Shown one piece after another: positions 1 through 64,000 of a stretch of DNA of 64,000 nucleotides (position 1 is its first letter; each line of letters opens with the position of its first letter). The notes below the pieces were generated by a model. It made no database searches, was not told the origin of the DNA, and saw only the letters and a list, made by a program, of their open reading frames with translations. Made by a program: the position numbers and the translations under genes. Source of the stretch: an uncultured Anaerolineae bacterium (lineage in GTDB: Bacteria; Chloroflexota; Anaerolineae; Anaerolineales; Villigracilaceae); the NCBI GenBank assembly GCA_937120535.1, contig CAKZJX010000007.1, positions 1-64,000 on the forward strand, written 5' to 3'.

Positions 1-1
1 T

Positions 2-784
2 GCCCCTTTGAAAGCCCTTGGTCTTGTGGGTGCAGGAAGCGCCGCAGCTAGTGCGGCCCCAGCAGTTTCATCAACATTGCCTGCACTAGCTGCAACAAAC
101 GCCACCAAGGTGGGCGGAGCAGTTGCGCCCGCGGCTGTAAAAGGTGGTTTCCTACAAGGTGCCAAGAACATTGGAGCTAAGGCATTGGGTGCCCCTTTGA
201 CATTAGGCATTGGCGCATATGAAGCCTACAACGTAAGCAAAGACGAGAAACTTTCATCTGAACAGAAGACAATAGAGTATTCCAAGATAGGTGGCAAAAC
301 GGCAGGTGCCCTAGCTGGAGCCAAGGCTGGTGCAATGGTAGGCGCAATAGGCGGTCCTATTGGAGCTGCAATCGGCGGTGTGATTGGTGGTATTGGTGGA
401 TACTTCCTAGGTGAAAAGGGCGGCGAGGTTGTGGGTGACGTTATCAATGCAGTTGCTCCTTCAAATTCGCCGTTAGAAACAAAGATACCTCGGGTTAATG
501 TTTCTAATACGGTAAAACCTAACATCGGCACAATTCAACCAGGCCAGACAAAGACAAATAACCTTCAGTTTTTGACTCAGCAGATTGAACAAACTAATGC
601 CGAGAAACAAGACATGAAAGCAAATCCTACAATTGTGCCAATTGCAATAAATAATCAAAGTAATATTTCAACGTCTCAAGGTTCGGATTCTGGAAGAACT
701 AGAACCCCCGTGCCACTAGTTAGAAACCAAGACGGAACAATTCAGAGATTATTGGATTTGAATTATCATCCGCTATTGACATGA
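2..784 (+). CDS. C-terminal part of a long tail protein (tape-measure-like), 5' partial
   Basis: The reading frame is already open at the left edge, so the true start lies outside; the first TTG at base 8 is not a credible start. The visible part is rich in Ala and Gly. Around residues 95-140 it has a Gly-zipper stretch with repeated GAxxGG and GGxxGG steps, predicted to be membrane-active or to pack as a helical hairpin. The tail of the protein is polar, rich in Asn, Gln and Thr. Such a Gly-zipper before a polar end is seen in phage tape-measure and hub proteins that cross the host membrane. Its place ahead of the lysis and baseplate genes fits a tail protein, but I cannot assign a T4 counterpart. 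Confidence 0.55.
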   Translation, partial: APLKALGLVGAGSAAASAAPAVSSTLPALAATNATKVGGAVAPAAVKGGFLQGAKNIGAKALGAPLTLGIGAYEAYNVSKDEKLSSEQKTIEYSKIGGKTAGALAGAKAGAMVGAIGGPIGAAIGGVIGGIGGYFLGEKGGEVVGDVINAVAPSNSPLETKIPRVNVSNTVKPNIGTIQPGQTKTNNLQFLTQQIEQTNAEKQDMKANPTIVPIAINNQSNISTSQGSDSGRTRTPVPLVRNQDGTIQRLLDLNYHPLLT

Positions 785-795
785 GGAATTAGACA

Positions 796-1047
796 ATGCC
801 AATTTACGAATTTCAGTGTAGTGAATGTGAAGGTGTGGTAGATAGGTTTTTCAAAATGTCTGAAAAGCCTAAAGAGTTTATTGACAAGTGCCCCCATTGC
901 AAATCAACCTCAACATTCAAGTCGATTATGAGTGCAGTTGCAATGTCATATAACGGCTTTAATCACGCCGCCAAAGTTCCAACGGATTTGAAAAATAGAC
1001 TTGATCAGATTAGAAAACACTATCCCAATATGCAATCAACTGTTTAA
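796..1047 (+). CDS. FmdB-type zinc-ribbon protein
   Basis: An 83-residue protein that starts MPIYEFQCSEC, the hallmark opening of the FmdB/CxxC_CxxC_SSSS family. Two CxxC pairs (CSEC near residue 8, CPHC near residue 33) should bind one zinc ion. The rest is helical and unremarkable. FmdB-like ribbons are called putative regulators in bacteria but have no proven role; in phages they are often found beside tail genes. It lies 11 bases after the tail gene, so it is likely co-transcribed with the late genes. Confidence 0.8.
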   Translation: MPIYEFQCSECEGVVDRFFKMSEKPKEFIDKCPHCKSTSTFKSIMSAVAMSYNGFNHAAKVPTDLKNRLDQIRKHYPNMQSTV

Positions 1048-1059
1048 AAGGAGTTAGTT

Positions 1060-1398
1060 ATGGTTGAGACTTTTCAAGATTTTATGAAGAGAATTTGGGT
1101 TGATCTTCAACGCCTATTCTTTTTGTTCCTTGTGGTATTCGTTCTATCATCAATTGATAGCGTTTTCCCATTCGCGGGACAATATGCATTTCTAACATCT
1201 GTATTGACAAGCACATCTATTGTTTTGTCTGTTGCAGGAATTAGCCATATCATTCGTCGCATTTTTTTCCCTAGTATTGATTTGAAAGAGTTTTCTCGAG
1301 AAGCGCTAAATCATCCACTGGCTTCTGCAATCGTTTTTCTAGGCGTTTGTATTGTCCTTTCAACCTTTATTGTTGTAAATGTAATGTTGCTAACATGA
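1060..1398 (+). CDS. Putative holin, three membrane segments
   Basis: A 112-residue protein with three hydrophobic segments (about residues 18-38, 45-68 and 88-111) and no soluble domain, the layout of a class I holin. A clear GGAG ribosome site precedes the ATG. Its stop overlaps the start of the transglycosylase gene (ATGA), and spanin genes follow, so the context is a lysis cassette. Role inferred: it would form the inner-membrane lesion that starts lysis. No sequence family was recognised, so holin rests on topology and neighbours. Another small membrane protein, such as an antiholin, remains possible. Confidence 0.6.
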   Translation: MVETFQDFMKRIWVDLQRLFFLFLVVFVLSSIDSVFPFAGQYAFLTSVLTSTSIVLSVAGISHIIRRIFFPSIDLKEFSREALNHPLASAIVFLGVCIVLSTFIVVNVMLLT

Positions 1399-2087
1399 CT
1401 AAACTATCACTTTTCCTAATTGGACTTGTGATGAGTATCAACGTGTTAGCAGATGAGGTTCCAAAGAACTTCTTATATCATAAGGACGCATTAGTTAAAG
1501 TGATGCAAACAAGTTGGAATGACATTTCTATTCCGAGTGTTATTCCGGGCTTAATTGAGCAAGAGACGTGCATTTCATTGACCCATCCCAAATGCTGGTC
1601 TAGATTCGCAAAACTAGAGACTAGCAGGGAATATGGATTTGGTCTGGGTCAATTAACAGTCACAAAACGTTTCAATGCATTTGAAGAAGTCAAAACATTG
1701 GATAGTCGTTTGAAAGATTGGAAATGGGATGATCGTTTCAATGCCGAATATCAAATGATTGCTATTGTAGCAATGTTGAAACGAAACTTCAAGGTTTTCA
1801 GAAGTGCTGAAAAGGAAATCGACCGATATGCCTTTGCTCTTGCAGCATACAATGGCGGCATAGGTGGGATTCAATCAGATCAACGTATCTGCAGAAACAC
1901 AAAAGGATGCAATCCCAATTTGTGGTTTGGGCACGTTGAACATACTTCATTGAAAAAGAAAACTGCTGTAACTGGTTATGGTAAAAGTTTCTTCGAGATA
2001 AATCGAAAGTATCCAGTGAATATTTTGAACGTCAGACGATTCAAGTACAAACCATATGTTGATCCCTATTTCAAGGCGGTGCTATGA
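1395..2087 (+). CDS. Secreted lytic transglycosylase (SLT-like endolysin)
   Basis: The start is the ATG overlapping the holin stop, which gives a 230-residue protein with a Sec-type signal (MTKLSLFLIGLVMSINVLA then DE). The mature part has the goose-lysozyme/SLT fold signature: catalytic Glu in GLIEQET, then GFGLGQLT, then ALAAYNGG. It should cleave the glycan strands of peptidoglycan with formation of anhydro-muramic ends. The signal peptide means it could be exported without the holin, or held as a signal-anchor form until the holin triggers. Four Cys residues (in ETCIS, HPKCW, RICR and KGCNP) may form disulfides in the periplasm. It is followed by overlapping spanin genes. Confidence 0.85.
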   Translation: MTKLSLFLIGLVMSINVLADEVPKNFLYHKDALVKVMQTSWNDISIPSVIPGLIEQETCISLTHPKCWSRFAKLETSREYGFGLGQLTVTKRFNAFEEVKTLDSRLKDWKWDDRFNAEYQMIAIVAMLKRNFKVFRSAEKEIDRYAFALAAYNGGIGGIQSDQRICRNTKGCNPNLWFGHVEHTSLKKKTAVTGYGKSFFEINRKYPVNILNVRRFKYKPYVDPYFKAVL

Positions 2088-2638
2088 TCTCAAATCGTAA
2101 ACTTTATTTGATTATCGCCGCATTTGTTTCATCCGTGGGCGCTTCTGTTTATTTCACCGCCCAATATAAAGACGGGCAATATGCAATCAAAGAGCAAAAG
2201 GTTCGGGATGAGTATATTGCTGAGTTGAAGAAACGCCAGGATGAATACAATGCAAGGGTGGAAGAGCTGAACAAAAAGGCTCTTGAACGCCAAACACAAT
2301 TGTCCAATCTCAATTCAGAATTGGAGAGAAAATATGCTAATGCGAACAAACGTGCAGATCAAGCGCTTACTAAGTATAATGATCTTGTCTCTAATGGTTG
2401 GAGGTTGCGGGACCCCGGAACCCAAACCCAACCCTCCATGCAATTGCCCAACGCCTCCAGTGGTGGTGATTCCTCAACCACCACTGGCAGTAACGGAGCC
2501 TCCAGTGGCGGAGAACTTTCTAGAGAGGCTAGTGAATTTCTTCTCCAACTCGCCTCAGACGCCGACAAAGTAGTGGAACAATTAAGAGTTGCACAAGAGT
2601 ACGCTTTGCGTCTAAAACAGATTTGCGAAAAACAATAA
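2084..2638 (+). CDS. Inner-membrane spanin (Rz-like)
   Basis: A 184-residue protein with an N-terminal membrane anchor (about residues 6-25) followed by a long charged coiled coil (about residues 30-105), a Ser/Gly/Thr linker and a final helix. This is the type II topology of the Rz i-spanin that spans the periplasm and pairs with the lipoprotein Rz1. It overlaps the transglycosylase stop by four bases (ATGA). A second reading frame inside this gene encodes the matching Rz1. The Ser/Thr/Gly-rich stretch is the region where the embedded gene is proline-rich, so base composition there is shaped by two proteins. Confidence 0.85.
   Translation: MISNRKLYLIIAAFVSSVGASVYFTAQYKDGQYAIKEQKVRDEYIAELKKRQDEYNARVEELNKKALERQTQLSNLNSELERKYANANKRADQALTKYNDLVSNGWRLRDPGTQTQPSMQLPNASSGGDSSTTTGSNGASSGGELSREASEFLLQLASDADKVVEQLRVAQEYALRLKQICEKQ
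2334..2573 (+). CDS. Outer-membrane spanin lipoprotein (Rz1-like), embedded in Rz
   Basis: Read in the +1 frame wholly inside the Rz gene. The likely start is the ATG that follows GGAGAG by seven bases, giving 79 residues. It has a short basic N-terminus, a hydrophobic stretch and a lipobox (LMVGGC), so the Cys near residue 25 should be lipidated and the protein moved to the outer membrane. The mature part is proline-rich (PEPKPNPP, PTPP, PQPP), the hallmark of Rz1. It would bind Rz and fuse inner and outer membranes at lysis. Fully embedded Rz/Rz1 pairs are known in lambda. An upstream TTG in the same frame is a less likely start. Confidence 0.85.
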   Translation: MLMRTNVQIKRLLSIMILSLMVGGCGTPEPKPNPPCNCPTPPVVVIPQPPLAVTEPPVAENFLERLVNFFSNSPQTPTK

Positions 2639-2670
2639 ATGAAGCATATTTACATGATATGCGAATCAAA

Positions 2671-2703
2671 GGGATCGGATTTCTCCGATCCCTTTTCTTT
2701 TCT
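2671..2703 (+). terminator. Rho-independent terminator after the lysis cassette
   Basis: A perfect 9-bp stem (GGGATCGGA / TCCGATCCC) with a TTTC loop is followed by a T-rich tract. It separates the lysis genes from phoH. Confidence 0.9.
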
Positions 2704-2722
2704 TAACAAACAAGGAGTTTAG

Positions 2723-3427
2723 ATGCGCAGAACAACCAAGCAGCCAACTAAAGGGAAAAGAACGGGAATGGTAAAGCGCGAAGAATTTTCTCTTGCAGAA
2801 ATTAAGCCAAAAACAGAAGCCCAGCGAATGATGATGGCAGGATATTTGCAAGGGCAAAACGTTGTAGCATATGGTTCGGCTGGTTCGGGTAAATCATTCA
2901 TTGCATGTTACTTGGCACTAAAAGATTTGCATGATAAGGAGAAACAAAAAATAATCATTGTTAGAAGCGCAGTCCCAACTCGAGACCAAGGTTTTCTACC
3001 AGGTACCCTTGAAGAAAAATCAGCCATATATCAGATTCCCTATGTCAATATCATCAATGAACTTTGTCAGAACGGAGCAGCTTGGGAAATCTTGACAAAG
3101 AAGGGAGCAATTCAATTCATGACCACAAGCTATGTCCGAGGCGTCACTCTTGATGATGCAGTTATAATAGTGGACGAATTTCAGAACCTAACTCCCCATG
3201 AAATCTATTCTTTACTAACCCGTGTAGGTGAAAATACCCAAGTAATTTTGTGCGGTGACACAAAACAATCTGATCTGAACAAGAAGAAAGAAGAATCTTG
3301 TTTTGAATGGATGATGAAGGTTGCAGAACGTATGCCTGATTGGTTCGATCTTGTTCGATTCATGCCTTGCGATATTGTCAGATCAGAGTTCGTCAAGAAA
3401 CTTATTATGGTTACGGAAGATCTATAA
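2723..3427 (+). CDS. phoH: PhoH-like ATPase
   Basis: A 234-residue P-loop ATPase of the PhoH family. Walker A is GSAGSGKS (about residues 51-58), Walker B is VIIVDEFQN and a sensor region is QVILCGDTKQSD. PhoH proteins resemble the N-terminal half of superfamily 1 helicases. Their role is unsettled, with RNA metabolism proposed. The gene is common in marine and freshwater T4-like phages but absent from T4 itself. It has its own GGAG ribosome site after a terminator, and its stop overlaps a late promoter serving the baseplate genes. Confidence 0.9.
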   Translation: MRRTTKQPTKGKRTGMVKREEFSLAEIKPKTEAQRMMMAGYLQGQNVVAYGSAGSGKSFIACYLALKDLHDKEKQKIIIVRSAVPTRDQGFLPGTLEEKSAIYQIPYVNIINELCQNGAAWEILTKKGAIQFMTTSYVRGVTLDDAVIIVDEFQNLTPHEIYSLLTRVGENTQVILCGDTKQSDLNKKKEESCFEWMMKVAERMPDWFDLVRFMPCDIVRSEFVKKLIMVTEDL

Positions 3428-3430
3428 ATA
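3423..3430 (+). promoter_or_regulatory. T4-type late promoter
   Basis: A perfect TATAAATA box that includes the phoH stop codon. It precedes gene 25 by about 30 bases. Confidence 0.8.
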
Positions 3431-3460
3431 GCTGGAGAGGTTTCGTAGAGATTCAATAAA

Positions 3461-3850
3461 ATGGCAAAGAAATATGTTTACCGAGATATCAATCTGGCGT
3501 TTGAAAAACATCCGCTTACTGGAGATGTTGTCTCGGCTACAGATGTTGAAGCAATTAAGAAATCTCTGCGAAACCTTGTTATGACCAATCTTTATGACGT
3601 CCCTTTCAATCCAGAAAAGGGAACATTGTTGAACGGTTCTTTGTTTGAGAACTTTACACCAATTACAACAGAGTTTCTCAAGACAAAAATAAAAGAGATG
3701 GTTGATCTCTATGAACCTCGAATTCAGGTTCAGAAAATTGTTATATTCCAAAAAGAGGACCAGAATGCACTGGAAGTGACAATTCACTTCAAAATTCTTG
3801 ACTTAAATAGGTTCGAGGATATTACAATCTTCGTTGAAAGAACGAGATAA
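3461..3850 (+). CDS. 25: Baseplate wedge protein gp25
   Basis: 129 residues, the normal size for gp25, with the gpW/gp25-like fold: an N-terminal DINLAFEKHPLTGDV segment, the IKKSLRNLVMTNLYDVPFNPEKGT core and a C-terminal beta strand pair. In T4 gp25 sits at the inner ring of the baseplate and nucleates sheath assembly together with gp6 and gp53. It is followed five bases later by gene 6, the T4 order, and driven by a late promoter. Confidence 0.9.
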   Translation: MAKKYVYRDINLAFEKHPLTGDVVSATDVEAIKKSLRNLVMTNLYDVPFNPEKGTLLNGSLFENFTPITTEFLKTKIKEMVDLYEPRIQVQKIVIFQKEDQNALEVTIHFKILDLNRFEDITIFVERTR

Positions 3851-3855
3851 AGAAA

Positions 3856-5571
3856 ATGGCAGAAAGGGCTCTAATTAATCTGACGGCAATGGAATTCTCC
3901 GACATTAAGGAGAATTTAAAGGCGTTTCTACGAAATCAGGACGAATTTACAGATTACAATTTTGAAGGCTCTGGGCTTTCAATTATCCTTGACCTATTGG
4001 CGTACAATTCTCAACATACGGCTTATCTAGCCAACATGCTTGCAAACGAGGCTGAAATTGATTCGGCCATTTTGCGTTCTAACGTTGTATCAAGAGCCAA
4101 GCTATTGGGTTACACCCCAAGATCAACTACGGCATCAAGAGCAGTGCTATCAATTACAGTTAATGACCCAGGTAACCAATCTACCTCATTGTTAATGCCT
4201 CGTGGTACAAAATTCATTGCCAAATCTTCATCTCAGCAATTCATCTTTACAACACTTGACGACTACAACCTACACCTAGATGAATCGGGTGTGTTTCGTA
4301 ATGACGAGGTTGGAGTGTTTGAAGGCATCATTAAAGCGTATTCATTTGACGTTACCTCAGACGAGCGTAGATACATCATCCCTTCAAAGAAGATTGACAC
4401 CAATACTTTGAGGGTGGGTGTTTTTGATAACATTAGTTCAAATGAATATACTGTCTACGAAAAAGCCCACGGCATCAATAAAGTGGGTTCAGATTCAACC
4501 GTGTTTTGGGTTTATGAAACTGATGGCGGATTCTATGAATTGAAATTCGGTGATGGTGTATTCGGCAAAAAGCCTACATTGAACGGTGTGGTGTATTGCG
4601 AATATTTAGAATCAAATGGAAGTTCTGCAAACGGTTTCTCTCAATTCTCTCTAGTTGGAACCTTCGAGGGTTATGAGAACGCAGACATTTCAGTAGAGAC
4701 AATCAATGCATCAGCAGGCGGATCAGAACCCGAAGCAACATCTTCAATCAAGCTTAATGCACCTCGTTTCTATCAGTCACAGAACAGAGCGATTACCAAA
4801 GAAGATTTTGCCGCTGTTACGAATGACATTTACCCTTATGCCAAATCTGTTGCAGTATGGGGCGGTGAAGAACTGAACCCTCCACAATTTGGTAAGGTAT
4901 TCATCTCAATCATTCCAAAAAGCCTAACAAAACTAACATCTACAAACAAGCGCGATCTTGAAAGAAAGATTCGTTCTAGGTCTGTTGCAGGCATTGCACC
5001 TGTAATCGTTGATCCTAAGTTCATCAATTTGAACATGACTATTCATGCTTCAGTCAGAAAGAACGCAACAAATGGCTTGAGTAATTTCTCAAAACAAATA
5101 ACTGATCTTGTTGAAACCTATTTTGACAATACCTTCGGAATTTTTGATAGTGACTTCTATTATTCAAACCTCTTGGCTGAGATCAAGAACTATTCAAGAG
5201 CCATTGTAGGTGTAAGAGCAGAGTATTCATTGTCTCTTGTCAATTCATTGAATCAGACAGACTTTGCTTTCGAAAACGCCATTGTTCCTGGCAGCGTAAG
5301 AACAAACAAGGTTCGTTTGACTGGTACGACTGAATTCTATCCAATCGAAGATAACAATGGTGATGGCACCCTTTATGCAGGAACAGTCTCAATTGGTACA
5401 GTCAATTATCACACAGGCAAGATTATTATAGATACAACTAAAATTCAAGAAACAACTACAAACGTATTGGAAGTTTTTGTGACGCCCGCAAATGATGATA
5501 TTCTAGCAGGTTTCGCAACAGCAATCGTCTTGAACAAGGATAGATTGTCAGTCGAATTGAGGTCAGTATAA
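3856..5571 (+). CDS. 6: Baseplate wedge protein gp6
   Basis: 571 residues, somewhat shorter than T4 gp6. The N-terminal part reads LTAMEFSDIKENLKAFLRNQ and GSGLSIILDLLAYNSQHTAY, typical of the gp6/J-like baseplate family, and the middle contains RFYQSQNRAITKEDFAAV, a motif shared with other contractile-tail wedge proteins. gp6 dimers form the ring that ties baseplate wedges together and relays the signal to contract. The stop overlaps the next start (TAATG), so translation is probably coupled. Confidence 0.92.
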   Translation: MAERALINLTAMEFSDIKENLKAFLRNQDEFTDYNFEGSGLSIILDLLAYNSQHTAYLANMLANEAEIDSAILRSNVVSRAKLLGYTPRSTTASRAVLSITVNDPGNQSTSLLMPRGTKFIAKSSSQQFIFTTLDDYNLHLDESGVFRNDEVGVFEGIIKAYSFDVTSDERRYIIPSKKIDTNTLRVGVFDNISSNEYTVYEKAHGINKVGSDSTVFWVYETDGGFYELKFGDGVFGKKPTLNGVVYCEYLESNGSSANGFSQFSLVGTFEGYENADISVETINASAGGSEPEATSSIKLNAPRFYQSQNRAITKEDFAAVTNDIYPYAKSVAVWGGEELNPPQFGKVFISIIPKSLTKLTSTNKRDLERKIRSRSVAGIAPVIVDPKFINLNMTIHASVRKNATNGLSNFSKQITDLVETYFDNTFGIFDSDFYYSNLLAEIKNYSRAIVGVRAEYSLSLVNSLNQTDFAFENAIVPGSVRTNKVRLTGTTEFYPIEDNNGDGTLYAGTVSIGTVNYHTGKIIIDTTKIQETTTNVLEVFVTPANDDILAGFATAIVLNKDRLSVELRSV

Positions 5572-6887
5572 TGGCTAATATCAACGTTGTAGCGAGGGCT
5601 GGAAGCCAAATGGTTTCCGCTCTCCCAAAATTTGTAATCGAGAACTACCCTAAATTTGTGAATTTCCTTCGTGCTTATTACACCTGGTCAGCAACCGAAG
5701 GGCCAGATCTTGCAATGGAGGCGATGAAATTAGCAAATGACGTTGATTTGGTAATCGAGGAGATGTTGCCTTCATACAGAGCATCATACGCCAAGAACTT
5801 CCCAATTGAATTGAAAACCAATTTTAGACACTTCGCTAAGTTCCTCAAGGAGTTTTATCAATTGAGAGGAACCGAAGAATCCTATAGAATTTTCTTCAAA
5901 GCCGTATTTAACGAAGAAGCCTCAGTATATTTCCCTCGAATTCAACTCTTCAAACCATCTGAAGCGGTTTGGAACAAAGAAACATTTTTCAAAGCCTCTG
6001 CGACAAGCGGTAATCCGTTCGATCTCATCAATGCGGAAATCACTGGATTGAACAATGGCTACAAGGCTATTGTGTCTAACGTTGTTAAGGTTGGTGATCT
6101 CTACGATATTTACTTCGAGGAAGCTAACGGCGAATTTGAAGTGGGTGAGGTCATTGTCCATGAAAACATCTCAGTAACAGTTGTACCTATATTCAAGGTG
6201 TCATCATTCACCTCAACTCAAGATTGGTATGATTCATCAATCATTCATACCAACGGCGTGATATTGAAAGTGGACAAAATCAACTACGGCCGAATCGTGG
6301 GTTTGACTATTACAGACGGCGGAACAGGATATGAGGTTGATGATGTAATCACTTCAACGTCTCAATATTCCGGAACAGGATTTAAAGCCAAGGTTACGGG
6401 TGTGGATGGTTCTGGTGCAATTACAAGCATCGCCGTTCAACGTTCAGGATTCGGATTCAGCCACGATGACGTAGATATCATCGTTGAAAGCTCTTCGGGC
6501 ACGGGCGCAATTCTTGAACCTATATTTGATTCTGAGTTCAGAAAAATCAAGAGCTTGTCAATCATTCAGAACGACAAATTCACCAATGGTTCAGATTTGA
6601 CCGTTACATTGCCCAACGGAACACAGATTGTATTTACTCAAGGCGTTACCAACACTGTCAAGTATTGGGTGAAACCCCAATCAACCCCATCTACGGGGTA
6701 TGCAAAGCTACATGATTCGGATTATTATCAAGAATATTCTTACGAGATTCAATCGAAAGCTGATGCGAAGGCGCAAGAAGAATCTTTGAAAGCCCTTTTG
6801 CATATCGCTGGTTTGAAGATGTTTGTGAAAACAATACTTCAAGAAGAAGCGACAATCAACGCTGAAACCGACATCTTATTCGCTTGA
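5571..6887 (+). CDS. Baseplate or tail structural protein following gp6
   Basis: 438 residues. The N-terminus reads PKFVIENYPKFVNFLRAYYTW, then DVDLVIEEMLPSYR and LRGTEESYRIFFKAVF. This signature occurs in large virion proteins encoded after gene 6 in many T4-like phages of aquatic bacteria. The middle (about residues 215-320) holds beta-rich repeats with GGTGYEVDDVIT and GFGFSHDDVDI. The C-terminal part returns to a helical segment. Role inferred: a wedge component joined to gp6, perhaps replacing gp7/gp53 functions. It converges with the terminase small-subunit gene, overlapping it by 12 bases. Confidence 0.6.
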   Translation: MANINVVARAGSQMVSALPKFVIENYPKFVNFLRAYYTWSATEGPDLAMEAMKLANDVDLVIEEMLPSYRASYAKNFPIELKTNFRHFAKFLKEFYQLRGTEESYRIFFKAVFNEEASVYFPRIQLFKPSEAVWNKETFFKASATSGNPFDLINAEITGLNNGYKAIVSNVVKVGDLYDIYFEEANGEFEVGEVIVHENISVTVVPIFKVSSFTSTQDWYDSSIIHTNGVILKVDKINYGRIVGLTITDGGTGYEVDDVITSTSQYSGTGFKAKVTGVDGSGAITSIAVQRSGFGFSHDDVDIIVESSSGTGAILEPIFDSEFRKIKSLSIIQNDKFTNGSDLTVTLPNGTQIVFTQGVTNTVKYWVKPQSTPSTGYAKLHDSDYYQEYSYEIQSKADAKAQEESLKALLHIAGLKMFVKTILQEEATINAETDILFA

Positions 6888-7289
6888 TTGTCCTTTGTTC
6901 CTAATCAATTTCATTAGTTCCTCCGAGGAACCCACGTACAAGTGATTGTGGTTGATATTTGTAGAAAGGCTTTCGGAGCCCTTCTCTTTTGCCTTTGTGC
7001 GTCTTGAAGAAACTTCGTCTAGCTTGCTTGCAACATCTGTGATTGTCTTCACCAAGTTAGCAGCCACCTCAAATGCCCTTGGATGTTCCGTGCTTTCTGC
7101 AATCTGCACCAAAGCATCAAGCATGTTCTCGGACTTTTGGATCATTTTTTTGAACGTCTGACGAGCGAGTTCTTGATCTTCCTTGTCCTTGAGATCTTCT
7201 GGTGTTTCGTTTTCAATGACCAAAGGTGGCTTAGCCTCAGGTTTAGTGGCTGGAATCAGGTCGAACGTTTCTTCTAGTTTTTCAAACAT
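6876..7289 (-). CDS. 16: Terminase small subunit gp16
   Basis: 137 residues with the gp16 central helices, recognisable from AESTEHPRAFEVAANLVKT followed by a second helix (DVASKLDEVSSRR). The C-terminal part contains LYVGSSEELMKLI, also conserved in T4-like gp16. gp16 forms rings that recognise DNA and stimulate the ATPase of gp17. The large-subunit gene is 13 kb away on the other strand, unlike T4 where genes 16 and 17 adjoin. It is the last gene of the neck operon. Confidence 0.85.
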   Translation of the reverse strand: MFEKLEETFDLIPATKPEAKPPLVIENETPEDLKDKEDQELARQTFKKMIQKSENMLDALVQIAESTEHPRAFEVAANLVKTITDVASKLDEVSSRRTKAKEKGSESLSTNINHNHLYVGSSEELMKLIRNKGQSSE

Positions 7290-7291
7290 GA

Positions 7292-8032
7292 TTATGCGCT
7301 ATTCTCTATTACAGTTTCGGCGATAGGGCCATTTGGTGGGACGCCCTCAAATCTTTGAATAACATGAGGAGTATCGAAATCTGGTTCAAAGAATGTGTTT
7401 GCGTCAATCTTGGTGATGATTGCTTTATCTGTTACTGGTCCATAAAAGAACCCCTTTACCGTGAAGTCAAGAGTCCATTCAATCAATCTGGCATCTTCAA
7501 AAGGACCCTCCACGTTATCGTTTAGGGTTACAGAATTCAAAACAATATGAATGTCTCGCTCTAATCCCAATTCAGGTATTTCCTTTGCTGCTACGGTATA
7601 TTCGGGTTGGAAGAAGGGTAGAATCTGTTCAACCACTTGCAATCCGTCCTCAAAATATCCTGCGAAGATAGTCAGGGTCATGTTTATATCATAAGGCGCA
7701 GGAGCATATTGCATCTTAGCAAGATTGCCATTGGGGGTCCTTGTAATGTGGTTTACAGTGTTCTCTTTTCTGTAACCCGCATATGAAGGTGATCCTGCCT
7801 CAAACGCCATTCTAGGGAATGAGTTATTCCACGCTGCTCTCAATGCAGGGTTTTGAATGAAACGCTCCAATGCCTTATCCTTCTGAACGAATGACAAAGG
7901 CACTTTGATTATTTTGTCTGCCCCACCTGGTTCGGCGTTCTTACGGACAATAGAAATGTCGTTGAACAACGTGCCGAAGATAGACACATACTTTTTATAG
8001 TGTTGGTGATAAAATGGTGCGTGCCCTAGCAT
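7292..8032 (-). CDS. 15: Tail sheath stabiliser / tail completion gp15
   Basis: 246 residues. The opening (MLGHAPFYHQHYKKYVSIFGTL, FNDISIVR) and the segments KIIKVPLSFVQKDKALERF and APAPYDINMTLTIFAGYFEDGLQ are typical of T4 gp15, which caps the tail and binds the neck. It overlaps the gp14 stop by one base and is followed two bases later by gene 16. It should be expressed with gp13 and gp14 from the late promoter upstream of gene 13. Confidence 0.9.
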   Translation of the reverse strand: MLGHAPFYHQHYKKYVSIFGTLFNDISIVRKNAEPGGADKIIKVPLSFVQKDKALERFIQNPALRAAWNNSFPRMAFEAGSPSYAGYRKENTVNHITRTPNGNLAKMQYAPAPYDINMTLTIFAGYFEDGLQVVEQILPFFQPEYTVAAKEIPELGLERDIHIVLNSVTLNDNVEGPFEDARLIEWTLDFTVKGFFYGPVTDKAIITKIDANTFFEPDFDTPHVIQRFEGVPPNGPIAETVIENSA

Positions 8033-8679
8033 TATGGATTCCCGAATGGATTGCGCTCGTCAAACTGAATAAAATCGTTTGAAAGTTGTTGTAATGGGTC
8101 GTTGTCTGCGTTTGTATCATTAGCCACACTGTCATTGTTCAATAGCCCAGCTGTACCTGCATCCAATACAGGTTCGCCCGTATTGACCTGTTGATGATTG
8201 TACTTGGCTCTTTCGCACTTGATGAAATAATAAACAGGACTTCCCAATGCCTTGAATTGAAAGTCTGAAATATCAACCTTGGCGATTCTAAAAATGTCAT
8301 CAGGGCCTAGGTAATCCCAAGCGGGAATATAGATGTAATCGCCTTCCCTTGGTCTATGTCCAAACACCCCATCAAAACGTCTAACGCCAACCAAGAACGT
8401 ACAAGTGTTAGGTTGTACCAAACCAAACTTGGCATATAGGTCATAGTTGCCGTAGGGTTGCTCGAAGTCCTTTAGATACATTTCAATAACAACAGATTGG
8501 CCTAGCTTCTCAAATCTGTTTTCGCCAAACAATGAGTCGTAGTTCGCATCATTGACCTGTTCTACCTTGATGTAATGAACATCTACGCCAGCAAGCTGCA
8601 CTAACTCTGTTGCAAGTTCGTGATAAAGGTCTTGCTCGTTGTTTGCATTGATGTGCTGAAAATATGGTGAAACTGCCAT
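8032..8679 (-). CDS. 14: Neck protein gp14
   Basis: 215 residues. Matches gp14 by MAVSPYFQHINANNEQDLYH, KLGQSVVIEMYLKDFEQP, and HRPREGDYIYIPAWDYLGPD near the middle, followed by KFKALGS-like beta strands. gp14 joins heads to tails together with gp13. The C-terminal 50 residues are Asp/Asn-rich and probably disordered. Gene order 13-14-15-16 is that of T4. Confidence 0.9.
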   Translation of the reverse strand: MAVSPYFQHINANNEQDLYHELATELVQLAGVDVHYIKVEQVNDANYDSLFGENRFEKLGQSVVIEMYLKDFEQPYGNYDLYAKFGLVQPNTCTFLVGVRRFDGVFGHRPREGDYIYIPAWDYLGPDDIFRIAKVDISDFQFKALGSPVYYFIKCERAKYNHQQVNTGEPVLDAGTAGLLNNDSVANDTNADNDPLQQLSNDFIQFDERNPFGNP

Positions 8680-8683
8680 TGCT

Positions 8684-9430
8684 CTAGCCCATTATGAAGT
8701 CTACTGGTTCTTGGTGTTCTAAGATCATGGATTCTTCTAGTTCTTTGATCTCTGCTTCTGCTTCTTGAAGTATACCTTCTGCATCAATTGTCACGCCGCC
8801 AACCAACTGAACGTTTCGTAGCTTACGAAGGTTGTTACCCCACTGTCTCTTGATTAGAGCAGTGGCATATTTTTTGAGAAAAGGGTCATTCCACACTCGT
8901 GGGAATTCGTCGGGGTCGAGAACTCTTGTTGCTTCAACAACAAAAATCTGACCTTCACGAACCGTATTCCAGTCAATATCAATGAACAGTCTGTCCATAT
9001 GACGATTAAAGCGAATGTGCTTCGTTTTTCCAGAAACAACGTTCTTCAATGTCTCACGATAAGACATCGCCATGCTGTATGTTAAAAGACCATCGCCTTT
9101 TAGTGCAAAAGGATATGTGCTAGCCATCAATTGCCATTCAATAGAAAATTGGCTTGATCCTTGATATGACGTTTCCAAGACTCGCTGAACACCTACGAAT
9201 GAGTCATCAATCGGGAAGTATTTGTCTTGAATGACTTGAGCTGTTGCTTCGACTGGCACATACATTTGGATGCTGCCGTCATGGTGATTTCGACCAAAAT
9301 ATTCCAAGGCAGCATCGACCAAATCCTCGACCTGTTGATTGTCTACGTTGATTTGAATAACGGGCGCACCCAAACGGCGCAGGCAATACGCTTTGAACTC
9401 TTTTCTTGTTTCTGGTTTAGATGCAGACAT
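8684..9430 (-). CDS. 13: Neck protein gp13
   Basis: 248 residues. The start region (TRKEFKAYCLRRLGAPVIQI) and VDAALEYFGRNHHDGS are characteristic of gp13. The central RFNRHMDRLFIDIDW and C-terminal LIKRQWGNNLRKL also fit. gp13 binds the portal after packaging and prepares the head for tail joining. It is the first gene of the neck operon, with a perfect late promoter 25 bases upstream of the ATG. Confidence 0.9.
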   Translation of the reverse strand: MSASKPETRKEFKAYCLRRLGAPVIQINVDNQQVEDLVDAALEYFGRNHHDGSIQMYVPVEATAQVIQDKYFPIDDSFVGVQRVLETSYQGSSQFSIEWQLMASTYPFALKGDGLLTYSMAMSYRETLKNVVSGKTKHIRFNRHMDRLFIDIDWNTVREGQIFVVEATRVLDPDEFPRVWNDPFLKKYATALIKRQWGNNLRKLRNVQLVGGVTIDAEGILQEAEAEIKELEESMILEHQEPVDFIMG

Positions 9431-9454
9431 GTTTATCCACCTAGTTGTTTTTAT

Positions 9455-9462
9455 TATTTATA
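9455..9462 (-). promoter_or_regulatory. 13: T4-type late promoter for the neck operon
   Basis: Minus-strand TATAAATA, 25 bases before the gene 13 ATG and directly downstream of a strong terminator. Confidence 0.85.
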
Positions 9463-9463
9463 G

Positions 9464-9493
9464 GAAAGAAAGCCCCTCGAGGGGCTTTCTTTC
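9464..9493. terminator. Perfect 30-base palindrome, bidirectional terminator
   Basis: GAAAGAAAGCCCC, a TCGA centre and GGGGCTTTCTTTC. It ends the early ligase operon on the minus strand immediately before the late promoter of gene 13. The stop codon of the upstream gene lies inside its arm. Confidence 0.85.
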
Positions 9494-9809
9494 AAATTTC
9501 TGGAGGTTCTTCCGAATAATGAGGCTTTGAAGGCCTGGGCTCAAATGCACTAAGCAACTCTTTATATTTCTCAAGGTATTGTTCTTGTTCATACCCAAAC
9601 CTACGGTTCAGGAACAACACCAGATCAGCTTGATTCTTCAAAAACTCTACGGGCGTTTTGCTTTTCATAATGCGGCGGATGTAATAGTTCACACCCAACT
9701 TAGAGTTCTTCTGTTTGAACAGATTGAAAGCATCCATAACCTTAGGGATACAACCAAATTGTTTGCAATGCGCTACTGTCTCGCACTCGTCACAAATTTT
9801 CTCGCTCAT
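9492..9809 (-). CDS. Hypothetical Cys-rich protein downstream of DNA ligase
   Basis: 105 residues, not recognised. The N-terminus has CDEC, then HCKQFGC, which could bind one zinc ion. The rest is helical and charged, and the end is proline-rich (RPSKPHYSEEPPEI). It overlaps the ligase stop by four bases, so it is translated after ligase. The context suggests an accessory role in DNA metabolism, but nothing in the sequence proves it. Confidence 0.6.
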   Translation of the reverse strand: MSEKICDECETVAHCKQFGCIPKVMDAFNLFKQKNSKLGVNYYIRRIMKSKTPVEFLKNQADLVLFLNRRFGYEQEQYLEKYKELLSAFEPRPSKPHYSEEPPEI

Positions 9810-11164
9810 TTCTCACCCCTCATCGCTTCATCAAAGATTTGAATAATCTTCTCAAGACTATCCGCTTCGCTCTTATCAAGACGTTCCTCAACAAACCGTG
9901 GGAGGAACAGACGCCGAGGACCATTGTCATTGGGCATCAAAGAGTTTGCCCGAACGGTGATGATTTTCTTGTCAATCCATTCGTCCATCTCTTTGGTGAT
10001 ACGCTCACGGTCCGCATCGCTGAAGCCCGATACATTAGTCTGCACCAAACCATCGGAGCTCTCACAAATCAACGAACCAAACCATTTTTCATTTTTGCCG
10101 TTGCCTGGATTGAAGCCTCGGACAATCAGATCAACCTCGGCTTCCACCTTCATCTTGATTTGATCCTTGGACGTACCATCTGCCCAAATTGCTTCGGGGT
10201 TCTTGATGACCGTGCCTTCATATCCCATGGCGGTCATTTGAACATAATGTTCAAATGCTTCTTTCAAGGAGAAGACGATCTTGGTGGGGATGGGAAGGAA
10301 GTATTGGCCTTTCAGCTTCTCAACCTTTTTATAACGCTCACGATACGGAACTTCATATTTGCCGCCTGCTACTGCATTCTCAACAGGCACCTTGTCCCAG
10401 ATGAAGTAGAACGGTTTCTGGTTCTTCTCAAACGAACCACCCTTGAGAACACTGTTCAAAACACCGTTGCCGATCTCACGAGGCAAAATCTTCCAACCAT
10501 CCGGATGTTTTTCTGCCACAAGAAGTTCGCCATGGTAACAATATCCTACATCGGCTACCTTCAAGAATTCATCAATGAACGCTTGGAACTCAACATTGGC
10601 GAACGTTGTGCCGTTACGACTTGTGATCTTGACTGAGCGATCAGCATAAACGAACACGTTGGCGAACATGCCGTCTGCTTTCTCTTGGGAGAAGATTCCG
10701 TCTTTCCAATTGAACTTATCAATGTTGCTACCTTTCTGCAAGGAGCAGCGCATGTAAGGATATTCGGGAATCGTACCAGGGAAAACTCGATTGATTAAAC
10801 CCACATTGATACCACAACGTAGGTCACCTTTCAGGAGATTTGCTAGAACTTTTGCCTCTTGTTCTAGCAGTGAAGACATGAGCGATGCGACCTCATCTCG
10901 GGCAGCATTACCTGTAATTGCACGGCTTGTTAGACGATCCAGTGTTGCTTCGACTGAGGGCCAAGCATCGTTCAAATTCTTAACACCGAAATTCACCACC
11001 TCGGGAACCTTCTTGATGCCGTAGACATACTCTGGGCTGTAGGTTCGATTCAGCAGGCGAACAAAGTTCGGATACTTCTCGCCAAACTCTTTCAGCTTAG
11101 CTTCCTTGAACAAACGAGAACCGTCGCTGTTCAAAATTTCAATAAGGGTTGCAAATGTGGTCAT
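9806..11164 (-). CDS. 30: ATP-dependent DNA ligase (T4 gp30 type)
   Basis: 452 residues, close to T4 gp30 (487). It has an N-terminal helical domain (about residues 1-140, with LLKGDLRCGINVGLINRVFP) and a nucleotidyltransferase core with motif I in SQEKADGMF (the Lys is adenylated). Motif III (CYHGELLV), motif IV (GYEGTVIKNP) and motif V (KMKVEAEVD) follow, then a C-terminal OB domain. It seals nicks during replication and repair. Its ATG overlaps the stop of a broken upstream reading frame. All catalytic motifs are intact. Confidence 0.93.
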   Translation of the reverse strand: MTTFATLIEILNSDGSRLFKEAKLKEFGEKYPNFVRLLNRTYSPEYVYGIKKVPEVVNFGVKNLNDAWPSVEATLDRLTSRAITGNAARDEVASLMSSLLEQEAKVLANLLKGDLRCGINVGLINRVFPGTIPEYPYMRCSLQKGSNIDKFNWKDGIFSQEKADGMFANVFVYADRSVKITSRNGTTFANVEFQAFIDEFLKVADVGYCYHGELLVAEKHPDGWKILPREIGNGVLNSVLKGGSFEKNQKPFYFIWDKVPVENAVAGGKYEVPYRERYKKVEKLKGQYFLPIPTKIVFSLKEAFEHYVQMTAMGYEGTVIKNPEAIWADGTSKDQIKMKVEAEVDLIVRGFNPGNGKNEKWFGSLICESSDGLVQTNVSGFSDADRERITKEMDEWIDKKIITVRANSLMPNDNGPRRLFLPRFVEERLDKSEADSLEKIIQIFDEAMRGEK

Positions 11165-11448
11165 TAAAACTCCAGTGCTTCAAACTCTTCTTGGGTAATT
11201 CCGGAATATGTGTACTCGGTACTATTTGGTCCGTAGGACTCGGTAATTCGCCATTTCACTTTACCATCAGATCCTTTTTGACCGATTCAGCGCCGATAAC
11301 CAGCGTCTGACATACCAGCAAACAAATCTTCGCTTTCGTAATTATCAGCCGCCCAATTATCCATACGGACAATCTTCGGCTTAATTTAGTTGTCTTTAAC
11401 TGCTACTTTTGAGTAGAATTTTTCAAAAGCGATGTTTTGTTTGTTCAT
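11164..11448 (-). pseudogene. Small early gene interrupted by two in-frame stops
   Basis: A 94-codon frame begins at an ATG with a good AGGAA ribosome site and runs without shift to a TAA that overlaps the ligase start. It is broken by TAA at codon 21 (11386-11388) and TGA at codon 54 (11287-11289). Between the stops the sequence looks like real protein (for example VRMDNWAADNYESEDLFAG and KVKWRITESYGP), and the TAATG coupling to ligase is kept. A single C-to-T or G-to-A change would explain each stop. Function unknown. Confidence 0.7.
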
Positions 11449-11478
11449 GATGTTCCTTCCTTGTTGATTCAATTTTAA

Positions 11479-11503
11479 GACAAGACGCACGAGGCGTCTT
11501 GTC
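11479..11503. terminator. Hairpin between two small early genes
   Basis: A perfect 10-bp stem (GACAAGACGC / GCGTCTTGTC) with a five-base loop lies three bases past the stop of the minus-strand gene upstream. The T tract is weak, so it may be a moderate terminator. Confidence 0.6.
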
Positions 11504-11505
11504 CT

Positions 11506-11749
11506 TTATTCAACAATCTTGCAGTAGTGACACTGAAAAGAGAAGTAGTCTTTTTCGTAGGTCGTGTCTGAGCCATGATATCCATATTGAACCCACCAGA
11601 GTTCTTCTGTTTTCACAATGTTTCGAATGACAACAACGTCGCCTTTGGAACCATAGGCAGCAGTCCAACGAGAACCAACCTCAAGATCTTCCTTTTTTGA
11701 AAATGTGTCGGACAACCGCTTTATGCCCATTAATGATTTCAGTTTCCAT
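11506..11749 (-). pseudogene. Small early gene with a one-base insertion in an A run
   Basis: The real start is probably the ATG at 11749, seven bases after AAGGAG. From there the frame reads METEIINGHKAVVRHIFKK and then stops early. Removing one base from the run of six A (11693-11698 on the plus strand as T) joins it to a 67-residue frame that continues EDLEVGSRWTAAYG to VQYGYHGS and ends CHYCKIVE. The intact downstream frame has an ATG at 11730 but no ribosome site. Compact beta-rich protein of unknown function. Confidence 0.6.
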
Positions 11750-11775
11750 GATATGCTCCTTGTCCCTATGCCTCA

Positions 11776-11804
11776 ATTATAGCATAGAACAAGGAGTTGT
11801 CTAG
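11776..11804 (-). promoter_or_regulatory. Early sigma70-like promoter
   Basis: CTAGAC, 17 bp, TATAAT on the minus strand, upstream of the small gene at 11749 and just after the gp41 stop. Confidence 0.75.
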
Positions 11805-11808
11805 AACT

Positions 11809-13236
11809 TTATTCTACCTTGATGCCTGAGAACCTTGGCTTGTTGCCTACACCCAAAGCTGGCTTCTTGAACTTGATTTCCCCTGTATCTTGGTCAATCT
11901 CCTCATCTTTACGCTTAGGACTTCCGTTTGAAACGGGTCGTGTCTTTGTCATCTGAACCTCAGACTCTGCATCAAACAACCTCATCTTCGAGCGATCAAT
12001 ACCTACAACGAAACGGAGCTTGCTTGCCATGTCTGAAAAGCGATTCTTCAACTGTTTGAACATGACAACATTCTGCTCGTCTAGTTCTTCAGTACGAATC
12101 ATAGCCAAAAGGATATCGGCGGTCATGGCTAGGCCATGGCTGTCTGAAATTTCCTTCAGACCAACATCTGTCGTATCCGTGCCCTCACGATTCAACTGAG
12201 TAGCTGAAACAATAGGCAGATTGTACTCAATAGCCAGACCACGTAGTTCTTCACAAATGGCCTTGACATATTGATAAGAGTTCACCATGCCTGCCTTGAA
12301 TCGGCTTGAAGAACAGATGTTGATGTAGTCAACGTAGATGATGTCTGGCACGAAGTCTTTCTTCAACTTCAGCTCATTGATGAGCGCCCTGAATTGCGTA
12401 ACACCCGCACTAGCGGTGGGGTACTCTTTGACAATCAAGCGACCCTTACAGCCATCCAATGCCTTGTTCAACCGACGTCTGTATTCTTGCAATGACAGAT
12501 TAGGTAGATCTTGAATCCTCATGTTCAAGATGTTAGCGTCAATGCGCTCCGAGATACGTTCTTCTGCCATTTCCATGGTGATATAAAGGACGTTCTTGTC
12601 TGCTAAGAGGTTCCGTGCCGCACAATGACAAAGGAACAGAGATTTACCAGCACCAGTTGATGCTGATACAACTGCAAGAGTTTTCCGAGGCAAACCTCCG
12701 TTTGTGATTTCGTTCAGTGCTTCAATGTCAAAAGGAATCTTGTATTCATTGATTTGATGCAACATTTTGTAGCGTTGCTCAATCATGGTCATGAAGTCGT
12801 GACCGATGTTGGTATCAAATGACACCGATAGAGCATTCTTCAAAATGTCCGGGATCTGGCCTACGTCCGCCTTATCGTCCTCTATCATTGCAGCGGCGTC
12901 TACAATGGCATTGAACAGTGCCTTGTCCTTGCAGAACTTTTCCGTATGCTCAACAAGCCAATCAATCGAGGGCGCTTTGCTACGCTTTGTCAGTCTATTG
13001 ACAAGATCAACCGCAGTCTCATAGTCTGATTGTTTTAGTCCTTTCGTGTCCTTGATTTCAATACGTAGCTCATCTTGAGTAGGTGCCTTGTTGTACTTGG
13101 AAACGAACTCTGAGATTTTTGTGAAGACGATAGAATGGGCGTTCTCGCCAAAATACTCATCCTTCAAAAAAGGGAGAACCCTTCGCATATACTCATCATT
13201 GTGCAACAGGTTCTCCAAGATTACTTCTTCTATCAT
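11809..13236 (-). CDS. 41: Replicative DNA helicase gp41 (DnaB-like)
   Basis: 475 residues, as in T4 gp41. An N-terminal helical domain (about 1-150) is followed by a RecA-type motor: Walker A SASTGAGKS (about 190-198), TMEMAEERISERIDANIL, Walker B IIYVDYINIC and a C-terminal Arg-finger region. As a hexamer it unwinds DNA ahead of gp43 and works with primase gp61, which is not in this window. The C-terminal tail is basic and probably flexible. Downstream of uvsX as in T4, with a start following GGAGAA. Confidence 0.93.
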   Translation of the reverse strand: MIEEVILENLLHNDEYMRRVLPFLKDEYFGENAHSIVFTKISEFVSKYNKAPTQDELRIEIKDTKGLKQSDYETAVDLVNRLTKRSKAPSIDWLVEHTEKFCKDKALFNAIVDAAAMIEDDKADVGQIPDILKNALSVSFDTNIGHDFMTMIEQRYKMLHQINEYKIPFDIEALNEITNGGLPRKTLAVVSASTGAGKSLFLCHCAARNLLADKNVLYITMEMAEERISERIDANILNMRIQDLPNLSLQEYRRRLNKALDGCKGRLIVKEYPTASAGVTQFRALINELKLKKDFVPDIIYVDYINICSSSRFKAGMVNSYQYVKAICEELRGLAIEYNLPIVSATQLNREGTDTTDVGLKEISDSHGLAMTADILLAMIRTEELDEQNVVMFKQLKNRFSDMASKLRFVVGIDRSKMRLFDAESEVQMTKTRPVSNGSPKRKDEEIDQDTGEIKFKKPALGVGNKPRFSGIKVE

Positions 13237-13259
13237 TTATTCTCCTAGACCAAAGGACA

Positions 13260-13288
13260 ATTATATCAGGAATCATCTTGTTTGTCAA
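13260..13288 (-). promoter_or_regulatory. 41: Early sigma70-like promoter for gene 41
   Basis: Perfect TTGACA and TATAAT with a 17-bp spacer, inside the end of the preceding gene and 24 bases before the gp41 ATG. Confidence 0.85.
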
Positions 13289-13607
13289 ATTCTTTCAGAC
13301 GTTCCATAGCTAGTAAATAATTGATGAGATTACCCACGATAACGTTCAGTTCATCCGACTCCACGTTCTGTTTGTCCTTGTTCACTGCGGTGTAGTCAAT
13401 CTCAAGCTGCGAACCTTTCACCTCGACACTACGGAGAATGATGATATGGTCCTTGAAGTCACCATCCTGAAGCACAACGGCTCCGATGATTTTCTTCTCG
13501 TCCATCATGCGAGCTTCTTCATCGCTCTCCACAGGGATCGAATAAAAAGAAGGCACAACCTTCCTCAAATCTTGGATAATTGCATAGACATCATTTTTCG
13601 TCTGCAT
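13266..13607 (-). CDS. Hypothetical protein between uvsX and gene 41
   Basis: About 113 residues. I choose the ATG at 13607 (MQTKNDVYAIIQDLRKV) because GGAG lies six bases upstream; an ATG 18 bases earlier is possible. The fold looks alpha/beta with a long C-terminal helix (VIVGNLINYLLAMERLKEF). In T4 gene 40 occupies this position; the position matches but I cannot confirm similarity. It overlaps the end of the uvsX C-terminal gene by 17 bases and carries the gene 41 promoter in its last codons. Confidence 0.55.
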   Translation of the reverse strand: MQTKNDVYAIIQDLRKVVPSFYSIPVESDEEARMMDEKKIIGAVVLQDGDFKDHIIILRSVEVKGSQLEIDYTAVNKDKQNVESDELNVIVGNLINYLLAMERLKEFDKQDDS

Positions 13608-14127
13608 CGGCTTCTCCATGTTCATCAGACATGATGGATTCGTTCATCACCAATTGGTATTTCTTACAGATGAAGTCCTTGAACTTCTGGTTCTTCAGGA
13701 TGTCTTCCCAAAATTCTGCCGTGTTTGTTTCCTTGGCACGATACTTGCCTTCAACCAATTCGCCCGTATCAGGATCAACCTTCTGATACCAACCCATACT
13801 TGGCTTAGTAACGAAGCCTCCCTCAAGGGCAAGGTCTAGCAAACCCGACCAACGGGTAATGCCCCCGTCAAACATAACAGTCAAAGGAATCTTGGACTTC
13901 TCTTTGACGCGACGAGACTTCTCGATGTTGATGGTGAAAGTATAACCTGCAACGTCCGTGCCATCTTTCTCTTGAGAACGACCAATGATCCAGATGTCGT
14001 TTGCAGAATAGTATCCACCGGTATTATGAGTTATGAGACCATTTTCAAGGATGTAGTGTTCGACCTCATCAACTGAAATATCAAAGACGGGAACGTTACC
14101 GATTGATTTCTTGCTTACCAATTTCAT
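13591..14127 (-). CDS. uvsX: Split intein C-half fused to UvsX C-terminal half
   Basis: 178 residues. Residues 1-35 are the C-terminal fragment of a split intein: PVFDISVDEVEHYILENG then LITHN, with the block G penultimate His and final Asn. Thr36 is the first extein residue. Residues 36-178 are the UvsX C-terminal half: TGGYYSANDIWIIGRSQEKD, NIEKSRRVKEKSKIPLTVMF, DGGITRWSGLLDLALE and an acidic tail for gp32/gp41 contacts. Trans-splicing with the partner encoded at 15178-16101 would rebuild a 353-residue recombinase (T4 UvsX has 391). The junction is GG/TG in the DNA-binding L2 loop region of RecA-fold proteins. Confidence 0.92.
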   Translation of the reverse strand: MKLVSKKSIGNVPVFDISVDEVEHYILENGLITHNTGGYYSANDIWIIGRSQEKDGTDVAGYTFTINIEKSRRVKEKSKIPLTVMFDGGITRWSGLLDLALEGGFVTKPSMGWYQKVDPDTGELVEGKYRAKETNTAEFWEDILKNQKFKDFICKKYQLVMNESIMSDEHGEADADEK

Positions 14128-14195
14128 TCATTATTTCCTTTGCAATTTGCTTAACATAATTTGTGGGGTCTTTAGCATGCTTTTCAAATTGCACT

Positions 14196-15119
14196 CTAAA
14201 AAACCTTATACCCTAATCCTTCCATGAATTCTTGTTTCACTGCGTCTCTACGCTTTGCTTCTTCCGATCTATGCCAAAATTCGCTATCATATTCTATAAC
14301 AATTTTCAGAGCCGTGTCTACAAAGTCATATTTTACATACCCCAATCCTTTGATGAATTTACCAAATTCTCTTTCACCGTAATGAGGTTTAACGAATTGA
14401 ATTTCCTCACACAAGCTATCAAAAAATCTAACCGATGATTTTGAGCAATATGCATAACGAGAGGACATAAATTCGGCATACTCGTCTTCAGTTTTACCTT
14501 GACTAATCCAATACTCTACACACCATGGTTGATGTTTTCTTCGCTCTTCGGCTGAATACTTTTGAGCATATTTGTTGCCATTGCTTGTTTGAAGTGCTGT
14601 TACCTTTTCAGCGGCTTCTTCTTCTGAAAGACCACGAGCAATCCAGTAATTCTTATTCCAGCGTGATACGGATGAACCATTTGATTTGACTTTTTGATGA
14701 AATTTGATTGCGTTCTGAGATTGGGTCTCTTTTACCTTTACAATGGCCTCATCTTTAGTGTAGCCTCGCTTAACCCAATATTCCACACACCTCGGAGAAT
14801 TTTCTTTTTGAATTTCACTTGTGAAGCGTCTTGCTTCATCTTCAGAATAACCCCGGACCAACCAATATGTTTTGCTTCGTCTAGACCCGCCCAGTTTTCC
14901 ACTTGGATTAACTATTGACTTTATTATTTTGTAAATTTCCACCATTCCCCTTAGTTCGTTTCCGTGCGCAAGCAATTTTGAAACGATAATGGGGTTTTTG
15001 AGGTTTAGGTCTTTATCAAAAGCAGAATATATCATCAGCATTTCTTCATCTGATGGCTGTTTGTTAAGGTCAAGTGAAGGGAAATTTTTCTTGTACCATT
15101 CTATCGTTTGTTTTTTCAT
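14196..15119 (-). CDS. Free-standing homing endonuclease (EDxHD/Vsr-like), 3' end frameshifted
   Basis: 307 residues lying between the two uvsX halves. The middle has four repeats of a YWxxRGyxxDEA type (KTYWLVRGYSEDEA, EYWVKRGYTKDEA, NYWIARGLSEEEA, EYWISQGKTEDE), probable DNA-binding helices. The C-terminal catalytic part has KYDFVDTALKIVIEYDSEFWH and RRDAVKQEF, matching the Vsr-like EDxHD nucleases found in fractured split-intein genes. The frame stops after GLGYKVF at a run of six T (14198-14203). With five T it would continue RVQFEKHAKDPTNYVKQIAK to 14096, overlapping the downstream gene. So the last 34 residues are lost; activity is uncertain. Confidence 0.85.
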   Translation of the reverse strand: MKKQTIEWYKKNFPSLDLNKQPSDEEMLMIYSAFDKDLNLKNPIIVSKLLAHGNELRGMVEIYKIIKSIVNPSGKLGGSRRSKTYWLVRGYSEDEARRFTSEIQKENSPRCVEYWVKRGYTKDEAIVKVKETQSQNAIKFHQKVKSNGSSVSRWNKNYWIARGLSEEEAAEKVTALQTSNGNKYAQKYSAEERRKHQPWCVEYWISQGKTEDEYAEFMSSRYAYCSKSSVRFFDSLCEEIQFVKPHYGEREFGKFIKGLGYVKYDFVDTALKIVIEYDSEFWHRSEEAKRRDAVKQEFMEGLGYKVF

Positions 15120-15177
15120 ATGTGCCTCCTGAATGTACTTTTATATAAAAACTGTTTTTTCAGGAGGCACTGGCCTG

Positions 15178-16101
15178 TTAGTGACGGATAAACTCCATAT
15201 CGTAAGTGAGGTCCTTTGCCATCACCCACTTCTCCGAGCCGTCACCCATTCTAACAAGAAACGGATGTTTGTCAGAACAACGAACCGTGTAGCCATCCTC
15301 AAACACCAACTCAAAACATTCAGGGGTTCCTTCCTCTAGGGTTTCGGGATTCCAAGTTGCCGTCACTTTCCTTGGACCAGAACGTGTTTGAACTAGCTCG
15401 CCTTCCTTGACGTCTTGAATGTTTCGGGTCGTGCCGTCAGCCATTCGGATTTTAGTATTTTCCGTCAGGCAACCGCCAGAGACGATCGCCTTGGGGAACA
15501 TACCAATCTCTTGATAGACATGGTTAATCGCAATCATAGGAATGTCCTTGATTGTCAGGTGGGGTGTAACCATTCGGAACAATGATTTCAACTGCTTAGC
15601 GCGTGACATATCAGCCACGGACTTTTCGTTCAGCGCATCCTCAACCTCTTTCTTAGATGCAAGGTTGCCAATAGAGTCAATCAAGAAGATGACCTTGTCG
15701 CCACGTTGAATTTGCTCCAACTGGCTCATAATGTCAAACTTCAATTGCTCAATGTCGGTGATGGGCGTATGAAGGACACGAGTCGTATCAATGCCGAACG
15801 CTTGGAAGTATGACTTGGGAGAACCGAATTCTGAATCATAAAACATCAGAACGGCATCTGGATACTTCTTCATGTAGGCGGCAGCCATCACCAAGGAGAT
15901 GCTGGACTTAAAATGCTTTGAAGGGCCAGCCACCTGGAGTAGCCCAGGTTGCAATCCCCCATCAATAGAGCCGCTAAGAGCAATATTAAGAGCAGGAATC
16001 GGTGTGGGTATTTCATCTTTTTTGTTGAAGAATGTGGAATTCTCTAGGACAGAGGTTTCTTTGATTTTTGAATTTTTCTTAAGCTTTTCTAATAGACTCA
16101 T
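15178..16101 (-). CDS. uvsX: UvsX N-terminal half fused to split intein N-half
   Basis: 307 residues from the ATG preceded by AAAGGTGAG. Residues 1-210 are RecA-type UvsX: Walker A AGPSKHFKSS, Walker B VIFLIDSIGN, and MIAINHVYQEIGMFPK up to AIVSGG. Cys211 starts the intein: block A CLTENTKIRMADGTTRNIQD and block B YTVRCSDKHPF with the catalytic His. The protein ends after 97 intein residues. It should assemble with the intein C-half and splice in trans. Both exteins keep the conserved residues, so a working recombinase for DNA strand exchange is expected only after splicing. Confidence 0.93.
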   Translation of the reverse strand: MSLLEKLKKNSKIKETSVLENSTFFNKKDEIPTPIPALNIALSGSIDGGLQPGLLQVAGPSKHFKSSISLVMAAAYMKKYPDAVLMFYDSEFGSPKSYFQAFGIDTTRVLHTPITDIEQLKFDIMSQLEQIQRGDKVIFLIDSIGNLASKKEVEDALNEKSVADMSRAKQLKSLFRMVTPHLTIKDIPMIAINHVYQEIGMFPKAIVSGGCLTENTKIRMADGTTRNIQDVKEGELVQTRSGPRKVTATWNPETLEEGTPECFELVFEDGYTVRCSDKHPFLVRMGDGSEKWVMAKDLTYDMEFIRH

Positions 16102-16106
16102 ATATC

Positions 16107-16523
16107 TCACCTTTTCAAATGTTCAATGGCATATCCATTCGGTGTATTATAAACGATCTCGGAAATATTGTGAAGCATTATCAGACGAAGACAAGCTTCA
16201 CAGGGGCGGCACATTGCGGGGTTGCCGTTCATGTCCATCCTGCCAATGAAAAGAGTAGAGCCCTTGGGCACTTCTCTAAGATTGCCTATGCAATCAATTT
16301 CTGCATGAACAAAGCTTCTACGGCGTTTGTATTCTTCACGGAACTGGTTATAGTGATATTGTAAGGGATGGCTCTTTTTCTTGTTGTATCCTGTTGCAAT
16401 GATGCCTTTTCGATAAGCTAGAATCGCACCAATCTTGTATGTCGGAACGTCACTCAATTGACCAAGATGTGATGCTTTTGCAAGCATACCTTCATACCAT
16501 TTACTCGTATTGTTAGAGATCAT
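16107..16523 (-). CDS. Deoxycytidylate/cytidine deaminase-like protein
   Basis: 138 residues with the zinc deaminase signature: SFVHAEIDCIGN (His ligand and catalytic Glu) and MCRPCEACL (PCxxC Cys pair). It probably turns dCMP into dUMP for dTTP supply, which fits the ribonucleotide reductase and dUTPase genes in the window. The family also includes free cytidine and blasticidin-type deaminases, and the substrate cannot be read from the sequence. It starts with ATGA overlap and lies directly upstream of uvsX. Confidence 0.8.
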   Translation of the reverse strand: MISNNTSKWYEGMLAKASHLGQLSDVPTYKIGAILAYRKGIIATGYNKKKSHPLQYHYNQFREEYKRRRSFVHAEIDCIGNLREVPKGSTLFIGRMDMNGNPAMCRPCEACLRLIMLHNISEIVYNTPNGYAIEHLKR

Positions 16524-16906
16524 TTTTCAATGTACGGTCGCCACTCTTGAGCGAAGGAACAATTCACTGCACCCTTGAACAGGTGCGCAATCTGACCATC
16601 AGTGTAACCCGCAAGACCACAACCGATACGAGTCACGAAGAAACGGAGTTCGGGATGGTCTTTTGTGAATTGGACGAATTCTTCAATGTAAGGACGAATG
16701 GCGCTAAGACGCATGGTCTTGATGTTTTCATCCTTTGTAGGGATGGCGTATGTCTTGCCAGAAAGGCCAACACCTTTACCCCATTTAGCACCAAAGTTCA
16801 AAGCTGCTGCAGCCGCACCCGCGCCATGAATTCCCGCAAGGTTACTGCCGAAAACGAAAATGGAATTGTCGCTAGGGAGCGTGCCGTCAGAGTGAAAAAT
16901 CGTCAT
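16520..16906 (-). CDS. A1S_2505-type phage non-structural protein
   Basis: 128 residues with a strongly conserved phage signature: NSIFVFGSNLAGIHGAGAAA, GKTYAIPTKDENIKTM, FFVTRIGCGLAGYTDGQIA. This matches the A1S_2505 family seen in many phages and prophages. The alternating strand-helix pattern and the Gly-rich first loop recall a macrodomain-like nucleotide-binding fold, but no reaction is established. Its stop overlaps the deaminase start. Confidence 0.75.
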   Translation of the reverse strand: MTIFHSDGTLPSDNSIFVFGSNLAGIHGAGAAAAALNFGAKWGKGVGLSGKTYAIPTKDENIKTMRLSAIRPYIEEFVQFTKDHPELRFFVTRIGCGLAGYTDGQIAHLFKGAVNCSFAQEWRPYIEK

Positions 16907-16930
16907 AATGAAAAATTTCTTGGTTAAGAA

Positions 16931-17278
16931 TCAACGGTGATAGTGGTGATGAAAGTGGTAATGGGGGGGTCTCTGAAGGTGATGATGATTGCGGTAAGGA
17001 TCGTAAGGATTACCTTGGGGATACTGTCCGCAATTATAACACGGAACAACAACCACCGAGGGAACATGTGCCGGGTAAACAACCACTGGCGGTGCATACA
17101 CCACACCAGGATGAACATAGACACCACGGACAACGGGATGTCCGTTTGTGGCTCCGATAGTGATGTGACCATTAGGACCACCAATCGAAACGCCTATGGA
17201 AGTCGTCCATTCTTGAGCAGCTGCACCGAACGATGTCACAACCATTGCTGCTGCTACGATGATTTTCTTGATGTTCAT
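16931..17278 (-). CDS. Secreted His-rich small protein
   Basis: 115 residues from the ATG that follows AGGAGA (an upstream in-frame ATG lacks a ribosome site). It opens with a classic signal peptide (MNIKKIIVAAAMVVTSFGAAA, cut before QEW). The mature part is Val/Pro/Tyr-rich with one CYNC pair and ends in a very His-rich tail (NHHHLQRPPHYHFHHHYHR), a likely metal-binding segment. The look is that of a bacterial periplasmic protein carried by the phage. No family recognised. Confidence 0.65.
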   Translation of the reverse strand: MNIKKIIVAAAMVVTSFGAAAQEWTTSIGVSIGGPNGHITIGATNGHPVVRGVYVHPGVVYAPPVVVYPAHVPSVVVVPCYNCGQYPQGNPYDPYRNHHHLQRPPHYHFHHHYHR

Positions 17279-17305
17279 TGTCCGATCTCCTGTTCTGATG
17301 TTGTA

Positions 17306-17336
17306 ATTATATAACAAAGAATCAGACCATGTCTAC
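17306..17336 (-). promoter_or_regulatory. Early promoter for the secreted His-rich protein
   Basis: GTAGAC -35 with TATATAAT about 17 bp downstream (two overlapping choices of -10), ahead of the ATG at 17278. Confidence 0.65.
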
Positions 17337-17512
17337 AGTTTGTAGAACAAACATCCCGAGTATTTTCTTTCAGAATTCTCTTCAACCTCGAACCACCATT
17401 CCTTCAAGGCGTACTTTCTTTGTTTACACCGTTTCATAAGGTCTGTTAGCTGGCGAGGGGTTAAGTTCTCGAACTTCCGTTTGTAGATTTTGTCGCCTTG
17501 CTTTAAGTTCAT
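17333..17512 (-). CDS. Small hypothetical protein
   Basis: 59 residues from the second ATG, which is seven bases after AGGAGA; the first ATG is too close to it. Basic, single helix plus a short strand (FENLTPRQLTDLMKRCKQRK, WWFEVEENS). No family recognised. It follows the broken gene at 17523-18039. Confidence 0.5.
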   Translation of the reverse strand: MNLKQGDKIYKRKFENLTPRQLTDLMKRCKQRKYALKEWWFEVEENSERKYSGCLFYKL

Positions 17513-17522
17513 AATCATTCTC

Positions 17523-18039
17523 CTAAACCTCGTCCTGCAATTCCATCACAAACCCACGGAAAGCCTCGGGACTAAGAGATGCCACAAATGCCTTCAGGTT
17601 CATTCGTTCAAAGTAGCGACGATATTTCGCCATCAGTTCACCCGGCTCTTTGCCTTCAACGTCAAATACTCCGAGAAGTTATCGCCGTTGAAGTTCTTAC
17701 GGCTTGCTTGAATTCAGGGAATGCATTGAAGGCACGCTCTAGATGTTCCCGACAATTAACAGGCTTCTTGGGTGTTCCGGGCTGAAGATTGTACTTCACC
17801 TTGTAGTATTCTAGGATATCTTGGTACATTGCATGAGTACGATCTCGGCGTTGTTCTTCGCTATAAAACTCAACATGTTCCCAATAACGCATGAAACGCC
17901 AAGTCAAACTGTAATTGCCCTTGAATATCCGACTAACATAATCGTACTCATATGTTGAACCGGAGGTTCTGTTTCAACCTTTGTTGCGCTGGCGTTTCAG
18001 CTCTTTAAGGATTTCCTTTTTAGGCGTATAACGAAACAT
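17523..18039 (-). pseudogene. Early gene broken by one TGA and two one-base deletions
   Basis: The ATG at 18039 begins MFRYTPKKEILKELKRQRNK, then hits TGA at codon 22 (17974-17976). The same frame goes on TSGSTYEYDYVSRIFKGNYS, RFMRYWEHVEFYSEEQRRD, EYYKVKYNLQPGTPKKPVNC and AFPEFKQAV. Then two shifts are needed: GTAAGAAC would read as KNFNGDNFSE with one more A, and GGAGTA would read on as VFDVEGKEPGELMAKYRRYF with one more G. It ends ...FRGFVMELQDEV, TAG. The rebuilt protein would have about 172 residues. Only a piece at 17662-17907 remains as a long open frame. Confidence 0.7.
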
Positions 18040-18080
18040 TTTAGGCCTTGATGAATTGGACGTTTTTGATGTATGACTAC

Positions 18081-18108
18081 ATTATAACAGAAAAGGGCTA
18101 GATGCCTA
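18081..18108 (-). promoter_or_regulatory. Probable early promoter downstream of the RNA ligase terminator
   Basis: TATAAT with a poor -35 (TAGGCA, 16 bp) that lies inside the terminator hairpin. A TTGACA further upstream is too far for normal spacing. Confidence 0.5.
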
Positions 18109-18114
18109 GCCCCT
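18091..18114 (-). terminator. Terminator of the DRB0094-type RNA ligase gene
   Basis: Stem GGGCTAG / CTAGCCC, loop GCAT, then TTTTCT on the minus strand, 15 bases after the ligase stop. Confidence 0.75.
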
Positions 18115-18129
18115 TGTCAAAGAATTTCC

Positions 18130-19194
18130 TTATTCTTTGTTCTTCAGGAGCCACCGGTTCGAAATGGTCTTGAAGCTGATGCTCGGATCGCTAATGCACT
18201 TCCACACCAAACCTTCGCGTTCGCTATCATTCAGAAGGCTCTTACCTTCCGCTTCTTGCAGGATACCCGCAATGTCTTCAGCGGTGATAGCCTTCACCGA
18301 AACCAAGGGTACATGTTCCAGACCCAACTGTTGGCAAAGTTTGATTCGCTGTTCGCTGTTCAAGTACGCACCAGTCTTGGTATCGTAGATGTCAAAGACG
18401 TAGAACTTCTGACCTCGAATCTTGTACTGATTGCCTTGAATGCCCTCACCAACCAATTCACCCTGGATGGCCAAACCTTGCAAGTTTGCCGCGACCATAC
18501 GATTCTCAACGTCGTTCTGAATGGCTGCTTTCCAGAAGCTGTTGTTTTCATCACGCTTCAGATCAAGGTTGCGGCTGCAGACATGGAAATCGCCTTCAAG
18601 GTCAAGGTACATTGTGCAGCTAGAGCCATCCAACTTCTCAGTGATCTCAAAGACAAGGTTTTGAGCCTTCCATTCCTCGAATTCCTTCTTCAAGTTCTGA
18701 ATTCTTTCCTGGTCGGTCTTAGGAACGGCCGTTGGAAAGTTGCCACGAACTTGTCCTGCCAGTTGTGCAGGAACAGGGGCTTCCCACTTCTGGATTCCTA
18801 GAGCTTCCGTTACGTCATCGCCTTCCTTGACAATAATCATAGAACCCACACCATCTTCCCGGAAGTATCCGGTTATGAATTTGGTTCCATTTACTTCATC
18901 TACAGGAAGCAAAAGACCTTGAGAAAGTTGACCACGGAGCTTAACAGTCCGAAGGCGTTCACCCTTTACACCATTATATTCTTTAGGTTCATTACCTTTA
19001 GATAGGAAAGGAGCAAGCTCTGTCGGAACCCAGCTATCAATTTCAAGATAAACACCCACATCGCCGGGTTTGAACTCACCCTTCTTCACCACAACCGTCC
19101 ATCCGCCAACAACTGCGCACTCGATTGCGTCTGCACCCTCAATAGGACGAATCTCATCAATTTTACGAATGCTTGCCAGCTTACGCATCTTCAT
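18130..19194 (-). CDS. RNA ligase, DRB0094 (Rnl5-like) family
   Basis: About 354 residues. The N-terminal OB-like domain reads LASIRKIDEIRPIEGADAIE and WTVVVKKGEFKPGDVGVYLE. The catalytic core has motif I VFEITEKLDGSSCT with the adenylated Lys, then CSRNLDLKRD, motif IIIa GELVGEGIQGN, VFDIYD, and EREGLVWK (motif IV). This domain order is that of the Deinococcus-type RNA ligase, which seals 3'-OH ends in nicked RNA, best when the 3' side is RNA. The ATG at 19194 or 19188 is preferred to an upstream TTG. It is one of four ligase-superfamily genes in the window. Confidence 0.88.
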   Translation of the reverse strand: MKMRKLASIRKIDEIRPIEGADAIECAVVGGWTVVVKKGEFKPGDVGVYLEIDSWVPTELAPFLSKGNEPKEYNGVKGERLRTVKLRGQLSQGLLLPVDEVNGTKFITGYFREDGVGSMIIVKEGDDVTEALGIQKWEAPVPAQLAGQVRGNFPTAVPKTDQERIQNLKKEFEEWKAQNLVFEITEKLDGSSCTMYLDLEGDFHVCSRNLDLKRDENNSFWKAAIQNDVENRMVAANLQGLAIQGELVGEGIQGNQYKIRGQKFYVFDIYDTKTGAYLNSEQRIKLCQQLGLEHVPLVSVKAITAEDIAGILQEAEGKSLLNDSEREGLVWKCISDPSISFKTISNRWLLKNKE

Positions 19195-19215
19195 ATCCCC
19201 CAATCACAATGCCGC

Positions 19216-19245
19216 ATTATACATCAACTTGCCACGACTTTGCAA
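19216..19245 (-). promoter_or_regulatory. Early promoter for the RNA ligase
   Basis: TTGCAA, 18 bp, TATAAT. The -10 box overlaps the last codons of a small broken frame and lies 22 bases before the ligase ATG. Confidence 0.6.
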
Positions 19246-19349
19246 TGGCCTTTGTAGAAAAATACTCACATTCTCCTACCCGATTGCCCCCAGCATCAAG
19301 AACCAACTCAACCCAAACCCCAAGGGCGATAATAGTAAATGTCTTACAT
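19217..19349 (-). pseudogene. Small frame whose start codon is followed by a one-base insertion
   Basis: After the stop of the upstream gene there is TGATG, a normal overlapping start, but the next bases are T then AAG, so the frame stops at once (ATG TAA). Dropping that T gives MKTFTIIALGVWVELVLDAG and on to KAIAKSWQVDV, a 44-residue frame ending in TAA inside the ligase promoter. The restored start overlap makes a real former gene plausible, but the piece is short. Confidence 0.45.
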
Positions 19350-19633
19350 CACTGCACCGTAGCGTCAATGGCGTCCACCAAACATTCACCGAACACGCCT
19401 TCGACTTTCTTCACGACCTCGGGCATGCCTTTCTTGATCTTGATGATCTCAACATCGTAAAGGTCGTTGCCTTCATCGTAGCGAACATGAACTAGACCCT
19501 TGAACTTTGCCAAACCACCGACGCGAAACTGGAGGCCTTTGCTCGTATAGACAAGATCCTTGGCACCCCATGCCAACATGGCACAAGCGTCGATCGCTTT
19601 GATTTGATTCAGGATGGTCTTTGCTACGTTCAT
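19349..19633 (-). CDS. Conserved phage protein of unknown function
   Basis: 94 residues from the ATG eight bases after AGGA. It reads AKTILNQIKAIDACAMLAWG, then GLQFRVGGLAKFKGLVHVRY and a C-terminal half FGECLVDAIDATVQ. I recognise this pattern (ILxQIKxxDxxALxAWGAK) from small proteins in many large phages, but no function is known. Alpha/beta, soluble. Confidence 0.6.
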   Translation of the reverse strand: MNVAKTILNQIKAIDACAMLAWGAKDLVYTSKGLQFRVGGLAKFKGLVHVRYDEGNDLYDVEIIKIKKGMPEVVKKVEGVFGECLVDAIDATVQ

Positions 19634-19680
19634 TCTGATGATCCTTTCTTTGCCACGGTGTTTCACCGTTTCATGCCTAC

Positions 19681-19710
19681 ATCATATCAAGAGATTGGGC
19701 GTTCGTCTAC
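19681..19710 (-). promoter_or_regulatory. Early promoter, GTAGAC/TATGAT type
   Basis: GTAGAC, 18 bp, TATGAT, located across the stop of the SprT-like gene and upstream of the gene at 19633. Confidence 0.55.
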
Positions 19711-20106
19711 AGAAATGTAACCAGCCTCAACATATTCTTCTGGCTCTATGTAAACCTTAGGTTCCAGCCCCAACTTACGCATGAGGCGGCACCACGTGTC
19801 GCCATGCCCCCACTTCCTGTAGATCTGCCAATCTGCTAGATGGGCAACCTCATGGTAACAGGTTTCTTTTAGGGCTATACTATCACGTTTGAAAATCTTA
19901 GAGGAAATTGTGATGGTGTAGTAATAGCGGTTTCCGACCATGCGATAGTTTGCGAGTCCCATGGTTGAAGACAACCTTCCGCTCAGGATCAACTCATCAA
20001 AGCGTAGACGCTTTTTTGTCGTCCGTTGAAGTATTTCCAGAGCTTCCTGAATGTAGTTCGTCGCCAAAGCTCTGACTACAGTTCTTGTGTCTCCAGGTGT
20101 AGACAT
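19687..20106 (-). CDS. SprT-like zinc metalloprotease domain protein
   Basis: About 139 residues from ATG 20106. The zinc motif HEVAH is in ETCYHEVAHLADW, with a third His in KWGHGDTW, as in SprT/Spartan-type metallopeptidases; RLMRKLGLEPKVYI follows. Eukaryotic Spartan removes DNA-protein crosslinks; the phage role is unknown. The frame is open further upstream (to 20217), where it overlaps another gene, so the start is uncertain. Confidence 0.65.
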   Translation of the reverse strand: MSTPGDTRTVVRALATNYIQEALEILQRTTKKRLRFDELILSGRLSSTMGLANYRMVGNRYYYTITISSKIFKRDSIALKETCYHEVAHLADWQIYRKWGHGDTWCRLMRKLGLEPKVYIEPEEYVEAGYISVDERPIS

Positions 20107-20335
20107 TGTGAAAGCCTGGCTTGGTGGAGAAACAATTCTTGAAGGCACAGTCATACCTTTCAAAACAAGGTTCAAGACAAAGTGGTGATTTGGGTAAATC
20201 ATCACCAATGATAACATGATACCCTTGCTCTGTCAAGAGGTCAAACTCTCGTTGCTGGAGGTCTCCGTGTTCTAGGAATTCTTCAATGTAAGCGACTTGC
20301 TTGCCGCATTTGCAAGTGACCTTGGCAGTTTTCAT
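19997..20335 (-). CDS. Hypothetical Cys-rich protein overlapping the SprT-like gene
   Basis: 112 residues. The first 75 look genuine: CKCGKQVAYIEEFLEHGDLQ, EQGYHVIIGDDLPK and a row of Cys residues (CLEPCFERYDCAFKNC) that could bind zinc. The last 37 residues lie over the SprT-like frame and look like a shadow (GSSGNTSTDDKK). Either the genes overlap by 110 bases or the end has been shifted by an indel. No family recognised. Confidence 0.45.
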   Translation of the reverse strand: MKTAKVTCKCGKQVAYIEEFLEHGDLQQREFDLLTEQGYHVIIGDDLPKSPLCLEPCFERYDCAFKNCFSTKPGFHNVYTWRHKNCSQSFGDELHSGSSGNTSTDDKKASTL

Positions 20336-20351
20336 TTTATCAAGTCTCGCT

Positions 20352-20359
20352 AATAAATA
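20352..20359 (+). promoter_or_regulatory. 17: Late promoter for the large terminase
   Basis: AATAAATA followed by C, one mismatch to TATAAATA, 31 bases before the terminase ATG. Confidence 0.6.
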
Positions 20360-20390
20360 CTAATAAACAACCATATAGAATATCTATAGC

Positions 20391-22526
20391 ATGAATCAAG
20401 ACGTTAAAGTTTACCTAAACAACCCGAACCTGAAAGCGGCGGGTGTCGAAATCAATTTCGAGCCGTGGCAGGTTCAAGAGTTGGTGAAGTGTTACAGCGA
20501 TCCAATTTACTTCATTGAAAACTATGCCAAGATTGTGCATATTGACAAAGGTCTTGTGCCGTTCAAGCTCTACTATTATCAAAAAGACATTGTTCGCTTG
20601 ACAATGGAGAACCGTTACGTTCTCTTGAAGTTGCCTAGACAATCTGGTAAGTCTACCACAACCGCAGCCTGTATCCTGCACTACATTCTGTTCCAAGAAC
20701 ATAAGACCGTTGCCATCCTTGCAAACAAGGCAGCGACCGCTCGTGAAATTTTGAGCCGTATCCAAATGATGTACGAACATCTGCCTTTGTGGATGCAGGT
20801 CGGCGTCACATCTTGGAACAAAGGTTCATTCAGCCTAGGCAACGGATGTAAGGTCATTGCTGCTTCAACATCATCAAGCGCGATTCGTGGTTGCATACAC
20901 GGTAGTATCATATTAAATGTCAAGAAAATATCTTCAGGTGAGGAGTTTGACATTGAAATAGAAGGTCTCTTTGAGATGTTGGATAAATCCTCACCCGATG
21001 TTTCTTTGAATAAGGATTACCTGTTAAAAACGCCTTCAGGTTGGAGTAACTTCTCTTCAGTGATTCGTTATCCGAGTGAATCCCATATCAGGTTATTTTT
21101 GAGTCACGGTAAAGAGTTGAGATTAAGTAAAAACCATCCTCTATTTACCAGTCTGGGTTGGATTAACGCTGAAGATTTGACAGTAGGGATGGAAGTCATC
21201 ACTGCAACTGGAAAAGCCGAGATTTTGGAATGCGAGGAGATTGAAGAACGGGGGTTTATGTACGATCCCGCATATGTTGAGACGGGCAATGAGGGTAGGG
21301 TTCAATTTGCAAAGAACAAGAAAACAGATGAGATTGTCAGTCTTAATCTTTTAGAGAAGCCATCAGAAGATTGGGAAATAATTGAAGGAAATGTTGGTGA
21401 CCAGTGTTATTTTGCCAATGATGTAATATCTTCGAACACAAGCATAAGCTGGTTGGTTCTTGATGAATTCGCCTTCGTCCCGCCAAACCAAGCGACAGAG
21501 TTCTTCGAGTCCGTGTATCCTACCATTTCATCTGGTAAGGAGTCAAAGATATCGGTGTTCTCTACGCCTAAGGGTATGAACCACTTCTACAAGATGTGGG
21601 TCGAGGCAACTACGGGTCGTTCTGAATTCGTTCCGTTTGAAATCAGCTGGTATGACGTTCCTGGCCGTGATGAGGCATGGAAAGAGAAGACTATTGCTAA
21701 CATTGGTCAAGAATCGTGGGAACAAGAATTCGAAGCGCAGTTCCTAGGATCAGCGAGCACGTTGCTATCACCTGCAACATTGAGACGATTGGTGCACCGT
21801 GAACCTGTGGCTCAAAGCGGTTCATTGAAGGTGTATGAACACCCAAAGCCAGATCATGTCTACTTCCTAAGTGTAGATTGTTCTCGAGGTGCGGGCATTG
21901 ACTACTCTGTTATCCAAGTCACGGACATTACAGAGTATCCGTTCAAACAAGTGGCAATGTTCCGTGATAACAAGACAAACCACTATCTCTTGCCTCGAAT
22001 CATTGTGGAGATTGCTAAGAAATACAACAACGGTTATGTCCTTGTGGAAATCAATGACATTGGTGAGGCGGTAGCTGATGCAATTTACTTTGATGAGGAA
22101 TATGAAAACCTATTGACCACAGGTGAATCGAAAGGCAAAATTGTTCTCGGATCTTGGAAGAACGGACGTAATGGTGTTCGCACCACAAAGTCTACAAAGC
22201 GCGAAGGTTGTTCTATCATCAAGGCATTGATTGAGTCGAATAAATATGAATTGCGAGATTGGACAACGATTCAAGAATTCAGCACATTCATCTCAAAGAA
22301 CAATTCATACGAAGCTGATGAGATGTGCCACGATGATACGGTCATGGCGCTTGTTGTTTTTGCTTGGGCAACGGGACAAGAGTTTTTCAAGGAAATCATG
22401 CAGAAAGATTTCCGTAAGACGTTCATTGAAGAAAGCTCTGAGGATTTGATGGAAGAATTGAGCCCTATTGGGTTCTTTGATGGGATGGATGATGTTCAAT
22501 CAGGCGAATGGGAGAAGGTGGAATGA
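20391..22526 (+). CDS. 17: Terminase large subunit gp17, carrying an intein
   Basis: 711 residues including a 182-residue intein. The N-terminal ATPase has YQKDIVRLTMENRYVLLKLP, Walker A RQSGKST, AILANKAATAREILSRIQMM and Walker B WLVLDEFAFV. The C-terminal RNase H-type nuclease has FLSVDCSRGAGIDYSVIQV, VLVEINDIGEAVADAI and DEMCHDDTVMALVVFAW with the acidic residues expected. After removal of the intein the protein has 529 residues. It drives DNA into the prohead and cuts headful ends. The intein sits right before Walker B, so unspliced protein should be inactive. Confidence 0.95.
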   Translation: MNQDVKVYLNNPNLKAAGVEINFEPWQVQELVKCYSDPIYFIENYAKIVHIDKGLVPFKLYYYQKDIVRLTMENRYVLLKLPRQSGKSTTTAACILHYILFQEHKTVAILANKAATAREILSRIQMMYEHLPLWMQVGVTSWNKGSFSLGNGCKVIAASTSSSAIRGCIHGSIILNVKKISSGEEFDIEIEGLFEMLDKSSPDVSLNKDYLLKTPSGWSNFSSVIRYPSESHIRLFLSHGKELRLSKNHPLFTSLGWINAEDLTVGMEVITATGKAEILECEEIEERGFMYDPAYVETGNEGRVQFAKNKKTDEIVSLNLLEKPSEDWEIIEGNVGDQCYFANDVISSNTSISWLVLDEFAFVPPNQATEFFESVYPTISSGKESKISVFSTPKGMNHFYKMWVEATTGRSEFVPFEISWYDVPGRDEAWKEKTIANIGQESWEQEFEAQFLGSASTLLSPATLRRLVHREPVAQSGSLKVYEHPKPDHVYFLSVDCSRGAGIDYSVIQVTDITEYPFKQVAMFRDNKTNHYLLPRIIVEIAKKYNNGYVLVEINDIGEAVADAIYFDEEYENLLTTGESKGKIVLGSWKNGRNGVRTTKSTKREGCSIIKALIESNKYELRDWTTIQEFSTFISKNNSYEADEMCHDDTVMALVVFAWATGQEFFKEIMQKDFRKTFIEESSEDLMEELSPIGFFDGMDDVQSGEWEKVE
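20892..21437 (+). other. Mini-intein in the terminase (residues 168-349)
   Basis: Begins Cys168 (RG/CIHGSIILNVKK) and ends Asn349 (ANDVISSN) before Thr350. Block A is GEEFDIEIEG-like, block B is ELRLSKNHPLF with its His, and block F is in GNVGDQCYFANDVI. The C-terminal pair is Ser-Asn instead of the usual His-Asn. No LAGLIDADG or HNH endonuclease is visible, so it is a mini-intein. The flanks rejoin as AIRG and TSISWLVLDEF, matching the T4 gp17 line AIRGNSFAMIYIDE. Confidence 0.9.
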
Positions 22527-22630
22527 TGGTTGATATTCACCGAGACAAGATTTCTTTCAAATCATCTCTCACTTGTACGACAAATAACGTTCTTGGTCGA
22601 GTGGTGAGTTTAGGTTATTATAAGAGGTGA
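22523..22630 (+). CDS. Very small frame after the terminase
   Basis: 35 residues (MMVDIHRDKISFKSSLTCTT onward), overlapping the terminase stop as ATGA with GGAG upstream. It ends three bases before the next gene. It may only serve to couple translation. Low support. Confidence 0.35.
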   Translation: MMVDIHRDKISFKSSLTCTTNNVLGRVVSLGYYKR

Positions 22631-22633
22631 GCG

Positions 22634-23533
22634 ATGCCCATTATTAGCGGTACAGTTTTTGATGATTCTGGGAACCCTGTCGCTGGTCGGATCGTGCGTG
22701 CCTATCGACGAGACACCGGAGAGCTGCTTGGGTGGACACTATCATCGGACGGCTCATCAGACCCGCACTGGGACAAGGTTGTGTCGCTGCTGCATTTTGA
22801 CGGCGTTAACGGCAGTACATCCTTCATTGATGAAACTGGCCGCTTGTGGACAGCTAAGGGCGGTGCGATTATCTCAAGTGAACAGGCCAAGTTCGGAAAT
22901 ACCAGTGGTAAATTCTTCGGGGTTGGTAGCCGTATTGATACGGCCCCGACTCTTGATTTTTCTTTTGGGACAGGGGACTTTACTGTTGAGGGGTGGATTT
23001 ACGTTGGGCCTCCACCCGGGGGCGGGGTGGATAATGATCGGTCAATATTTGGAGCGTTTGACTTCAACCCTGATATGAATTTTTTCCTCGATAGGAGAGA
23101 CAACGCCCCGTCTCTCTGGGACGGTAACACCGCACCTGTTAGCAGTATACCTGTGCCGACTAACAAATGGTCTCACTTTGCATTCGTTCGAGAGAGTGGG
23201 GTTCTGCGGATGTTCGTTGATGGCGTCATGGGTTACCAAGGGGCGCTCACCACTAACTTTAATTCTACAGCAGTAGCTGACATAGGGTCTGAGAGAGCAG
23301 CCTCCCGACCGCTTAATGGCTATCTGGATTCATTTAGAATCACCAAAGGCGTAGCCCGTTACACTGCAAACTTCACCCCGCCTACTGCGCCGTTTCCAGA
23401 AACAGCGACGCCCTTACCGCTTGGCAAATATGAAATCACCACTACCTACACAGGTGAGTGCAATGTCATCTGTTTGGACGATAGCGAAGGGACAACCTAC
23501 AACGATCTCATCCTGAGAACTATTCCTGCATGA
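22634..23533 (+). CDS. Tail adhesin with LamG-like lectin domain
   Basis: 299 residues. Residues 1-40 resemble the start of a carboxypeptidase-regulatory-like beta domain (ISGTVFDDSGNPVAGRIVRAY). Residues 50-250 form a concanavalin A/LamG-like domain (VSLLHFDGVNGSTSFIDETG, GTGDFTVEGWIYV, NKWSHFAFVRESGVLRMFVD, GYLDSFRITKGVARYTANFT). The last part closes a beta sandwich. Such proteins bind cell-surface sugars. By eye it is richer in G+C than its neighbours, which suggests recent exchange with another phage. Confidence 0.7.
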   Translation: MPIISGTVFDDSGNPVAGRIVRAYRRDTGELLGWTLSSDGSSDPHWDKVVSLLHFDGVNGSTSFIDETGRLWTAKGGAIISSEQAKFGNTSGKFFGVGSRIDTAPTLDFSFGTGDFTVEGWIYVGPPPGGGVDNDRSIFGAFDFNPDMNFFLDRRDNAPSLWDGNTAPVSSIPVPTNKWSHFAFVRESGVLRMFVDGVMGYQGALTTNFNSTAVADIGSERAASRPLNGYLDSFRITKGVARYTANFTPPTAPFPETATPLPLGKYEITTTYTGECNVICLDDSEGTTYNDLILRTIPA

Positions 23534-23645
23534 ACCAGACACAACCACGGACTCCGCTTCATAATGTTACGTTATTTCTTCGGGCGACTAACAGAACCGA
23601 CATATAACTACCTAATAGCTAGAGTCGTACCTATTGAAGTAACAT

Positions 23646-23653
23646 CATAAATA
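23646..23653 (+). promoter_or_regulatory. Late promoter in the 156-base gap before the tail gene
   Basis: CATAAATA followed by C, 37 bases before the ATG at 23690. Confidence 0.6.
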
Positions 23654-23689
23654 CTCAAACATAGTGAACACTATTAAGGAATTCTAAAA

Positions 23690-24838
23690 ATGCCACTACA
23701 AACAGATGTGAAATTTTTTACTAGCGCCATGCCAGGAGCCCCTGCCCTTAATAATGCGGCTGGGTCAATTATTCCTGTTTTGGATGCATGTTTAGTAAAC
23801 GGTTTCGATACCAAAACTCTAGACTCTCTTGTTGTATCATCAAACGTTGCAACAGCTACAATTGCTGCAGGCCACTCATATAGAAAGTATGCAGTCATAG
23901 AAATTTCAGGAGCCACCCCTTCTGAATTGAACGGCCAACATCGAATCACCTCAACGACCGGAACAACATTTACCTTCGAGACAACGGGTATTGCAGATCA
24001 AACCGCCACAGGTACAATTACATCAAAAATGGCACCTGCGGGTTGGACTAAACCATACACCGGAACAAACGAAGCAGTATATGCCCCAAATAAGGTAGGC
24101 GCTAGTTTTGCATTTTTCAGAGTAATTGATACAACGTCACAAATCTATGAAATTCGTTGCTATGAATCTATGACTAGTGTTTCAGTTGGCTCAAACGAAA
24201 TGCTTTCTCAATACCGTTGGTTCTTTAAATCAAGCGATTCAAACAACAAACCTTGGACAATTATAGCTAACGCTAATTTCGTCTATATCATCAACCAATC
24301 ATCTACCAGCTACGATAACACGGTTGGAGTTTTTGGTGATATTGAAAGCAGAAAGCAAAATGATAGCTTTAGGTCAATTATTCGAGGGAATAATAGTTCA
24401 GCTAGTTATACTAGCCCAACCAACTCTTCATATTCAATTGGCAGTATTGGAGGAATTTCTTTAAAAATCCAAAAATCATATACCTCGTTGGGTGGTCCGA
24501 CTGACGTCAGAACAGTAAGCGTATCTGCCGCCTCTTCTTGGAACTCAGGCGATTATGGGTTGATCAATTTTCCAAACGGCCCTGACTTTGGTCTGGTTCT
24601 GTTTGAGACATTTGTCTTAGAAGAAGTAAACTTAGCTTTGAGAGGAAAGATTCCTGGCATGTATGTTTCTCCTCAAAATCTTAGAGGTAAACTGGGTCAA
24701 GACAACATAGTCAGAATTGTAGAAAACATCACCGACATGGCACCTGATTCTTTGATGTTCATTGTGCCTTATTCTGTTACTAATACTTTGGGAAATCCGG
24801 GCTACATATTCATCAATGCAACAAAGTGGAATAACTAA
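23690..24838 (+). CDS. Phage virion protein of the MPLQTDVKFF type
   Basis: 382 residues. The opening MPLQTDVKFFTSAMPGAPAL and IIPVLDACLVNGFDTKTLDS is one I recognise from tail-associated proteins of many Proteobacteria phages. A beta-rich Ig-like segment follows (TIAAGHSYRKYAVIEISGAT, ATGTITSKMAPAGWTKPYTG), and the C-terminal half is beta/alpha (YRWFFKSSDSNNKPWTIIAN). No enzyme motif. Probably a tail or fibre component. Its stop overlaps the next start. Confidence 0.6.
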   Translation: MPLQTDVKFFTSAMPGAPALNNAAGSIIPVLDACLVNGFDTKTLDSLVVSSNVATATIAAGHSYRKYAVIEISGATPSELNGQHRITSTTGTTFTFETTGIADQTATGTITSKMAPAGWTKPYTGTNEAVYAPNKVGASFAFFRVIDTTSQIYEIRCYESMTSVSVGSNEMLSQYRWFFKSSDSNNKPWTIIANANFVYIINQSSTSYDNTVGVFGDIESRKQNDSFRSIIRGNNSSASYTSPTNSSYSIGSIGGISLKIQKSYTSLGGPTDVRTVSVSAASSWNSGDYGLINFPNGPDFGLVLFETFVLEEVNLALRGKIPGMYVSPQNLRGKLGQDNIVRIVENITDMAPDSLMFIVPYSVTNTLGNPGYIFINATKWNN

Positions 24839-26136
24839 TGGAAATACGCTCAACTTTCCTTTTGCCGTTTAACGGCACGGTTGAAGATTCTGTAAATCTT
24901 CAACCGTGGAATGCTACAGACATTACCTACAACACGACTACACAAAAGTACGGCTCAGCTTCTGCAGCATTCAACGGAACATCATCGGGGGTGATTTCTC
25001 CTTTTCAGTTTACTTTGGGAAGATCTGCGTTTACGTTTGAAGGATGGTTCAAAACAACCTCGGCACATGCATCAGGATATCAGAGACTCTTGGCGCCTGC
25101 TTCATCAACCAACCCGGGAAATTTTCTTCAATTTTGGTTTTCGCCAACGTCACCCACACAAACGAATAGTTTTGCTAGTACTTTAGAGTTTTCACCCGGT
25201 GGTTCTGCACCAATAGTAAGTTTGGTTGATCCTATCAATGACGGCAATTGGCATCATTTTGCTTTCTGTAGAAACGGCGATAGCTTCTTGGCATTCTTGG
25301 ATGGCGTTTTGAAACAAACTGCCCAGAGCACAATCAACTTGGACCACCTTGATCGTTTCATGATTGGTAGAATGTACCCTTCCTCTGCAGGCACTTTCCT
25401 AAAAGGCGAATTAGATGACGTTCATCTAATTACCTATGTCTGTAAATACACCGAGAATTTTACGCCACCTGCCGCCGAACTAACAGTTGAATCCTATACC
25501 CTTAACGTGTTTGTTGAAGGATTTGAACCAACCCATTTGATTCCTAGAGATTCCGAAACCCCTCAAATACTCGTAGAAAATAAAATAGAAAAAGAAGGAA
25601 AACCAGGCGGGTATGAGATTGGTGGTCTTACCTCAATAACAGGAACAGTTAAGAAATACATCAATGGCGTACTGGTTCCTTATGATGGCGCAGTTATTAG
25701 ATTGGCTAAACAAACAAACAGTTATGTTTATAGACAATCAATTCCCACAAATGGTTATTTTTCAATTGAAAAGTTAGACCCTTCAATTAAATACGTAATT
25801 ACCCTGGATGATTGGTATTCAAATCAAAGCAGAATTCTTACTGAGGTGTTTTCACCAAATGTTATCAATTTTGTTCTTGATGCAGACATTGTAGTTAATA
25901 ACTACAAGGTCGAGGGTAAAGTTTATGACCAACAAGGGAATCCGATTGCAAGAAAGGTCTGTGTTTTTTCAAAGACCACAAACGAATTCTTGGGATCTGC
26001 GATTAGTGACGAAACAACAGGATTCTACTCAATTGGATTTGTAAGCCCCGATCCAGTCTATGTCGTTTGTTTTCCCAATGAAAATGAAGACATGAACGCT
26101 AAGATTTACGACCGAGTCGTTCCTGTTCCTGTTTAA
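24838..26136 (+). CDS. Tail protein with LamG-like and carboxypeptidase-regulatory-like domains
   Basis: 432 residues. Residues 1-210 are a LamG-like domain (FLLPFNGTVEDSVNLQPWNA, FTFEGWFKTTSAHASG, DGNWHHFAFCRNGDSFLAFL, GELDDVHLITYVCKYTENFT). Two beta domains follow, about residues 260-345 (ITGTVKKYINGVLVPYDGAV) and 350-430 (VEGKVYDQQGNPIARKVCVF). It shares domain types with the protein at 22634 but in the reverse order. Likely receptor-binding or fibre-tip protein. The region after it to 26252 holds only weak inverted repeats. Confidence 0.65.
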   Translation: MEIRSTFLLPFNGTVEDSVNLQPWNATDITYNTTTQKYGSASAAFNGTSSGVISPFQFTLGRSAFTFEGWFKTTSAHASGYQRLLAPASSTNPGNFLQFWFSPTSPTQTNSFASTLEFSPGGSAPIVSLVDPINDGNWHHFAFCRNGDSFLAFLDGVLKQTAQSTINLDHLDRFMIGRMYPSSAGTFLKGELDDVHLITYVCKYTENFTPPAAELTVESYTLNVFVEGFEPTHLIPRDSETPQILVENKIEKEGKPGGYEIGGLTSITGTVKKYINGVLVPYDGAVIRLAKQTNSYVYRQSIPTNGYFSIEKLDPSIKYVITLDDWYSNQSRILTEVFSPNVINFVLDADIVVNNYKVEGKVYDQQGNPIARKVCVFSKTTNEFLGSAISDETTGFYSIGFVSPDPVYVVCFPNENEDMNAKIYDRVVPVPV

Positions 26137-26252
26137 AAGAAAGTGTCAGTGGTGCTTCTCCCAATCTGCAGGGAAACACCAACAAGATACAAGGTGACTC
26201 TCAGCCCACTCTTTGGTAGAAGGCCTGCACCTTTAGCCTCTCCTTGGAGGAC

Positions 26253-26840
26253 TTAGAAGTCGCTCCAAACGAATGATGCGGATTTCTTCTTGAACCTTGA
26301 CAAGGGCAAAAAGATGCATATTGCCCAATACTCGGGATCAAGCTCAATCAAAGGACTAGCTATATGATCGGCTAGGTATCGTTTGATGCTATGCTTCAAG
26401 AATCGATGTGCCGATGCAGCTTTAGCCACGGCCACAGCGCGCTTCCAGTTTGCCTTCAGTTTGACGCCATCGGTCAAGGCTGGGTTCTTCAGTGTATCAT
26501 AGAACCCCTCCATGATCTTAAGACGCACCGCTGGAGGCATGTAGTGGAAATTGATACCGTACCAACCGTCTGTTGTCACGTCTGTTATCAACACCAAGGG
26601 CATTGCATCATAGTACGGCATCTGTTCCTTGGTCTTGGGGTCATATTGGTACAAGTAGAATCGACCAGGGACTGGCTTGTTTGTGAATGAACCTGCACCC
26701 ACCGTTTTGGAGAACGAGGCTCCCTTGGCGTATTTGTTGGTGTAGTCGTAGAACCAGTTTAGCGCTTCCTTGGACATGGTTTCCACGCCCTTCTTGCGCT
26801 TGTATTCTTCAAACTTCTTTCGTAGATTATTGTATGCCAT
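26253..26840 (-). CDS. Probable DNA end protector gp2-like protein
   Basis: 195 residues from the ATG at 26840, nine bases after GAGGGGG. An in-frame ATG at 26864 lies upstream of the predicted late transcription start and is not used here. The signature GRFYLYQYDPKTKEQMPYYD followed by MPLVLITDVT and GWYGINFHYMPPAVRLKIM is one I associate with proteins called DNA end protector (gp2) in T4-like phages of aquatic bacteria. gp2 binds packaged DNA ends in the head and shields them from RecBCD. A late promoter and an RNA hairpin over the ribosome site support a late, tightly timed gene. Confidence 0.55.
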   Translation of the reverse strand: MAYNNLRKKFEEYKRKKGVETMSKEALNWFYDYTNKYAKGASFSKTVGAGSFTNKPVPGRFYLYQYDPKTKEQMPYYDAMPLVLITDVTTDGWYGINFHYMPPAVRLKIMEGFYDTLKNPALTDGVKLKANWKRAVAVAKAASAHRFLKHSIKRYLADHIASPLIELDPEYWAICIFLPLSRFKKKSASFVWSDF

Positions 26841-26850
26841 TTGTGGAAAC

Positions 26851-26887
26851 CCCCTCGGTATCATTTATTTATCATGACACCGAGGGG
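26851..26887 (-). promoter_or_regulatory. Late promoter flanked by an inverted repeat that hides the ribosome site
   Basis: The late box GATAAATA is at 26866-26873. It is bracketed by perfect 9-base arms, CCCCTCGGT and ACCGAGGGG. In a long early transcript the 3' arm, which holds the GAGGGGG ribosome site, can pair with the 5' arm. A late transcript begins between the arms and leaves the site free. A competing short stem (GACACC / GGTGTC) overlaps the 5' arm. Confidence 0.7.
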
Positions 26888-26917
26888 TGTCTAAGAGCAT
26901 CTACCTACTCCTCACAA

Positions 26918-26939
26918 GCCCCAGGCTGAAGCCTGGGGC
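26918..26939. terminator. Perfect GC-rich hairpin without T tract
   Basis: GCCCCAGGC, TGAA, GCCTGGGGC. It lies between an early gene and the late promoter of the gp2-like gene, so it may stop early transcription. A similar TGAA hairpin is at 41839. Confidence 0.5.
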
Positions 26940-26957
26940 GGTTGACCTCAGAACACC

Positions 26958-27143
26958 TCACTTTTCATGATAGCGACGACGGATGCTGTCGCGCCACACA
27001 ACCGACCTGCCCGAGATGATGAACAGATCCATCTTCGGGGTCAGTTCACTTTTTGCAAGAAGCCGAACATTGAAGGTCTCACCCGTGATCTTACTCACGA
27101 CCTTGGCAGTTTTACCAACCTTGTTCACCTTGTTCAAGAACAT
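26958..27143 (-). CDS. Small basic hypothetical protein
   Basis: 61 residues with AGGAAAG before the ATG. Basic, two beta-strand-like stretches (GKTAKVVSKITGETFNVRLL, KMDLFIISGRSVVW). May bind nucleic acid, but no family is recognised. Own early promoter upstream. Confidence 0.5.
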   Translation of the reverse strand: MFLNKVNKVGKTAKVVSKITGETFNVRLLAKSELTPKMDLFIISGRSVVWRDSIRRRYHEK

Positions 27144-27174
27144 TTTCTTTCCTCGTTTCGTTTGCTGATAATGT

Positions 27175-27203
27175 ATTATAACACAGAACTTTCCCGTGTC
27201 TAC
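27175..27203 (-). promoter_or_regulatory. Early promoter
   Basis: GTAGAC, 17 bp, TATAAT, upstream of the gene at 27143. Confidence 0.75.
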
Positions 27204-27208
27204 AAGAA

Positions 27209-27421
27209 TCAGAGAATTTTTCTGTCCGCTACACCCGCCTCGAGCATTGAGAAGACCTTACGGAACTTCCGATCCTGCAAGAACTTGATGCCAATAAGCA
27301 TGTTCCGAATTTCATTCTGGCTTGCGCCGTCGTCCATGGCTTCCAGCACAAGGTCCAAGTCATCGGTGCCAGACCAAGCAATCATAATAGCTTGTTCAAA
27401 ATCAAATCGGTCAAAGCTCAT
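27209..27421 (-). CDS. Small acidic helical protein
   Basis: 70 residues, GGAG eight bases before the ATG. Mostly helical (FEQAIMIAWSGTDDLDLVLE, NEIRNMLIGIKFLQDRKFRK). The last codons lie next to the early promoter for the following gene. Not recognised. Confidence 0.5.
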   Translation of the reverse strand: MSFDRFDFEQAIMIAWSGTDDLDLVLEAMDDGASQNEIRNMLIGIKFLQDRKFRKVFSMLEAGVADRKIL

Positions 27422-27460
27422 ATAACAATCTCCAAAAGAGGGGCCGGAGCCCCTAGTTGC

Positions 27461-28420
27461 TTAAATCAGTTCCAGAGCCGCCTCGTAAGCCTTGGTCTTC
27501 AGGTTCGAACCCTTGCCGAACCACGAACTCCAAAGGGCGTGGTCCGGAATGCGAGCACGGCTATCATGATCCACAAACTCCGTCACACCGTTCAGAACAC
27601 CCCACAGAGTGCCGTAGGTCTTGTCCGCACCCATACCATTCTTTGCACGGTTCAGGATAGCCTGAACGTCACGTTCCAGGGTGTAAGGTTGCTTATCAGC
27701 CTCACGGTCGGGGTTGACCAGGAGCTTCTTGACAAAATCATAGGCATCGTTGTCCGACATCTTGACCTTACCCATAGCGGTGATGTTAGCCTTGAAGGTC
27801 TCCCAAGCGGTATCCAGGAGACCCAGATCAGCCTTCACCTTCGTGGGATCAAACACTGAACGATGGGTCACTCGAGTGGCACTCTTGCCGTCCTTGTTCA
27901 TTGCAAGGGTCAGCGTATTGTTACACACCACACGAACCGCGGTGAACATGGCACTGGTCGCCATAGTACCATCACAAGACGTAGTCAGAAGCAACATGCC
28001 TTTCACCCGGTCATTGCCGAGAACATCTGCTGCTCGTCCCGTATCAGCCAGGGCCCAAAAACGGCGACCCCCATACAACACACCAGCGGTTGCCAGCTTC
28101 ATGCCTTGCAGGGAAACAAGGTCTTGGAAGAAATCCAGAACCTGACCAGGCTGAACGATACGATACTCGTCCGAGACGATGGAGAGCTGCTCACGAGTAT
28201 CGCCTCGGTACAGAACACGGCTACCTGTATAAACCTTAGAGCCAGAACCGTCATTGAAATAGATCGGGGAATCCTTGATTTCCCAATCCATGCCTGCTTC
28301 CTTCTTCCAGGTTTCGATGGAAGCATCTGGGGTCAGCTCTTGACCGAGACCATGCCACGGCTTGTCGCCCACATAAGCCATAGAAGCCTTACCCTTAACA
28401 ATTGCGATCTGATGTGCCAT
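27461..28420 (-). CDS. DUF932 phage/plasmid-like protein
   Basis: 319 residues. The line AYVGDKPWHGLGQELTPDAS and IVQPGQVLDFFQDLVSLQGM, GGRRFWALADTG, TSCDGTMATSAMFTAVRVVC and NNTLTLAM are typical of DUF932 proteins found on phages and plasmids. Function unknown; a role in countering host defence or handling DNA has been suggested only from context. Intact and close to the normal length. Confidence 0.85.
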   Translation of the reverse strand: MAHQIAIVKGKASMAYVGDKPWHGLGQELTPDASIETWKKEAGMDWEIKDSPIYFNDGSGSKVYTGSRVLYRGDTREQLSIVSDEYRIVQPGQVLDFFQDLVSLQGMKLATAGVLYGGRRFWALADTGRAADVLGNDRVKGMLLLTTSCDGTMATSAMFTAVRVVCNNTLTLAMNKDGKSATRVTHRSVFDPTKVKADLGLLDTAWETFKANITAMGKVKMSDNDAYDFVKKLLVNPDREADKQPYTLERDVQAILNRAKNGMGADKTYGTLWGVLNGVTEFVDHDSRARIPDHALWSSWFGKGSNLKTKAYEAALELI

Positions 28421-28473
28421 TTTTCACGTTCCTTTCAGAGTTCAATGATGAAATATTGTTTACCGATGACTGT

Positions 28474-28503
28474 ATTATGACAGAACTATTCTACATCGTC
28501 TAC
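28474..28503 (-). promoter_or_regulatory. Early promoter for the DUF932 gene
   Basis: GTAGAC, 18 bp, CATAAT on the minus strand, 54 bases before the ATG. Confidence 0.6.
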
Positions 28504-28531
28504 AAGAATCAGCAAGAATTTTTCTGATTCT

Positions 28532-28663
28532 TCAATCGGAGCCTGCTTCATACGCACCGCACACGGAACAGCGGTTCATTTGACGGCTAGCCATTTTGTT
28601 GCTGTTGGTTTTATCCCACACATGCCCGACAAACAACCAACACCAGAAGCGACGAAGGCGCAT
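28532..28663 (-). CDS. Tiny DUF1660-like zinc-ribbon protein
   Basis: 43 residues from the ATG after GGAGGAATAAC. It reads WCWLFVGHVWDKTN and ends CSVCGAYEAGSD, the pattern of DUF1660 prophage proteins (hydrophobic start, GHxW, CxxCG). A Cys and His set could bind zinc. A longer upstream extension of the frame lies over the next gene and is not used. Confidence 0.6.
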   Translation of the reverse strand: MRLRRFWCWLFVGHVWDKTNSNKMASRQMNRCSVCGAYEAGSD

Positions 28664-28664
28664 G

Positions 28665-28916
28665 TTATTCCTCCAAGATTTCGCTAAGGATGTAAGTCTT
28701 GGCAGTGTATTCTGAATTGAAAGTTTTACACTTGCCATCGGTGTAGACCACAATGTTGTGGGGTGAAACCACGTCTATGGTAATAACGTCTTTGGCAGAC
28801 ACCCGCCAGACATCCTTGTCACCCAGATTGACCTTTTCGATCTTGGGTGCATGACCGCTGAAATAGACCGTGTCTCGAAGAGCAGAAGCAATCTCGTAGC
28901 GAATCGAATTAGACAT
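28665..28916 (-). CDS. Small hypothetical protein
   Basis: 83 residues with AAAGGAG before the ATG. Alpha/beta with strands VWRVSAKDVITIDVVSP and NIVVYTDGKCKTF. Followed one base later by the DUF1660-like gene, so the two are an operon. Not recognised. Confidence 0.5.
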   Translation of the reverse strand: MSNSIRYEIASALRDTVYFSGHAPKIEKVNLGDKDVWRVSAKDVITIDVVSPHNIVVYTDGKCKTFNSEYTAKTYILSEILEE

Positions 28917-28928
28917 GTTTTCTCCTTT

Positions 28929-29201
28929 TTAGCGGTATGCGCTTTCACTCAGCATGATAGAGATAGATGCTTCCACAATCGCAGCAAGGTCCTTAGACGG
29001 GGGAGATAAAAGTTGACGGGCATCCGACTGAGGGAGACGAATTGGCTCGTATGTCGGATCAACCACCATTTCAAGCGATTTGGGATCATCCGAGAACTTC
29101 ACGCGGCTGACCAAAACAGCACCGTCAGCGGCCTTGCGGGTTGCAAAGATCGTGCCGACCTTGATGTTACCGAATTCCACTTTAGCTACCGTGTACCGCA
29201 T
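28929..29201 (-). CDS. Small hypothetical protein, beta-rich
   Basis: 90 residues. FGNIKVGTIFATRKAADGAV, VLVSRVKFSDDPKS suggests a small beta barrel, followed by an amphipathic helix (DLAAIVEASISIMLSES). No family recognised. Driven by the early promoter at 29229. Confidence 0.5.
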   Translation of the reverse strand: MRYTVAKVEFGNIKVGTIFATRKAADGAVLVSRVKFSDDPKSLEMVVDPTYEPIRLPQSDARQLLSPPSKDLAAIVEASISIMLSESAYR

Positions 29202-29228
29202 CGTTCAATCTTCTTGTCTGATGACTCA

Positions 29229-29257
29229 ATTATAGCAGGATTTTAGAACACGTCTAG
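29229..29257 (-). promoter_or_regulatory. Early promoter
   Basis: CTAGAC, 17 bp, TATAAT, upstream of the ATG at 29201. Confidence 0.75.
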
Positions 29258-29262
29258 AAGAA

Positions 29263-29625
29263 TCAGAAAACCGAGTATTGTTCTGGGTTACTTGGTAGTG
29301 TCCTCAACCACAGCTTTGACCGAATTTCTGCAACATACTCATTATAAGACATCTTCCGACCATCAACCAATTCAAACATCACTTTCACCGAACTCTTGTC
29401 GCCCAAGGTCCATTCCTCCACTCTACGGGCGATGTCTCTTCTCATGTTACTGTAGTTATTTTCCTTGGTCAGCAGAGCTTTCCAAACGCCTTGAACATAG
29501 GATAGCTTGACAACGGATTCCCAAGGTTTGCAAACAACCTTGTCATCCGACACCGCAGCAATGTCGATAATGTATTCCTCGAGCATAGGGCCTATGTGCT
29601 CAATCAAACCCGAAAGAGTGGGCAC
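29263..29625 (-). CDS. C-terminal portion of a frameshifted early gene
   Basis: A 120-codon open frame that lacks a ribosome site of its own. It reads PTLSGLIEHIGPMLEEYIID, KPWESVVKLSYVQGVWKALL and YNEYVAEIRSKLWLRTLPSN. It is best read as the continuation of the frame that starts at 29762: one extra A in the run of five (T at 29640-29644 on the plus strand) gives SQAQKSHREWVPTLSGLIEH. The whole protein would have about 166 residues. Function unknown. Confidence 0.55.
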   Translation of the reverse strand: MPTLSGLIEHIGPMLEEYIIDIAAVSDDKVVCKPWESVVKLSYVQGVWKALLTKENNYSNMRRDIARRVEEWTLGDKSSVKVMFELVDGRKMSYNEYVAEIRSKLWLRTLPSNPEQYSVF

Positions 29626-29762
29626 CCACTCGCGATGGCTTTTTGAGCCTGGGACATGGTAAGATTCTCGACAACATACACGTTGCCGCCCTTCATCTTC
29701 CAGTACGGTCGGTCTTCGGTACCGTAATTCTCACGATACTGAGTGCAAATGACCAATTTCAT
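29604..29762 (-). pseudogene. N-terminal portion of the frameshifted early gene
   Basis: Starts MKLVICTQYRENYGTEDRPY and WKMKGGNVYVVENLTMSQAQ, then shifts and stops after 52 codons. The opening (xQYRENYG...YWKxKGGxxYVV) is one I recognise from small proteins of many phages, where it continues into a longer C-terminal domain like the one at 29263-29625. Confidence 0.6.
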
Positions 29763-29793
29763 AATAAAACCCTTTCGTTCACTGTATGACTAC

Positions 29794-29822
29794 ATTATAC
29801 AGGAACAAAGTGGGTTGTCTAG
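29794..29822 (-). promoter_or_regulatory. Early promoter
   Basis: CTAGAC, 17 bp, TATAAT, about 30 bases before the ATG at 29762. Confidence 0.75.
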
Positions 29823-29840
29823 AACTTTCAGAAAAATTCT

Positions 29841-30062
29841 TTACCAATCAGCTTCATACTCTTCCTCATAGGTTTCGCTGAGATCAATAATGTCACTTGG
29901 GTCTTTGGCACCACGGCGAATGTAGCTCTTGCCACCATCGGTGAAGATCGCGCCGCACTTGCATGATACGAAATCATGTCGGTGCTTGCTCTCAATAATG
30001 TCACCACAATGTCTACACTGACACTTGTTGCTAACAACAACTACTCGGGTTCTAGTTACCAT
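29841..30062 (-). CDS. Small zinc-ribbon protein
   Basis: 73 residues from the ATG six bases after GGAG. Reads NKCQCRHCGDIIESKHRHDF, VSCKCGAIFTDGGKSYIRRG, a ribbon with CxxC and CKC pairs and an acidic tail. I know this pattern from many phages; no function is established. It follows the Rnl1-type ligase stop by one base. Confidence 0.65.
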   Translation of the reverse strand: MVTRTRVVVVSNKCQCRHCGDIIESKHRHDFVSCKCGAIFTDGGKSYIRRGAKDPSDIIDLSETYEEEYEADW

Positions 30063-30063
30063 A

Positions 30064-31215
30064 TCATACTCCAAAAACGCGCATCTTTTTATTCACGTCG
30101 GTCTCACGGAAGATCGCCACAGGTGACTTTTTCTTCTTCTTAGCCTCGACCAAGAAGCCCGAACCACGCAGATCCTTGACCTTCAGAGCGAACTCTTTTT
30201 GGTCTTGAATGTTGCAAACGTCAAACCACACTTCCAACAGATATGCCTCGAAATCAGCAACCTCTTTTTGCAGAGCAGCAACGGCTTCAGTCCATTCAGG
30301 GAAATATGCCAAGAATTCGTCCACTTCACCTTCCAGCACAAGGCTCAGAAGATTCTTGCGGGTCGGTATGGCGTTTTCACCGCGGAGCTTATGAGCCGCA
30401 AGATAGGTTTTGGCCTTGATCTTGACGCGCTTGCCCGAAAAGGGATCCCAGACAACAAACCCCTCTTCTAGGTTCTTAAAAGAGTTAGCTGCCTCAACCA
30501 ATTGCTCAATGTCTCGGGTTGCATCATACAGCTCAGGCAAACGAACATTGAACCCATAGGACTTGAAGAAAGCCGAAAGGTCTTTCATGGTCTGGAAGCG
30601 AAGCTCCTCGCCCATGTTGTTGATACCCAACAGAACCATCTCAGCCTTCTCATACTTGGTCACGATACGATTCTCAGGAGAGATGTATTCAAACACAAAG
30701 GTGTTGCCGGGCTTAAGCTTTGCATTGAAGAAGCTCTGGAAGGCTTGCTCCGAATGGAATCCGAAAGCAGCCAGAACCTTCTCACGGAAAGTTCCACCCA
30801 GGATATGCTCGCCCTCGGCCTTTGCCATGTCCCGGGTTGAGATCTGCCACACGCCGTTTCGGTTGTAAACACCGATCAACGAACCATCAACCTTCTCCAT
30901 CACATACGAACCTTCAAACTGAAAGTCCGAGTAGAATTCAGGGCATTCACCCAGGTTGAAGAAACGATTGAACTTCTGTGACACCAGATCGAAAGTATCC
31001 AAGCAAAGGATAAGCGAGCGGCACTCAATGACGATAGGGTGAGTCTTAGGAGATTCAAACTGATCGTAATCCAGAAGCACCATTCGGTCTTGAGGATCAT
31101 CATACACCTTGACCTTTATGCCAAGTTCGGTGCTCAACGACTGCAATGCTTCCAGATTGGTCAATCCAGAAGCAACCTTGTTTTTCAAAAACTTCTGGAC
31201 TTCTAGTTGCTTCAT
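30064..31215 (-). CDS. rnlA: T4 RNA ligase 1 (Rnl1)-like protein
   Basis: 383 residues, close to T4 Rnl1 (374). Motif I is YVMEKVDGSLIG with the adenylated Lys; upstream is IECRSLILCLDTFDLVSQKF and FFNLGECPE as in Rnl1; motif III/IIIa FVFEYISPENRIV, motif IV EEGFVVWD and motif V RVKIKAKTYL follow. The Rnl1 family repairs tRNA cut by host anticodon nucleases. A polynucleotide kinase partner is not visible in this window. Start is the ATG after GAGGAAAATGTG. Confidence 0.9.
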   Translation of the reverse strand: MKQLEVQKFLKNKVASGLTNLEALQSLSTELGIKVKVYDDPQDRMVLLDYDQFESPKTHPIVIECRSLILCLDTFDLVSQKFNRFFNLGECPEFYSDFQFEGSYVMEKVDGSLIGVYNRNGVWQISTRDMAKAEGEHILGGTFREKVLAAFGFHSEQAFQSFFNAKLKPGNTFVFEYISPENRIVTKYEKAEMVLLGINNMGEELRFQTMKDLSAFFKSYGFNVRLPELYDATRDIEQLVEAANSFKNLEEGFVVWDPFSGKRVKIKAKTYLAAHKLRGENAIPTRKNLLSLVLEGEVDEFLAYFPEWTEAVAALQKEVADFEAYLLEVWFDVCNIQDQKEFALKVKDLRGSGFLVEAKKKKKSPVAIFRETDVNKKMRVFGV

Positions 31216-31225
31216 CACATTTTCC

Positions 31226-31448
31226 TCACATCATCCAATATGCCACATTATAACATGCAGACAAGATGAATCCTAGCATTCCAGGAATAGAAACCTCGAT
31301 ACTAGTGTATCGTCTTTGAGCAGGTGTCAACCTGCAGTACTCCACGAGGGCCACCACCCAACCCAAGAGGTAGAGCACTAAGAAGGCGATGCTAAAGAAA
31401 AGAAAGGTTTTGGTAAAAGCTCCACGATTATACTCCTACGGGTTTCAT
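31226..31448 (-). pseudogene. Broken small membrane protein gene
   Basis: An open frame without a start codon reads YNRGAFTKTFLFFSIAFLVL, YLLGWVVALVEYCRLTPAQR and SIPGMLGFILSACYNVAYWM before TGA, which implies two membrane segments. A nearby ATG (31448, MKPVG) is in another frame and stops after six codons. One base removed near GTAGGAGTA would join them. It probably was a two-helix inner-membrane protein. Confidence 0.5.
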
Positions 31449-31459
31449 CTTCCAAAATT

Positions 31460-31687
31460 TTAGGACCCGATGTCTCTCTTTTGCTCAGGAAGTTTCAAAT
31501 AAATTTCAATAATGGCCTTCATAACAGGCTTGGGAAACCCCGATCGGTTGCCCCTGTTATCAAACACCAGGCTATTAAGGTAGTCTCTGAGGTATCCTTC
31601 TTCTGTGGAGGACAGTTCGATGTTGTTGGCGATGCGCTAAAACCCTCCAAAGCGAATCTCCGAGAGCTGCTGTTCAATGTCCTTCAA
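31460..31687 (-). pseudogene. Small gene interrupted by TAG
   Basis: From a TTG the frame reads KDIEQQLSEIRFGGF, TAG (31637-31639), then RIANNIELSSTEEGYLRDYL, NSLVFDNRGNRSGFPKPVMK and AIIEIYLKLPEQKRDIGS before TAA. A single CAG-to-TAG change would explain the break. The part after the stop is convincingly coding. Function unknown. Confidence 0.5.
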
Positions 31688-31706
31688 AATCCGCTCGTGG
31701 CCTTTA

Positions 31707-31904
31707 TTAGAGCTCTTCCACCTTAAGGTTGAGAGTATCCTTCTTCCGACGAAGAGCATCAAGATGAATCTTGACGGCATCGGCTGTCGTATGGAACCCC
31801 TTCTTCACATTCATGCCCAGCCCCTTGTGGTAGTTTTCCCATGAAATGTAATGGGTGTAACCAGCTGCCTTGTAACGATTCACCTTGTTCATGTCCCTGT
31901 CCAT
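31707..31904 (-). CDS. Small hypothetical protein
   Basis: 65 residues from the ATG after GAGG (31904); an upstream ATG at 31925 sits too close to the promoter -10 box. Basic alpha/beta (NRYKAAGYTHYISWENYHKG, TTADAVKIHLDALRRKK). Not recognised. Confidence 0.5.
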   Translation of the reverse strand: MDRDMNKVNRYKAAGYTHYISWENYHKGLGMNVKKGFHTTADAVKIHLDALRRKKDTLNLKVEEL

Positions 31905-31931
31905 GTTTAACACCTCATTCAACATGCCTTC

Positions 31932-31966
31932 ATTATAAGGGAAGTTCTAGTGTCTGTCTAGAACTT
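31932..31966 (-). promoter_or_regulatory. Early promoter whose -35 lies in a terminator-like hairpin
   Basis: Stem AAGTTCTAG / CTAGAACTT with a seven-base loop (31942-31966). TAGACA begins in the stem and runs into the loop; TATAAT is 17 bp downstream. It ends the gene at 31977 and starts the gene at 31904. Confidence 0.65.
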
Positions 31967-31976
31967 CTTGCTGATT

Positions 31977-33020
31977 CTAACCCGAAACTTTCAGGATCAT
32001 CGTGTTCTCGTTGAAGCGACCCTTACACGCAAACTCTTTGCCCTTAACCGTGTCCAGGTACTTCCGCATCGCTGCCAAGGTCGAACCCTTGATGGCCTTC
32101 ACCATATCTTCAGGCTTACGAATCTTCTTGAACACCGACTTCTCGAGGTCATAGTTCTTCAAGGTCGAACCCGTCACCATGAACCCGTCATCGCTAGCTG
32201 CTTTGAAGTACATCAGGAAGCGATATTCGGTATTGTAGACGATAGCCTGTTTTGCACCTATCAACACCTCGGGACGTAGGGACTCCAGACCCAACGCTTC
32301 GTCTTTCTTCTTGTACGGCATCTTGCTTACCATCTTGACAGGGTTGATTTTCTTAGGAGCAACCTTTCGGACACGCTGTTGCCTAACAACCTGGACCACC
32401 GTGTCCAACTGCTTCTTCACTGCATTGAGGAACTTCTTCATAGGACGAATCTTGTCCTTGGCGAAATTCTCAGGGGCTTCTTCCATCTCACGAAGAATCT
32501 TGTCGCATTGGGCGATGACTTCAGCGTGGTGCTTCTTGTCCGTACCAAAAGCGATGCTACGGGGCTCTTGTCCCATCAGCACATCGTCCACGGCGTAATC
32601 GAAATCTTCAAGGGCTTTGTTGGGGGCAACTACAGCCTTCTTGATAACAACCTTCTTCTCTTCGACTACAGGTTCAACGAACTTGGAAATTTGAACCAGC
32701 TCTGCCTTGATGCGTTCCAGTTGACCCTCTTCCAGGAGGAACCCGTTCTCGACCATGCGGAGCACATAACCGAGATTGCTGAAACGCCAATCCTTCTGGT
32801 CACGCAAACCTGCAACGATTTCAGGCATGTTCTTCTTGGCCCATTCAATGGCCCACTTCTTGGAGTGCTCTTGCTTTGCATGAACGGCGTAGTGGTTCAG
32901 ACCACGCACAAGGTTAATCTTGTCGCTGTTCAGAGCGGTGAATTTCGGTTCCGAAGCGCCATTCAACAGGTTATCCACAGCAGCTTGAATCTTTGCGCTC
33001 ATTCGTTTACCGCGCGCCAT
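31977..33020 (-). CDS. Hypothetical basic protein of about 347 residues
   Basis: Start taken at MARGKRMSAKIQAAVDNLLN. Very Lys-rich, with a helical first half (GLNHYAVHAKQEHSKKWAIE), a Val/Lys-rich linker (VVEEKKVVIKKAVV) and a C-terminal half with YNTEYRFLMYFKAASDDGF and GSTLKNYDLEKSVFKKIRKP. The C-terminal part looks like a compact alpha/beta domain. I recall similar proteins from T4-like phages but no function. High Lys content suggests nucleic acid binding. Confidence 0.55.
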   Translation of the reverse strand: MARGKRMSAKIQAAVDNLLNGASEPKFTALNSDKINLVRGLNHYAVHAKQEHSKKWAIEWAKKNMPEIVAGLRDQKDWRFSNLGYVLRMVENGFLLEEGQLERIKAELVQISKFVEPVVEEKKVVIKKAVVAPNKALEDFDYAVDDVLMGQEPRSIAFGTDKKHHAEVIAQCDKILREMEEAPENFAKDKIRPMKKFLNAVKKQLDTVVQVVRQQRVRKVAPKKINPVKMVSKMPYKKKDEALGLESLRPEVLIGAKQAIVYNTEYRFLMYFKAASDDGFMVTGSTLKNYDLEKSVFKKIRKPEDMVKAIKGSTLAAMRKYLDTVKGKEFACKGRFNENTMILKVSG

Positions 33021-33050
33021 TTTGCTTGCTCCTTGTTTGATCATGACTCA

Positions 33051-33085
33051 ATTATACAGCAAAGAACACCCCTGTCAAGGGGTGT
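33051..33085 (-). promoter_or_regulatory. Terminator with TTGACA in its loop, nested promoter
   Basis: Stem ACACCCC / GGGGTGT closes a loop that is exactly TTGACA, with TCTTT after it (terminator). TATAAT follows TTGACA at 16 bp (promoter). It ends the dUTPase region and starts the gene at 33020. Confidence 0.8.
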
Positions 33086-33128
33086 CTTGAAGAATTTTCC
33101 TTGTCGGGATCGTAGCCTTCTACCACAA

Positions 33129-33215
33129 CTATCTCACTAGGACACGCCTATGAGATTCACTTTCAGGATTGGTAATCCCTATGACCACCCAATGGTCTGG
33201 GGTGTATTGGCTCAT
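33129..33215 (-). pseudogene. Truncated small gene after dUTPase
   Basis: ATGA overlap with the dUTPase stop opens MSQYTPDHWVVIGITNPESE, which ends after 28 codons. The YTPDHWVV start is one I recognise from longer phage proteins (about 70 residues) that continue into a Gly/Trp-rich beta part, which is absent here. So the gene seems cut short. Confidence 0.45.
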
Positions 33216-33715
33216 TTCGTCCCCGTTGAACCAAAACCACCTTCACCTCGAGAGGTCTCAGACAGCTCCTTCACCACATAGAACTCTGCATGATACACTG
33301 GACACACCACCGCTTGGGCAATGCGTTCGCCTGGCTCGATGACAAAATCCTCGTCACTTTCATTGTAAAGGATCACGCCCATGACACCGCGGTAATCGGC
33401 ATCAACGGTACCTGGGGTGTTCTTGACGGTGATGCCTTTCTTCAGGGCAAGGCCTGACCGAGGGCGAATCTGAATCTCGAAACCATAAGGAACAGACACT
33501 CGATAACCTGAAGAGATGAGTTGCCAGGTGCGCTTCTTCAGGGTGATTGGCGCATCAATGCACGCCTTCAAGTCAAACCCGCTTGAGCCCTCTGTTGCAT
33601 AGAAGGGAACTTCTGCCAGAGGATGAACTAGAACGATCTCGACTGGGATACGGAAGAAAAATGGTTTTTGTTCAATCATTTCAATCATTTCAATCATTCC
33701 AATCATTCCAATCAT
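33212..33715 (-). CDS. dut: dUTPase (dUTP pyrophosphatase)
   Basis: 167 residues with all five trimeric dUTPase motifs: SSGFDLKA, RPRSGLALKKG, GTVDADYRGVMGVILYNES, ERIAQAVV and RGEGGFGSTG. It turns dUTP into dUMP and feeds dTTP synthesis, beside the deaminase and ribonucleotide reductase of this phage. The first 15 residues are an odd Met-Ile-Gly/Glu triplet repeat made by a 9-base tandem repeat, giving five in-frame ATG codons; the true start may be any of them. Confidence 0.93.
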   Translation of the reverse strand: MIGMIGMIEMIEMIEQKPFFFRIPVEIVLVHPLAEVPFYATEGSSGFDLKACIDAPITLKKRTWQLISSGYRVSVPYGFEIQIRPRSGLALKKGITVKNTPGTVDADYRGVMGVILYNESDEDFVIEPGERIAQAVVCPVYHAEFYVVKELSETSRGEGGFGSTGTK

Positions 33716-33716
33716 T
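33672..33716. repeat. Five copies of a 9-base repeat at the dUTPase start
   Basis: Unit TCAATCATT (or CCAATCATT) on the plus strand. On the coding strand each unit is AATGATTGA or AATGATTGG, so every copy carries an in-frame ATG. Confidence 0.9.
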
Positions 33717-33906
33717 AACGATAATTCTTGATGGCTCGGTAAAATTTTGGGTCATTCATATACTCTTCGGGAACTTCTTCTTTGTAGTATTCCTCGTCCA
33801 ACGCGGCCATCTTTCGCTCGACCTCACGCCTTTTCATAACTTTTACTTTGTGATCGCTATACTCGTCACTATCGGCAACGCGGTGACGTTTCAGACTCTT
33901 GCTCAC
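33715..33906 (-). CDS. Small highly charged protein
   Basis: 63 residues, mostly charged and helical (HKVKVMKRREVERKMAALDE, EYYKEEVPEEYMNDPKF). Its stop overlaps the dUTPase start region by one base. Not recognised. Confidence 0.5.
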   Translation of the reverse strand: MSKSLKRHRVADSDEYSDHKVKVMKRREVERKMAALDEEYYKEEVPEEYMNDPKFYRAIKNYR

Positions 33907-33919
33907 TTATAACTCCTGC

Positions 33920-34132
33920 TTAAAGATCAACACCTGTAAAGACCCGATGCGCTGCAATCGGGTCAAGCTTTGAAACTTCGATTGCTCGAAAGGCTCTACG
34001 ATATACGTCCATAGCATATTGGCGCTGGGCGTCCGTATTTTTAGGATTCTCAGCATCCATGAGAGCTTGTCTTGCACACTTCTCATAGAATGCTTTGTCT
34101 TCCGCTCGCTTTTGGGCCAATGTCTTTTTCAT
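33920..34132 (-). CDS. Small helical protein, possibly leaderless
   Basis: 70 residues, helical (QKRAEDKAFYEKCARQALMD, AQRQYAMDVYRRAFRAIEVS). The ATG lies six bases after the TATAAT box, so a transcript from that promoter would begin at or next to the ATG. GAGG is one base from the ATG, too close for normal use. Not recognised. Confidence 0.5.
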   Translation of the reverse strand: MKKTLAQKRAEDKAFYEKCARQALMDAENPKNTDAQRQYAMDVYRRAFRAIEVSKLDPIAAHRVFTGVDL

Positions 34133-34138
34133 ACCTCG

Positions 34139-34167
34139 ATTATATCAGAGTTCTCAGTCACGTCTAC
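34139..34167 (-). promoter_or_regulatory. Early promoter directly before an ATG
   Basis: GTAGAC, 17 bp, TATAAT. Predicted start of transcription falls on the ATG at 34132. Confidence 0.7.
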
Positions 34168-34172
34168 AAGAA

Positions 34173-36701
34173 TCAGCAAAAGAAGTCATCCAGAGTTGCT
34201 TTCTTCTCTGTTTGCCAACGAACGGCGCCTGCAATGCGCTCAAGAGCACTCATGAAGGTCTTCTGGAACAAATCATCATAATCAACATATTCATGGAGGC
34301 CGAACTCTTTAGGCAGCTTGTCCACAAACCCAATCACATCTTCACCGATAGGGTTTGGCATACGAAGTGGTACCCTACGCATCTTGCCGCCCTCCATGAT
34401 CGGGTTGTAATTGCCTGCAATGCCGTGGGTCTTAAGCAAATGGTTGTAGATCAATGATGCTCGGACATGCTGGGGGCAACCTTGCTTGTAGATGGTTTTC
34501 GCATCGCCATACTTGTCCAACCCCTTGACGCCCGAGGGCATTGCAATTGTATAAGGATCCTGCTTGAAGAACTTCTCACGGGTCTGTTTAACGAACTCTT
34601 GCAGCTCTTGTTCCGTGCCGACAAGGAAGATTCTAAGCGCATCATTCAATGAATCACGGCATATCTTAGGGGTGCTTGAACGCTTGACCTCCAAACCCGT
34701 CACTGCAATCTCGGGCTCCTTGTAGCGAACACCCTCGTTGTCCCATACATACAAAGCGTAGCGCTTCTTCGCAACCCAAATCGCAGATTCACAAATCTTC
34801 TCACGCTTGACTGCCAACTGATTGTCAAAGACGTTTAGCTCGTCGCCAATCCACTTACATGCCTCATCGATCTTCTTACCGATCTTTTCCTCACACACCT
34901 TGTCCAGTGCATCAACCAGCTTGGCTGTGGGTAGTTTATCCAAACCCGCACGCTTTATCAACGACTTCAATGAGAAGTAGTTTGAGTCAGTGTCGATATA
35001 GACCAACGAATCTTCCACGCCACTCATCTTGTTAATATAACTTGACGCCATACGACCAACCTTCTGAATGAAGAATTGGCCCGTAGACGTGATACCCTCG
35101 GCACATCGGAAATCGAAAAATCGGAAGTAAGCGTTCGCCATTGCGCCGTAGAGAGAATTTAGTAGAATCTTTAGAGCCAGCTGTTTGTTATCAAGAGATG
35201 CAATGCGCGCCTCGAGATCCTCTCGCTTGACAGGATCTGTCTCATTCACGAGAGCCTTCTTGTATTTCTTCATCTCGTTCTTCGCATCCACGCGACCGTT
35301 ATATACCATGCCCGTTAGGAGAGGCAGGATGCCTTGTTTGTCTCGACGGAAAAAATGACCGTTTGCCGTCATTGTAAGATTGTACTTCTTTAAGAGCGCA
35401 GATAGTTCGCTCATATCCTTCAACAACTCATCAATCTGAATCTTGTCATAATACTTGATTAGCTCATCAGGCACCTCATGCTCTGACAAGATTGTCTCTG
35501 GCGAAATGTTCCATGTCCGAATGATTGAAGGATATAGGGAGTTTGCATCAAAAGACACAACCCATTCATATCGACCGGGAACTGGTGTCATAACGAAACC
35601 GCCCATGATTTGACGGTCTGCAACACCTGGGCTTGTCTTGCAACGAACGAACTTGTTTTCTTTGTAAAGGGAGTTCTGAATGAAAATGTCCCACGGCTTG
35701 ACGGTTCCAAACACATCTGAGTAGTTCATCTTAACCAGATATGCAATCGAGAACGTGAGGCTCAACAGCTTCAACTTCTGTTCTAGTTTGTAGACAAGGG
35801 AAACGTCGTGGATGTTATAATCCACGAACAAATCAAACGACTTCTCATAGAATTCTCTGAATGTCGAATAGGGGTTCTCTAGCTTCTGTTCGCCGAGGAA
35901 GTCTTCACACACTGCATCCAATGAAAAGTCCCGTTCGCCTGGCATGTACTTCTTGAACAACTGAAGGTAGTCCAGATGCTCAATGCCCTTGATTTCAAAC
36001 GAGGTTGACTTCTGGTCGATGTTGTATTCACGAATCATTCCAACAGGCGACAAGGACTTCATCTTGTCTTCACCCAGACGTTGGCGAATACGATTCAAGA
36101 GGTAGATAATATCGAAACGCTCCGTGTTCCAACCTGTCACTACATCAGGGTAGTTGCCCGCCCAAAACGCCACAAAGTTCCTGAGCATCGAATCCTCATC
36201 CGAGAACACCTTCAACTCCACAGGGAACGGATGTTTCATTCCAGGACGTGCGTCTTGGAAACACCAACAATGAAACTTCTTGCCGTCAAAGATTGTCAGG
36301 ACGTTGATGCGTTCCTTAGCCAGATAGGGGTCGGGGAACTCGTCAGACACTTCCGTCTCAATGTCAAGGTAATATGTGAGAATCAACGACTCATCATATT
36401 TGATGTCTTGTTCCCAACGTTGGTTGATGTAGGAATAATCCCAATTGGTGTTGCCGTAAGCCTCAAAGCCTTCAACGTCTGAATACTCTTCAATGAATCG
36501 CTTTGCATCGCTGATAGATTCGGTCCGGACGGGCTTTAGGTAGAATCCTTCGAGAGTTTGATATTTCGTTTCTTCATTGGTTTTGACATACAAGGTAGGC
36601 TGAAAATCCTTAACCACCGTTGAACGGCGACGCCCTTGCTCGTCAATCCAACGTAGGAAAATTGCGCCGCCACGATTATGAAAATGAGTATAAAAAGACA
36701 T
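34173..36701 (-). CDS. 43: DNA polymerase gp43 (family B)
   Basis: 842 residues from the ATG after AAGGATGAC (T4 gp43 has 898). Exonuclease motif I is TYYLDIETEV, Exo II is VTGWNTERFDI, Exo III is YNIHDVSLVYKLE. Polymerase motif A is VSFDANSLYPSIIRTWN, motif B is ALKILLNSLYGAMAN, and motif C is VYIDTDSNYF. All acidic residues are present, so both replication and proofreading should work. The C-terminal end (KKATLDDFFC) has a likely clamp-binding tail. It stands behind a strong promoter nested in the terminator of the PARP-like gene. Confidence 0.95.
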   Translation of the reverse strand: MSFYTHFHNRGGAIFLRWIDEQGRRRSTVVKDFQPTLYVKTNEETKYQTLEGFYLKPVRTESISDAKRFIEEYSDVEGFEAYGNTNWDYSYINQRWEQDIKYDESLILTYYLDIETEVSDEFPDPYLAKERINVLTIFDGKKFHCWCFQDARPGMKHPFPVELKVFSDEDSMLRNFVAFWAGNYPDVVTGWNTERFDIIYLLNRIRQRLGEDKMKSLSPVGMIREYNIDQKSTSFEIKGIEHLDYLQLFKKYMPGERDFSLDAVCEDFLGEQKLENPYSTFREFYEKSFDLFVDYNIHDVSLVYKLEQKLKLLSLTFSIAYLVKMNYSDVFGTVKPWDIFIQNSLYKENKFVRCKTSPGVADRQIMGGFVMTPVPGRYEWVVSFDANSLYPSIIRTWNISPETILSEHEVPDELIKYYDKIQIDELLKDMSELSALLKKYNLTMTANGHFFRRDKQGILPLLTGMVYNGRVDAKNEMKKYKKALVNETDPVKREDLEARIASLDNKQLALKILLNSLYGAMANAYFRFFDFRCAEGITSTGQFFIQKVGRMASSYINKMSGVEDSLVYIDTDSNYFSLKSLIKRAGLDKLPTAKLVDALDKVCEEKIGKKIDEACKWIGDELNVFDNQLAVKREKICESAIWVAKKRYALYVWDNEGVRYKEPEIAVTGLEVKRSSTPKICRDSLNDALRIFLVGTEQELQEFVKQTREKFFKQDPYTIAMPSGVKGLDKYGDAKTIYKQGCPQHVRASLIYNHLLKTHGIAGNYNPIMEGGKMRRVPLRMPNPIGEDVIGFVDKLPKEFGLHEYVDYDDLFQKTFMSALERIAGAVRWQTEKKATLDDFFC

Positions 36702-36736
36702 GTCATCCTTCACGTAGAGATACCAATCAAAACGAT

Positions 36737-36770
36737 AGTATATGACAAAAAAAGGGGCCTGTCAAGCCCC
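36737..36770 (-). promoter_or_regulatory. 43: Terminator with TTGACA in its loop, promoter for gene 43
   Basis: Stem GGGGC / GCCCC, loop TTGACAG, then seven T: a terminator for the gene ending at 36777. The same TTGACA is 17 bp from TATACT, which drives the polymerase gene. Confidence 0.8.
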
Positions 36771-36776
36771 CGTTCC

Positions 36777-38438
36777 TCACTTTTTAATCAACTTCAAATA
36801 CTCTGTCAATTCGCCTTCCCTATTCTCCATGAACTCTCGGGTATAACGAACCACATACGTTTTTGACTCTTTTCTGTTGTAAATCATAACAGCGGGGCCC
36901 GAACCTGTCCAGTCGAGTTTGACGTTTCTGCCCATCTTCTTGGCCTGGAAGTCCTTGAAGTCAACGGCTTGTTTTTCGCTGATTGGAATGTTGCCATCCA
37001 TGAAAATGTAAGTGATGCAGTGTGGCATGTCGCCTGTTCCTTCATTGATAAATTCTTTGAAGCTCTTGATCTCAATTGCCGTTGATTCATTCGTTCCAAG
37101 ATGCTTTGCCTTCATTTTGTTCATTTCTTCTTTGCCGATTAGTTCAACATGATAAGCCTTGTAAATACGCAACTGTTCATTGGGGTTAAACACCGCCCAT
37201 TCCGGTGACACGGTATCACGTTCATCTTCTTTTGCGCCTGTTCCAGCACAACGATAGTCCCGGCGGTGCATGCCTAGTGAACCTTCCATCTCAAAAATAT
37301 AACCTTGTGTGCCGCGACGACGGCTATAACCTTCGTCACCAATATATTGAGCAACTTTGTCCAAAACGTTTGAGAAGTAGATACCGTCTCCCAACATACG
37401 GCCAACAACTGATGGGTCATTGGACTTGATAACTTTGAACCCGTAGCGTAGGATCATCGATGCGCCAATAGAACCTGTGCCGTAGAAGATTGGTTTCATT
37501 ACTTTAGGATCAATCCCCTCGTCTGCCATCTTCTGCAACCAACGCTTGAAACCTTCTTCCTGCAAAGGAACACTAACGTTGAAAGCTCGTTTGATTTTCA
37601 AAGCGATCTCACCGTGAGCATAGCGGTTGAATGCATCATACTCAACAGACATTCTCTCAAGAGCCTCATCATCCAATTCAATGATATCCACATGAAGATC
37701 GTTGACCGATGGCTGCTGGACAACCGTTCTGCTCAACACTTCAGATAGCTTGTCTTTCTCTTTTACGCTAGGACGACGAGGTGTCTCAATGTCATTGTAC
37801 TTAAGAATCTGAACTAGACGCTCTTCGGTAACAGGAGTCAAAGGCTTAATGAGAGCATCATCGCCTTGAACTTTCTTCAAAGCTTCGGCCATGAAACGCC
37901 CATGAATTAAATATCCAACCAATGAGCGGCGCTCATTCAAAGGCATCTGCAAGAAAATATCATCAGCAGCATCTTTGCTCTTGCTTAACAAGATTTCGAT
38001 TGCGCCAAAGTACATGTGCTCGAATTCACGCCTTTCAGAAGGTTTCAATCCGCGGTCATACCGTGAATAGAAATCGGTTAGTTTCTTAGCAACTTCAAGA
38101 GTCAATTCATCTTTGCGCTTCCGTGCATGGGAGATAAGGACGTCCTTTGGAATGTTCTTTGACCAAAGCGGATCATCCAGAACAAGAACGATAGTCTCGT
38201 TCATGTTTGATGCCGTCATATGGTTGAAGAATAAATCTGAAGCCGAAACCAGCAATGCTTTCTTCTCTTCCACACCCAAAGCATTTAGATAAGCGTCTGC
38301 CTTTTCTTTCCCTACAAGATATGTGAAACGTTTTAAAGGTAGTTGAACAACACCCATCAAACCGTCTGTATAAGCAGATTTTCTGAAAATGTTTTTCTTC
38401 AGATAATCTAGCTGTTCTTCTTTATCCTTTTCATTCAA
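36777..38438 (-). CDS. PARP-like protein with internal capsid-targeting-like peptide
   Basis: 553 residues from a TTG; the frame is open upstream to the previous gene and there is no ATG. Residues about 310-440 look like a PARP catalytic domain: PIFYGTGSIGASMILRYGF, MLGDGIYFSNVLDKVAQYI, GYIFEMEGSLGMHRRDY and VSPEWAVFNPNEQLRIYKAY. The classic His-Tyr-Glu triad would be Tyr-Tyr-Glu here, because the first motif is YGTG instead of HGT. At about residue 458 SFKEFINEG resembles a capsid-targeting peptide with an I-x-E cut site. If active it would transfer ADP-ribose from NAD to a host target; activity with the Tyr is doubtful. Confidence 0.6.
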   Translation of the reverse strand: MNEKDKEEQLDYLKKNIFRKSAYTDGLMGVVQLPLKRFTYLVGKEKADAYLNALGVEEKKALLVSASDLFFNHMTASNMNETIVLVLDDPLWSKNIPKDVLISHARKRKDELTLEVAKKLTDFYSRYDRGLKPSERREFEHMYFGAIEILLSKSKDAADDIFLQMPLNERRSLVGYLIHGRFMAEALKKVQGDDALIKPLTPVTEERLVQILKYNDIETPRRPSVKEKDKLSEVLSRTVVQQPSVNDLHVDIIELDDEALERMSVEYDAFNRYAHGEIALKIKRAFNVSVPLQEEGFKRWLQKMADEGIDPKVMKPIFYGTGSIGASMILRYGFKVIKSNDPSVVGRMLGDGIYFSNVLDKVAQYIGDEGYSRRRGTQGYIFEMEGSLGMHRRDYRCAGTGAKEDERDTVSPEWAVFNPNEQLRIYKAYHVELIGKEEMNKMKAKHLGTNESTAIEIKSFKEFINEGTGDMPHCITYIFMDGNIPISEKQAVDFKDFQAKKMGRNVKLDWTGSGPAVMIYNRKESKTYVVRYTREFMENREGELTEYLKLIKK

Positions 38439-38496
38439 ACCATCAAATGATTGCTTGAATGCTGGGCTTGTAATGTCTGAATAATTTTTTTCAAAG

Positions 38497-39891
38497 TTAT
38501 CTCAACATATTCCTTGTAATGTGAACGCGGGCCTTGCTTAAGAAAGCAATCAAATACTTTAGCTTCTCTTTTTCTGTTAGCGTGCTTTCATTAGGGAAGG
38601 ATGATAAGTTGCCGAGCCATTTGTTTTCTCTGAAAGCATTCGCCATTAAATCCAATTCTTTTTCAGCCAACTCAAACAATGCATCAATGTCGTCTGTAGG
38701 TCCGGCCGAAACAATCTTACGCTGGAATTCGTTGATAACTACATCGAACACCATGCGCTTCAAAGTTTCCTTAGTCTTGCCGTTGATTGTACCTATTGTA
38801 CGGGCTGAGAACAACTTACGTAGAGGTAGACTTGCAGCGGTCAAACCTGCCTTGATTTCAGCAGCGTTCTTACCCATTGCAACCTTGTAAAGAAGAATCA
38901 TGCGCCAAAGATGTTCAGAGTTAACGTCTTTCTTCATAAAGTAGCCGAATGCCTTATTGAATGTCTCAATATCAGGCATGACGGACATAATCATCTTGAA
39001 ATGTTCTTCTCGGTCGCTTGTTGAAGGGATCAAATAGTCGGTCGCTTTCTTAAGAAGATCACCAAATAGATCAGTATAGCCGCGCTCTTTCAATAGCTTT
39101 GTGATTTCGCTACGTGAGGTCGCCTTCCACAGCATCAAATAGAAATCTTCATCTGAAACTGTTGCAGGTTTTGCAACGGTTTGAATTTTGTCTGCTTTGG
39201 GTTTTTGATTGACAACGGCAGAAACTGGAGCAACAGGCGCGGTGCCATTTGTTGAATGGGGAACGGCGGTGTTAATTGCAGCGGTTGAAACAGCGTCTGC
39301 TGGAGCCAAACCAATGTCGGGAATGTCCTTCAGATAGATTTGATATTGACGAGCGATGCCGTAAAATTCTTGAGAGATGGGACCAAAGTCTTTCTTACGC
39401 GCTTTGATCAGCATGAAGAATGCTTTAGCAACTTGTTTGATGTTTGCAGCACCTGACTCAAACTGCTTAACCACATTCAAGATAACAGGGTGCGGTCTAT
39501 GTGACAGATATTGAATCTCTTTGATGAGTTCACGAACAATGTTCTCACCAAAGCTTTTAGATGTGATTGCTCGAGACTTTAGCTTGAACAATAGACGAGT
39601 AATTTTGTTTGCGGTATCTGGCTTAAGGCCACCAATATCATGGTATAGCTTAGTAGCCAAAGAGATGTCTTTGTTTGCGTCGCCAATATTGACAATTTGG
39701 AGTTTCCCGTCATCTGGGAAATAGGTTTTCATAATGCCTCGGGTGCTTGAAATGGCAAATAAGCCAAGTGTACCCAAGAAGTTAATGAAGAACGCACTAG
39801 CAACTTTCTCTTTGTCTTTCAGAAGATCGGCTAGCTCTGTAGGGTTTGTGTAAAGGCTATTCTCTGCAATTTGATTTGTAATATGATCTAT
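38497..39891 (-). CDS. Virion-type protein, probably the N-terminal half of the PARP-like gene
   Basis: The only standard start is a TTG at 39777, but coding continues upstream (TNQIAENSLYTNPTELADLL, KEKVASAFFINFLG) to an ATA at 39891 that has GGAA six bases before it, as if ATG had mutated. The protein is mostly helical with an Ala/Pro/Val linker near the middle (STNGTAPVAPVSAVVNQKPK). It ends ...ITRNMLR, TAA. The next gene opens one base out of frame at that point: deleting one base at ATGTTGAGATAA would fuse both into about 1040 residues. A late promoter lies upstream. Not recognised beyond this. Confidence 0.55.
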   Translation of the reverse strand: MDHITNQIAENSLYTNPTELADLLKDKEKVASAFFINFLGTLGLFAISSTRGIMKTYFPDDGKLQIVNIGDANKDISLATKLYHDIGGLKPDTANKITRLLFKLKSRAITSKSFGENIVRELIKEIQYLSHRPHPVILNVVKQFESGAANIKQVAKAFFMLIKARKKDFGPISQEFYGIARQYQIYLKDIPDIGLAPADAVSTAAINTAVPHSTNGTAPVAPVSAVVNQKPKADKIQTVAKPATVSDEDFYLMLWKATSRSEITKLLKERGYTDLFGDLLKKATDYLIPSTSDREEHFKMIMSVMPDIETFNKAFGYFMKKDVNSEHLWRMILLYKVAMGKNAAEIKAGLTAASLPLRKLFSARTIGTINGKTKETLKRMVFDVVINEFQRKIVSAGPTDDIDALFELAEKELDLMANAFRENKWLGNLSSFPNESTLTEKEKLKYLIAFLSKARVHITRNMLR

Positions 39892-39916
39892 AGTTAATTC
39901 CGATTGGCGACTTTTG

Positions 39917-39924
39917 TATTTATT
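39917..39924 (-). promoter_or_regulatory. Late promoter for the PARP-like gene pair
   Basis: AATAAATA followed by C, one mismatch, 26 bases before the ATA at 39891. Confidence 0.55.
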
Positions 39925-39930
39925 TGACTT

Positions 39931-39958
39931 GGAGGAAGGGCATTACTGCCCTTCCTCC
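39931..39958. terminator. Hairpin after regA
   Basis: A 12-bp stem (GGAGGAAGGGCA / TGCCCTTCCTCC) with a four-base loop, five bases after the regA stop. No T tract; it precedes a late promoter like the hairpins at 9464 and 26918. Confidence 0.6.
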
Positions 39959-39963
39959 TTGTA

Positions 39964-40368
39964 TTATGTGCCAATTCGATGCTTAGCCACCAAATTCCAT
40001 TCATGCTTTTCGCTTGAAGGGATGATCTTGATTTTTTTGATGGGAACAAAATTCTTCAATGCGGTTTTGTTCTTGATTTTCAAAAGACCCCATGATTCCA
40101 ATAGAGTTGCAATGGTATTCATTCTGGCACGGTCTTGTTCATCAAAGTTTGATGTCTTACCATCCAATTCGAAAAGCAACTTGAAATGAGTGATATAGTA
40201 TTTTCCGCGCTTATGGAGAATGTGACAGCTTTGAGAAAGGGTTTTTGTCTGAGTTGAAGCTACACCGATCCTAGTCAATGTTTCCTTCAAGATTAGAAAT
40301 GAATCTCGTTTAGGGAGTTCTACTTCAACCATTTGGGATAGGATTTTTTCTACTAGTTGTTCATTCAT
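39964..40368 (-). CDS. regA: Translational repressor RegA
   Basis: 134 residues from the ATG six bases after GGAG (T4 RegA has 122). The conserved core FLILKETLTRIGVASTQTKT, LSQSCHILHKRGKYYITHFK and RARMNTIATLLESWGL matches RegA. The N-terminus is longer than T4 by about 12 residues. RegA binds start regions of early mRNAs and lowers their translation. Gene order 43-(two genes)-regA-62-44 keeps the T4 order apart from the inserted PARP-like pair. Confidence 0.9.
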   Translation of the reverse strand: MNEQLVEKILSQMVEVELPKRDSFLILKETLTRIGVASTQTKTLSQSCHILHKRGKYYITHFKLLFELDGKTSNFDEQDRARMNTIATLLESWGLLKIKNKTALKNFVPIKKIKIIPSSEKHEWNLVAKHRIGT

Positions 40369-40403
40369 GCTTATCTCCAAACATCTTCAAGCGCAGCCCA
40401 AAA

Positions 40404-40817
40404 TTAAGATTTTCGTCCATCTTTACCACCTTTGCATAGATATGTTCTCAAATTCTCAATGTCGTCTTCACTGAGCAGGTCGCTAATCTCCTCTGCCTTA
40501 CGGACAGAGATGTTATAAGCTTCGACGATCATATTTATGGTGTCAGACTTCTGCGCCTTAGCCCATTTTGAGAATCGACGTTTCTTAGGAACAAGGTGAT
40601 AGAGAAAATCATATTGCAACTTAGGATCAAGACTCGCACTCATTCTATTGACTTCGTTAGCCAACAGAACCGTGTCTTCATACTGAGACAAAGCGCGGTT
40701 AATCATAAACGACGGATATTTGCGCTCAATCTCCTCCTCTTTACCCTTTTCAAACAAATATCCTTTCTTCTCCGTTATTGACGGGAGCCATTCTTTAAAT
40801 AGGTCAAATTCCATCAC
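40404..40817 (-). CDS. 62: Clamp loader small subunit gp62
   Basis: 137 residues, shorter than T4 gp62 (187). YPSFMINRALSQYEDTVLLA and NEVNRMSASLDPKLQYDFLY, HLVPKKRRFSKWAKAQK follow the T4 line closely. It joins four gp44 subunits to load the gp45 clamp. It overlaps the gp44 stop by four bases. Confidence 0.85.
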   Translation of the reverse strand: MMEFDLFKEWLPSITEKKGYLFEKGKEEEIERKYPSFMINRALSQYEDTVLLANEVNRMSASLDPKLQYDFLYHLVPKKRRFSKWAKAQKSDTINMIVEAYNISVRKAEEISDLLSEDDIENLRTYLCKGGKDGRKS

Positions 40818-41770
40818 TTATACTCCATGCCCATCATTTCGATACAGAACGCCACAAAATTGATTTCAGGATCAGGGCATGTTGTGCTTCGATATTGATA
40901 CTCTGCAATCTTGATGATGGCATCAGGAATGTATGCGGGCTGCATGAAGTTGCTTAGCTGATCATAAACCTTACGGAACAACAGGTTCACATCATTGCCT
41001 GCATTTTGAGCAACCCATTGACGCATGGCAGGAAAGTCTTTCTCTCGGAGATATTTCGTCAGCTTGGCGATGTTGACATCTTCGCCTACGTTCGAGATAA
41101 GCTCCATATCGATCTTGCCACCAGCCTTAGAGGCACGTTGAAGCTCGTTGATAACTCGGCGGAAATCTGGGAAATGTTTCTGAATCAACGAGGCCACTGC
41201 TTTGCGCTCAAAGTCTACACCCTCGTTCTTCAGCATCGATTCCATACGGCGTAGGAACGCCACTGCAATCTCCTGCTTCTCGTCACCTTCCAATGCCAAG
41301 GAGATGTTAGCGCAACGTGAATGAATCGGCTCGATGATTTTGTTGGGATAATTGCAGGTGAAGATGAATCGGCAAGTCTTGGAGAAATCCTCGATTGCTG
41401 CACGCATGGCTGTTTGCAAGAGGTTTGTGGCTTGGTCGAACTCGTCCATGATGATGCACTTGATCTTGCAATCATTGAACGACACGCTCGTAGCGAATTG
41501 GGTAATTTGATTTCGTAGAACGTCAATACCCCGTTCATTTGAAGCGTTGATTAGAATCCAATCCATGCCTAGCTCTTGACACAGAGCTTTAGCTACAGTC
41601 GTCTTACCAATTCCTGCAGAACCAGAAAGCAGCAACGAGGGGAATTCACCATCATTGATGAACCCTCGGAAGTCTTTCTTGATACGTTCTGGAAGGATAC
41701 AATCGTCCAAGGTCGAGGGACGATACTTTTCAACCCAAAGGGCCTGAGTAGGATCAAAATTCATGCTCAT
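40814..41770 (-). CDS. 44: Clamp loader ATPase gp44
   Basis: 318 residues, as in T4 (319). AAA+ protein: LWVEKYRPSTLDDCILPERI, Walker A GSAGIGKTT, Walker B KCIIMDEFDQ, sensor 1 FIFTCNYPNKI and the SRC motif IHSRCANISL. It opens and loads the sliding clamp. In T4 gene 45 lies next upstream; here that place is taken by a GC-rich tail module, so gene 45 must be elsewhere. Confidence 0.93.
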   Translation of the reverse strand: MSMNFDPTQALWVEKYRPSTLDDCILPERIKKDFRGFINDGEFPSLLLSGSAGIGKTTVAKALCQELGMDWILINASNERGIDVLRNQITQFATSVSFNDCKIKCIIMDEFDQATNLLQTAMRAAIEDFSKTCRFIFTCNYPNKIIEPIHSRCANISLALEGDEKQEIAVAFLRRMESMLKNEGVDFERKAVASLIQKHFPDFRRVINELQRASKAGGKIDMELISNVGEDVNIAKLTKYLREKDFPAMRQWVAQNAGNDVNLLFRKVYDQLSNFMQPAYIPDAIIKIAEYQYRSTTCPDPEINFVAFCIEMMGMEYK

Positions 41771-41800
41771 ATGTTATACACCTCACACATTAAAAATGTT

Positions 41801-41829
41801 ATTGTAACGGATATAGTGGCGACTATCAA
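41801..41829 (-). promoter_or_regulatory. 44: Early promoter for the clamp loader genes
   Basis: TTGATA, 17 bp, TACAAT, about 30 bases before the gp44 ATG. Confidence 0.65.
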
Positions 41830-41838
41830 GCGTCCCAG

Positions 41839-41870
41839 CGAGAACTCTCGCCTGAAGGCGAGAGTTCTCG
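41839..41870. terminator. Long perfect hairpin after the tail module
   Basis: A 14-bp stem (CGAGAACTCTCGCC / GGCGAGAGTTCTCG) with a TGAA loop. No T tract. It separates the late tail module from the early gp44 promoter. Confidence 0.6.
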
Positions 41871-41912
41871 GGAGATTTCGATGAAGGGCATGAAGCGAAA
41901 ATTGGTTGGCTG

Positions 41913-42137
41913 TCATGTCCAACTATCACCTGTCCACCGACGTACAGGCAACTGTTGCCACACCGAGCCCGTCCAGACCTTCACAGCACGCTCCTCCCAG
42001 CCAGCGGCGGCGAATACTTTCACCAGGCCAGTGGCGGGCGCAGCGTCAAAATAGTCTTCGGCGATGAGCGCCCCAGCAAGACCGTCCCAAGCATCTTCAG
42101 ATGCGTCTAGCGGCGCGAGCTCGAACATCTTAGCCAT
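41913..42137 (-). CDS. Small tail-module protein
   Basis: 74 residues, Ala and Trp-rich (DYFDAAPATGLVKVFAAAGW, RAVKVWTGSVWQQLPVRRWT). The repeated WTG-x-x-W pattern recalls short C-terminal proteins of tail-fibre modules. Overlaps the gene upstream by eight bases. High G+C like its neighbours. Confidence 0.5.
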   Translation of the reverse strand: MAKMFELAPLDASEDAWDGLAGALIAEDYFDAAPATGLVKVFAAAGWEERAVKVWTGSVWQQLPVRRWTGDSWT

Positions 42138-42966
42138 GAGCTATCTTTCCGAAACCATACAGATTACCAGTGCTGGTGCCGCTGACCCGCACGATGATGA
42201 AAGGGCACGCATCATTCGGGATCGTGTTGATCGGCAGACTCGCCCAGTCATCCTTGTATACTGCATTTGCAACGGGCATGAAAAGCGTCCCGAGCAGGCG
42301 CGTGGCCGTGACGCCGAAGTTGCCAGCCGTACCGGTGCTGGCTGAGAGCCGCACAGTATTGACCGCGCGGATGAACTTGCCCGAGTCGGCGGCTGGAATC
42401 AAGCCGTTCAGCGGCTGCATAAATGACGCGCGCCTGGTAGCGGCGAGGCTAACCCCAATCAGGTCTCCAGTGGTTCCGTCGTTGTACGTAACGGAGACGG
42501 TGGCTGTTACCGCGGTTGCGCCGGTGTCGGTGTACCACTCCAGCCACCAGATAATGTTGGAGTAGTTCGCAGCGCCGATGCGCTCAACCATGTTGTCAGA
42601 GGTGACTCCATTGAAGTCCATCCCTACCGTCTGCGCTGTGGTAAGCGTGCCACTGAGTCCGCCCATGTGCCTGAGGCGGTCATGCACCTCCATCGTTGTC
42701 GCACCGTTGCTGTTTGAGACACCAAGGTAGGCAAGGTAAGACTTTGCTGGGGCTGTCTGTTGGGTAAACGTTATGCCTCCGACCGTCGATTGGTTGCAGT
42801 TGGTCACATTGGTAGGAATTGAGCCCTGTCCGGGCTGCCCAGTGGCGCGCCAAAGGGAGTGGGATTGCCCAGCCGCCGTGTTGGCGATGCTGGCCTTGTT
42901 GATGATGATGTTCGAGCTGTTGTTAGCCAAGGCATTGATGAGTTGGTCGCGTGTAGTGATAGTCAT
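42130..42966 (-). CDS. Tail fibre/adhesin protein
   Basis: About 278 residues from MTITTRDQLINALANNSSNI. Beta-rich, with many Thr, Ser and Gly; RLRHMGGLSGTLTTAQTVGM, WWLEWYTDTGATAVTATVSV and AVNTVRLSASTGTAGNFGVT. The pattern is that of phage tail proteins with a jelly-roll-like fold. No enzyme motif seen. Part of a late tail-fibre operon with overlapping genes. Confidence 0.6.
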   Translation of the reverse strand: MTITTRDQLINALANNSSNIIINKASIANTAAGQSHSLWRATGQPGQGSIPTNVTNCNQSTVGGITFTQQTAPAKSYLAYLGVSNSNGATTMEVHDRLRHMGGLSGTLTTAQTVGMDFNGVTSDNMVERIGAANYSNIIWWLEWYTDTGATAVTATVSVTYNDGTTGDLIGVSLAATRRASFMQPLNGLIPAADSGKFIRAVNTVRLSASTGTAGNFGVTATRLLGTLFMPVANAVYKDDWASLPINTIPNDACPFIIVRVSGTSTGNLYGFGKIAHG

Positions 42967-44129
42967 ATTTGAATCCAAAGTTGGTTGAGTTCAGGATTTT
43001 CAGGAGCCGTCGGCGAGACGATCACTGTCTGCCCCTGTCCTGGGTAGTTGCCAGACAGGACAAACGGGCTGGCGTTGCTGACAGATACGGATTGGACTGA
43101 TGAGGTGTTCGTCACACGCACTTGCACAGGACCAAAATTGCGCGTTGCAACGCCCGTGGCGTAGTTAGTCGTCGCGGGCATTGCAGGCAGCGCTGCAGAC
43201 ACAGGCATTGAGGGCAGTGGTGCCCATATCGGCGTGCCGTTGGAGCCGAACGAAAAACCGCCCGACCCGACGACCTCAATCCCGAACAGGTAGGCATTGG
43301 CCGCGATGTAGGCGCCCGCGTTGGTCAAATTGCCCAGGTGGCCCAGCTTCGTTGGATCGAGCGTGCCTGGTGCGGTCTCGCCGAACACAGCCAGCGCCCA
43401 CACCTCTACGTTCTTGCTGGCGGCCAGGGCCATCGTGAGTTCGGCGCGCCCCTGGACGTTAAAGACATTTCCTGGCCCGGTGTTTTCGAAGCAGAAGTTC
43501 TCAATCAGATAGCTGTCACCTGCCGTGCGTGTAAGCGGGAGGTTCGTCGGGTTGCTGGTCACGAAGTTCTGATAGCGCCAGTCGCTCGACGGCCAGGGCA
43601 GCTCATTTACGTTGTCGCACATGAAATCTTCGGCCGTCCATGCGTTGGCGCAGACAGGCAAGCCTTTGCTGTGCACGTAGTCGACGATGTCCTTCTGGCG
43701 GGTGCGCGTGTTCCCGTAGTCGAAGCCGAACTCGTCTAGGAAGATACCGTCAACACCGATAGTGACCCACCGGTCTACGCGCACTTGCATCTGTTCCAGC
43801 GAAAGGCCCGAAGTGTTCTGGCCGATAGGAACGTAACCATAGACCTTCACCCCAGATGAGCGCACGCCACTCACGATGGCGGTCGTGGTGGCGTACTCTT
43901 CGTGTGCTGGATCATTGTACGTGTCGCCCACCACCCACACGGAGTAGTTAGCCGCGATCTCAGAGATCACCGCCTCCGTGTTCCACAAGCCTTTGTACGC
44001 GATGGGGTACCCGTAATAGACAAGCAGTGGCTTGAGAGGGGGCACCGCACCGTAAACCCCGTCCCGAAGCGCTTTGATGTCTGCGCCGATGGCTTGCGCC
44101 AGCTCTGTAACGCGACTCTGCAGCGTCAT
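42963..44129 (-). CDS. Tail protein with glycosidase-like TIM barrel (Spherulin4/GH114-like)
   Basis: 388 residues. The first 25 (MTLQSRVTELAQAIGADIKA) repeat the start of the next gene upstream and form a coiled-coil docking segment. Residues 30-255 look like a beta/alpha barrel: LLVYYGYPIAYKGLWNTEAV, YGYVPIGQNT, WVTIGVDGIFLDEFGFDYGN, GLPVCANAWTAEDFM. The Asp/Glu pair in GIFLDEFGFD fits a glycoside hydrolase active site as in Spherulin4/endo-galactosaminidase proteins. It may cut a host surface polysaccharide. The C-terminal 100 residues are beta-rich. Confidence 0.65.
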   Translation of the reverse strand: MTLQSRVTELAQAIGADIKALRDGVYGAVPPLKPLLVYYGYPIAYKGLWNTEAVISEIAANYSVWVVGDTYNDPAHEEYATTTAIVSGVRSSGVKVYGYVPIGQNTSGLSLEQMQVRVDRWVTIGVDGIFLDEFGFDYGNTRTRQKDIVDYVHSKGLPVCANAWTAEDFMCDNVNELPWPSSDWRYQNFVTSNPTNLPLTRTAGDSYLIENFCFENTGPGNVFNVQGRAELTMALAASKNVEVWALAVFGETAPGTLDPTKLGHLGNLTNAGAYIAANAYLFGIEVVGSGGFSFGSNGTPIWAPLPSMPVSAALPAMPATTNYATGVATRNFGPVQVRVTNTSSVQSVSVSNASPFVLSGNYPGQGQTVIVSPTAPENPELNQLWIQI

Positions 44130-44131
44130 GG

Positions 44132-44665
44132 TCAGGCCTTGGCTGCGGTGTAGTCAGCGACGTAATCGCGGTCGTAGTTGCCCAAGCCCGTGGTGAGCGT
44201 GTTCAGGTCACTCGCGGCTGCAGCACCAATGTTGGACCGCGCCTGTGCCTGCTGGAGCGACGTAAGCGTCTGCGCGGCGTCGTAGCGCACGCGATTCGCC
44301 ACTTCGGTCGCGATGGTGGTGGCAAAGTTCGGGTCATTGCTGAGGGCGGTAGCAAGCTCACTGAGGGTATCCAGCGCGGCGGCAGCGCCATTGACCAGCT
44401 CGTTTTTAACGGCTGCCTTCGCCGCCTCAATGCTGTCGAAAATCTTGTCGGCCGACCAGGTGACGTCAGTGTCGCCGTTGCCTGCGTTGTCGTTGATTCT
44501 AACGCCTGCGTTATTGACGAGCGTGACCAGCTCATTGATGGCAGCGACGAGGCTGATTTTGGTTGTGGTGTTCAGCGCAGACAAATTGCCTTGCGCTGCG
44601 GTCAGTGTTTTAACATCATTGCCAATGGCTTGTGCCAGGGCGACAATACGGGTTTCAAGAGACAT
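44132..44665 (-). CDS. Tail fibre protein, coiled coil
   Basis: 177 residues. The N-terminus (MSLETRIVALAQAIGNDVKT) is nearly the same as that of the barrel protein. The rest is a helical fibre with VTWSADKIFDSIEAAKAAVK, DTLSELATALSNDPNFATTI and RYDAAQTLTSLQQAQARSNI, a known fibre repeat type. Probably a shaft segment. Confidence 0.65.
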   Translation of the reverse strand: MSLETRIVALAQAIGNDVKTLTAAQGNLSALNTTTKISLVAAINELVTLVNNAGVRINDNAGNGDTDVTWSADKIFDSIEAAKAAVKNELVNGAAAALDTLSELATALSNDPNFATTIATEVANRVRYDAAQTLTSLQQAQARSNIGAAAASDLNTLTTGLGNYDRDYVADYTAAKA

Positions 44666-44684
44666 GATTTTTTCCTTTATATGG

Positions 44685-45059
44685 TTATGACTTAGCTAGA
44701 ATGTAATATGCAAGAGGATCAATATTACCCAGTCCAAGATTGGTTTGGGCTCGGACTTGGGTGTCGGGGTCCGTGGCCAGCTCTGAAAGGGCATTGCTAA
44801 CCAGCAGTGCGCCGTTGGCGTCCCCGATGGGACCTGGCGGACCCGGCGGACCCGGCGGACCCGGCGGACCCGGCGGACCTACGGGCCCAACAGCTCCATC
44901 TAAACCATCTCTGCCCGAAGGTCCTGGTGGACCTTGGGGGCCTTCCGATAGTTGTGAAATAACAACGGGAGCAGATGATGATTCAATTACCGTTACTTTG
45001 TCTCGAGTGTTTACAACAACCTGCTCGGGTTGAACCAAGACAATCACATCGGTTGTCAT
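44685..45059 (-). CDS. Collagen-like fibre protein
   Basis: 124 residues. Residues 40-80 are a Gly-X-Y repeat ([20 protein letters not shown] then six GPP/GPV units). The N-terminus ([20 protein letters not shown]) is a beta segment likely to dock on the tail; the C-terminus ([20 protein letters not shown]) is a fibre motif also seen in other tail fibres. The repeat should form a triple helix. The two ends have low G+C while the repeat is GC-rich. Confidence 0.75.
44831..44880. repeat. Tandem 9-base repeat coding for the collagen-like helix
   Basis: Units of GGACCCGGC (plus strand) repeated five times or so with little change. Likely site of length change and of exchange between fibres. Confidence 0.9.
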
Positions 45060-45412
45060 CTAGTTACCTCCGGTGACAATGAAACGCTACCTTCAAATAG
45101 GCGCCTCACGAATCCTGATGGGCTTATGAATTCCAGATCATACACTGCACTTTTGAAAGTAAAGGCGGCTGTATCTGTTGCAGAAATTTCTAATGAAAAT
45201 GAACCATTCTCAGCATCAGTGATCACGATTCCGCCATTCTCTGTAGTCATTGTAATGATCGGGTTTGGAGAAGTCAATTTCTCTCGAATTTGCATTCTGG
45301 CAGTGTAACCTGTCAGATTAACTGGCGTTGGAGGATTTCCGGTTTTCCATTGAAATGCTTGAGAGAAAGTGCTACCTTGATAGATTGTCAAATCAATTGT
45401 TGCTGGTTGCAT
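45056..45412 (-). CDS. Conserved small virion protein, BppU-like N-terminal type
   Basis: 118 residues. [36 protein letters not shown] and [20 protein letters not shown] form an all-beta domain found in many phage tail operons. Probably a fibre-docking or baseplate part. Overlaps the collagen-like gene by four bases. Confidence 0.6.
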
Positions 45413-45416
45413 TGTC

Positions 45417-45713
45417 TTATTCCTTGGGTGTCATTTGAATCTGCAAATTATTTACCCTATCATGCAAGGCTCTAACTTCTTGTTTCAGAATTTCGTTCTC
45501 TCTAGTCAATCTTTCTAAATCTTTATTTAGATTGGAAATCAGAGTATGCAAATCTAAAATAATGTCAAAAAGCTTCTTGTTTTGTGAAATTAAATCATCC
45601 ATCTTTCCTGCGTCTTGATGGGATGATCTATTTGCTAGGTATTGTAAAATAACAGAAAGGATTATGAAGAACAAAGTAATCCCACTTGCCATTTGCCAAA
45701 TTGCTGTGTTCAT
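45417..45713 (-). CDS. Membrane-anchored coiled-coil protein
   Basis: 98 residues: one membrane helix (about 8-27, MASGITLFFIILSVILQYL) and a long coiled coil (KLFDIILDLHTLISNLNKDL to VRALHDRVNNLQIQ). It overlaps the next membrane gene by four bases. It could take part in lysis control or superinfection exclusion; no family is recognised. Confidence 0.5.
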   Translation of the reverse strand: MNTAIWQMASGITLFFIILSVILQYLANRSSHQDAGKMDDLISQNKKLFDIILDLHTLISNLNKDLERLTRENEILKQEVRALHDRVNNLQIQMTPKE

Positions 45714-46099
45714 TTTTTATTCTCTGAAACTCTTTCGGTTAGTAGCAAAAACTCTAAAATCACAGGCATAACTAACATCCATTCTGTCGGCTCCGCAGGA
45801 GAGGTGTCGTAGAATGTGAAACTCAAGAAAACATAAAACCAAACCCAAATACCAAAGACATTCAAAAATCTCTTCAAATGAACGGGTAAATCATAAACCA
45901 CGGTCATGATTAAAGAGATGACAAGGATTAGAAATATGAAACCCCAGATTTTCTTATCAGCCAAACTGATGATTTGCTTATAGTTGGTGCTATCAACATC
46001 AACTATGAAAAATCCTATTGCCCATATAGCCGACAAAATGGCCATAAAGAATCTAACTACTGTTAGATTGTCAGTTAGGATATCAATAATCCTTTTCAT
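45710..46099 (-). CDS. Small multi-pass membrane protein
   Basis: 129 residues with three or four membrane helices (VRFFMAILSAIWAIGFFIVD, WGFIFLILVISLIMTVVYDL, LNVFGIWVWFYVFLSFTF, MLVMPVILEFLLL). First gene of the late tail module. Possibly a second holin or antiholin; not recognised. Confidence 0.5.
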   Translation of the reverse strand: MKRIIDILTDNLTVVRFFMAILSAIWAIGFFIVDVDSTNYKQIISLADKKIWGFIFLILVISLIMTVVYDLPVHLKRFLNVFGIWVWFYVFLSFTFYDTSPAEPTEWMLVMPVILEFLLLTERVSENKK

Positions 46100-46164
46100 T
46101 TTATTTAATGGGCTTCCTTTCTACATGTTTTTCCTGCTCTTTCTTGATAGGTATTCTAATAATA

Positions 46165-47052
46165 TTATTTATGAACAATTTGCTTAAGAGCTCCTTTTTG
46201 TAGGCCCTCTGAAATGAATACTTTAGAGACCGCATAGAAGTCAAGAACAGGTTTCATTCGCTCACAGACATGCTCCACAATATTTTCGATTGTGGTTTCT
46301 TGTTCCATGACAATCGTCTTGACATCTTCGGTGAATGACAAACTGAATTTGCCTCGAGGGGTCTCATAGGAGATTTTGTTGGGAGTCTCAAGGTTCTCCT
46401 TGAAAATCAACATTGCGCCATCGAGGTAATGAGCGATAACTTTTTCGACTTCCTTGATTCTCTGTCCTAGGTCATCATACACTTCAACGAATGAGGTATG
46501 ACCATGGGCGATGTTGTTGCAGCCCCAAGAGCTTGAATGCTTCAGACCGTGAAAGTAAGTGAACTTAACTGCATCTTCTCCAAAGACCTGCTTTGTCAAT
46601 TTGATTTGAACCTTTATGCAATCAACACCGTTCGCCTCATTAAGACCAGCTTCAACTTCTTTAGACATTTGGGTTTCAACTGCATCAAAAGGATTCGTCT
46701 GATACTTGTGAAATCCTTCTACAATCTTGAGTGCGTTCCAAGGTGCAACCAAGATGTGGTGCGGGGTCACAACTCGAACATACCCGTTCTCTAGGTCAAT
46801 TACTTGACAATCAGACCAACCCTTGATAATCCATAGCTTGTGGTCGAAGCCTGTTTCTTTGGCATCAATGATTGCCTTGATTTGCTTCTTAACTGCTGAG
46901 AAGTCAACCACAACTTGTTCATATTCATCAACTTCACCCGTCACGATTATTTCTTGATGATAAGAACAACCCTCGATAAAACCCTTGTTGTTCACGAAGG
47001 CGTGGTCAATGCAGGTTACGTTACGCAAAAACATGCTGGAAATTTGCTTCAT
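46165..47052 (-). CDS. 6-pyruvoyl-tetrahydropterin synthase / QueD-like protein
   Basis: 295 residues, about twice the size of a single PTPS domain. The first part has FLRNVTCIDHAFVNNKGFIE, GCSYHQEIIVTGEVDE and VVVDFSAVKKQIKAIID, then GFDHKLWI, in the order of the T-fold enzymes (DF...K, DHKxL). The second part has FTYFHGLKHSSSWGCNNIAH then GHTSFVEVYDD, with His residues able to bind zinc. QueD makes carboxy-tetrahydropterin for 7-deazaguanine. No folE, queE or queC is in this window, so the pathway cannot be confirmed. Confidence 0.65.
   Translation of the reverse strand: MKQISSMFLRNVTCIDHAFVNNKGFIEGCSYHQEIIVTGEVDEYEQVVVDFSAVKKQIKAIIDAKETGFDHKLWIIKGWSDCQVIDLENGYVRVVTPHHILVAPWNALKIVEGFHKYQTNPFDAVETQMSKEVEAGLNEANGVDCIKVQIKLTKQVFGEDAVKFTYFHGLKHSSSWGCNNIAHGHTSFVEVYDDLGQRIKEVEKVIAHYLDGAMLIFKENLETPNKISYETPRGKFSLSFTEDVKTIVMEQETTIENIVEHVCERMKPVLDFYAVSKVFISEGLQKGALKQIVHK
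46166..46173 (-). promoter_or_regulatory. Late promoter for the membrane/tail-fibre module
   Basis: CATAAATA on the minus strand, overlapping the end of the QueD-like gene, 67 bases before the ATG at 46099. Confidence 0.5.
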
Positions 47053-47150
47053 TTAAGAACCTCTGTGTCATTGATCAAGAACACTAAAAACCATCACTTT
47101 TAAGTCAGAATTGGAAAAATCGACCAAAAAAGCTCTTTAGAATCAACAAG

Positions 47151-48269
47151 TTACAACGGCATTTTTGCCGATTTTTTGACATACCCTACGATTTGATTCC
47201 ATGTTTCTTCCATTATATATCTAAAATGCTCGGCCTCTGATTCTCGAACAATAAAAGAGTCGTGGATCGGAAGCACCACCGTGTCATTATACAGTGCATG
47301 GCGCATGATTGCAAGCGAAATGTCGCCCTCAATCTTCTGAAGCTTCAAACCAACACCCGAACCCTTCATCTTCTGAAGGATGGGATAACGAGAGTATGCT
47401 TCTGCAATGAATCGGTCAGCTTTTTCAGAAGACCATCTGAAAGGAGCATCCCAGCGCATGTCGCAAAACACTCGTTTTGGATTTTCCGAATTTATGAGTG
47501 TATTCATCGCTTTCTTGACAGTGTTTCTGTCCACTTCATCAAACCACGAATAGGGATCGCCGTCATCCTCAACATCCGACAAAGCAAACAGCATTCGAAT
47601 CTGATTGTAGCGATAGTCTAGCTCTACAGTCCTTTCCCCTCCGATTGTAATCAATGAGCGCATGTCTTTGCTCATCTGTTGGTAGTTGCTGTATACGCGC
47701 CCGCCCGACTCTAGGTCATCGTTGAAGATTCGTCTGAATGAACGAATCGGCACATTCACTTGTTTCTGAAATTTCAAAGCGCAGCGATACAACAAGGAAT
47801 GTTCTTCTGCCAAAGATTTCTCCGGAATTTCTTCGTTGCCCTTTCTTACAATGACAGACCACGCTTTACTGGGTTTAATACGGGTTGGGTCAAAGACGTT
47901 CAGAATCGAGTGGTTAGGTTCTATCTTAGTCAAGTCACTTTTGGGAATCTCCAAGGTTGTCGTTTTGAAAGAATAACCCTTTCGCACCTCGCCAATCATC
48001 TGAAGCCGTTTCATGCCTTCCAAGATTTTGTTCTTGACGCTAGGTGTGGGATCAGTCTCAGAAATTTTGATTGCAAGGTTCCGATGTAAGAGCAATGCCT
48101 CAACTAGGTTACCTACTAGACTGCCAATGTAATGGTGGGCAGCCATCTTCGATTTCGAGGAGTACCCTTTGGAAAGACACGATTCAGCAAACAGTCGAGA
48201 CATGTGCTCTTGCTTGACTTCAAGATGTCTGCTGTGGCTAAAGGTGAGACAATCGTCAAATCTTTTCAT
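47151..48269 (-). CDS. Protein with family-A DNA polymerase-like palm motifs
   Basis: 372 residues. The C-terminal half has three motifs in order: VELDYRYNQIRMLFAL (motif A-like, with the Asp), RNTVKKAMNTLINSENPKRV (motif B-like, Arg and Lys with the right spacing) and VLPIHDSFIVRESEAEH (motif C, HDS). Between B and C is YPILQKMKGSGVGLKLQKIE. The N-terminal half is basic, with FRRIFNDDLESGGRVYSNYQ leading into the palm. There is no 3'-5' exonuclease domain. Such proteins occur in phages and islands, but their role is not known. It stands apart from gp43. Confidence 0.6.
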   Translation of the reverse strand: MKRFDDCLTFSHSRHLEVKQEHMSRLFAESCLSKGYSSKSKMAAHHYIGSLVGNLVEALLLHRNLAIKISETDPTPSVKNKILEGMKRLQMIGEVRKGYSFKTTTLEIPKSDLTKIEPNHSILNVFDPTRIKPSKAWSVIVRKGNEEIPEKSLAEEHSLLYRCALKFQKQVNVPIRSFRRIFNDDLESGGRVYSNYQQMSKDMRSLITIGGERTVELDYRYNQIRMLFALSDVEDDGDPYSWFDEVDRNTVKKAMNTLINSENPKRVFCDMRWDAPFRWSSEKADRFIAEAYSRYPILQKMKGSGVGLKLQKIEGDISLAIMRHALYNDTVVLPIHDSFIVRESEAEHFRYIMEETWNQIVGYVKKSAKMPL

Positions 48270-48277
48270 ATGCGCCC

Positions 48278-48312
48278 ATTATACAGATGAGAGAAGCCTC
48301 TTTCTAGAGGCT
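48278..48312 (-). promoter_or_regulatory. Hairpin with nested promoter for the polymerase-A-like gene
   Basis: Stem AGCCTC / GAGGCT with loop TAGAAA and TCTCT after it. TAGAAA is 17 bp from TATAAT, so the loop could act as a weak -35 box. Confidence 0.6.
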
Positions 48313-48398
48313 CCGATCTCAGGCAACTTGTTGATTTTATTGAAAAATTTTCAAACTATAGCAGATTATCAATGGGGGATGGGGGTGGGGGTGATATA

Positions 48399-48731
48399 TT
48401 AATGAACGGAATGTTCTACACCTTCATCATCTATCTTCGATAGCTGTACCTTGGGTTCCAACATTTTCTTGTATAATGTCGTTATCCTGTCATCTGGTAT
48501 GTCCACATAGACGACATTATTTTCCATTATCATGATGAGATTCAATTTCGAGAATTGATTGTATTTAGCTAGGTACATCAAATCTTGAGACACGCCTATT
48601 ACAACAGGATATTTGACATACAACACCCCACTGCTCTTATTCTCTTCGGTCAAATCACGATCTAGTACACCAAGGATTAACTCACCAGTGATTAGCTTAA
48701 AAAGCATGATTAAATCCTCATCTAATTGCAT
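48399..48731 (-). CDS. Small Sm-like phage protein
   Basis: 110 residues. MLFKLITGELILGVLDRDLT, KYPVVIGVSQDLMYLAKYNQ and NVVYVDIPDDRITTLYKKML suggest a small Sm-like beta barrel with a C-terminal helix. T4-like phages of aquatic bacteria often carry this gene next to uvsW, but function is unknown. It overlaps the UvsW gene by ten bases; GAGG precedes the ATG. Confidence 0.5.
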   Translation of the reverse strand: MQLDEDLIMLFKLITGELILGVLDRDLTEENKSSGVLYVKYPVVIGVSQDLMYLAKYNQFSKLNLIMIMENNVVYVDIPDDRITTLYKKMLEPKVQLSKIDDEGVEHSVH

Positions 48732-50221
48732 AATGTTACCTCAAGGTTAACTTTATCAATTTTGTACTCAAAACCTTCTTTGATATAGATTTTCACTCGC
48801 TCAATGAAATGCTTGAATGAAAAATTATATGTATTAGGGTCTTTTGATGATCCATAGATTTCGTCAAACAGATCATAGACATCACATTCGGTCTTTGTTG
48901 CGCTGATGCGAAGACCACGACCGATTGATTGGATCACTCTAGAGAAAGACTTTGTGGGTGAAGCAAAAACGATGTGTCTTATGTTCCGGATGTTGACACC
49001 CGTTGAGAAAGTCTGATATGATGCAAGGATAATACATCCTTTGTGGGTTTCAGCGATCTGACGAATTTTCTCACGTTGATCTGCATCTGTTCCACCGTAG
49101 ACGAAGAAAAGTTCCTTGTCATATTTCTTAGCCAATTCTCTTAGGACCTTGCCGTGCTTCTCGACCAAGCTGAACAGAATCAAAACGTTGCCATCTAGAT
49201 TATTGGCAAGCTCTATGATAAATTTGTTGCGCTCATTTTGTTTGATAAGCCAGTCTATCTCTTTCTGATAATCTTTAGGTAGTCTAACCGTTGTGTCATA
49301 TTTGATATGAACACAATTCACCTTAAGCTTAGCGATGGTTCCATCTTCCATCAATTGCTTGGTGGTTGTCGTAACCATTTTGAATCCGAACAGACCCCTC
49401 AAGGTCATCTCTGAGGTTTCGTCTTCATCGTTGATTGAGCCAGACAAACCAATTCGGAATTCGGCATCACATTTCTTGCCAATGCCAACCAAGCTGTTTG
49501 CAGTCGCTTGATGCACCTCATCCACAATCAAGGCACGGAACGGCAAGAACCATTCAGGGTCGTTCTTGTAGATTGATTGCCATGTTGTAATCAGAACACG
49601 TTTGTTTCTGTTGCTGTGTCTTTCAGTGGACGTGCTAACATATTCATCTACGTCCCATCCGTTCAGCGTAGAGTAATCTTTGAAATCGGATTTGAGCTGT
49701 GTCACCAAGCCAATAGTAGGCACAACAATTAGGATACGCTCATGCTCAAAAACGTTATCAAGCAGATATCTTGTGATGCCGTAGATGATAGACGATTTAC
49801 CTGAACTGGTAGGTGATTGGATTAGCTTTCGCTTTTGGGAGATTGCGGCCACAATAGCCTTTTTCTGATAGTCACGGAATTCGATTTTGTTTCCGTGGGC
49901 CGACAATTCAAGCCTGTCAATGTATTCAGAACAATTGTTCTTGAAATAGAATAGGCTTTTGACTTCATCATCAACTTTAACCTTAAGACCGTTCTCTTTG
50001 CAATATTCGAGGACGTCCTTAATCAAACCGCAATAGATGAAGCCGTTTTGATATTGGAAGAAACGGATTTTGCCGTCCCAAATCCTGGCCTTGTATTTGG
50101 GTTGGAATTGATACCCTTTGACATAACGAGCGAAGTGTTCAGACATGCCCATACGAATACTCGCATCGGCAATGACTTGAATGAATACATTATTTACTTT
50201 TCTAATTTCTACGTCGAACAT
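48722..50221 (-). CDS. uvsW: RNA/DNA helicase UvsW
   Basis: 499 residues, as in T4 UvsW (503). N-terminal domain with FARYVKGYQFQPKYKARIWD and GKIRFFQYQNGFIYCGLI; SF2 helicase core with FRDYQKKAIVAAI, Walker A SPTSSGKSS, DEVH box ALIVDEVHQA, GLSGSI and motif VI QSIGRGLRI. UvsW unwinds branched DNA and R-loops and ends origin use in the late stage. Confidence 0.92.
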   Translation of the reverse strand: MFDVEIRKVNNVFIQVIADASIRMGMSEHFARYVKGYQFQPKYKARIWDGKIRFFQYQNGFIYCGLIKDVLEYCKENGLKVKVDDEVKSLFYFKNNCSEYIDRLELSAHGNKIEFRDYQKKAIVAAISQKRKLIQSPTSSGKSSIIYGITRYLLDNVFEHERILIVVPTIGLVTQLKSDFKDYSTLNGWDVDEYVSTSTERHSNRNKRVLITTWQSIYKNDPEWFLPFRALIVDEVHQATANSLVGIGKKCDAEFRIGLSGSINDEDETSEMTLRGLFGFKMVTTTTKQLMEDGTIAKLKVNCVHIKYDTTVRLPKDYQKEIDWLIKQNERNKFIIELANNLDGNVLILFSLVEKHGKVLRELAKKYDKELFFVYGGTDADQREKIRQIAETHKGCIILASYQTFSTGVNIRNIRHIVFASPTKSFSRVIQSIGRGLRISATKTECDVYDLFDEIYGSSKDPNTYNFSFKHFIERVKIYIKEGFEYKIDKVNLEVTLCN

Positions 50222-50254
50222 CTGTCAAGTAAAATCCCAATCTAGGGTGCCTAG

Positions 50255-50473
50255 TTATGATGAATTCATACTCGGGCACAATTTCACCCCCCTGGCGATC
50301 TCGTCAAACATTTCACTATATCCATAATATTCATAAGCGCCTTCAATTTCGAGATACTTTGCATTAAGCACAATTACTCGAGACATAACGTCAAGAACGA
50401 TCTCAGGTTGGGTTTCAATCACTATATCCTGAATCTTAAATTTTCCAACTTTGTTTCTATTTATACTAGCCAT
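50255..50473 (-). CDS. Small hypothetical protein next to UvsY
   Basis: 72 residues from MASINRNKVGKFKIQDIVIE. Beta/alpha, with VIVLNAKYLEIEGAYEYYGY. A TATAAATA box lies inside its first codons (50458-50465). Not recognised; T4 has small uvsY-linked genes in a like place. Confidence 0.45.
   Translation of the reverse strand: MASINRNKVGKFKIQDIVIETQPEIVLDVMSRVIVLNAKYLEIEGAYEYYGYSEMFDEIARGVKLCPSMNSS
50458..50465 (-). promoter_or_regulatory. TATAAATA box inside a gene start
   Basis: A perfect late box within codons 3-6 of the small gene. If used it would make a late transcript for UvsW rather than for the small gene. Confidence 0.35.
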
Positions 50474-50474
50474 A

Positions 50475-50903
50475 TCAATAGCCCCCATTCATCATCTTCT
50501 GGAAATCCAAGGCATTTCTAATAGTGAAACCTCGATTAGCAACCTGCTTCAAAGCATTATCTAGATAATTCAATTTTTCAGTTTGCACTTCAATCTTCAA
50601 GGTCAAATCCTGAATTTCATCATCAGCTTCAATGTACGAATCAACCTCAGATTTCAGAATCTTGAGATCGAACGGTTTTGCTTTATAGACTTCAGGATCG
50701 GCTCGACCAAGGTAATAATCACGTTTGTCTTGATAGAGCTTTTTTAATTGAAAACGATAACGCTGCAATAGCATCGATTCGTTTGTTCTTATACGAAGGA
50801 GCTTGCCATACATCTTGGGCGTTTCAAGAGACTCCTTCGCCAAATTTGTTTCATCAATCTGCAGATACTTTTCTGCTTCATCCATAATATCTTCTAACTT
50901 CAA
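50475..50903 (-). CDS. uvsY: Recombination mediator UvsY
   Basis: 142 residues (T4 UvsY has 137). MKLEDIMDEAEKYLQIDETN, LRIRTNESMLLQRYRFQLKK, KRDYYLGRADPEVYK and the C-terminal LDNALKQVANRGFTIRNALD follow the UvsY pattern. It loads UvsX on gp32-coated single strands, so it is the partner of the fractured uvsX product. Confidence 0.88.
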   Translation of the reverse strand: MKLEDIMDEAEKYLQIDETNLAKESLETPKMYGKLLRIRTNESMLLQRYRFQLKKLYQDKRDYYLGRADPEVYKAKPFDLKILKSEVDSYIEADDEIQDLTLKIEVQTEKLNYLDNALKQVANRGFTIRNALDFQKMMNGGY

Positions 50904-50915
50904 AGCAAACTCCTT

Positions 50916-51443
50916 TTATGCAGGTTCAATTTCAAAGCCAGTGAATTTCATAGAGCAAGTTGCTGTGATAGGTTGTGTATCAGATTCGGTAACACTTACA
51001 CTAAACCCCGTCAATGATACAGGAAAAGCGTCAAGAAGTCTATATTTGAAGATAGGATTTTTGTGGTTTGACAAGATGGTGATGGTGACGTCTGAGAACT
51101 GGTTCAAACGCCTAGACGAACCAAAGGTTTCAATGTTATCATCACCTGTAATGCCTCGGACAAAGCGTTCAAATTCCTCAAACTTCTCAGGGAAAGCGAG
51201 CCCTCTCATCCAATGATAGATAGCTCTGTAATTGTTCATTTGTTCATCAACCAAGAACGTGAAAGATAGGTCTTCATGGATGATGTGGTCGCCTACTTGA
51301 TTGATAGCCTGAAATGGCGTAGGTTGTTTAACTTCTGGCAATGAAATGTCAGGGAAAGTTACCTCTTGGATGGCGTATTTCAGCACGGGGATTCTTGCCA
51401 CTTCCATGACAAATCCGTTGATGTTTAGCTGATTCAGTTCCAT
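50916..51443 (-). CDS. Tail-tube-like virion protein (gp19/gp54 superfamily)
   Basis: 175 residues. VMEVARIPVLKYAIQEVTFP, DISLPEVKQPTPFQAINQVG and FTFLVDEQMNNYRAIYHWMR form the beta sandwich of tail-tube proteins. In T4-like phages such a protein encoded near uvsY is taken as the tube or tube-initiator. Which of tube (gp19) or initiator (gp54/gp48) cannot be decided here. A late box TACAAATA precedes it. Confidence 0.65.
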   Translation of the reverse strand: MELNQLNINGFVMEVARIPVLKYAIQEVTFPDISLPEVKQPTPFQAINQVGDHIIHEDLSFTFLVDEQMNNYRAIYHWMRGLAFPEKFEEFERFVRGITGDDNIETFGSSRRLNQFSDVTITILSNHKNPIFKYRLLDAFPVSLTGFSVSVTESDTQPITATCSMKFTGFEIEPA

Positions 51444-51474
51444 ATATATGATGTTCCTTAGAGAGAATTTGATG

Positions 51475-51482
51475 TATTTGTA
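51475..51482 (-). promoter_or_regulatory. Late promoter for the tail-tube-like gene
   Basis: TACAAATA followed by C, one mismatch, 32 bases before the ATG at 51443. Confidence 0.5.
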
Positions 51483-51501
51483 CTATATTTAAGGAGTTTT
51501 T

Positions 51502-52476
51502 ATGCTTAAGAAGCATTTGCTGCCAGTAGAAGAACACAAGGAACCAGTTGAGTTTGCAAATCAACAACTCAAGATTTTTTGGCTACCTGATGAAGTGAAG
51601 GTTGAGAAGGACATTCAAGACGTTTTGGTAAACTTTTCAGAATCTGAGAGGCACGGTGTAATTTCTACACTAAAGCTTTTCTCGTTGTACGAAACCCATG
51701 CAGGTGACGAATACTGGGGTGGAAGATTCAAGAAAATGTTTCATGGAGCGGAGTTCCATCGTATGGCATCGGTTTTTTCCATGTTTGAGTTGGCAGTTCA
51801 TGCTCCGTTCTATAATAAGATTAATCAGCTATTACACATTGATACTCCAGAATTCTACCTATCTTATCAGGACAATGAAATTCTAAAATCCCGTATCGAG
51901 CACATTGATCAAATCATCAATGACAAGGACGATGCCGTTTCACTGGCAATGTTCTCTATGGTTGAAGGCGTGATCTTGTATTCATCATTCGCTTTCCTAA
52001 AACACTTCCAGTCTCAGGGCAAGAACAAACTAATGAACCTTGTCCGTGGTATCAATTTCTCTTTACGTGACGAAAACCTACATGCTGTTGCGGGCGCGTG
52101 GTGCTTCAGACAAAAGACCAAAGACTACACCAAGGAACAACTAGAAGAGGTAGAAGCCAAGATCATCGAGGGTGCCAAGAAGCTGTACGAGCATGAGGTT
52201 GAAATCATCAAGATGATCTTTGAGAAGGGAACGATTGAAGGAATCACCGAAAAACAGCTAACTCATTTTGTTGAGTCGCGCATTAATGAATGTCTGAAAC
52301 AGCTGGGCTTCAAGAAGCTCTTTGATGTAAAATATAATCCAATTGCTGAATGGTTCTATAAAGCCATAAATGATTATTCATTCAACGATTTCTTCAGTGG
52401 TATGGGGAATCAATATCATAGAAATTGGGATGAAACGGCATTCGTCTGGAAATCAGCAGAAGAGGTTACGGCATGA
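51502..52476 (+). CDS. nrdB: Ribonucleotide reductase small subunit NrdB
   Basis: 324 residues, class I beta subunit. The first ligand helix is LYETHAGDEYWGGRF. Next is FSMFELAVHAPFYNKINQLL, with the radical Tyr four residues after the ligand His; in this sequence the Glu is four residues before the His instead of the usual three. Last is AMFSMVEGVILYSSFAFLKH with the later Glu, and RDENLHAVAGAW. It provides the radical for reduction of ribonucleotides. The gene precedes nrdA, overlapping it by four bases, which is the reverse of the usual order. Confidence 0.92.
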   Translation: MLKKHLLPVEEHKEPVEFANQQLKIFWLPDEVKVEKDIQDVLVNFSESERHGVISTLKLFSLYETHAGDEYWGGRFKKMFHGAEFHRMASVFSMFELAVHAPFYNKINQLLHIDTPEFYLSYQDNEILKSRIEHIDQIINDKDDAVSLAMFSMVEGVILYSSFAFLKHFQSQGKNKLMNLVRGINFSLRDENLHAVAGAWCFRQKTKDYTKEQLEEVEAKIIEGAKKLYEHEVEIIKMIFEKGTIEGITEKQLTHFVESRINECLKQLGFKKLFDVKYNPIAEWFYKAINDYSFNDFFSGMGNQYHRNWDETAFVWKSAEEVTA

Positions 52477-54179
52477 GCACAAGCATTTATGACAAACTGA
52501 GTGAAGAACGAAAAGAACTTCAAGCTAAAGGTCTTGTCCCTGCATGGTATAGTACGGGCGGATACCAATTATTCAAAGAAAAGTATGAATATCAAACCGA
52601 AGGTCGTTCTGTAAGGGGTCAATTTGAACGTATTGCCAAGACGGCGGCAAAGCACCTCAAAGGTACAAAATATGAGGCTGAGGCCGAGCAAAAATTCTTT
52701 GACCTGTTTTGGAAGGGTTGGCTAAGCCCTTCAACCCCAGTTCTAGCGAACATGGGTACAAATCGGGGCCTACCCGTTTCATGTTCAGGCGGAGTCATTC
52801 ATGACAGCATCTATGGATTCTATTCAAATCGCCTAGAGACTGCTATTCTAACCAAGATGGGTTTCGGTACAAGCTCATATCTAGGTAACATTCGTCCAAG
52901 AGGTTCTAAGATCAGCGTCGGCGGCAAGGCCTCTGGCGTTGTTCCTGTTTTCAAGGGTCACGTTGCTGATATGCGTGATGTTGCTCAAGGGACAGCTCGC
53001 CGTGGCGCATGGGCCGGCTATCTTGAAATCACCCACGGTGACTTTGATGAGCTTGCAGATTACATCATGGCGGAACCTGATGATGCGAACGTTGGATGGA
53101 TTATTCCCAATTCATTTGTGGATGCGCTAGAGGCAAAAGAACCAGACGCTATTCGCCGTTTCCAAAAGGCAATGAAGCTCAAGATGGTTACGGGCAAGGG
53201 TTATTTTTGTTTCATCGACAAGATCAATGCCAAGCGTCCCGAGATGTATAAGCGTCTAGGTTTGTTTGTCAAGGCATCCAATCTTTGCGACGAAATCACC
53301 CTGTTTGCTGATGACGAGCACACGTTCACCTGTGTTCTTTCATCAATGAATGTTGCTAAGTATCCAGAGTGGAAAGATACAGATGCTGTATTCTGGGCAA
53401 CGGTGTTCTTGGATTGTGTCGCGGCTGAACTCATTGAACGAGGTCAGAACATCCCTGGTCTAGAGAAAGCAATTCGCTTCACCCAAAAGGGACGGGCCTT
53501 GGGTCTTGGCCAATGCGGTTTCCATACTCTGTTGCAAGAGAAGATGATTCCGTTTGAAAGTTTTGAAGCCCATATGCTTAGTCAGGAGATTGCAAGACAC
53601 ATTTGGGAAGAATCTGAAAAGGCTTCCCGTGATATGGCAATCGAGTTAGGTGAGCCTGAATGGTGCAAAGGAACAGGTCTTCGCAACACTCATCGTATCG
53701 CTGTGGCCCCAACAAAGTCAACAGCCCTCCTAATGGGTGGCGTTTCAGAAGGTATCAATCCTGATCCTGCAATGTCATTCACACAAAACACTGCTGGTGG
53801 TGAAGTTGATCGCTTGAACCCAGTATTGCTAAAGCTAATGAAAGAGAAAGGCGTCTATACCAAGAAGCATGTTCAAGAGATCACTGACAAACAAGGTTCT
53901 GTGCAGCATGTGTCTTGGCTAACAGATGAGGAAAAAGCTGTATTCAAGACCGCCTTTGAAATCAACCAAAAGGCTATCATTCGTATGGCGTCAGCTCGCG
54001 GTCGCTACATCGACCAATGGCAATCATTGAATCTGTTCTTTGCAGCGGACGAAGACCCTGCTTGGATTGCAGAAGTTCATAGCGAAGCTTTCCGCGACCC
54101 CAATATTCTTGGACTATATTACATCTACACTCAAGCGGGTGTCCAAGCCTCAAAGGGGGAATGCGAGGCTTGTATGTGA
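52473..54179 (+). CDS. nrdA: Ribonucleotide reductase large subunit NrdA
   Basis: 568 residues, much shorter than the E. coli protein, with no ATP-cone at the N-terminus. Signature residues are present: LPVSCSGGVIHDSIYGFY (redox Cys), KASNLCDEITLF (Asn, Cys and Glu of the active site), TCVLSSMNVAKY (second redox Cys), GLGQCGFHTLLQ, and the C-terminal CEACM that is reduced by thioredoxin. It reduces ribonucleoside diphosphates. The partner thioredoxin-like gene follows. Confidence 0.93.
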   Translation: MSTSIYDKLSEERKELQAKGLVPAWYSTGGYQLFKEKYEYQTEGRSVRGQFERIAKTAAKHLKGTKYEAEAEQKFFDLFWKGWLSPSTPVLANMGTNRGLPVSCSGGVIHDSIYGFYSNRLETAILTKMGFGTSSYLGNIRPRGSKISVGGKASGVVPVFKGHVADMRDVAQGTARRGAWAGYLEITHGDFDELADYIMAEPDDANVGWIIPNSFVDALEAKEPDAIRRFQKAMKLKMVTGKGYFCFIDKINAKRPEMYKRLGLFVKASNLCDEITLFADDEHTFTCVLSSMNVAKYPEWKDTDAVFWATVFLDCVAAELIERGQNIPGLEKAIRFTQKGRALGLGQCGFHTLLQEKMIPFESFEAHMLSQEIARHIWEESEKASRDMAIELGEPEWCKGTGLRNTHRIAVAPTKSTALLMGGVSEGINPDPAMSFTQNTAGGEVDRLNPVLLKLMKEKGVYTKKHVQEITDKQGSVQHVSWLTDEEKAVFKTAFEINQKAIIRMASARGRYIDQWQSLNLFFAADEDPAWIAEVHSEAFRDPNILGLYYIYTQAGVQASKGECEACM

Positions 54180-54214
54180 GTTGGTATAGGTTTTAAAATA
54201 AAGGAGTTTGTTAA

Positions 54215-54466
54215 ATGCAATTGCTAAAGTTTCAAGCCTCATGGTGTCAACCTTACAAGATGCTTTCTAAGACGATGGAAGGCATCAACCATCCTCTAAT
54301 TGAAAGCAAACAAGAGATTGATATTGACGAGGACATGGGGAAAGCCAAGCAATACCATATTCGGGGTGTCCCTACTTTGATCTTGAATGATGATGAAGGC
54401 AAAGAAGTGAAGCGCCAATTTGGTTACATGAGTGAGTCCCAAATTCTGAAATTCCTAGAGGGTTGA
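54215..54466 (+). CDS. Thioredoxin-like protein with a changed active site
   Basis: 83 residues, a short thioredoxin fold. The active site is ASWCQPYKML: the first Cys (residue 11) is kept but the second is Tyr (residue 14), so it cannot form the usual disulfide. The cis-Pro is in IRGVPTLIL. Phage relatives read WCQPCK here, so a TGC-to-TAC change is likely. It follows nrdA with its own AAGGAG and would normally feed electrons to the reductase. It may act by a monothiol route or be inactive. Confidence 0.75.
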   Translation: MQLLKFQASWCQPYKMLSKTMEGINHPLIESKQEIDIDEDMGKAKQYHIRGVPTLILNDDEGKEVKRQFGYMSESQILKFLEG

Positions 54467-54468
54467 CT

Positions 54469-54476
54469 GATAAATA
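54469..54476 (+). promoter_or_regulatory. Late promoter for the nucleotidyltransferase gene
   Basis: GATAAATA, beginning at the third base after the thioredoxin-like stop; 29 bases before the ATG at 54505. Confidence 0.65.
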
Positions 54477-54504
54477 TTCTTAGAACTCTTTAGGAGTATT
54501 TCAC

Positions 54505-55575
54505 ATGCTAATATCATTCGGCGAATTTCTAAACGAGGGTGGCAACGTCAAAATCGGTGACGTGGAAGCCACCCGTATCAATCTCAAGGAAGTAGACCGA
54601 AAAGACATCGTAAGGATGCTTGAAAGGTCTCTTGCCGTTATCAACGCTCACTACAAACGTTTTTCGGGTGAGCCTCTTTGGGTCAAAGAACTATTCAAGT
54701 CAAAGAAGTTCCTATCTGGTTCTTCTTTGCATTTCTTCGACCGTAAGATTCCAGACAAAGTATTCGTTGAAAAGAAACCTACTGTTGGTGACATTGATAC
54801 TCAAATCAACAAGTCCATGGCTGAACAGGTAAAGAAGTGGCTCGATTCATTGCATGGCACCAAGCTAGGGTATCTAACATTCGTTGGCTACAAATCTTCT
54901 GCGGGCCAATATATCACTTTGTGGACGATTGACAAATATAACCTGAACATTCAGATTGACCTAGAGCTGGTTGATTATGAAAACAATATGCCTACTGCAT
55001 GGAGCTCATTCTCTCATAGCTCATCTTGGGCAGACATTCAGGCATCAATTAAGGGCGTGTTCCACAAGTACATTCTCCGTGCTTTGACAAGCAAGAACAT
55101 GAGAGAAATTACTTTGTTGAAGGGTAAGAAGGAAACGCCTACAAAAATAATGACAGGCGAACATTCATTCTCCGTTGCATTGGGTCTTCGTCGGAAACTC
55201 CAACAAACAGAAACTCCTGGCGTGTATCGTGAGATTGCAACCAAAGACTCAAAATACATTACCGACCTGCAGGAAATCTTCAAGACTCTATTCGGTCATT
55301 TGCCCAATGCTTCAGAGCTGGAGCAATTTGAATCTTATGTAGGCGTTTTGAAACTTATCAAGAAGTATTTTACCCCGTCAGAAATTGATAACGTAATTCT
55401 AGGATTCTCTTTGCTTCTATGGGGCCAAGGCGCACAAGGCCTAGTTCGTGGAAATCCAGAAGAAGATTTTGAGACAAAAAAGGTAGCCTATGATATGATG
55501 TTGAAGGAATTGGGTAGAAAACAACCCAAGGAAGTAGACGCAATGATTGATTCTTACTACAAAGCTTACAAGTAA
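54505..55575 (+). CDS. Polymerase-beta-type nucleotidyltransferase with capsid-targeting-like N-terminus
   Basis: 356 residues. The start MLISFGEFLNEGGNV looks like the T4 capsid-targeting peptide with an L-N-E cut site for gp21. The fold signature is G72-S73 (FLSGSSLHFFDR), then D96 and D98 (TVGDIDTQI) and D152 (NLNIQIDLELV), the GS, DxD and third Asp of polymerase-beta-like nucleotidyltransferases. Substrate unknown. A late promoter precedes it, so it is made with the head proteins and may be packaged. The gene ends one base before the next ATG. Confidence 0.65.
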   Translation: MLISFGEFLNEGGNVKIGDVEATRINLKEVDRKDIVRMLERSLAVINAHYKRFSGEPLWVKELFKSKKFLSGSSLHFFDRKIPDKVFVEKKPTVGDIDTQINKSMAEQVKKWLDSLHGTKLGYLTFVGYKSSAGQYITLWTIDKYNLNIQIDLELVDYENNMPTAWSSFSHSSSWADIQASIKGVFHKYILRALTSKNMREITLLKGKKETPTKIMTGEHSFSVALGLRRKLQQTETPGVYREIATKDSKYITDLQEIFKTLFGHLPNASELEQFESYVGVLKLIKKYFTPSEIDNVILGFSLLLWGQGAQGLVRGNPEEDFETKKVAYDMMLKELGRKQPKEVDAMIDSYYKAYK

Positions 55576-56892
55576 ATGGCATCAACTGGTCTAACCAAAT
55601 TCAACAAATACTTCAGGGGTAAAGGCGAGGTTGAAACCTTTGCTAAGGGTGAAAAAGGCAAAGACGTCACCGTCTATGAATCTGTTGATGGCAACAAGAA
55701 AGTAGATACCTTGAAAGACGGTACGCCCATTACCGTTATTGTGGGAAAGGAGTTTCAGAAGCGTTACTTCATCAAATACAAGGGCGGGATGGGTTACATC
55801 AGTGACAATAACACGGGTAAGCCCATCCCTTCCAAGTCAAAGGTGAATGCAGAGCTTTCACGAATTACCGCAAGCGACTTCATCGGAGGCGGGAAGTCCG
55901 TCAAATTCAAGTTCATCGACCAAGAAGTCGAATGCATGGAATTCATTTCAAAGGATCAGCTTGCGAATTCCATCATTGATTCGATGAAGAAAGTTCGAGG
56001 TGTCAGTGACGAGGTTAGAGAAACTTTTGAACCTTGGCTAAAGGGCAACTTGGGTGACTTTCATTGGGTTACTGGCGTGGCGCCTGAAGAGAAAAACAAA
56101 TTCGGCGTATACTTCGGCGAATTGTTCATCGGACTATTTGCTCTTGCAAACAAGACCGCGAATCATGTTACACCCACTCCGTGGCGTGGTAAGGTCAAAC
56201 GATTCTTGATGCCAACCGACCCTTCATTCTCCGGCGTTGATTCGTTCATCGAGTTGGAAGATGGAGAGATTGTTCCGATCTCAAACAAATTCGGTACAGG
56301 TGCTGCTGCTTCATTCTTCAGCAACCTCCTAATCAAGGGTTTGCAATATCACAAGAAACTCCCCAAGTGTATCTTCAAAGACATTGTAGAGACCGCTTTG
56401 GACATTGGTGTAACGATTCAACACCTTGAGAAGAAACAAAAAGCAAAGCCAATTCTTTATGAGTACGGCATTCGTCATGTATTGGGTTTGAACAAGCAGC
56501 AGGTTAGAGACACCTACGAAGTTTTCACGGCCATCAAAATGAAAAAGAATTTTGATGAGAAAAACCTCGTCATTTCAGCTATTGCCAATCGCCGAGGTGT
56601 AGACAAACGTATCGTAGATTTGCTTGAAGATTCGGTTACCGCCTTTTTCTGTCGAGAGATTGCCGATATGTTGGAAGGCGACAAGGTTAGCATGGACACT
56701 ATGAAGGAAATCCTTGCAGGTAAGAGTTATTGGCAGGCCAACCTTCAGATGAACGATTGGGAGAATGGTAAGGTGAAATTCAAGCTGGTCAATTCAGGTT
56801 CAGCCAAGCTACAAATCATCGGCTCAAAGGCTGCTATGAATGACGTTGAAGCGAAGCAGGGAATGATCAATTATCGACTAACCGTTGGATGA
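55576..56892 (+). CDS. Probable PD-(D/E)xK nuclease-like protein with SH3-like N-terminus
   Basis: 438 residues. Residues about 25-75 resemble an SH3-like beta barrel (KDVTVYESVDGNKKVDTLKD, KRYFIKYKGGMGYISDN). The middle has FGVYFGELFIGLFALANKT, then PTDPSFSGVDSFIELEDGE and IVPISNKFGTGAAASFF, a spacing of Glu, Asp and Lys that recalls restriction-like nucleases. No helicase or recognition domain is seen. It starts right after the nucleotidyltransferase stop, so the two are one operon. The fold call is tentative. Confidence 0.5.
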   Translation: MASTGLTKFNKYFRGKGEVETFAKGEKGKDVTVYESVDGNKKVDTLKDGTPITVIVGKEFQKRYFIKYKGGMGYISDNNTGKPIPSKSKVNAELSRITASDFIGGGKSVKFKFIDQEVECMEFISKDQLANSIIDSMKKVRGVSDEVRETFEPWLKGNLGDFHWVTGVAPEEKNKFGVYFGELFIGLFALANKTANHVTPTPWRGKVKRFLMPTDPSFSGVDSFIELEDGEIVPISNKFGTGAAASFFSNLLIKGLQYHKKLPKCIFKDIVETALDIGVTIQHLEKKQKAKPILYEYGIRHVLGLNKQQVRDTYEVFTAIKMKKNFDEKNLVISAIANRRGVDKRIVDLLEDSVTAFFCREIADMLEGDKVSMDTMKEILAGKSYWQANLQMNDWENGKVKFKLVNSGSAKLQIIGSKAAMNDVEAKQGMINYRLTVG

Positions 56893-57004
56893 AGAGCAGA
56901 ACTGGCCCACCCAGCACACTCTTTAAAAATGTTTTAGATGGGCCAAGTCTTAAGAAGAATCATTCTTGGTGGTCATTGTAGCACACGACCACCGAATTCT
57001 TATA

Positions 57005-57439
57005 TCATTCGTTCAGCAGTTTCGGTGAATCAACCTTCTTTGAGCCGTTCACAACCAACTTCTTAGAAAAACCAGAAACGCGCTTTAGTTTTACGGTCAA
57101 CATACCGTTATCCAAATCTGCCGATTCTGCTTCTAGGTGTTTGCTAATACGGAAATCCAACTGGAATTTTCTGCGAGCGATGCCATGCTGAATAAAGTCA
57201 TAATCTGTAGGGCGTTCTTTTACGGAACCTTTAATGCGAAGATTGTCGTCCGTAAATTCAACATCTAATTCATCTTGGTCGTATCCTGCCACAGCGACTT
57301 CAATTATCACTTCATTACCATCTTTAGATCGAAGGATGTTGTAAGGAGGAAACGACTGTTTGGAAGGAATGAACACTGCCTGATTTAAAAACTCGTCAAG
57401 CGCGCTAAAGGTTTCAAAAGGTGATTTATATAGAGACAT
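57005..57439 (-). CDS. Small heat-shock protein Hsp20
   Basis: 144 residues from the ATG after AAAGGAGG. The alpha-crystallin domain is clear: PPYNILRSKDGNEVIIEVAV, AGYDQDELDVEFTDDNLRIK and a GMLTVKLKR edge near the end. Such chaperones are common in T4-like phages of aquatic hosts and may help assembly of head or tail parts. Read from a minus-strand late box at 57516. Confidence 0.9.
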   Translation of the reverse strand: MSLYKSPFETFSALDEFLNQAVFIPSKQSFPPYNILRSKDGNEVIIEVAVAGYDQDELDVEFTDDNLRIKGSVKERPTDYDFIQHGIARRKFQLDFRISKHLEAESADLDNGMLTVKLKRVSGFSKKLVVNGSKKVDSPKLLNE

Positions 57440-57515
57440 ATCTCCTCCTTTGAGCAAGATAGTTACGATGAAATGGTCATCGCAGCCAATCAGTTCTAAA
57501 TGAACCTGATACACA

Positions 57516-57523
57516 TATTTATA
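57516..57523 (-). promoter_or_regulatory. Late promoter for hsp20
   Basis: Perfect TATAAATA on the minus strand, 77 bases before the ATG at 57439. Confidence 0.7.
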
Positions 57524-57544
57524 CAAGAAATCTCTTTATTCCGG

Positions 57545-57552
57545 TATAAATA
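57545..57552 (+). promoter_or_regulatory. Late promoter for the ligase-like gene
   Basis: Perfect TATAAATA on the plus strand, about 110 bases before the ATG at 57661. Back to back with the hsp20 late box. Confidence 0.7.
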
Positions 57553-57660
57553 TTCAAAATCTTATAGATTCAACCTAGTAGTTTCCGTTATAATGTCTAT
57601 AAGAAAGGATGTTGACATTAGTCTGGATGTTGGCGCACCAAGAGACTTAGGGGTACAGTA

Positions 57661-58551
57661 ATGGGATTCGAGAAGTATCTACAAGAGGCTGAGATTGCAG
57701 CATCAAAACGCAAAGGCATAATGCATCTAGAAAAAGCCAAGCCATCGGAGTTCTTAGAGCTCGCCCGTGACATTATGAAATCAGGCAACGGGCAAATGAA
57801 AGACGTGAAAATCAGCTTGAAGGTTGACGGTGCTGGTATTCGTTTCGGCAAAGACTCTCAAGGTCGATTCTTCTTTGAAACATCACGCTCTGGCCCTATT
57901 CAACAGAAGAAGGCATTTACAGCGCACGCTTCACAAAAGGATGGCGTAGACCTAACCAGAGCCAACCATTATGATGATATGTATGACCACATCGAAGCTT
58001 CGAATCTCTGGAAAGATTTGCCTCCAGATACGAAGGTTGTGGCTGAAATATTGTATAATCCGATGGCAGAGATTCTACAGGATAAGATCAAGTTTGTTTC
58101 TGTCGCCTATGACAAGAGCAAGTTGGGTTCTCTAATGACCATCATCCCGCTTGATGTTGTTGTCTCATCCACGGGCAAGACGCATGATGACAAAGACAAG
58201 ATCATCGAAGGTCTCTTGAAGAAATCGAATTCTGAAATCAAGGTCGAAAGTGCGAACCTACAAGGAACAACGCTTAATGTCGAAACAATCCTCAAGCCAA
58301 TCTTTGCACTTGGTTCAGACATTGATAGCGTTCTGGCTTCTCGTAAGGCTAGCGACAAAGCGAAGAAAGAACTCTATCAGATCGTGATTCAAAATGTCAA
58401 GGATCAATTGGCTAAATTCATCTTGAATCACCCTGAGATTGTAGGAAAGGATAAATTCGGCCCAGAGATTGAAGGTTTGGTTCTTGACTTGGGTAATAGA
58501 CAATTCAAGGTGACGACTTCAGCATTTAAGGCATCGAAGCAAAAGGTATAA
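57661..58551 (+). CDS. Ligase-superfamily protein with capsid-targeting-like N-terminus
   Basis: 296 residues. The start MGFEKYLQEAEIAASKRKG resembles T4 internal-protein starts, with L-Q-E as a possible gp21 cut site. Motif I is ISLKVDGAGIRF (Lys54), motif III FFFETSRSGP, motif IIIa VVAEILYNPMAE, motif IV IEGLVLDLGN and motif V FKVTTSAFK. All five place it in the covalent nucleotidyltransferase (ligase/capping) superfamily. There is no OB domain, so what it joins is unknown. With a late promoter and this N-terminus it is probably carried in the head. Confidence 0.65.
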   Translation: MGFEKYLQEAEIAASKRKGIMHLEKAKPSEFLELARDIMKSGNGQMKDVKISLKVDGAGIRFGKDSQGRFFFETSRSGPIQQKKAFTAHASQKDGVDLTRANHYDDMYDHIEASNLWKDLPPDTKVVAEILYNPMAEILQDKIKFVSVAYDKSKLGSLMTIIPLDVVVSSTGKTHDDKDKIIEGLLKKSNSEIKVESANLQGTTLNVETILKPIFALGSDIDSVLASRKASDKAKKELYQIVIQNVKDQLAKFILNHPEIVGKDKFGPEIEGLVLDLGNRQFKVTTSAFKASKQKV

Positions 58552-58552
58552 C

Positions 58553-59062
58553 ATGAAAACATTTGTGACGTCCGACTCGCACTTCGGGCACCGAAATATC
58601 ATTAAGTATTGTAATAGACCGTTTAAATCAGTAGAGGAGATGGATTATGCCTTGGAGTCTATTTGGAATAGCTTGGTCGGCCCTGAAGACATTGTTTTTC
58701 ATCTTGGTGATGTTACACTTGCTGGTCCTGATAGGTGCGGCGATCTTCTTAATCGTCTGAACGGTAAAAAGATTCTGATTGCAGGGAATCATGACAGAAA
58801 ATCAATTCAGAACCTCGGATGTTGGAAGAAGGTTTGTGAGAACTTCAATTTCAACTACAAAGGCATAGATGTTCATATGCAACATGTGCCGTGGGTCAAG
58901 ATGAACCCAGGGCATTTGTACTTGCACGGCCATTGCCACGGAACATTGGGTACGTGGAACAAAGGTCAAATTGACGTAGGTGTGGATTGTTGGGATTATG
59001 CGCCTGTTGAGTTGGAAGAGCTAATAGAATTCTGGAGAACAATGAAAAATGACAACGATTAA
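58553..59062 (+). CDS. Metallophosphoesterase (calcineurin-like)
   Basis: 169 residues with the full motif set: VTSDSHFGHRNI (DxH), IVFHLGDVTL (GD), ILIAGNHDRK (GNHD) and LYLHGHCHGT (GHxH). Two metals should be bound. Small phage enzymes of this kind may remove phosphates from nucleotides or nucleic acid ends; substrate unknown. It follows the ligase-like gene by one base, which hints at paired end-processing. Confidence 0.85.
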   Translation: MKTFVTSDSHFGHRNIIKYCNRPFKSVEEMDYALESIWNSLVGPEDIVFHLGDVTLAGPDRCGDLLNRLNGKKILIAGNHDRKSIQNLGCWKKVCENFNFNYKGIDVHMQHVPWVKMNPGHLYLHGHCHGTLGTWNKGQIDVGVDCWDYAPVELEELIEFWRTMKNDND

Positions 59063-59113
59063 AGGAATGGTATATGATTCGTTTGGTTTGCCTGCATTTT
59101 GTCTAGACAAAAG

Positions 59114-59142
59114 GAAAGCTCCGAAAGGAGCTTTCTCTTTTT
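59114..59142 (+). terminator. Terminator of the ligase/phosphoesterase operon
   Basis: Stem GAAAGCTCC / GGAGCTTTC with a GAAA loop, followed by TCTTTTT. It lies in front of the converging Dps-like gene. Confidence 0.9.
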
Positions 59143-59145
59143 GAA

Positions 59146-59574
59146 TCATGTCTTGGTTGATTTAAGTTTCCACGCAAATTTATCCAATTGTGAGATGATT
59201 TCTTGAACCATGTTTGAGGACGTTTCGTCTAGAGAATTCAAAAGCTTAGTAAGATCTTCAGTGGATAACAATTTCAATACCATATCAATGTTTCTATCTT
59301 CATCTGATGAGGGTGAAGGTATTTTAGACCCCTCGATACTAATTAATGCTTTATCGTTGATAGCCATAATTCTTTCTGCTATCACGTCAATTTGCTCATT
59401 TGAATAGTCGCAAATCTCTCCAAAAAGAGCATGAAGTTCTAAGAAGTTCTTTCCCCTAACGTTCCAATGCGCTGATTGCGATGCTCTTCTAATATCCTCT
59501 AATTTAGTCAAAATTGAAGATAGTTTTTTAGACGCATCTCTTTCTTCATTCAAAAACCTTGTAAAGCTTTTCAT
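59146..59574 (-). CDS. Dps-like ferritin with capsid-targeting-like N-terminus
   Basis: 142 residues. MKSFTRFLNEERDASKK resembles a capsid-targeting peptide with an L-N-E cut site. The rest has the Dps signature: SAHWNVRGKNFLELHALFGE and IDVIAERIMAI. Four of five Dps ferroxidase ligands align (His36, His48, Asp63, Glu67, as E. coli His51, His63, Asp78, Glu82); the fifth (Asp67) is Gly52, with Glu53 next to it. Dps dodecamers bind iron and shield DNA from oxidation. Its place next to gp23 and its N-terminus suggest it may enter the capsid with the DNA. Confidence 0.7.
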   Translation of the reverse strand: MKSFTRFLNEERDASKKLSSILTKLEDIRRASQSAHWNVRGKNFLELHALFGEICDYSNEQIDVIAERIMAINDKALISIEGSKIPSPSSDEDRNIDMVLKLLSTEDLTKLLNSLDETSSNMVQEIISQLDKFAWKLKSTKT

Positions 59575-59623
59575 TTTCGTCTTCCGTTCTTATCTAAGGG
59601 CTTCTCAATATCCATTTCTAGAC

Positions 59624-59650
59624 AAAAAAGAGCCCTTGCGGGCTCTTTTT
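59624..59650. terminator. 23: Terminator after the capsid gene, bidirectional
   Basis: Six A, then GAGCCC, TTGC, GGGCTC and five T. It ends the gene 23 transcript ahead of the Dps-like gene. Confidence 0.85.
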
Positions 59651-59668
59651 GATGAAACAACATGCAAA

Positions 59669-61057
59669 TTACATGATGTTCTTGACTGCAGCGATACGGT
59701 AGTAACCGTTCTGACGAGTCCCACCATTGTAGAATGGGTTTGCGACCTTACCATAACGAGTTTTGAAGGCTAGCTTTGGCTGGAAGCTGGCTTGGTCAAC
59801 TGCACGGTACATTTGTAGTGGAACGTATGGGCAGTAGAAGTAACCTGCATCGAATGGGCTGTCGCCTTTGTAGCCAACCATGAAGAAGTTAGCTTGTGCA
59901 TAAGGATCAACATACACCTTCATACGGCCACCGATGGTACCAACGAAAGTTGACTGGGTCCAATCGGAAGTAACGTTCACTTCTAGAGCGCTTGTTGAAA
60001 GGATGTTTGCCATCGCTAGAGCGGATGCCACGTCTGCGGAAACCACTAGGATGTTGCCTTTACCACGACGAGTGTCAGTGGCGATCTTGTTTGCATCGCG
60101 CTCGATCTGGAAGTGTAGGCCCTTGAAACGTTCTGCTGACCAACGACCATCTGCATCGGCTTGTAGGTCGAACACACCAGGCATTGTGGTATCTTCAACT
60201 GCACCTAGCTTAGCCTGAGCATATAGGGTACGTAGGAATTCCCGGTTGATTTCTGCAAGGATCTCGTTGCTTAGAACGTTTGCCAATTCAGTTTCTGCAT
60301 CAAGACCATGAACTGCTTGCATGTCTTGTGCCAATTCAACTGAATACTCAGCCTTCAATGCACGAGTCACTGCAGTAACGCTGATCTTTTCGATTGACAC
60401 TGCCATTTGAGCAGAAATGTCACCTTCGCCTGTTGCAACATCGACGCCGCCGCCGGTGTTTGCCGCGAACGCGAGGTTCACTGCAGTAGCGGTAGCAGTA
60501 GCGTTTGCGCTTAGTTCAAAAGTTGTACCGTTGGTGATAGATGCCACTGTTGCGCCATCTGGAACACCCGCACCGTAAACCAACATACCAACACGTAGGT
60601 CGGAAGTGTCAGCCACGGTAACCGTTGCATCGCCAGCGGTTGTAGCAGCAGCCTTAACGCCTGCAAACATACCTTCGCTGTGAGTGCCTTGACCTGAGAA
60701 GTTGGTCAATGCTTCATTGAACAGTGCTTCTGGGCCTGATTGGTTGTTGTAACGGCTACGTAGAGCGAACACCAAACCAGTAGGCATTGACATTGGCTGA
60801 ACACCGGCAATGTCGAAAGCGATCATTGATGGCATTGCACGGCGTACTAGACCGATTAGGACTGGATCCCACTTTGACACACCGCCGGTCACGTTGGTTG
60901 GGGTTGCCTCATGTAGGTGCTTGTTGTTCTCTTGGTTCTCTAGTAGAACAGCAGTGACGGCTTTACGATAAGGATCGCTAATTGGTGCTAGGTCAGCATG
61001 TTCCAACACTGGTGCCCACTTTTTCACTAGAGCATCTTCTTGAAGAAAATTTTCCAT
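59669..61057 (-). CDS. 23: Major capsid protein gp23
   Basis: 462 residues (T4 gp23 has 521). The propeptide is at the N-terminus; NNKHLHEATPTNVTGG carries a probable gp21 cut after LHE. Mature part with VLIGLVRRAMPSMIAFDIAG, VQPMSMPTGLVFALRSRY, HFQIERDANKIATDTRRGKG and QPKLAFKTRYGKVANPF, typical of T4-like gp23. An insertion rich in Ala, Thr and Val (about residues 130-200) probably forms the surface Ig-like or insertion domain. It is read from a perfect late promoter. Confidence 0.95.
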   Translation of the reverse strand: MENFLQEDALVKKWAPVLEHADLAPISDPYRKAVTAVLLENQENNKHLHEATPTNVTGGVSKWDPVLIGLVRRAMPSMIAFDIAGVQPMSMPTGLVFALRSRYNNQSGPEALFNEALTNFSGQGTHSEGMFAGVKAAATTAGDATVTVADTSDLRVGMLVYGAGVPDGATVASITNGTTFELSANATATATAVNLAFAANTGGGVDVATGEGDISAQMAVSIEKISVTAVTRALKAEYSVELAQDMQAVHGLDAETELANVLSNEILAEINREFLRTLYAQAKLGAVEDTTMPGVFDLQADADGRWSAERFKGLHFQIERDANKIATDTRRGKGNILVVSADVASALAMANILSTSALEVNVTSDWTQSTFVGTIGGRMKVYVDPYAQANFFMVGYKGDSPFDAGYFYCPYVPLQMYRAVDQASFQPKLAFKTRYGKVANPFYNGGTRQNGYYRIAAVKNIM

Positions 61058-61093
61058 TTTTACCTTCCTATGTTAAAAAAATGAATTCTATGT

Positions 61094-61101
61094 TATTTAT
61101 A
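61094..61101 (-). promoter_or_regulatory. 23: Late promoter for gene 23
   Basis: Perfect TATAAATA on the minus strand, 37 bases before the gp23 ATG. Confidence 0.85.
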
Positions 61102-61108
61102 GTTTCAA

Positions 61109-61972
61109 TTATTTCTTAACAGATTTTGAAATCATGCTTGCATATGCTTGGATGCTTGCAGGAATTTCTTGTTTCTGTTCAGAGATAATCTCTTCTTTCT
61201 GTTCTTCTGAAACAGACGCATCATTCTTGAAGTATGCCTCCTTAATTAGGGTGACACCTTTCTCGAATTCCTCGGCGGTTTCAAATTTCTTTGATTCAAC
61301 AAGACCCTTTAGTTTTTCAACGTCAAGTTCCGTCATGCCTTCAGTAATCTTCTTGAATGCCAATTGGCGTCGAGCTTGGTCTAGCTCTTCGCTAATTACC
61401 ACATTCTTCCTTGCAAGTGCTTTGACGTCCTCTTCCAAAGCTGCAACCTTTTCCATTAGTTCGTCAACCATAGAGGTTTGTTCTTCTGGAATGTTGAAAT
61501 TGTGCTCAAGGAATAGGTCACGCAAACCACCGATGAAACTTTCCATAATGTCAAGTTTCACTTGTTGTTTCAAAGCAACTTCATTCTTGGAAGCCCATTC
61601 TTCAACAACATAGCTCAAGTAAGCATCAGCTTCTTCCTTCAACTCGGCTTCTTTGGCGTCGATTGCAGACTTCATTTCTTCTTCAAGTTTTGCCTTGATT
61701 TCAGAAACTCTCTTATCTGTTTCGTAGCCTACAGCAGCCTCGAATAGAATCTTTAGCTTGTCCTGTGCCTCCTCTGAAAGTTGAGTGCCTTCAAACATAG
61801 CAACCAAGTGCTGTTGATAGCCTTCTTCTTTCAACTCTTTTTCTTCTTCATCGTCTTCATCGTCTTCGTCATCTTCCATATCTTCAGTATCGGAAGTTTT
61901 TGCTTCCTCTTCAGATAGGAGTTCCTTCAACGCTTGAAGTCTTTTTTGCTTTTCGTCTTCAGATAGTTGCAT
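61109..61972 (-). CDS. 22: Prohead scaffold gp22
   Basis: About 287 residues from MQLSEDEKQKRLQALKELLS. Very acidic near the N-terminus (DTEDMEDDEDDEDDEEEKE) and almost wholly helical after it, as for the T4 main scaffold protein, which is destroyed by gp21. Several L-x-E and I-x-E sites are present (LLSE, FEEGYQ region, KITE). The order 20-core-21-22-23 is that of T4. Confidence 0.9.
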   Translation of the reverse strand: MQLSEDEKQKRLQALKELLSEEEAKTSDTEDMEDDEDDEDDEEEKELKEEGYQQHLVAMFEGTQLSEEAQDKLKILFEAAVGYETDKRVSEIKAKLEEEMKSAIDAKEAELKEEADAYLSYVVEEWASKNEVALKQQVKLDIMESFIGGLRDLFLEHNFNIPEEQTSMVDELMEKVAALEEDVKALARKNVVISEELDQARRQLAFKKITEGMTELDVEKLKGLVESKKFETAEEFEKGVTLIKEAYFKNDASVSEEQKEEIISEQKQEIPASIQAYASMISKSVKK

Positions 61973-62003
61973 TTGGTGTATCCTCAAAAGTTAGAAATTC
62001 CGT

Positions 62004-62663
62004 TCAATGTTTATTTATCAATTGTGCTAAAACATTCTTAACTGACTCAAGCATTGCTTTTTCTCTTTCAGCGCGATTAGCAATGCGCTTTGCTCGTTTC
62101 TTGGCTTGCAAGAAAGAAACAAATTCCTCATAAAGCAACGTATCATGCAAAAGTGCATCCAATGCCTGTTCATTTTCATAAACTGCTGTAACCAGAGCCT
62201 TGGGGGCTGAAGGGTTCATAACTGCATCAACAGTGTGTAATTTGAAATCTTCACAAACCTCTGAAACGCCTTCTTTCAGGGTTCTTACTGAACCCGAACC
62301 TCTGGTAGATACACCCAACACCACGCCACCTTCCAACATGGCTTGCATGATTTTACCGCATGGGGTATCCAGCACTTTAGCTCGACCGATGTAATCTTTG
62401 CCTTGTTTTGTCATTGATTCAATCAAGATCGCTACACGGTCTGGATTGATTTGAGGGCTATTGGGGTGAGACAATTCACCAACCGCTCTCTTAGTATTTA
62501 CATATTCGGAAACGAAGGAATTTACTTCTCTATCAAGGATGCTTTCTCTGTAGATACGCCTGTTCTTGTTTATCACTTCGGCTTGTGCAAACACGCCTTC
62601 GATAAACCAAGCTTGTCCTTCTTTCTTGCTTTCTGCAATTAGTTCGTTTTCGATTAATAGCAT
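62004..62663 (-). CDS. 21: Prohead protease gp21
   Basis: 219 residues (T4 gp21 has 212). Herpesvirus-type serine protease fold: catalytic His in VGELSHPNSPQINPDRVA and Ser in VVLGVSTRGSGSVRTL; the third residue is in the HTVDAVMNPSAP segment. It cuts scaffold, capsid and internal proteins after L/I-x-E, the sites noted in several proteins here. Its own N-terminus has ENELIAES. Confidence 0.93.
   Translation of the reverse strand: MLLIENELIAESKKEGQAWFIEGVFAQAEVINKNRRIYRESILDREVNSFVSEYVNTKRAVGELSHPNSPQINPDRVAILIESMTKQGKDYIGRAKVLDTPCGKIMQAMLEGGVVLGVSTRGSGSVRTLKEGVSEVCEDFKLHTVDAVMNPSAPKALVTAVYENEQALDALLHDTLLYEEFVSFLQAKKRAKRIANRAEREKAMLESVKNVLAQLINKH
62012..62019 (-). promoter_or_regulatory. 22: Late promoter for gene 22
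   Basis: GATAAATA on the minus strand, 40 bases before the gp22 ATG, inside the end of gene 21. Confidence 0.65.
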
Positions 62664-62665
62664 TT

Positions 62666-62998
62666 TTATTTTCCGTATAGTGTTTTCATGCGAACCTTAG
62701 AGCGAATCATCGATCTCTTGGCTTTTATTTTGCGTGCCGATTTACCAACACGCCAAGCCTTACGAGCGGCTCTTCTTCTCGCTCTTTTTTCTTTTTGGGT
62801 CATCCTAACGAATTTGATTCGATTGCCTTGGCGAACAACCTTATAGCCTTTTCGTTTCACTTTCACTTTACGGACAATCTTGCCCTTGCGAACAACTCGC
62901 TTCATTGCAACTTCATCAAGAAATTCGAGATGATGTGAAGCCTTCCAGTTTTCTAAAAGAGCATCCAGTTTAGCAAGAATTTCTGATTTGTCGAACAT
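62666..62998 (-). CDS. Basic prohead core protein
   Basis: 110 residues, extremely basic from residue 33 on (RVVRKGKIVRKVKVKRKGYK, KEKRARRRAARKAWRVGKSA). The N-terminus has a helix and LEFLDEVAM with a possible L-D-E cut. Such Arg/Lys-rich core proteins lie between genes 20 and 21 in T4-like phages (place of gp67/gp68) and may condense DNA in the head after cleavage. Confidence 0.6.
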   Translation of the reverse strand: MFDKSEILAKLDALLENWKASHHLEFLDEVAMKRVVRKGKIVRKVKVKRKGYKVVRQGNRIKFVRMTQKEKRARRRAARKAWRVGKSARKIKAKRSMIRSKVRMKTLYGK

Positions 62999-62999
62999 A

Positions 63000-63467
63000 T
63001 TATTTCTTCAACCCTACGTTTCCGCAAGCTGTAACGTCAACTGAATATGAACCATCTTGGCCCTTAGTTGCAACAACTTTGCCGTTCATTTTTAGAACGC
63101 CCGTTTCGTTGTCAAAATCAAATTCTTGATCTAGATAATTGTTGTCAGCAAACCAATTCAAAACAGCATCCATGTCCTTCAGTTGGAGAGGTGCTTCGCT
63201 TTCCTTGACTCCCAACATCTTTTCAAGGGCTTTCTCGGTCACGACCACCAAATCCTTAGAACCCATTTCCTTAACGAAAGCCTGTGCTTTAGCCTTTGAT
63301 GCAAATGGGCCACCCACAACATCTTCAGTTTCTTTGTCAAACACGAAGAAAGCTTCTTCGTTTAGCGAATCAAACATTGCCTGGGCCATTTCGTGGCGCA
63401 ACATCTCAATCTTCTCGTGAGCTTTTTCTTGAAGGCTCAAAACAAGTTGTTCTTTGTTGAATAGCAT
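63000..63467 (-). CDS. Prohead core-associated protein
   Basis: 155 residues. An N-terminal helix (LVLSLQEKAHEKIEMLRHEM) ends in MFDSLNEEAFFVFD, with a possible L-N-E cut. The middle has DVVGGPFASKAKAQAFVKEM, an alpha/beta fold. It occupies the gp67/gp68 place and is first after a late promoter. No clear T4 match by sequence. Confidence 0.55.
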   Translation of the reverse strand: MLFNKEQLVLSLQEKAHEKIEMLRHEMAQAMFDSLNEEAFFVFDKETEDVVGGPFASKAKAQAFVKEMGSKDLVVVTEKALEKMLGVKESEAPLQLKDMDAVLNWFADNNYLDQEFDFDNETGVLKMNGKVVATKGQDGSYSVDVTACGNVGLKK

Positions 63468-63495
63468 GCGTAATTCCTTAGTTCAATTTTTTGTT

Positions 63496-63503
63496 TATTT
63501 ATA
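63496..63503 (-). promoter_or_regulatory. Late promoter for the core/protease/scaffold genes
   Basis: Perfect TATAAATA on the minus strand, 29 bases before the ATG at 63467. Confidence 0.8.
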
Positions 63504-63515
63504 TCAAAGACAAAA

Positions 63516-64000
63516 TTAGAATCTGCCTCCACCCATTCCTTCTTCAGGATCGGGTTTAGGTTCATTCTTGATTTGAGAATCAATATCTTTGATTTCTTCA
63601 TCCGTTAGTGAAAGGACGTTCTTCTTAATCCATTCTTGAGAGAAGTATTTACCAACATATGGGTCAAGCTGTTGCATCAATGCAGCGCGGGACTGCCACA
63701 TCTCATTAAACATCAACTCATCCCAATAAGAGTCTGTCTGCCACTTGAATGACAAATGAGCAGAAATTTCATCAAAATCAGAGTCATCCATAATCTTCTT
63801 AGTGATGACCTGAATCTTCAACAATTGAACGAACGTCTCAGAGAACTTAGAGCGTAGGTAATTGATGAATTTTGAGAACTTAACTTCTTCTCTAGTGATT
63901 TCGGCGGAACGTCCCAAATTGAACGTTGCTTCACTTTGTAGGCGAGATATTGGAATGTTCAATGATTTGAACAGCTTTTTGTAGAAGTATTCTACGTCTT
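63516..64000 (-). CDS. 20: Portal protein gp20, C-terminal part (5' partial at the right edge)
   Basis: The frame is open to the window end (DVEYFYKKLFKSLNIPISRL), so the start is outside. IPISRLQSEATFNLGRSAEI, TREEVKFSKFINYLRSKFSE and VGKYFSQEWIKKNVLSLTDE are typical of the T4 portal C-terminal region. The Gly-rich end (EEGMGGGRF) is a common gp20 tail. The portal ring is the gate for DNA and the seed for head assembly. Confidence 0.9.
   Translation of the reverse strand, partial: DVEYFYKKLFKSLNIPISRLQSEATFNLGRSAEITREEVKFSKFINYLRSKFSETFVQLLKIQVITKKIMDDSDFDEISAHLSFKWQTDSYWDELMFNEMWQSRAALMQQLDPYVGKYFSQEWIKKNVLSLTDEEIKDIDSQIKNEPKPDPEEGMGGGRF

What the first reader, a model, noticed from the sequence alone, without database searches (positions are those of the whole stretch)
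13591..16101. uvsX is a fractured gene: split intein halves with a free-standing EDxHD-type endonuclease between them
Seen: a UvsX N-half ends at GG and runs into a Cys-led intein N-fragment (97 residues). Then comes a separate endonuclease gene on the same strand, then a 35-residue intein C-fragment ending HN followed by Thr and the UvsX C-half. Known: fractured genes with split inteins and Vsr-like homing endonucleases were described from environmental phage data (Dassa and co-workers, 2009); gp41, NrdJ and IMPDH hosts are the known examples I recall. Inference: this is a natural trans-splicing recombinase, inserted at the DNA-binding loop so that unspliced UvsX should be inactive. A fast split intein of this class would also be of practical interest.
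Basis: partly seen in the sequence, partly recalled or inferred. Interest (0 to 1): 0.93.

Follow-up and report, generated by a model that had tools for sequence, protein, structure and literature searches.

The report
Fractured phage recombinase with split intein
In this T4-like phage the gene for the DNA-repair protein UvsX is cut in two and each half carries half of a self-splicing protein, so the enzyme must be stitched together after translation; the same arrangement turns up in many T4-like phages, and close relatives show stages in which such a broken gene gains, loses and outlives its selfish endonuclease.

Summary
Confirmed. On the minus strand, UvsX residues 1-210 end ...SGG, followed by a 97-residue Cys-led intein N-fragment. 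A separate endonuclease ORF comes next, then a 35-residue intein C-fragment (...HN), Thr+1 and the UvsX C-half. The joined exteins (353 aa) align with no gap at the junction to an intact relative (L013), an exact empty site. No second uvsX was found in the held assembly.

Corrections. The endonuclease is Vsr-like, but its reading frame breaks near its 3' end; an intact homologue sits in the same uvsX fracture in IMG/VR contig L237. A 12-bp perfect hairpin covers its ribosome site, as in T4 I-TevI. The host gene is not new to databases: 25 phage records (19 phages) carry this split intein in uvsX.

Wider result. Among 70 non-identical uvsX-intein alleles examined, 52 are split with an endonuclease or its remains (GIY-YIG, HNH, Vsr), 15 are split without a complete one and 3 are continuous. 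In one lineage these states share near-identical DNA, and the continuous form carries the former ribosome site and start codon of the C-half as a translated scar: a split intein apparently re-fused by deletion.

Trans-splicing is inferred, not shown. New member of the known 'fractured gene' kind.

The parts
15472..16101 (-). UvsX N-extein, residues 1-210, ends ...AIVSGG
   Evidence: PF00154 40.9 bits over cut-off; phrog_8337 and phrog_97; 88.6% identical to intact UvsX in L013
15181..15471 (-). Intein N-fragment (IntN), 97 aa starting Cys, same ORF as the N-extein
   Evidence: TIGR01445 full length above cut-off; 45-60% identical to the 15 other IntN aligned (the window row there lacks the Cys because I gave the range one codon short)
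15122..15170 (-). Hairpin: arms 15122-15133 and 15159-15170, 12 bp perfect, covering the Shine-Dalgarno AGGAGG (15125-15130) of the endonuclease
   Evidence: the repeat finder; RNA fold -22.1 kcal/mol, z -4.39, 0 of 200 shuffles as good
15138..15147 (-). AT-rich TATATAAAAG in the hairpin loop, possible degenerate T4-type late promoter (2 mismatches to TATAAATA)
   Evidence: sequence; best match 2 mismatches; relatives have exact TATAAATA in 22 of 39 nonredundant upstream regions, the window's own copy (L009) being one of the 39
14196..15119 (-). Free-standing Vsr-like endonuclease ORF as read (307 aa), four YW..-G repeat modules (by eye) plus a truncated nuclease domain
   Evidence: 37% identity over a 316-column alignment to intact L237 HEN; partial MTES_1575 and DUF559 hits below cut-off; profile A5 hits 3hrl and Vsr
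14096..14200 (-). Out-of-frame continuation of the endonuclease, overlapping the start of IntC
   Evidence: corresponds in position to the C-terminus of L237's intact homologue
14134..14140 (-). Shine-Dalgarno-like AAGGAAA before the IntC start
   Evidence: sequence
14023..14127 (-). Intein C-fragment (IntC), 35 aa, own ATG, ends THN
   Evidence: TIGR01443 full length above cut-off; 51-63% identical to the 15 other IntC aligned
13594..14022 (-). UvsX C-extein, 143 aa starting Thr (+1)
   Evidence: T4_UVSX_C 69.4 bits over cut-off; phrog_18112 'recombinase' matches IntC plus C-extein together
11809..13236 (-). Neighbour: gp41-like DnaB helicase, same synteny as T4-like phages (uvsX-40-41)
   Evidence: PF03796; synteny

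Best explanation
This is a natural split intein in the uvsX recombinase gene of a T4-like phage, an example of the 'fractured gene' arrangement. The two ORFs are translated separately. IntN and IntC associate, splice in trans and leave a 353-residue UvsX with the native GG|TG sequence restored (inferred). The element moves, or moved, by homing: the endonuclease gene between the halves would cut intein-less uvsX alleles and the whole segment would be copied in (inferred from the family). Its expression is restrained by a hairpin that hides its ribosome site on read-through uvsX transcripts, in the manner of T4 I-TevI (structure predicted; control inferred). In this phage the endonuclease frame is broken near its end and the loop promoter is weak, so the element looks like an early stage of endonuclease decay, while the splicing halves keep the catalytic residues because UvsX production depends on them (inference).
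For: Both intein halves match curated intein termini above cut-off. The joined exteins align through the junction without a gap to intact L013 UvsX, and tblastn places UvsN and UvsC of L013 directly next to each other. In 103 of 106 IntN-bearing loci examined the UvsX N-extein ends within 6 nt of the intein Cys; all 70 non-identical alleles keep Cys1, 66 end HN and 4 SN, and +1 is Thr in 67 and Ser in 3. No other T4-type UvsX in the assembly. Intact endonuclease homologue in the same fracture, L237. Hairpin z -4.39. TATAAATA exact in 22 of 39 upstream regions against a shuffle mean of 1.06, maximum 5 in 200; within one mismatch 30 of 39 against a mean of 11.5, maximum 19. The hairpin plus late promoter mechanism is described for I-TevI, I-TevII, I-TevIII, segB and Aeh1 mobE (PMC2988022, passages read).
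Against: Splicing was not and cannot be tested here. The window's own loop has no exact late promoter (2 mismatches). The hairpin is not universal in relatives: folding z was -2 or lower in 17 of 39 upstream regions, and for three of these (L005, L007, L194) my script took a doubtful start. The frameshift could be a shared assembly error: the window and L011 differ elsewhere by one T. IntN and IntC are both net negative, so no charge complementarity supports tight association.
Confidence: 0.88

Rival explanations
1. UvsX is a two-polypeptide enzyme that works unspliced: the halves assemble non-covalently, as for split NrdA of phage Aeh1, and the intein remnants are passengers.
For: Split phage enzymes that work without splicing are described (Aeh1 NrdA; gp43A/B of phage 25; PMC2988022, passages read).
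Against: Cys1 and the terminal Asn are kept in 70 of 70 non-identical alleles; the intein ends exactly at the empty site; continuous alleles with the same intein sequence over the columns compared exist and would have to splice to give UvsX. Passenger remnants would be expected to decay (inference).
Confidence: 0.05
2. The break is an intron or an assembly artefact rather than a protein-level element.
For: Endonucleases between gene halves are also found in group I introns of phages (PMC2988022, passages read).
Against: In 13000-17000 Rfam gave only two lncRNA hits far below their gathering scores; the intein halves are coding and end at the junction; the same sequence is in two other contigs and the arrangement in 25 phage records.
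Confidence: 0.01
3. The endonuclease is intact: ribosomes shift +1 at the T run before the UAG stop and make the full-length enzyme (programmed recoding).
For: The tail in the +1 frame is open and resembles the C-terminus of the L237 homologue; P-site UUU can re-pair after a +1 slip and an SD-like AAGG lies just upstream (sequence; resemblance to RF2 recalled). The same T run is in two other contigs.
Against: The intact homologue L237 has no shift; endonuclease decay is common at this site (15 of 67 non-identical split alleles have no complete endonuclease gene left; broken ORFs in L007, L077 and L194).
Confidence: 0.1
4. The apparent frameshift is a homopolymer consensus error and the endonuclease is simply intact.
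For: The window and L011 differ by a single T at about window 18094, so single-T indels do occur between these assemblies.
Against: The window and both IMG/VR contigs agree at this T run. They may share reads.
Confidence: 0.2

Closest known systems
Fractured genes (Dassa et al. 2009, doi 10.1093/nar/gkp095; paper not held, recalled, and seen here only in reference lists)
   Same: Conserved DNA-metabolism gene broken in two by a split intein with a free-standing, often Vsr-related, endonuclease gene between the halves (recalled)
   Different: Here the endonuclease frame is broken; whether uvsX is among the enzyme types of that paper could not be checked
Split-intein uvsX of isolated T4-like phages (Salmonella phage pSe_SNUABM_01, Escherichia phage HY03, Yersinia phage TG1, Shewanella phage Thanatos-1, Proteus phage Pm5461 and others)
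   Same: Same host gene, same GG|T site; IntN 49-54% identical, IntC 51-63% in the seven isolates aligned
   Different: Occupant is GIY-YIG by motif in the 15 regions read, not Vsr-like; in those 15 regions the record annotation names the two halves as recombination or repair proteins or hypothetical, and only VmeM-32 notes an intein domain (HintC)
Tenacibaculum phage PTm1 split DNA polymerase with 'VSR endonuclease' (NC_049340) and Vibrio phage VmeM-32 split gp41
   Same: Fractured gene with a Vsr-like endonuclease between its two parts and an intein (annotated in PTm1; IntC seen in VmeM-32)
   Different: Different host genes and inteins
I-TevI / Aeh1 mobE hairpin-controlled homing endonucleases (PMC2988022, passages read)
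   Same: Hairpin hiding the ribosome site; in many relatives a late promoter octamer in or beside the hairpin
   Different: Different nuclease family; the window's late promoter is degenerate
gp41-1 split intein (PDB 6qaz, 6riz)
   Same: Intein by sequence, weak (E 0.12 and 0.55)
   Different: Different gene, low similarity

Membership tests
Fractured gene with split intein | Conserved enzyme gene broken into two ORFs on one strand | tested here: met
Fractured gene with split intein | Complementary intein N and C fragments with splicing residues at the break | tested here: met
   TIGR01445 and TIGR01443 above cut-off; alignments; residues
Fractured gene with split intein | Free-standing endonuclease ORF between the halves | tested here: met
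   ORF 15119-14196; but frame broken near the 3' end
Fractured gene with split intein | Intein-less allele at the identical site | tested here: met
   L013
Fractured gene with split intein | Protein trans-splicing | not testable with these tools
   needs co-expression
Vsr-like homing endonuclease | Vsr/DUF559-type nuclease domain | tested here: met
   profile of 7 domains hits 3hrl E 0.0026 and Vsr 1odg/1vsr/1cw0 E 0.06-0.08; at E up to 1, DUF559 in 5 of 7 and MTES_1575 in 4 of 7 members. Modest scores; window hits alone are below cut-off
Vsr-like homing endonuclease | Complete reading frame | tested here: not met
   frame broken in window; intact in L237
EDxHD (I-Bth0305I) subfamily | Homology to I-Bth0305I | tested here: inconclusive
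   no hit named so in PDB searches; invariant Glu, His, Asp in A5 fit the name only by recall; both AlphaFold models low confidence
T4-type hairpin and late-promoter control | Hairpin sequestering the endonuclease ribosome site | tested here: met
   12-bp perfect stem, z -4.39
T4-type hairpin and late-promoter control | Late promoter TATAAATA placed so late RNA lacks the 5' arm | tested here: inconclusive
   window 2 mismatches; exact in 22 of 39 upstream regions including that of intact L237; an RNA starting after the loop has almost no fold (-0.3 kcal/mol)

The most novel reading that the evidence does not exclude
The uvsX GG|T site of T4-like phages is a long-lived fractured gene whose life cycle can be read in present-day alleles: GIY-YIG, HNH and Vsr endonucleases take turns in the same split intein, many bringing a T4 late promoter and often an RBS hairpin. 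The endonuclease decays (as in this window) or is deleted, leaving bare split inteins. The break can then heal, as in L072 and L173, where deletion fused IntN to IntC and the old ribosome site and start codon of the C-half are now translated as the linker (EEI-M). So splitting of an intein is reversible in nature, and some contiguous mini-inteins are re-fused split inteins.
Probability: 0.65. Interest if true: 0.8.

Novelty: new member of a known kind. Interest (0 to 1): 0.6.

Why it matters
It puts a central phage recombinase among fractured genes and shows that the arrangement occurs in culturable T4-like phages, two of them with E. coli K-12 listed as host (SYGD1 and ELT1), so trans-splicing in a natural infection becomes directly testable. 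The allelic series (endonuclease present, decayed, deleted, re-fused) is a DNA record of how split inteins can un-form as well as form. Sixty-seven non-identical natural split alleles at one site are also a resource for splicing tools, although no speed or efficiency is known.

Tried and rejected
Structure prediction of the window endonuclease and of its intact homologue L237 gave mean pLDDT 48.7 and 43.8 with two-row alignments; unusable, so no fold search was run. phmmer of the endonuclease against PDB gave only MARK kinases, E 0.027 or worse, taken as chance. Rfam found no intron or known RNA in 13000-17000 at useful scores. Folding of the endonuclease-IntC junction was not better than shuffles (z -0.14), so no control structure is claimed there. 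Many intact uvsX loci gave IntC-query hits that begin inside native UvsX sequence upstream of the site; these were ignored. The PADLOC library gave one weak hit to L237 (E 0.0034) and none to the window endonuclease; not pursued. Of 61 genomes (own plus 60 relatives of the bacterial bin) only the own one has this UvsX C-half at E 1e-10, so a stably inherited prophage is not supported; the contig reads as a phage contig in the bin.

Literature. Whether uvsX is among Dassa's enzyme types: the paper was not held. Searches made; several listings were capped (for example 25 of 91, 20 of 28). Of the 9 papers holding both 'uvsX' and 'intein' (all listed) I looked at passages of 5 and not at the other 4. 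Passages were also read of PMC6892783, PMC10448857, PMC3943268, PMC7765530, PMC3653736, PMC12707363, PMC7090010 and PMC8966425. I saw no report of a UvsX split intein in these; this covers open-licence PMC only and only what is named here.

Rows dropped before counts: one search collapsed 30 loci with a sequence identical to another (from IntN to the start of IntC), leaving 67 split alleles, and removed L070 (a different protein); near-identical alleles still count separately. In one search two loci (L184, L229) had no IntC in the contig; L002, L010, L012 and L151 (copies of the window, reversed or cut) were not counted. In one search L222, L224, L227 and L240 were left out of the tree because they end SN. 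Occupant families were called by regular expression and by hand (L005, L007, L009, L077, L194, L237 and the three I-TevI-like ones by hand); Pfam was run on eight endonucleases besides the window's. In one search the start codon taken by the script is doubtful for L004, L005, L007, L077, L161, L194 and L237. The IMG/VR set is the best-scoring 80 of 196 relatives, not a census.
Full report
WHAT IS THERE. On the minus strand of window 13591-16101 lie three ORFs. The first encodes UvsX residues 1-210 (16101-15472) and runs without a stop into a 97-residue intein N-fragment starting Cys (15471-15181). The second is a 307-aa endonuclease ORF (15119-14196). The third starts with a 35-residue intein C-fragment ending THN (14127-14023), followed by Thr and the rest of UvsX, 143 residues in all (14022-13594). 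The intein termini match TIGR01445 and TIGR01443 over their full length and above cut-off; the exteins match RecA and T4_UVSX_C above cut-off. The joined exteins (353 aa) align to the intact UvsX of IMG/VR locus L013 without a gap at the junction, where UvsN ends at 5075 and UvsC starts at 5076.

THE SITE. By alignment with T4 UvsX (3io5) and RecA (3cmu), the junction falls after GG, opposite the RecA stretch MFGNPETTTGG|NALKFY. That this is the end of DNA-binding loop L2 is recalled. Unspliced halves being inactive is an inference.

NO SECOND UVSX. In the 3.1-Mb assembly of 140 contigs that holds the window (contig C7, 128,635 bases), PF00154 finds this gene and one RecA in a 378-aa frame on another contig, and T4_UVSX_C finds only this gene. 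Of 61 genomes searched (own plus 60 relatives of the bacterial bin) only the own one has the UvsX C-half, so this looks like a phage contig in the bin. The phage contig may be incomplete.

THE ENDONUCLEASE. The window ORF is 37% identical over a 316-column alignment to a 339-aa ORF in L237 that sits in the same uvsX fracture of another phage contig. The L237 protein continues past the point where the window ORF stops; in the window a tail of similar length is open in the +1 frame and runs to 14096, inside IntC. In 34 of 52 endonuclease-bearing alleles the endonuclease ORF ends 3-28 nt past the first base of IntC, so an overlapping end is the usual design. The window gene therefore looks broken near its end, at a run of six T that two other contigs share. 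The nuclease domain is Vsr-like: a 7-member profile finds a DUF559-like structure (3hrl, E 0.0026) and E. coli Vsr (E 0.06-0.08), and an annotated VSR endonuclease of Tenacibaculum phage PTm1 matches L237 (E 0.01; in PTm1 it lies between a gene annotated as intein-containing split DNA polymerase and a DNA polymerase gene). I could not show the narrower EDxHD assignment.

CONTROL OF THE ENDONUCLEASE. Between the IntN stop and the endonuclease start lies a perfect 12-bp inverted repeat that covers the Shine-Dalgarno AGGAGG (z -4.39, none of 200 shuffles as stable). I-TevI, I-TevII, I-TevIII and segB of T4, and mobE of Aeh1, have such hairpins with promoters placed so that later RNA escapes them (PMC2988022, passages read). 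In 22 of 39 nonredundant upstream regions (70 nt plus start codon, under 80% identical to each other) of endonucleases in uvsX fractures the late-promoter octamer TATAAATA is present exactly; shuffles give a mean of 1.06 and never more than 5 in 200. The window has only a 2-mismatch version in the loop. This phage does seem to use the octamer: 7 copies against 1.19 expected in 64 kb, four of them 32-44 nt before an ORF start, one of these the 462-aa ORF at 61057 that I take for the major capsid gene (the name rests on my reading of the sequence, not on a search). Hairpins are common, not universal: folding z was -2 or lower in 17 of 39, three of these with a doubtful start.

HOW WIDESPREAD. 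IntN against 50,697 phage records matched 89; of the 60 listed, 25 (six phages counted in both GenBank and RefSeq, so 19 phages) are uvsX of T4-like phages at 49-54% identity; the other 35 listed rows are terminases at 28-37%. I read 15 of those 25 records' regions: all 15 have uvsX-N+IntN, an endonuclease or remnant, then IntC+uvsX-C. In IMG/VR an IntN alignment matched 196 relatives, of which the best 80 were returned. Over all 106 loci with IntN examined, 103 have UvsX ending within 6 nt of the intein Cys; of the other three, L179 is cut by the contig end, L191 shows GG|C with a weaker match and L070 is another protein.

STATES OF THE BREAK. Collapsing identical sequences leaves 67 split alleles and 3 continuous ones. 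Of the 67, 52 have gaps of 500 nt or more with an endonuclease ORF or its remains: by motif and hand 24 HNH, 23 GIY-YIG, 3 with an I-TevI-like DNA-binding domain (Pfam run on one, L204) and 2 Vsr-like (window and L237). Fifteen have gaps of 37-305 nt without a complete endonuclease. On a tree of 66 intein sequences the four endonuclease labels change at least 6 times (fewer if the I-TevI-like group is itself GIY-YIG), and the two Vsr-like occupants are not neighbours: the window groups with L166 (GIY-YIG, SH-aLRT 97). The tree is short (127 columns), a quick search without bootstrap, and 33 of 55 inner branches are unresolved; both rows of that pair are long.

RE-FUSION. Five alleles have the same intein sequence over the tree's columns in three states: L170 (HNH endonuclease), L174 and L175 (no endonuclease, still split), L072 and L173 (continuous). 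L175 and L072 are 99.5% identical over 576 nt of the N side and 97.3% over 405 nt of the C side; L168 (with endonuclease) and L173 (continuous) are 100% identical over 576 nt of the N side but only 74.4% on the C side, so recombination has probably also shuffled the halves. In the alignment, L168, L174, L175 and L072 share the IntN end ...GTAGAATAC; L168, L174 and L175 then have TAA, while in L072 the sequence goes straight to GAGGAAATTATGAAAATT. That string is, in L168, the last bases of the endonuclease gene together with the ribosome site and start codon of IntC. L072 thus reads ...SVEY-EEI-MKIKS... through a former ribosome site and start codon. L175 still holds a piece of the endonuclease 3' end. 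The direction split to continuous is the simpler reading, because the scar is endonuclease-gene sequence; the reverse (insertion between these bases) is not formally excluded. A second continuous allele, L167, also keeps a Met at the IntC start.

INTERPRETATION. The window is one stage of this cycle: a split intein kept working by the need for UvsX, with an endonuclease that has begun to decay. Trans-splicing, homing and late expression are inferred from family knowledge. The homing-cycle model (invasion, fixation, decay, loss) is in print for endonuclease-bearing inteins (PMC8966425, passages read). I saw no report of it for split inteins, or of re-fusion, in the searches named under Tried and rejected, which cover open-licence PMC only and partly capped listings.

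NOVELTY. Fractured genes with split inteins and Vsr-like endonucleases are known (Dassa et al. 2009, recalled; seen here only in reference lists). The window is a new member. The allelic series and re-fusion are, as far as I could search, the new part, and they lie in related loci rather than in the window.

Noticed in passing
window 20391-22526 (+): Large terminase ORF (711 aa) carries an insert that looks like a continuous mini-intein (...SSSAIRG|CIHGS ... NDVISSN|TSISW); Pfam Intein_splicing 18.7 bits, below cut-off.
   Followed up: no
L007 (Vibrio phage vB_VmeM-32) 3585-8962: Two fractured genes in one phage: uvsX with a broken GIY-YIG endonuclease, and gp41 helicase with a Vsr-like endonuclease and a second IntC.
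   Followed up: partly
L250 (Pseudomonas phage PA5oct) 2889-5597: A relative of this Vsr-like endonuclease stands directly upstream of an unsplit UvsX-like gene, as if the family may also target uvsX without an intein.
   Followed up: no
L251 (Vibrio phage Va1) 2200-4485: A match to the Vsr-like nuclease domain lies inside the terminase ORF, possibly a contiguous intein with a Vsr domain.
   Followed up: no
L222, L224, L227, L240: uvsX inteins whose penultimate residue is Ser (SN) instead of His.
   Followed up: no
window about 18094: The only difference between window 8594-19128 and IMG/VR locus L011 is one T.
   Followed up: no
L208 and eight further contigs: A split uvsX intein without endonuclease, gap 114 nt, recurs identically in nine contigs; they may come from repeated sampling of one place.
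   Followed up: no
window 3423, 9455, 61094, 63496: T4-type late promoter octamers 32-44 nt before ORF starts; 7 octamers in the window against 1.19 expected, the other three 9 nt before or without a near ORF start.
   Followed up: partly
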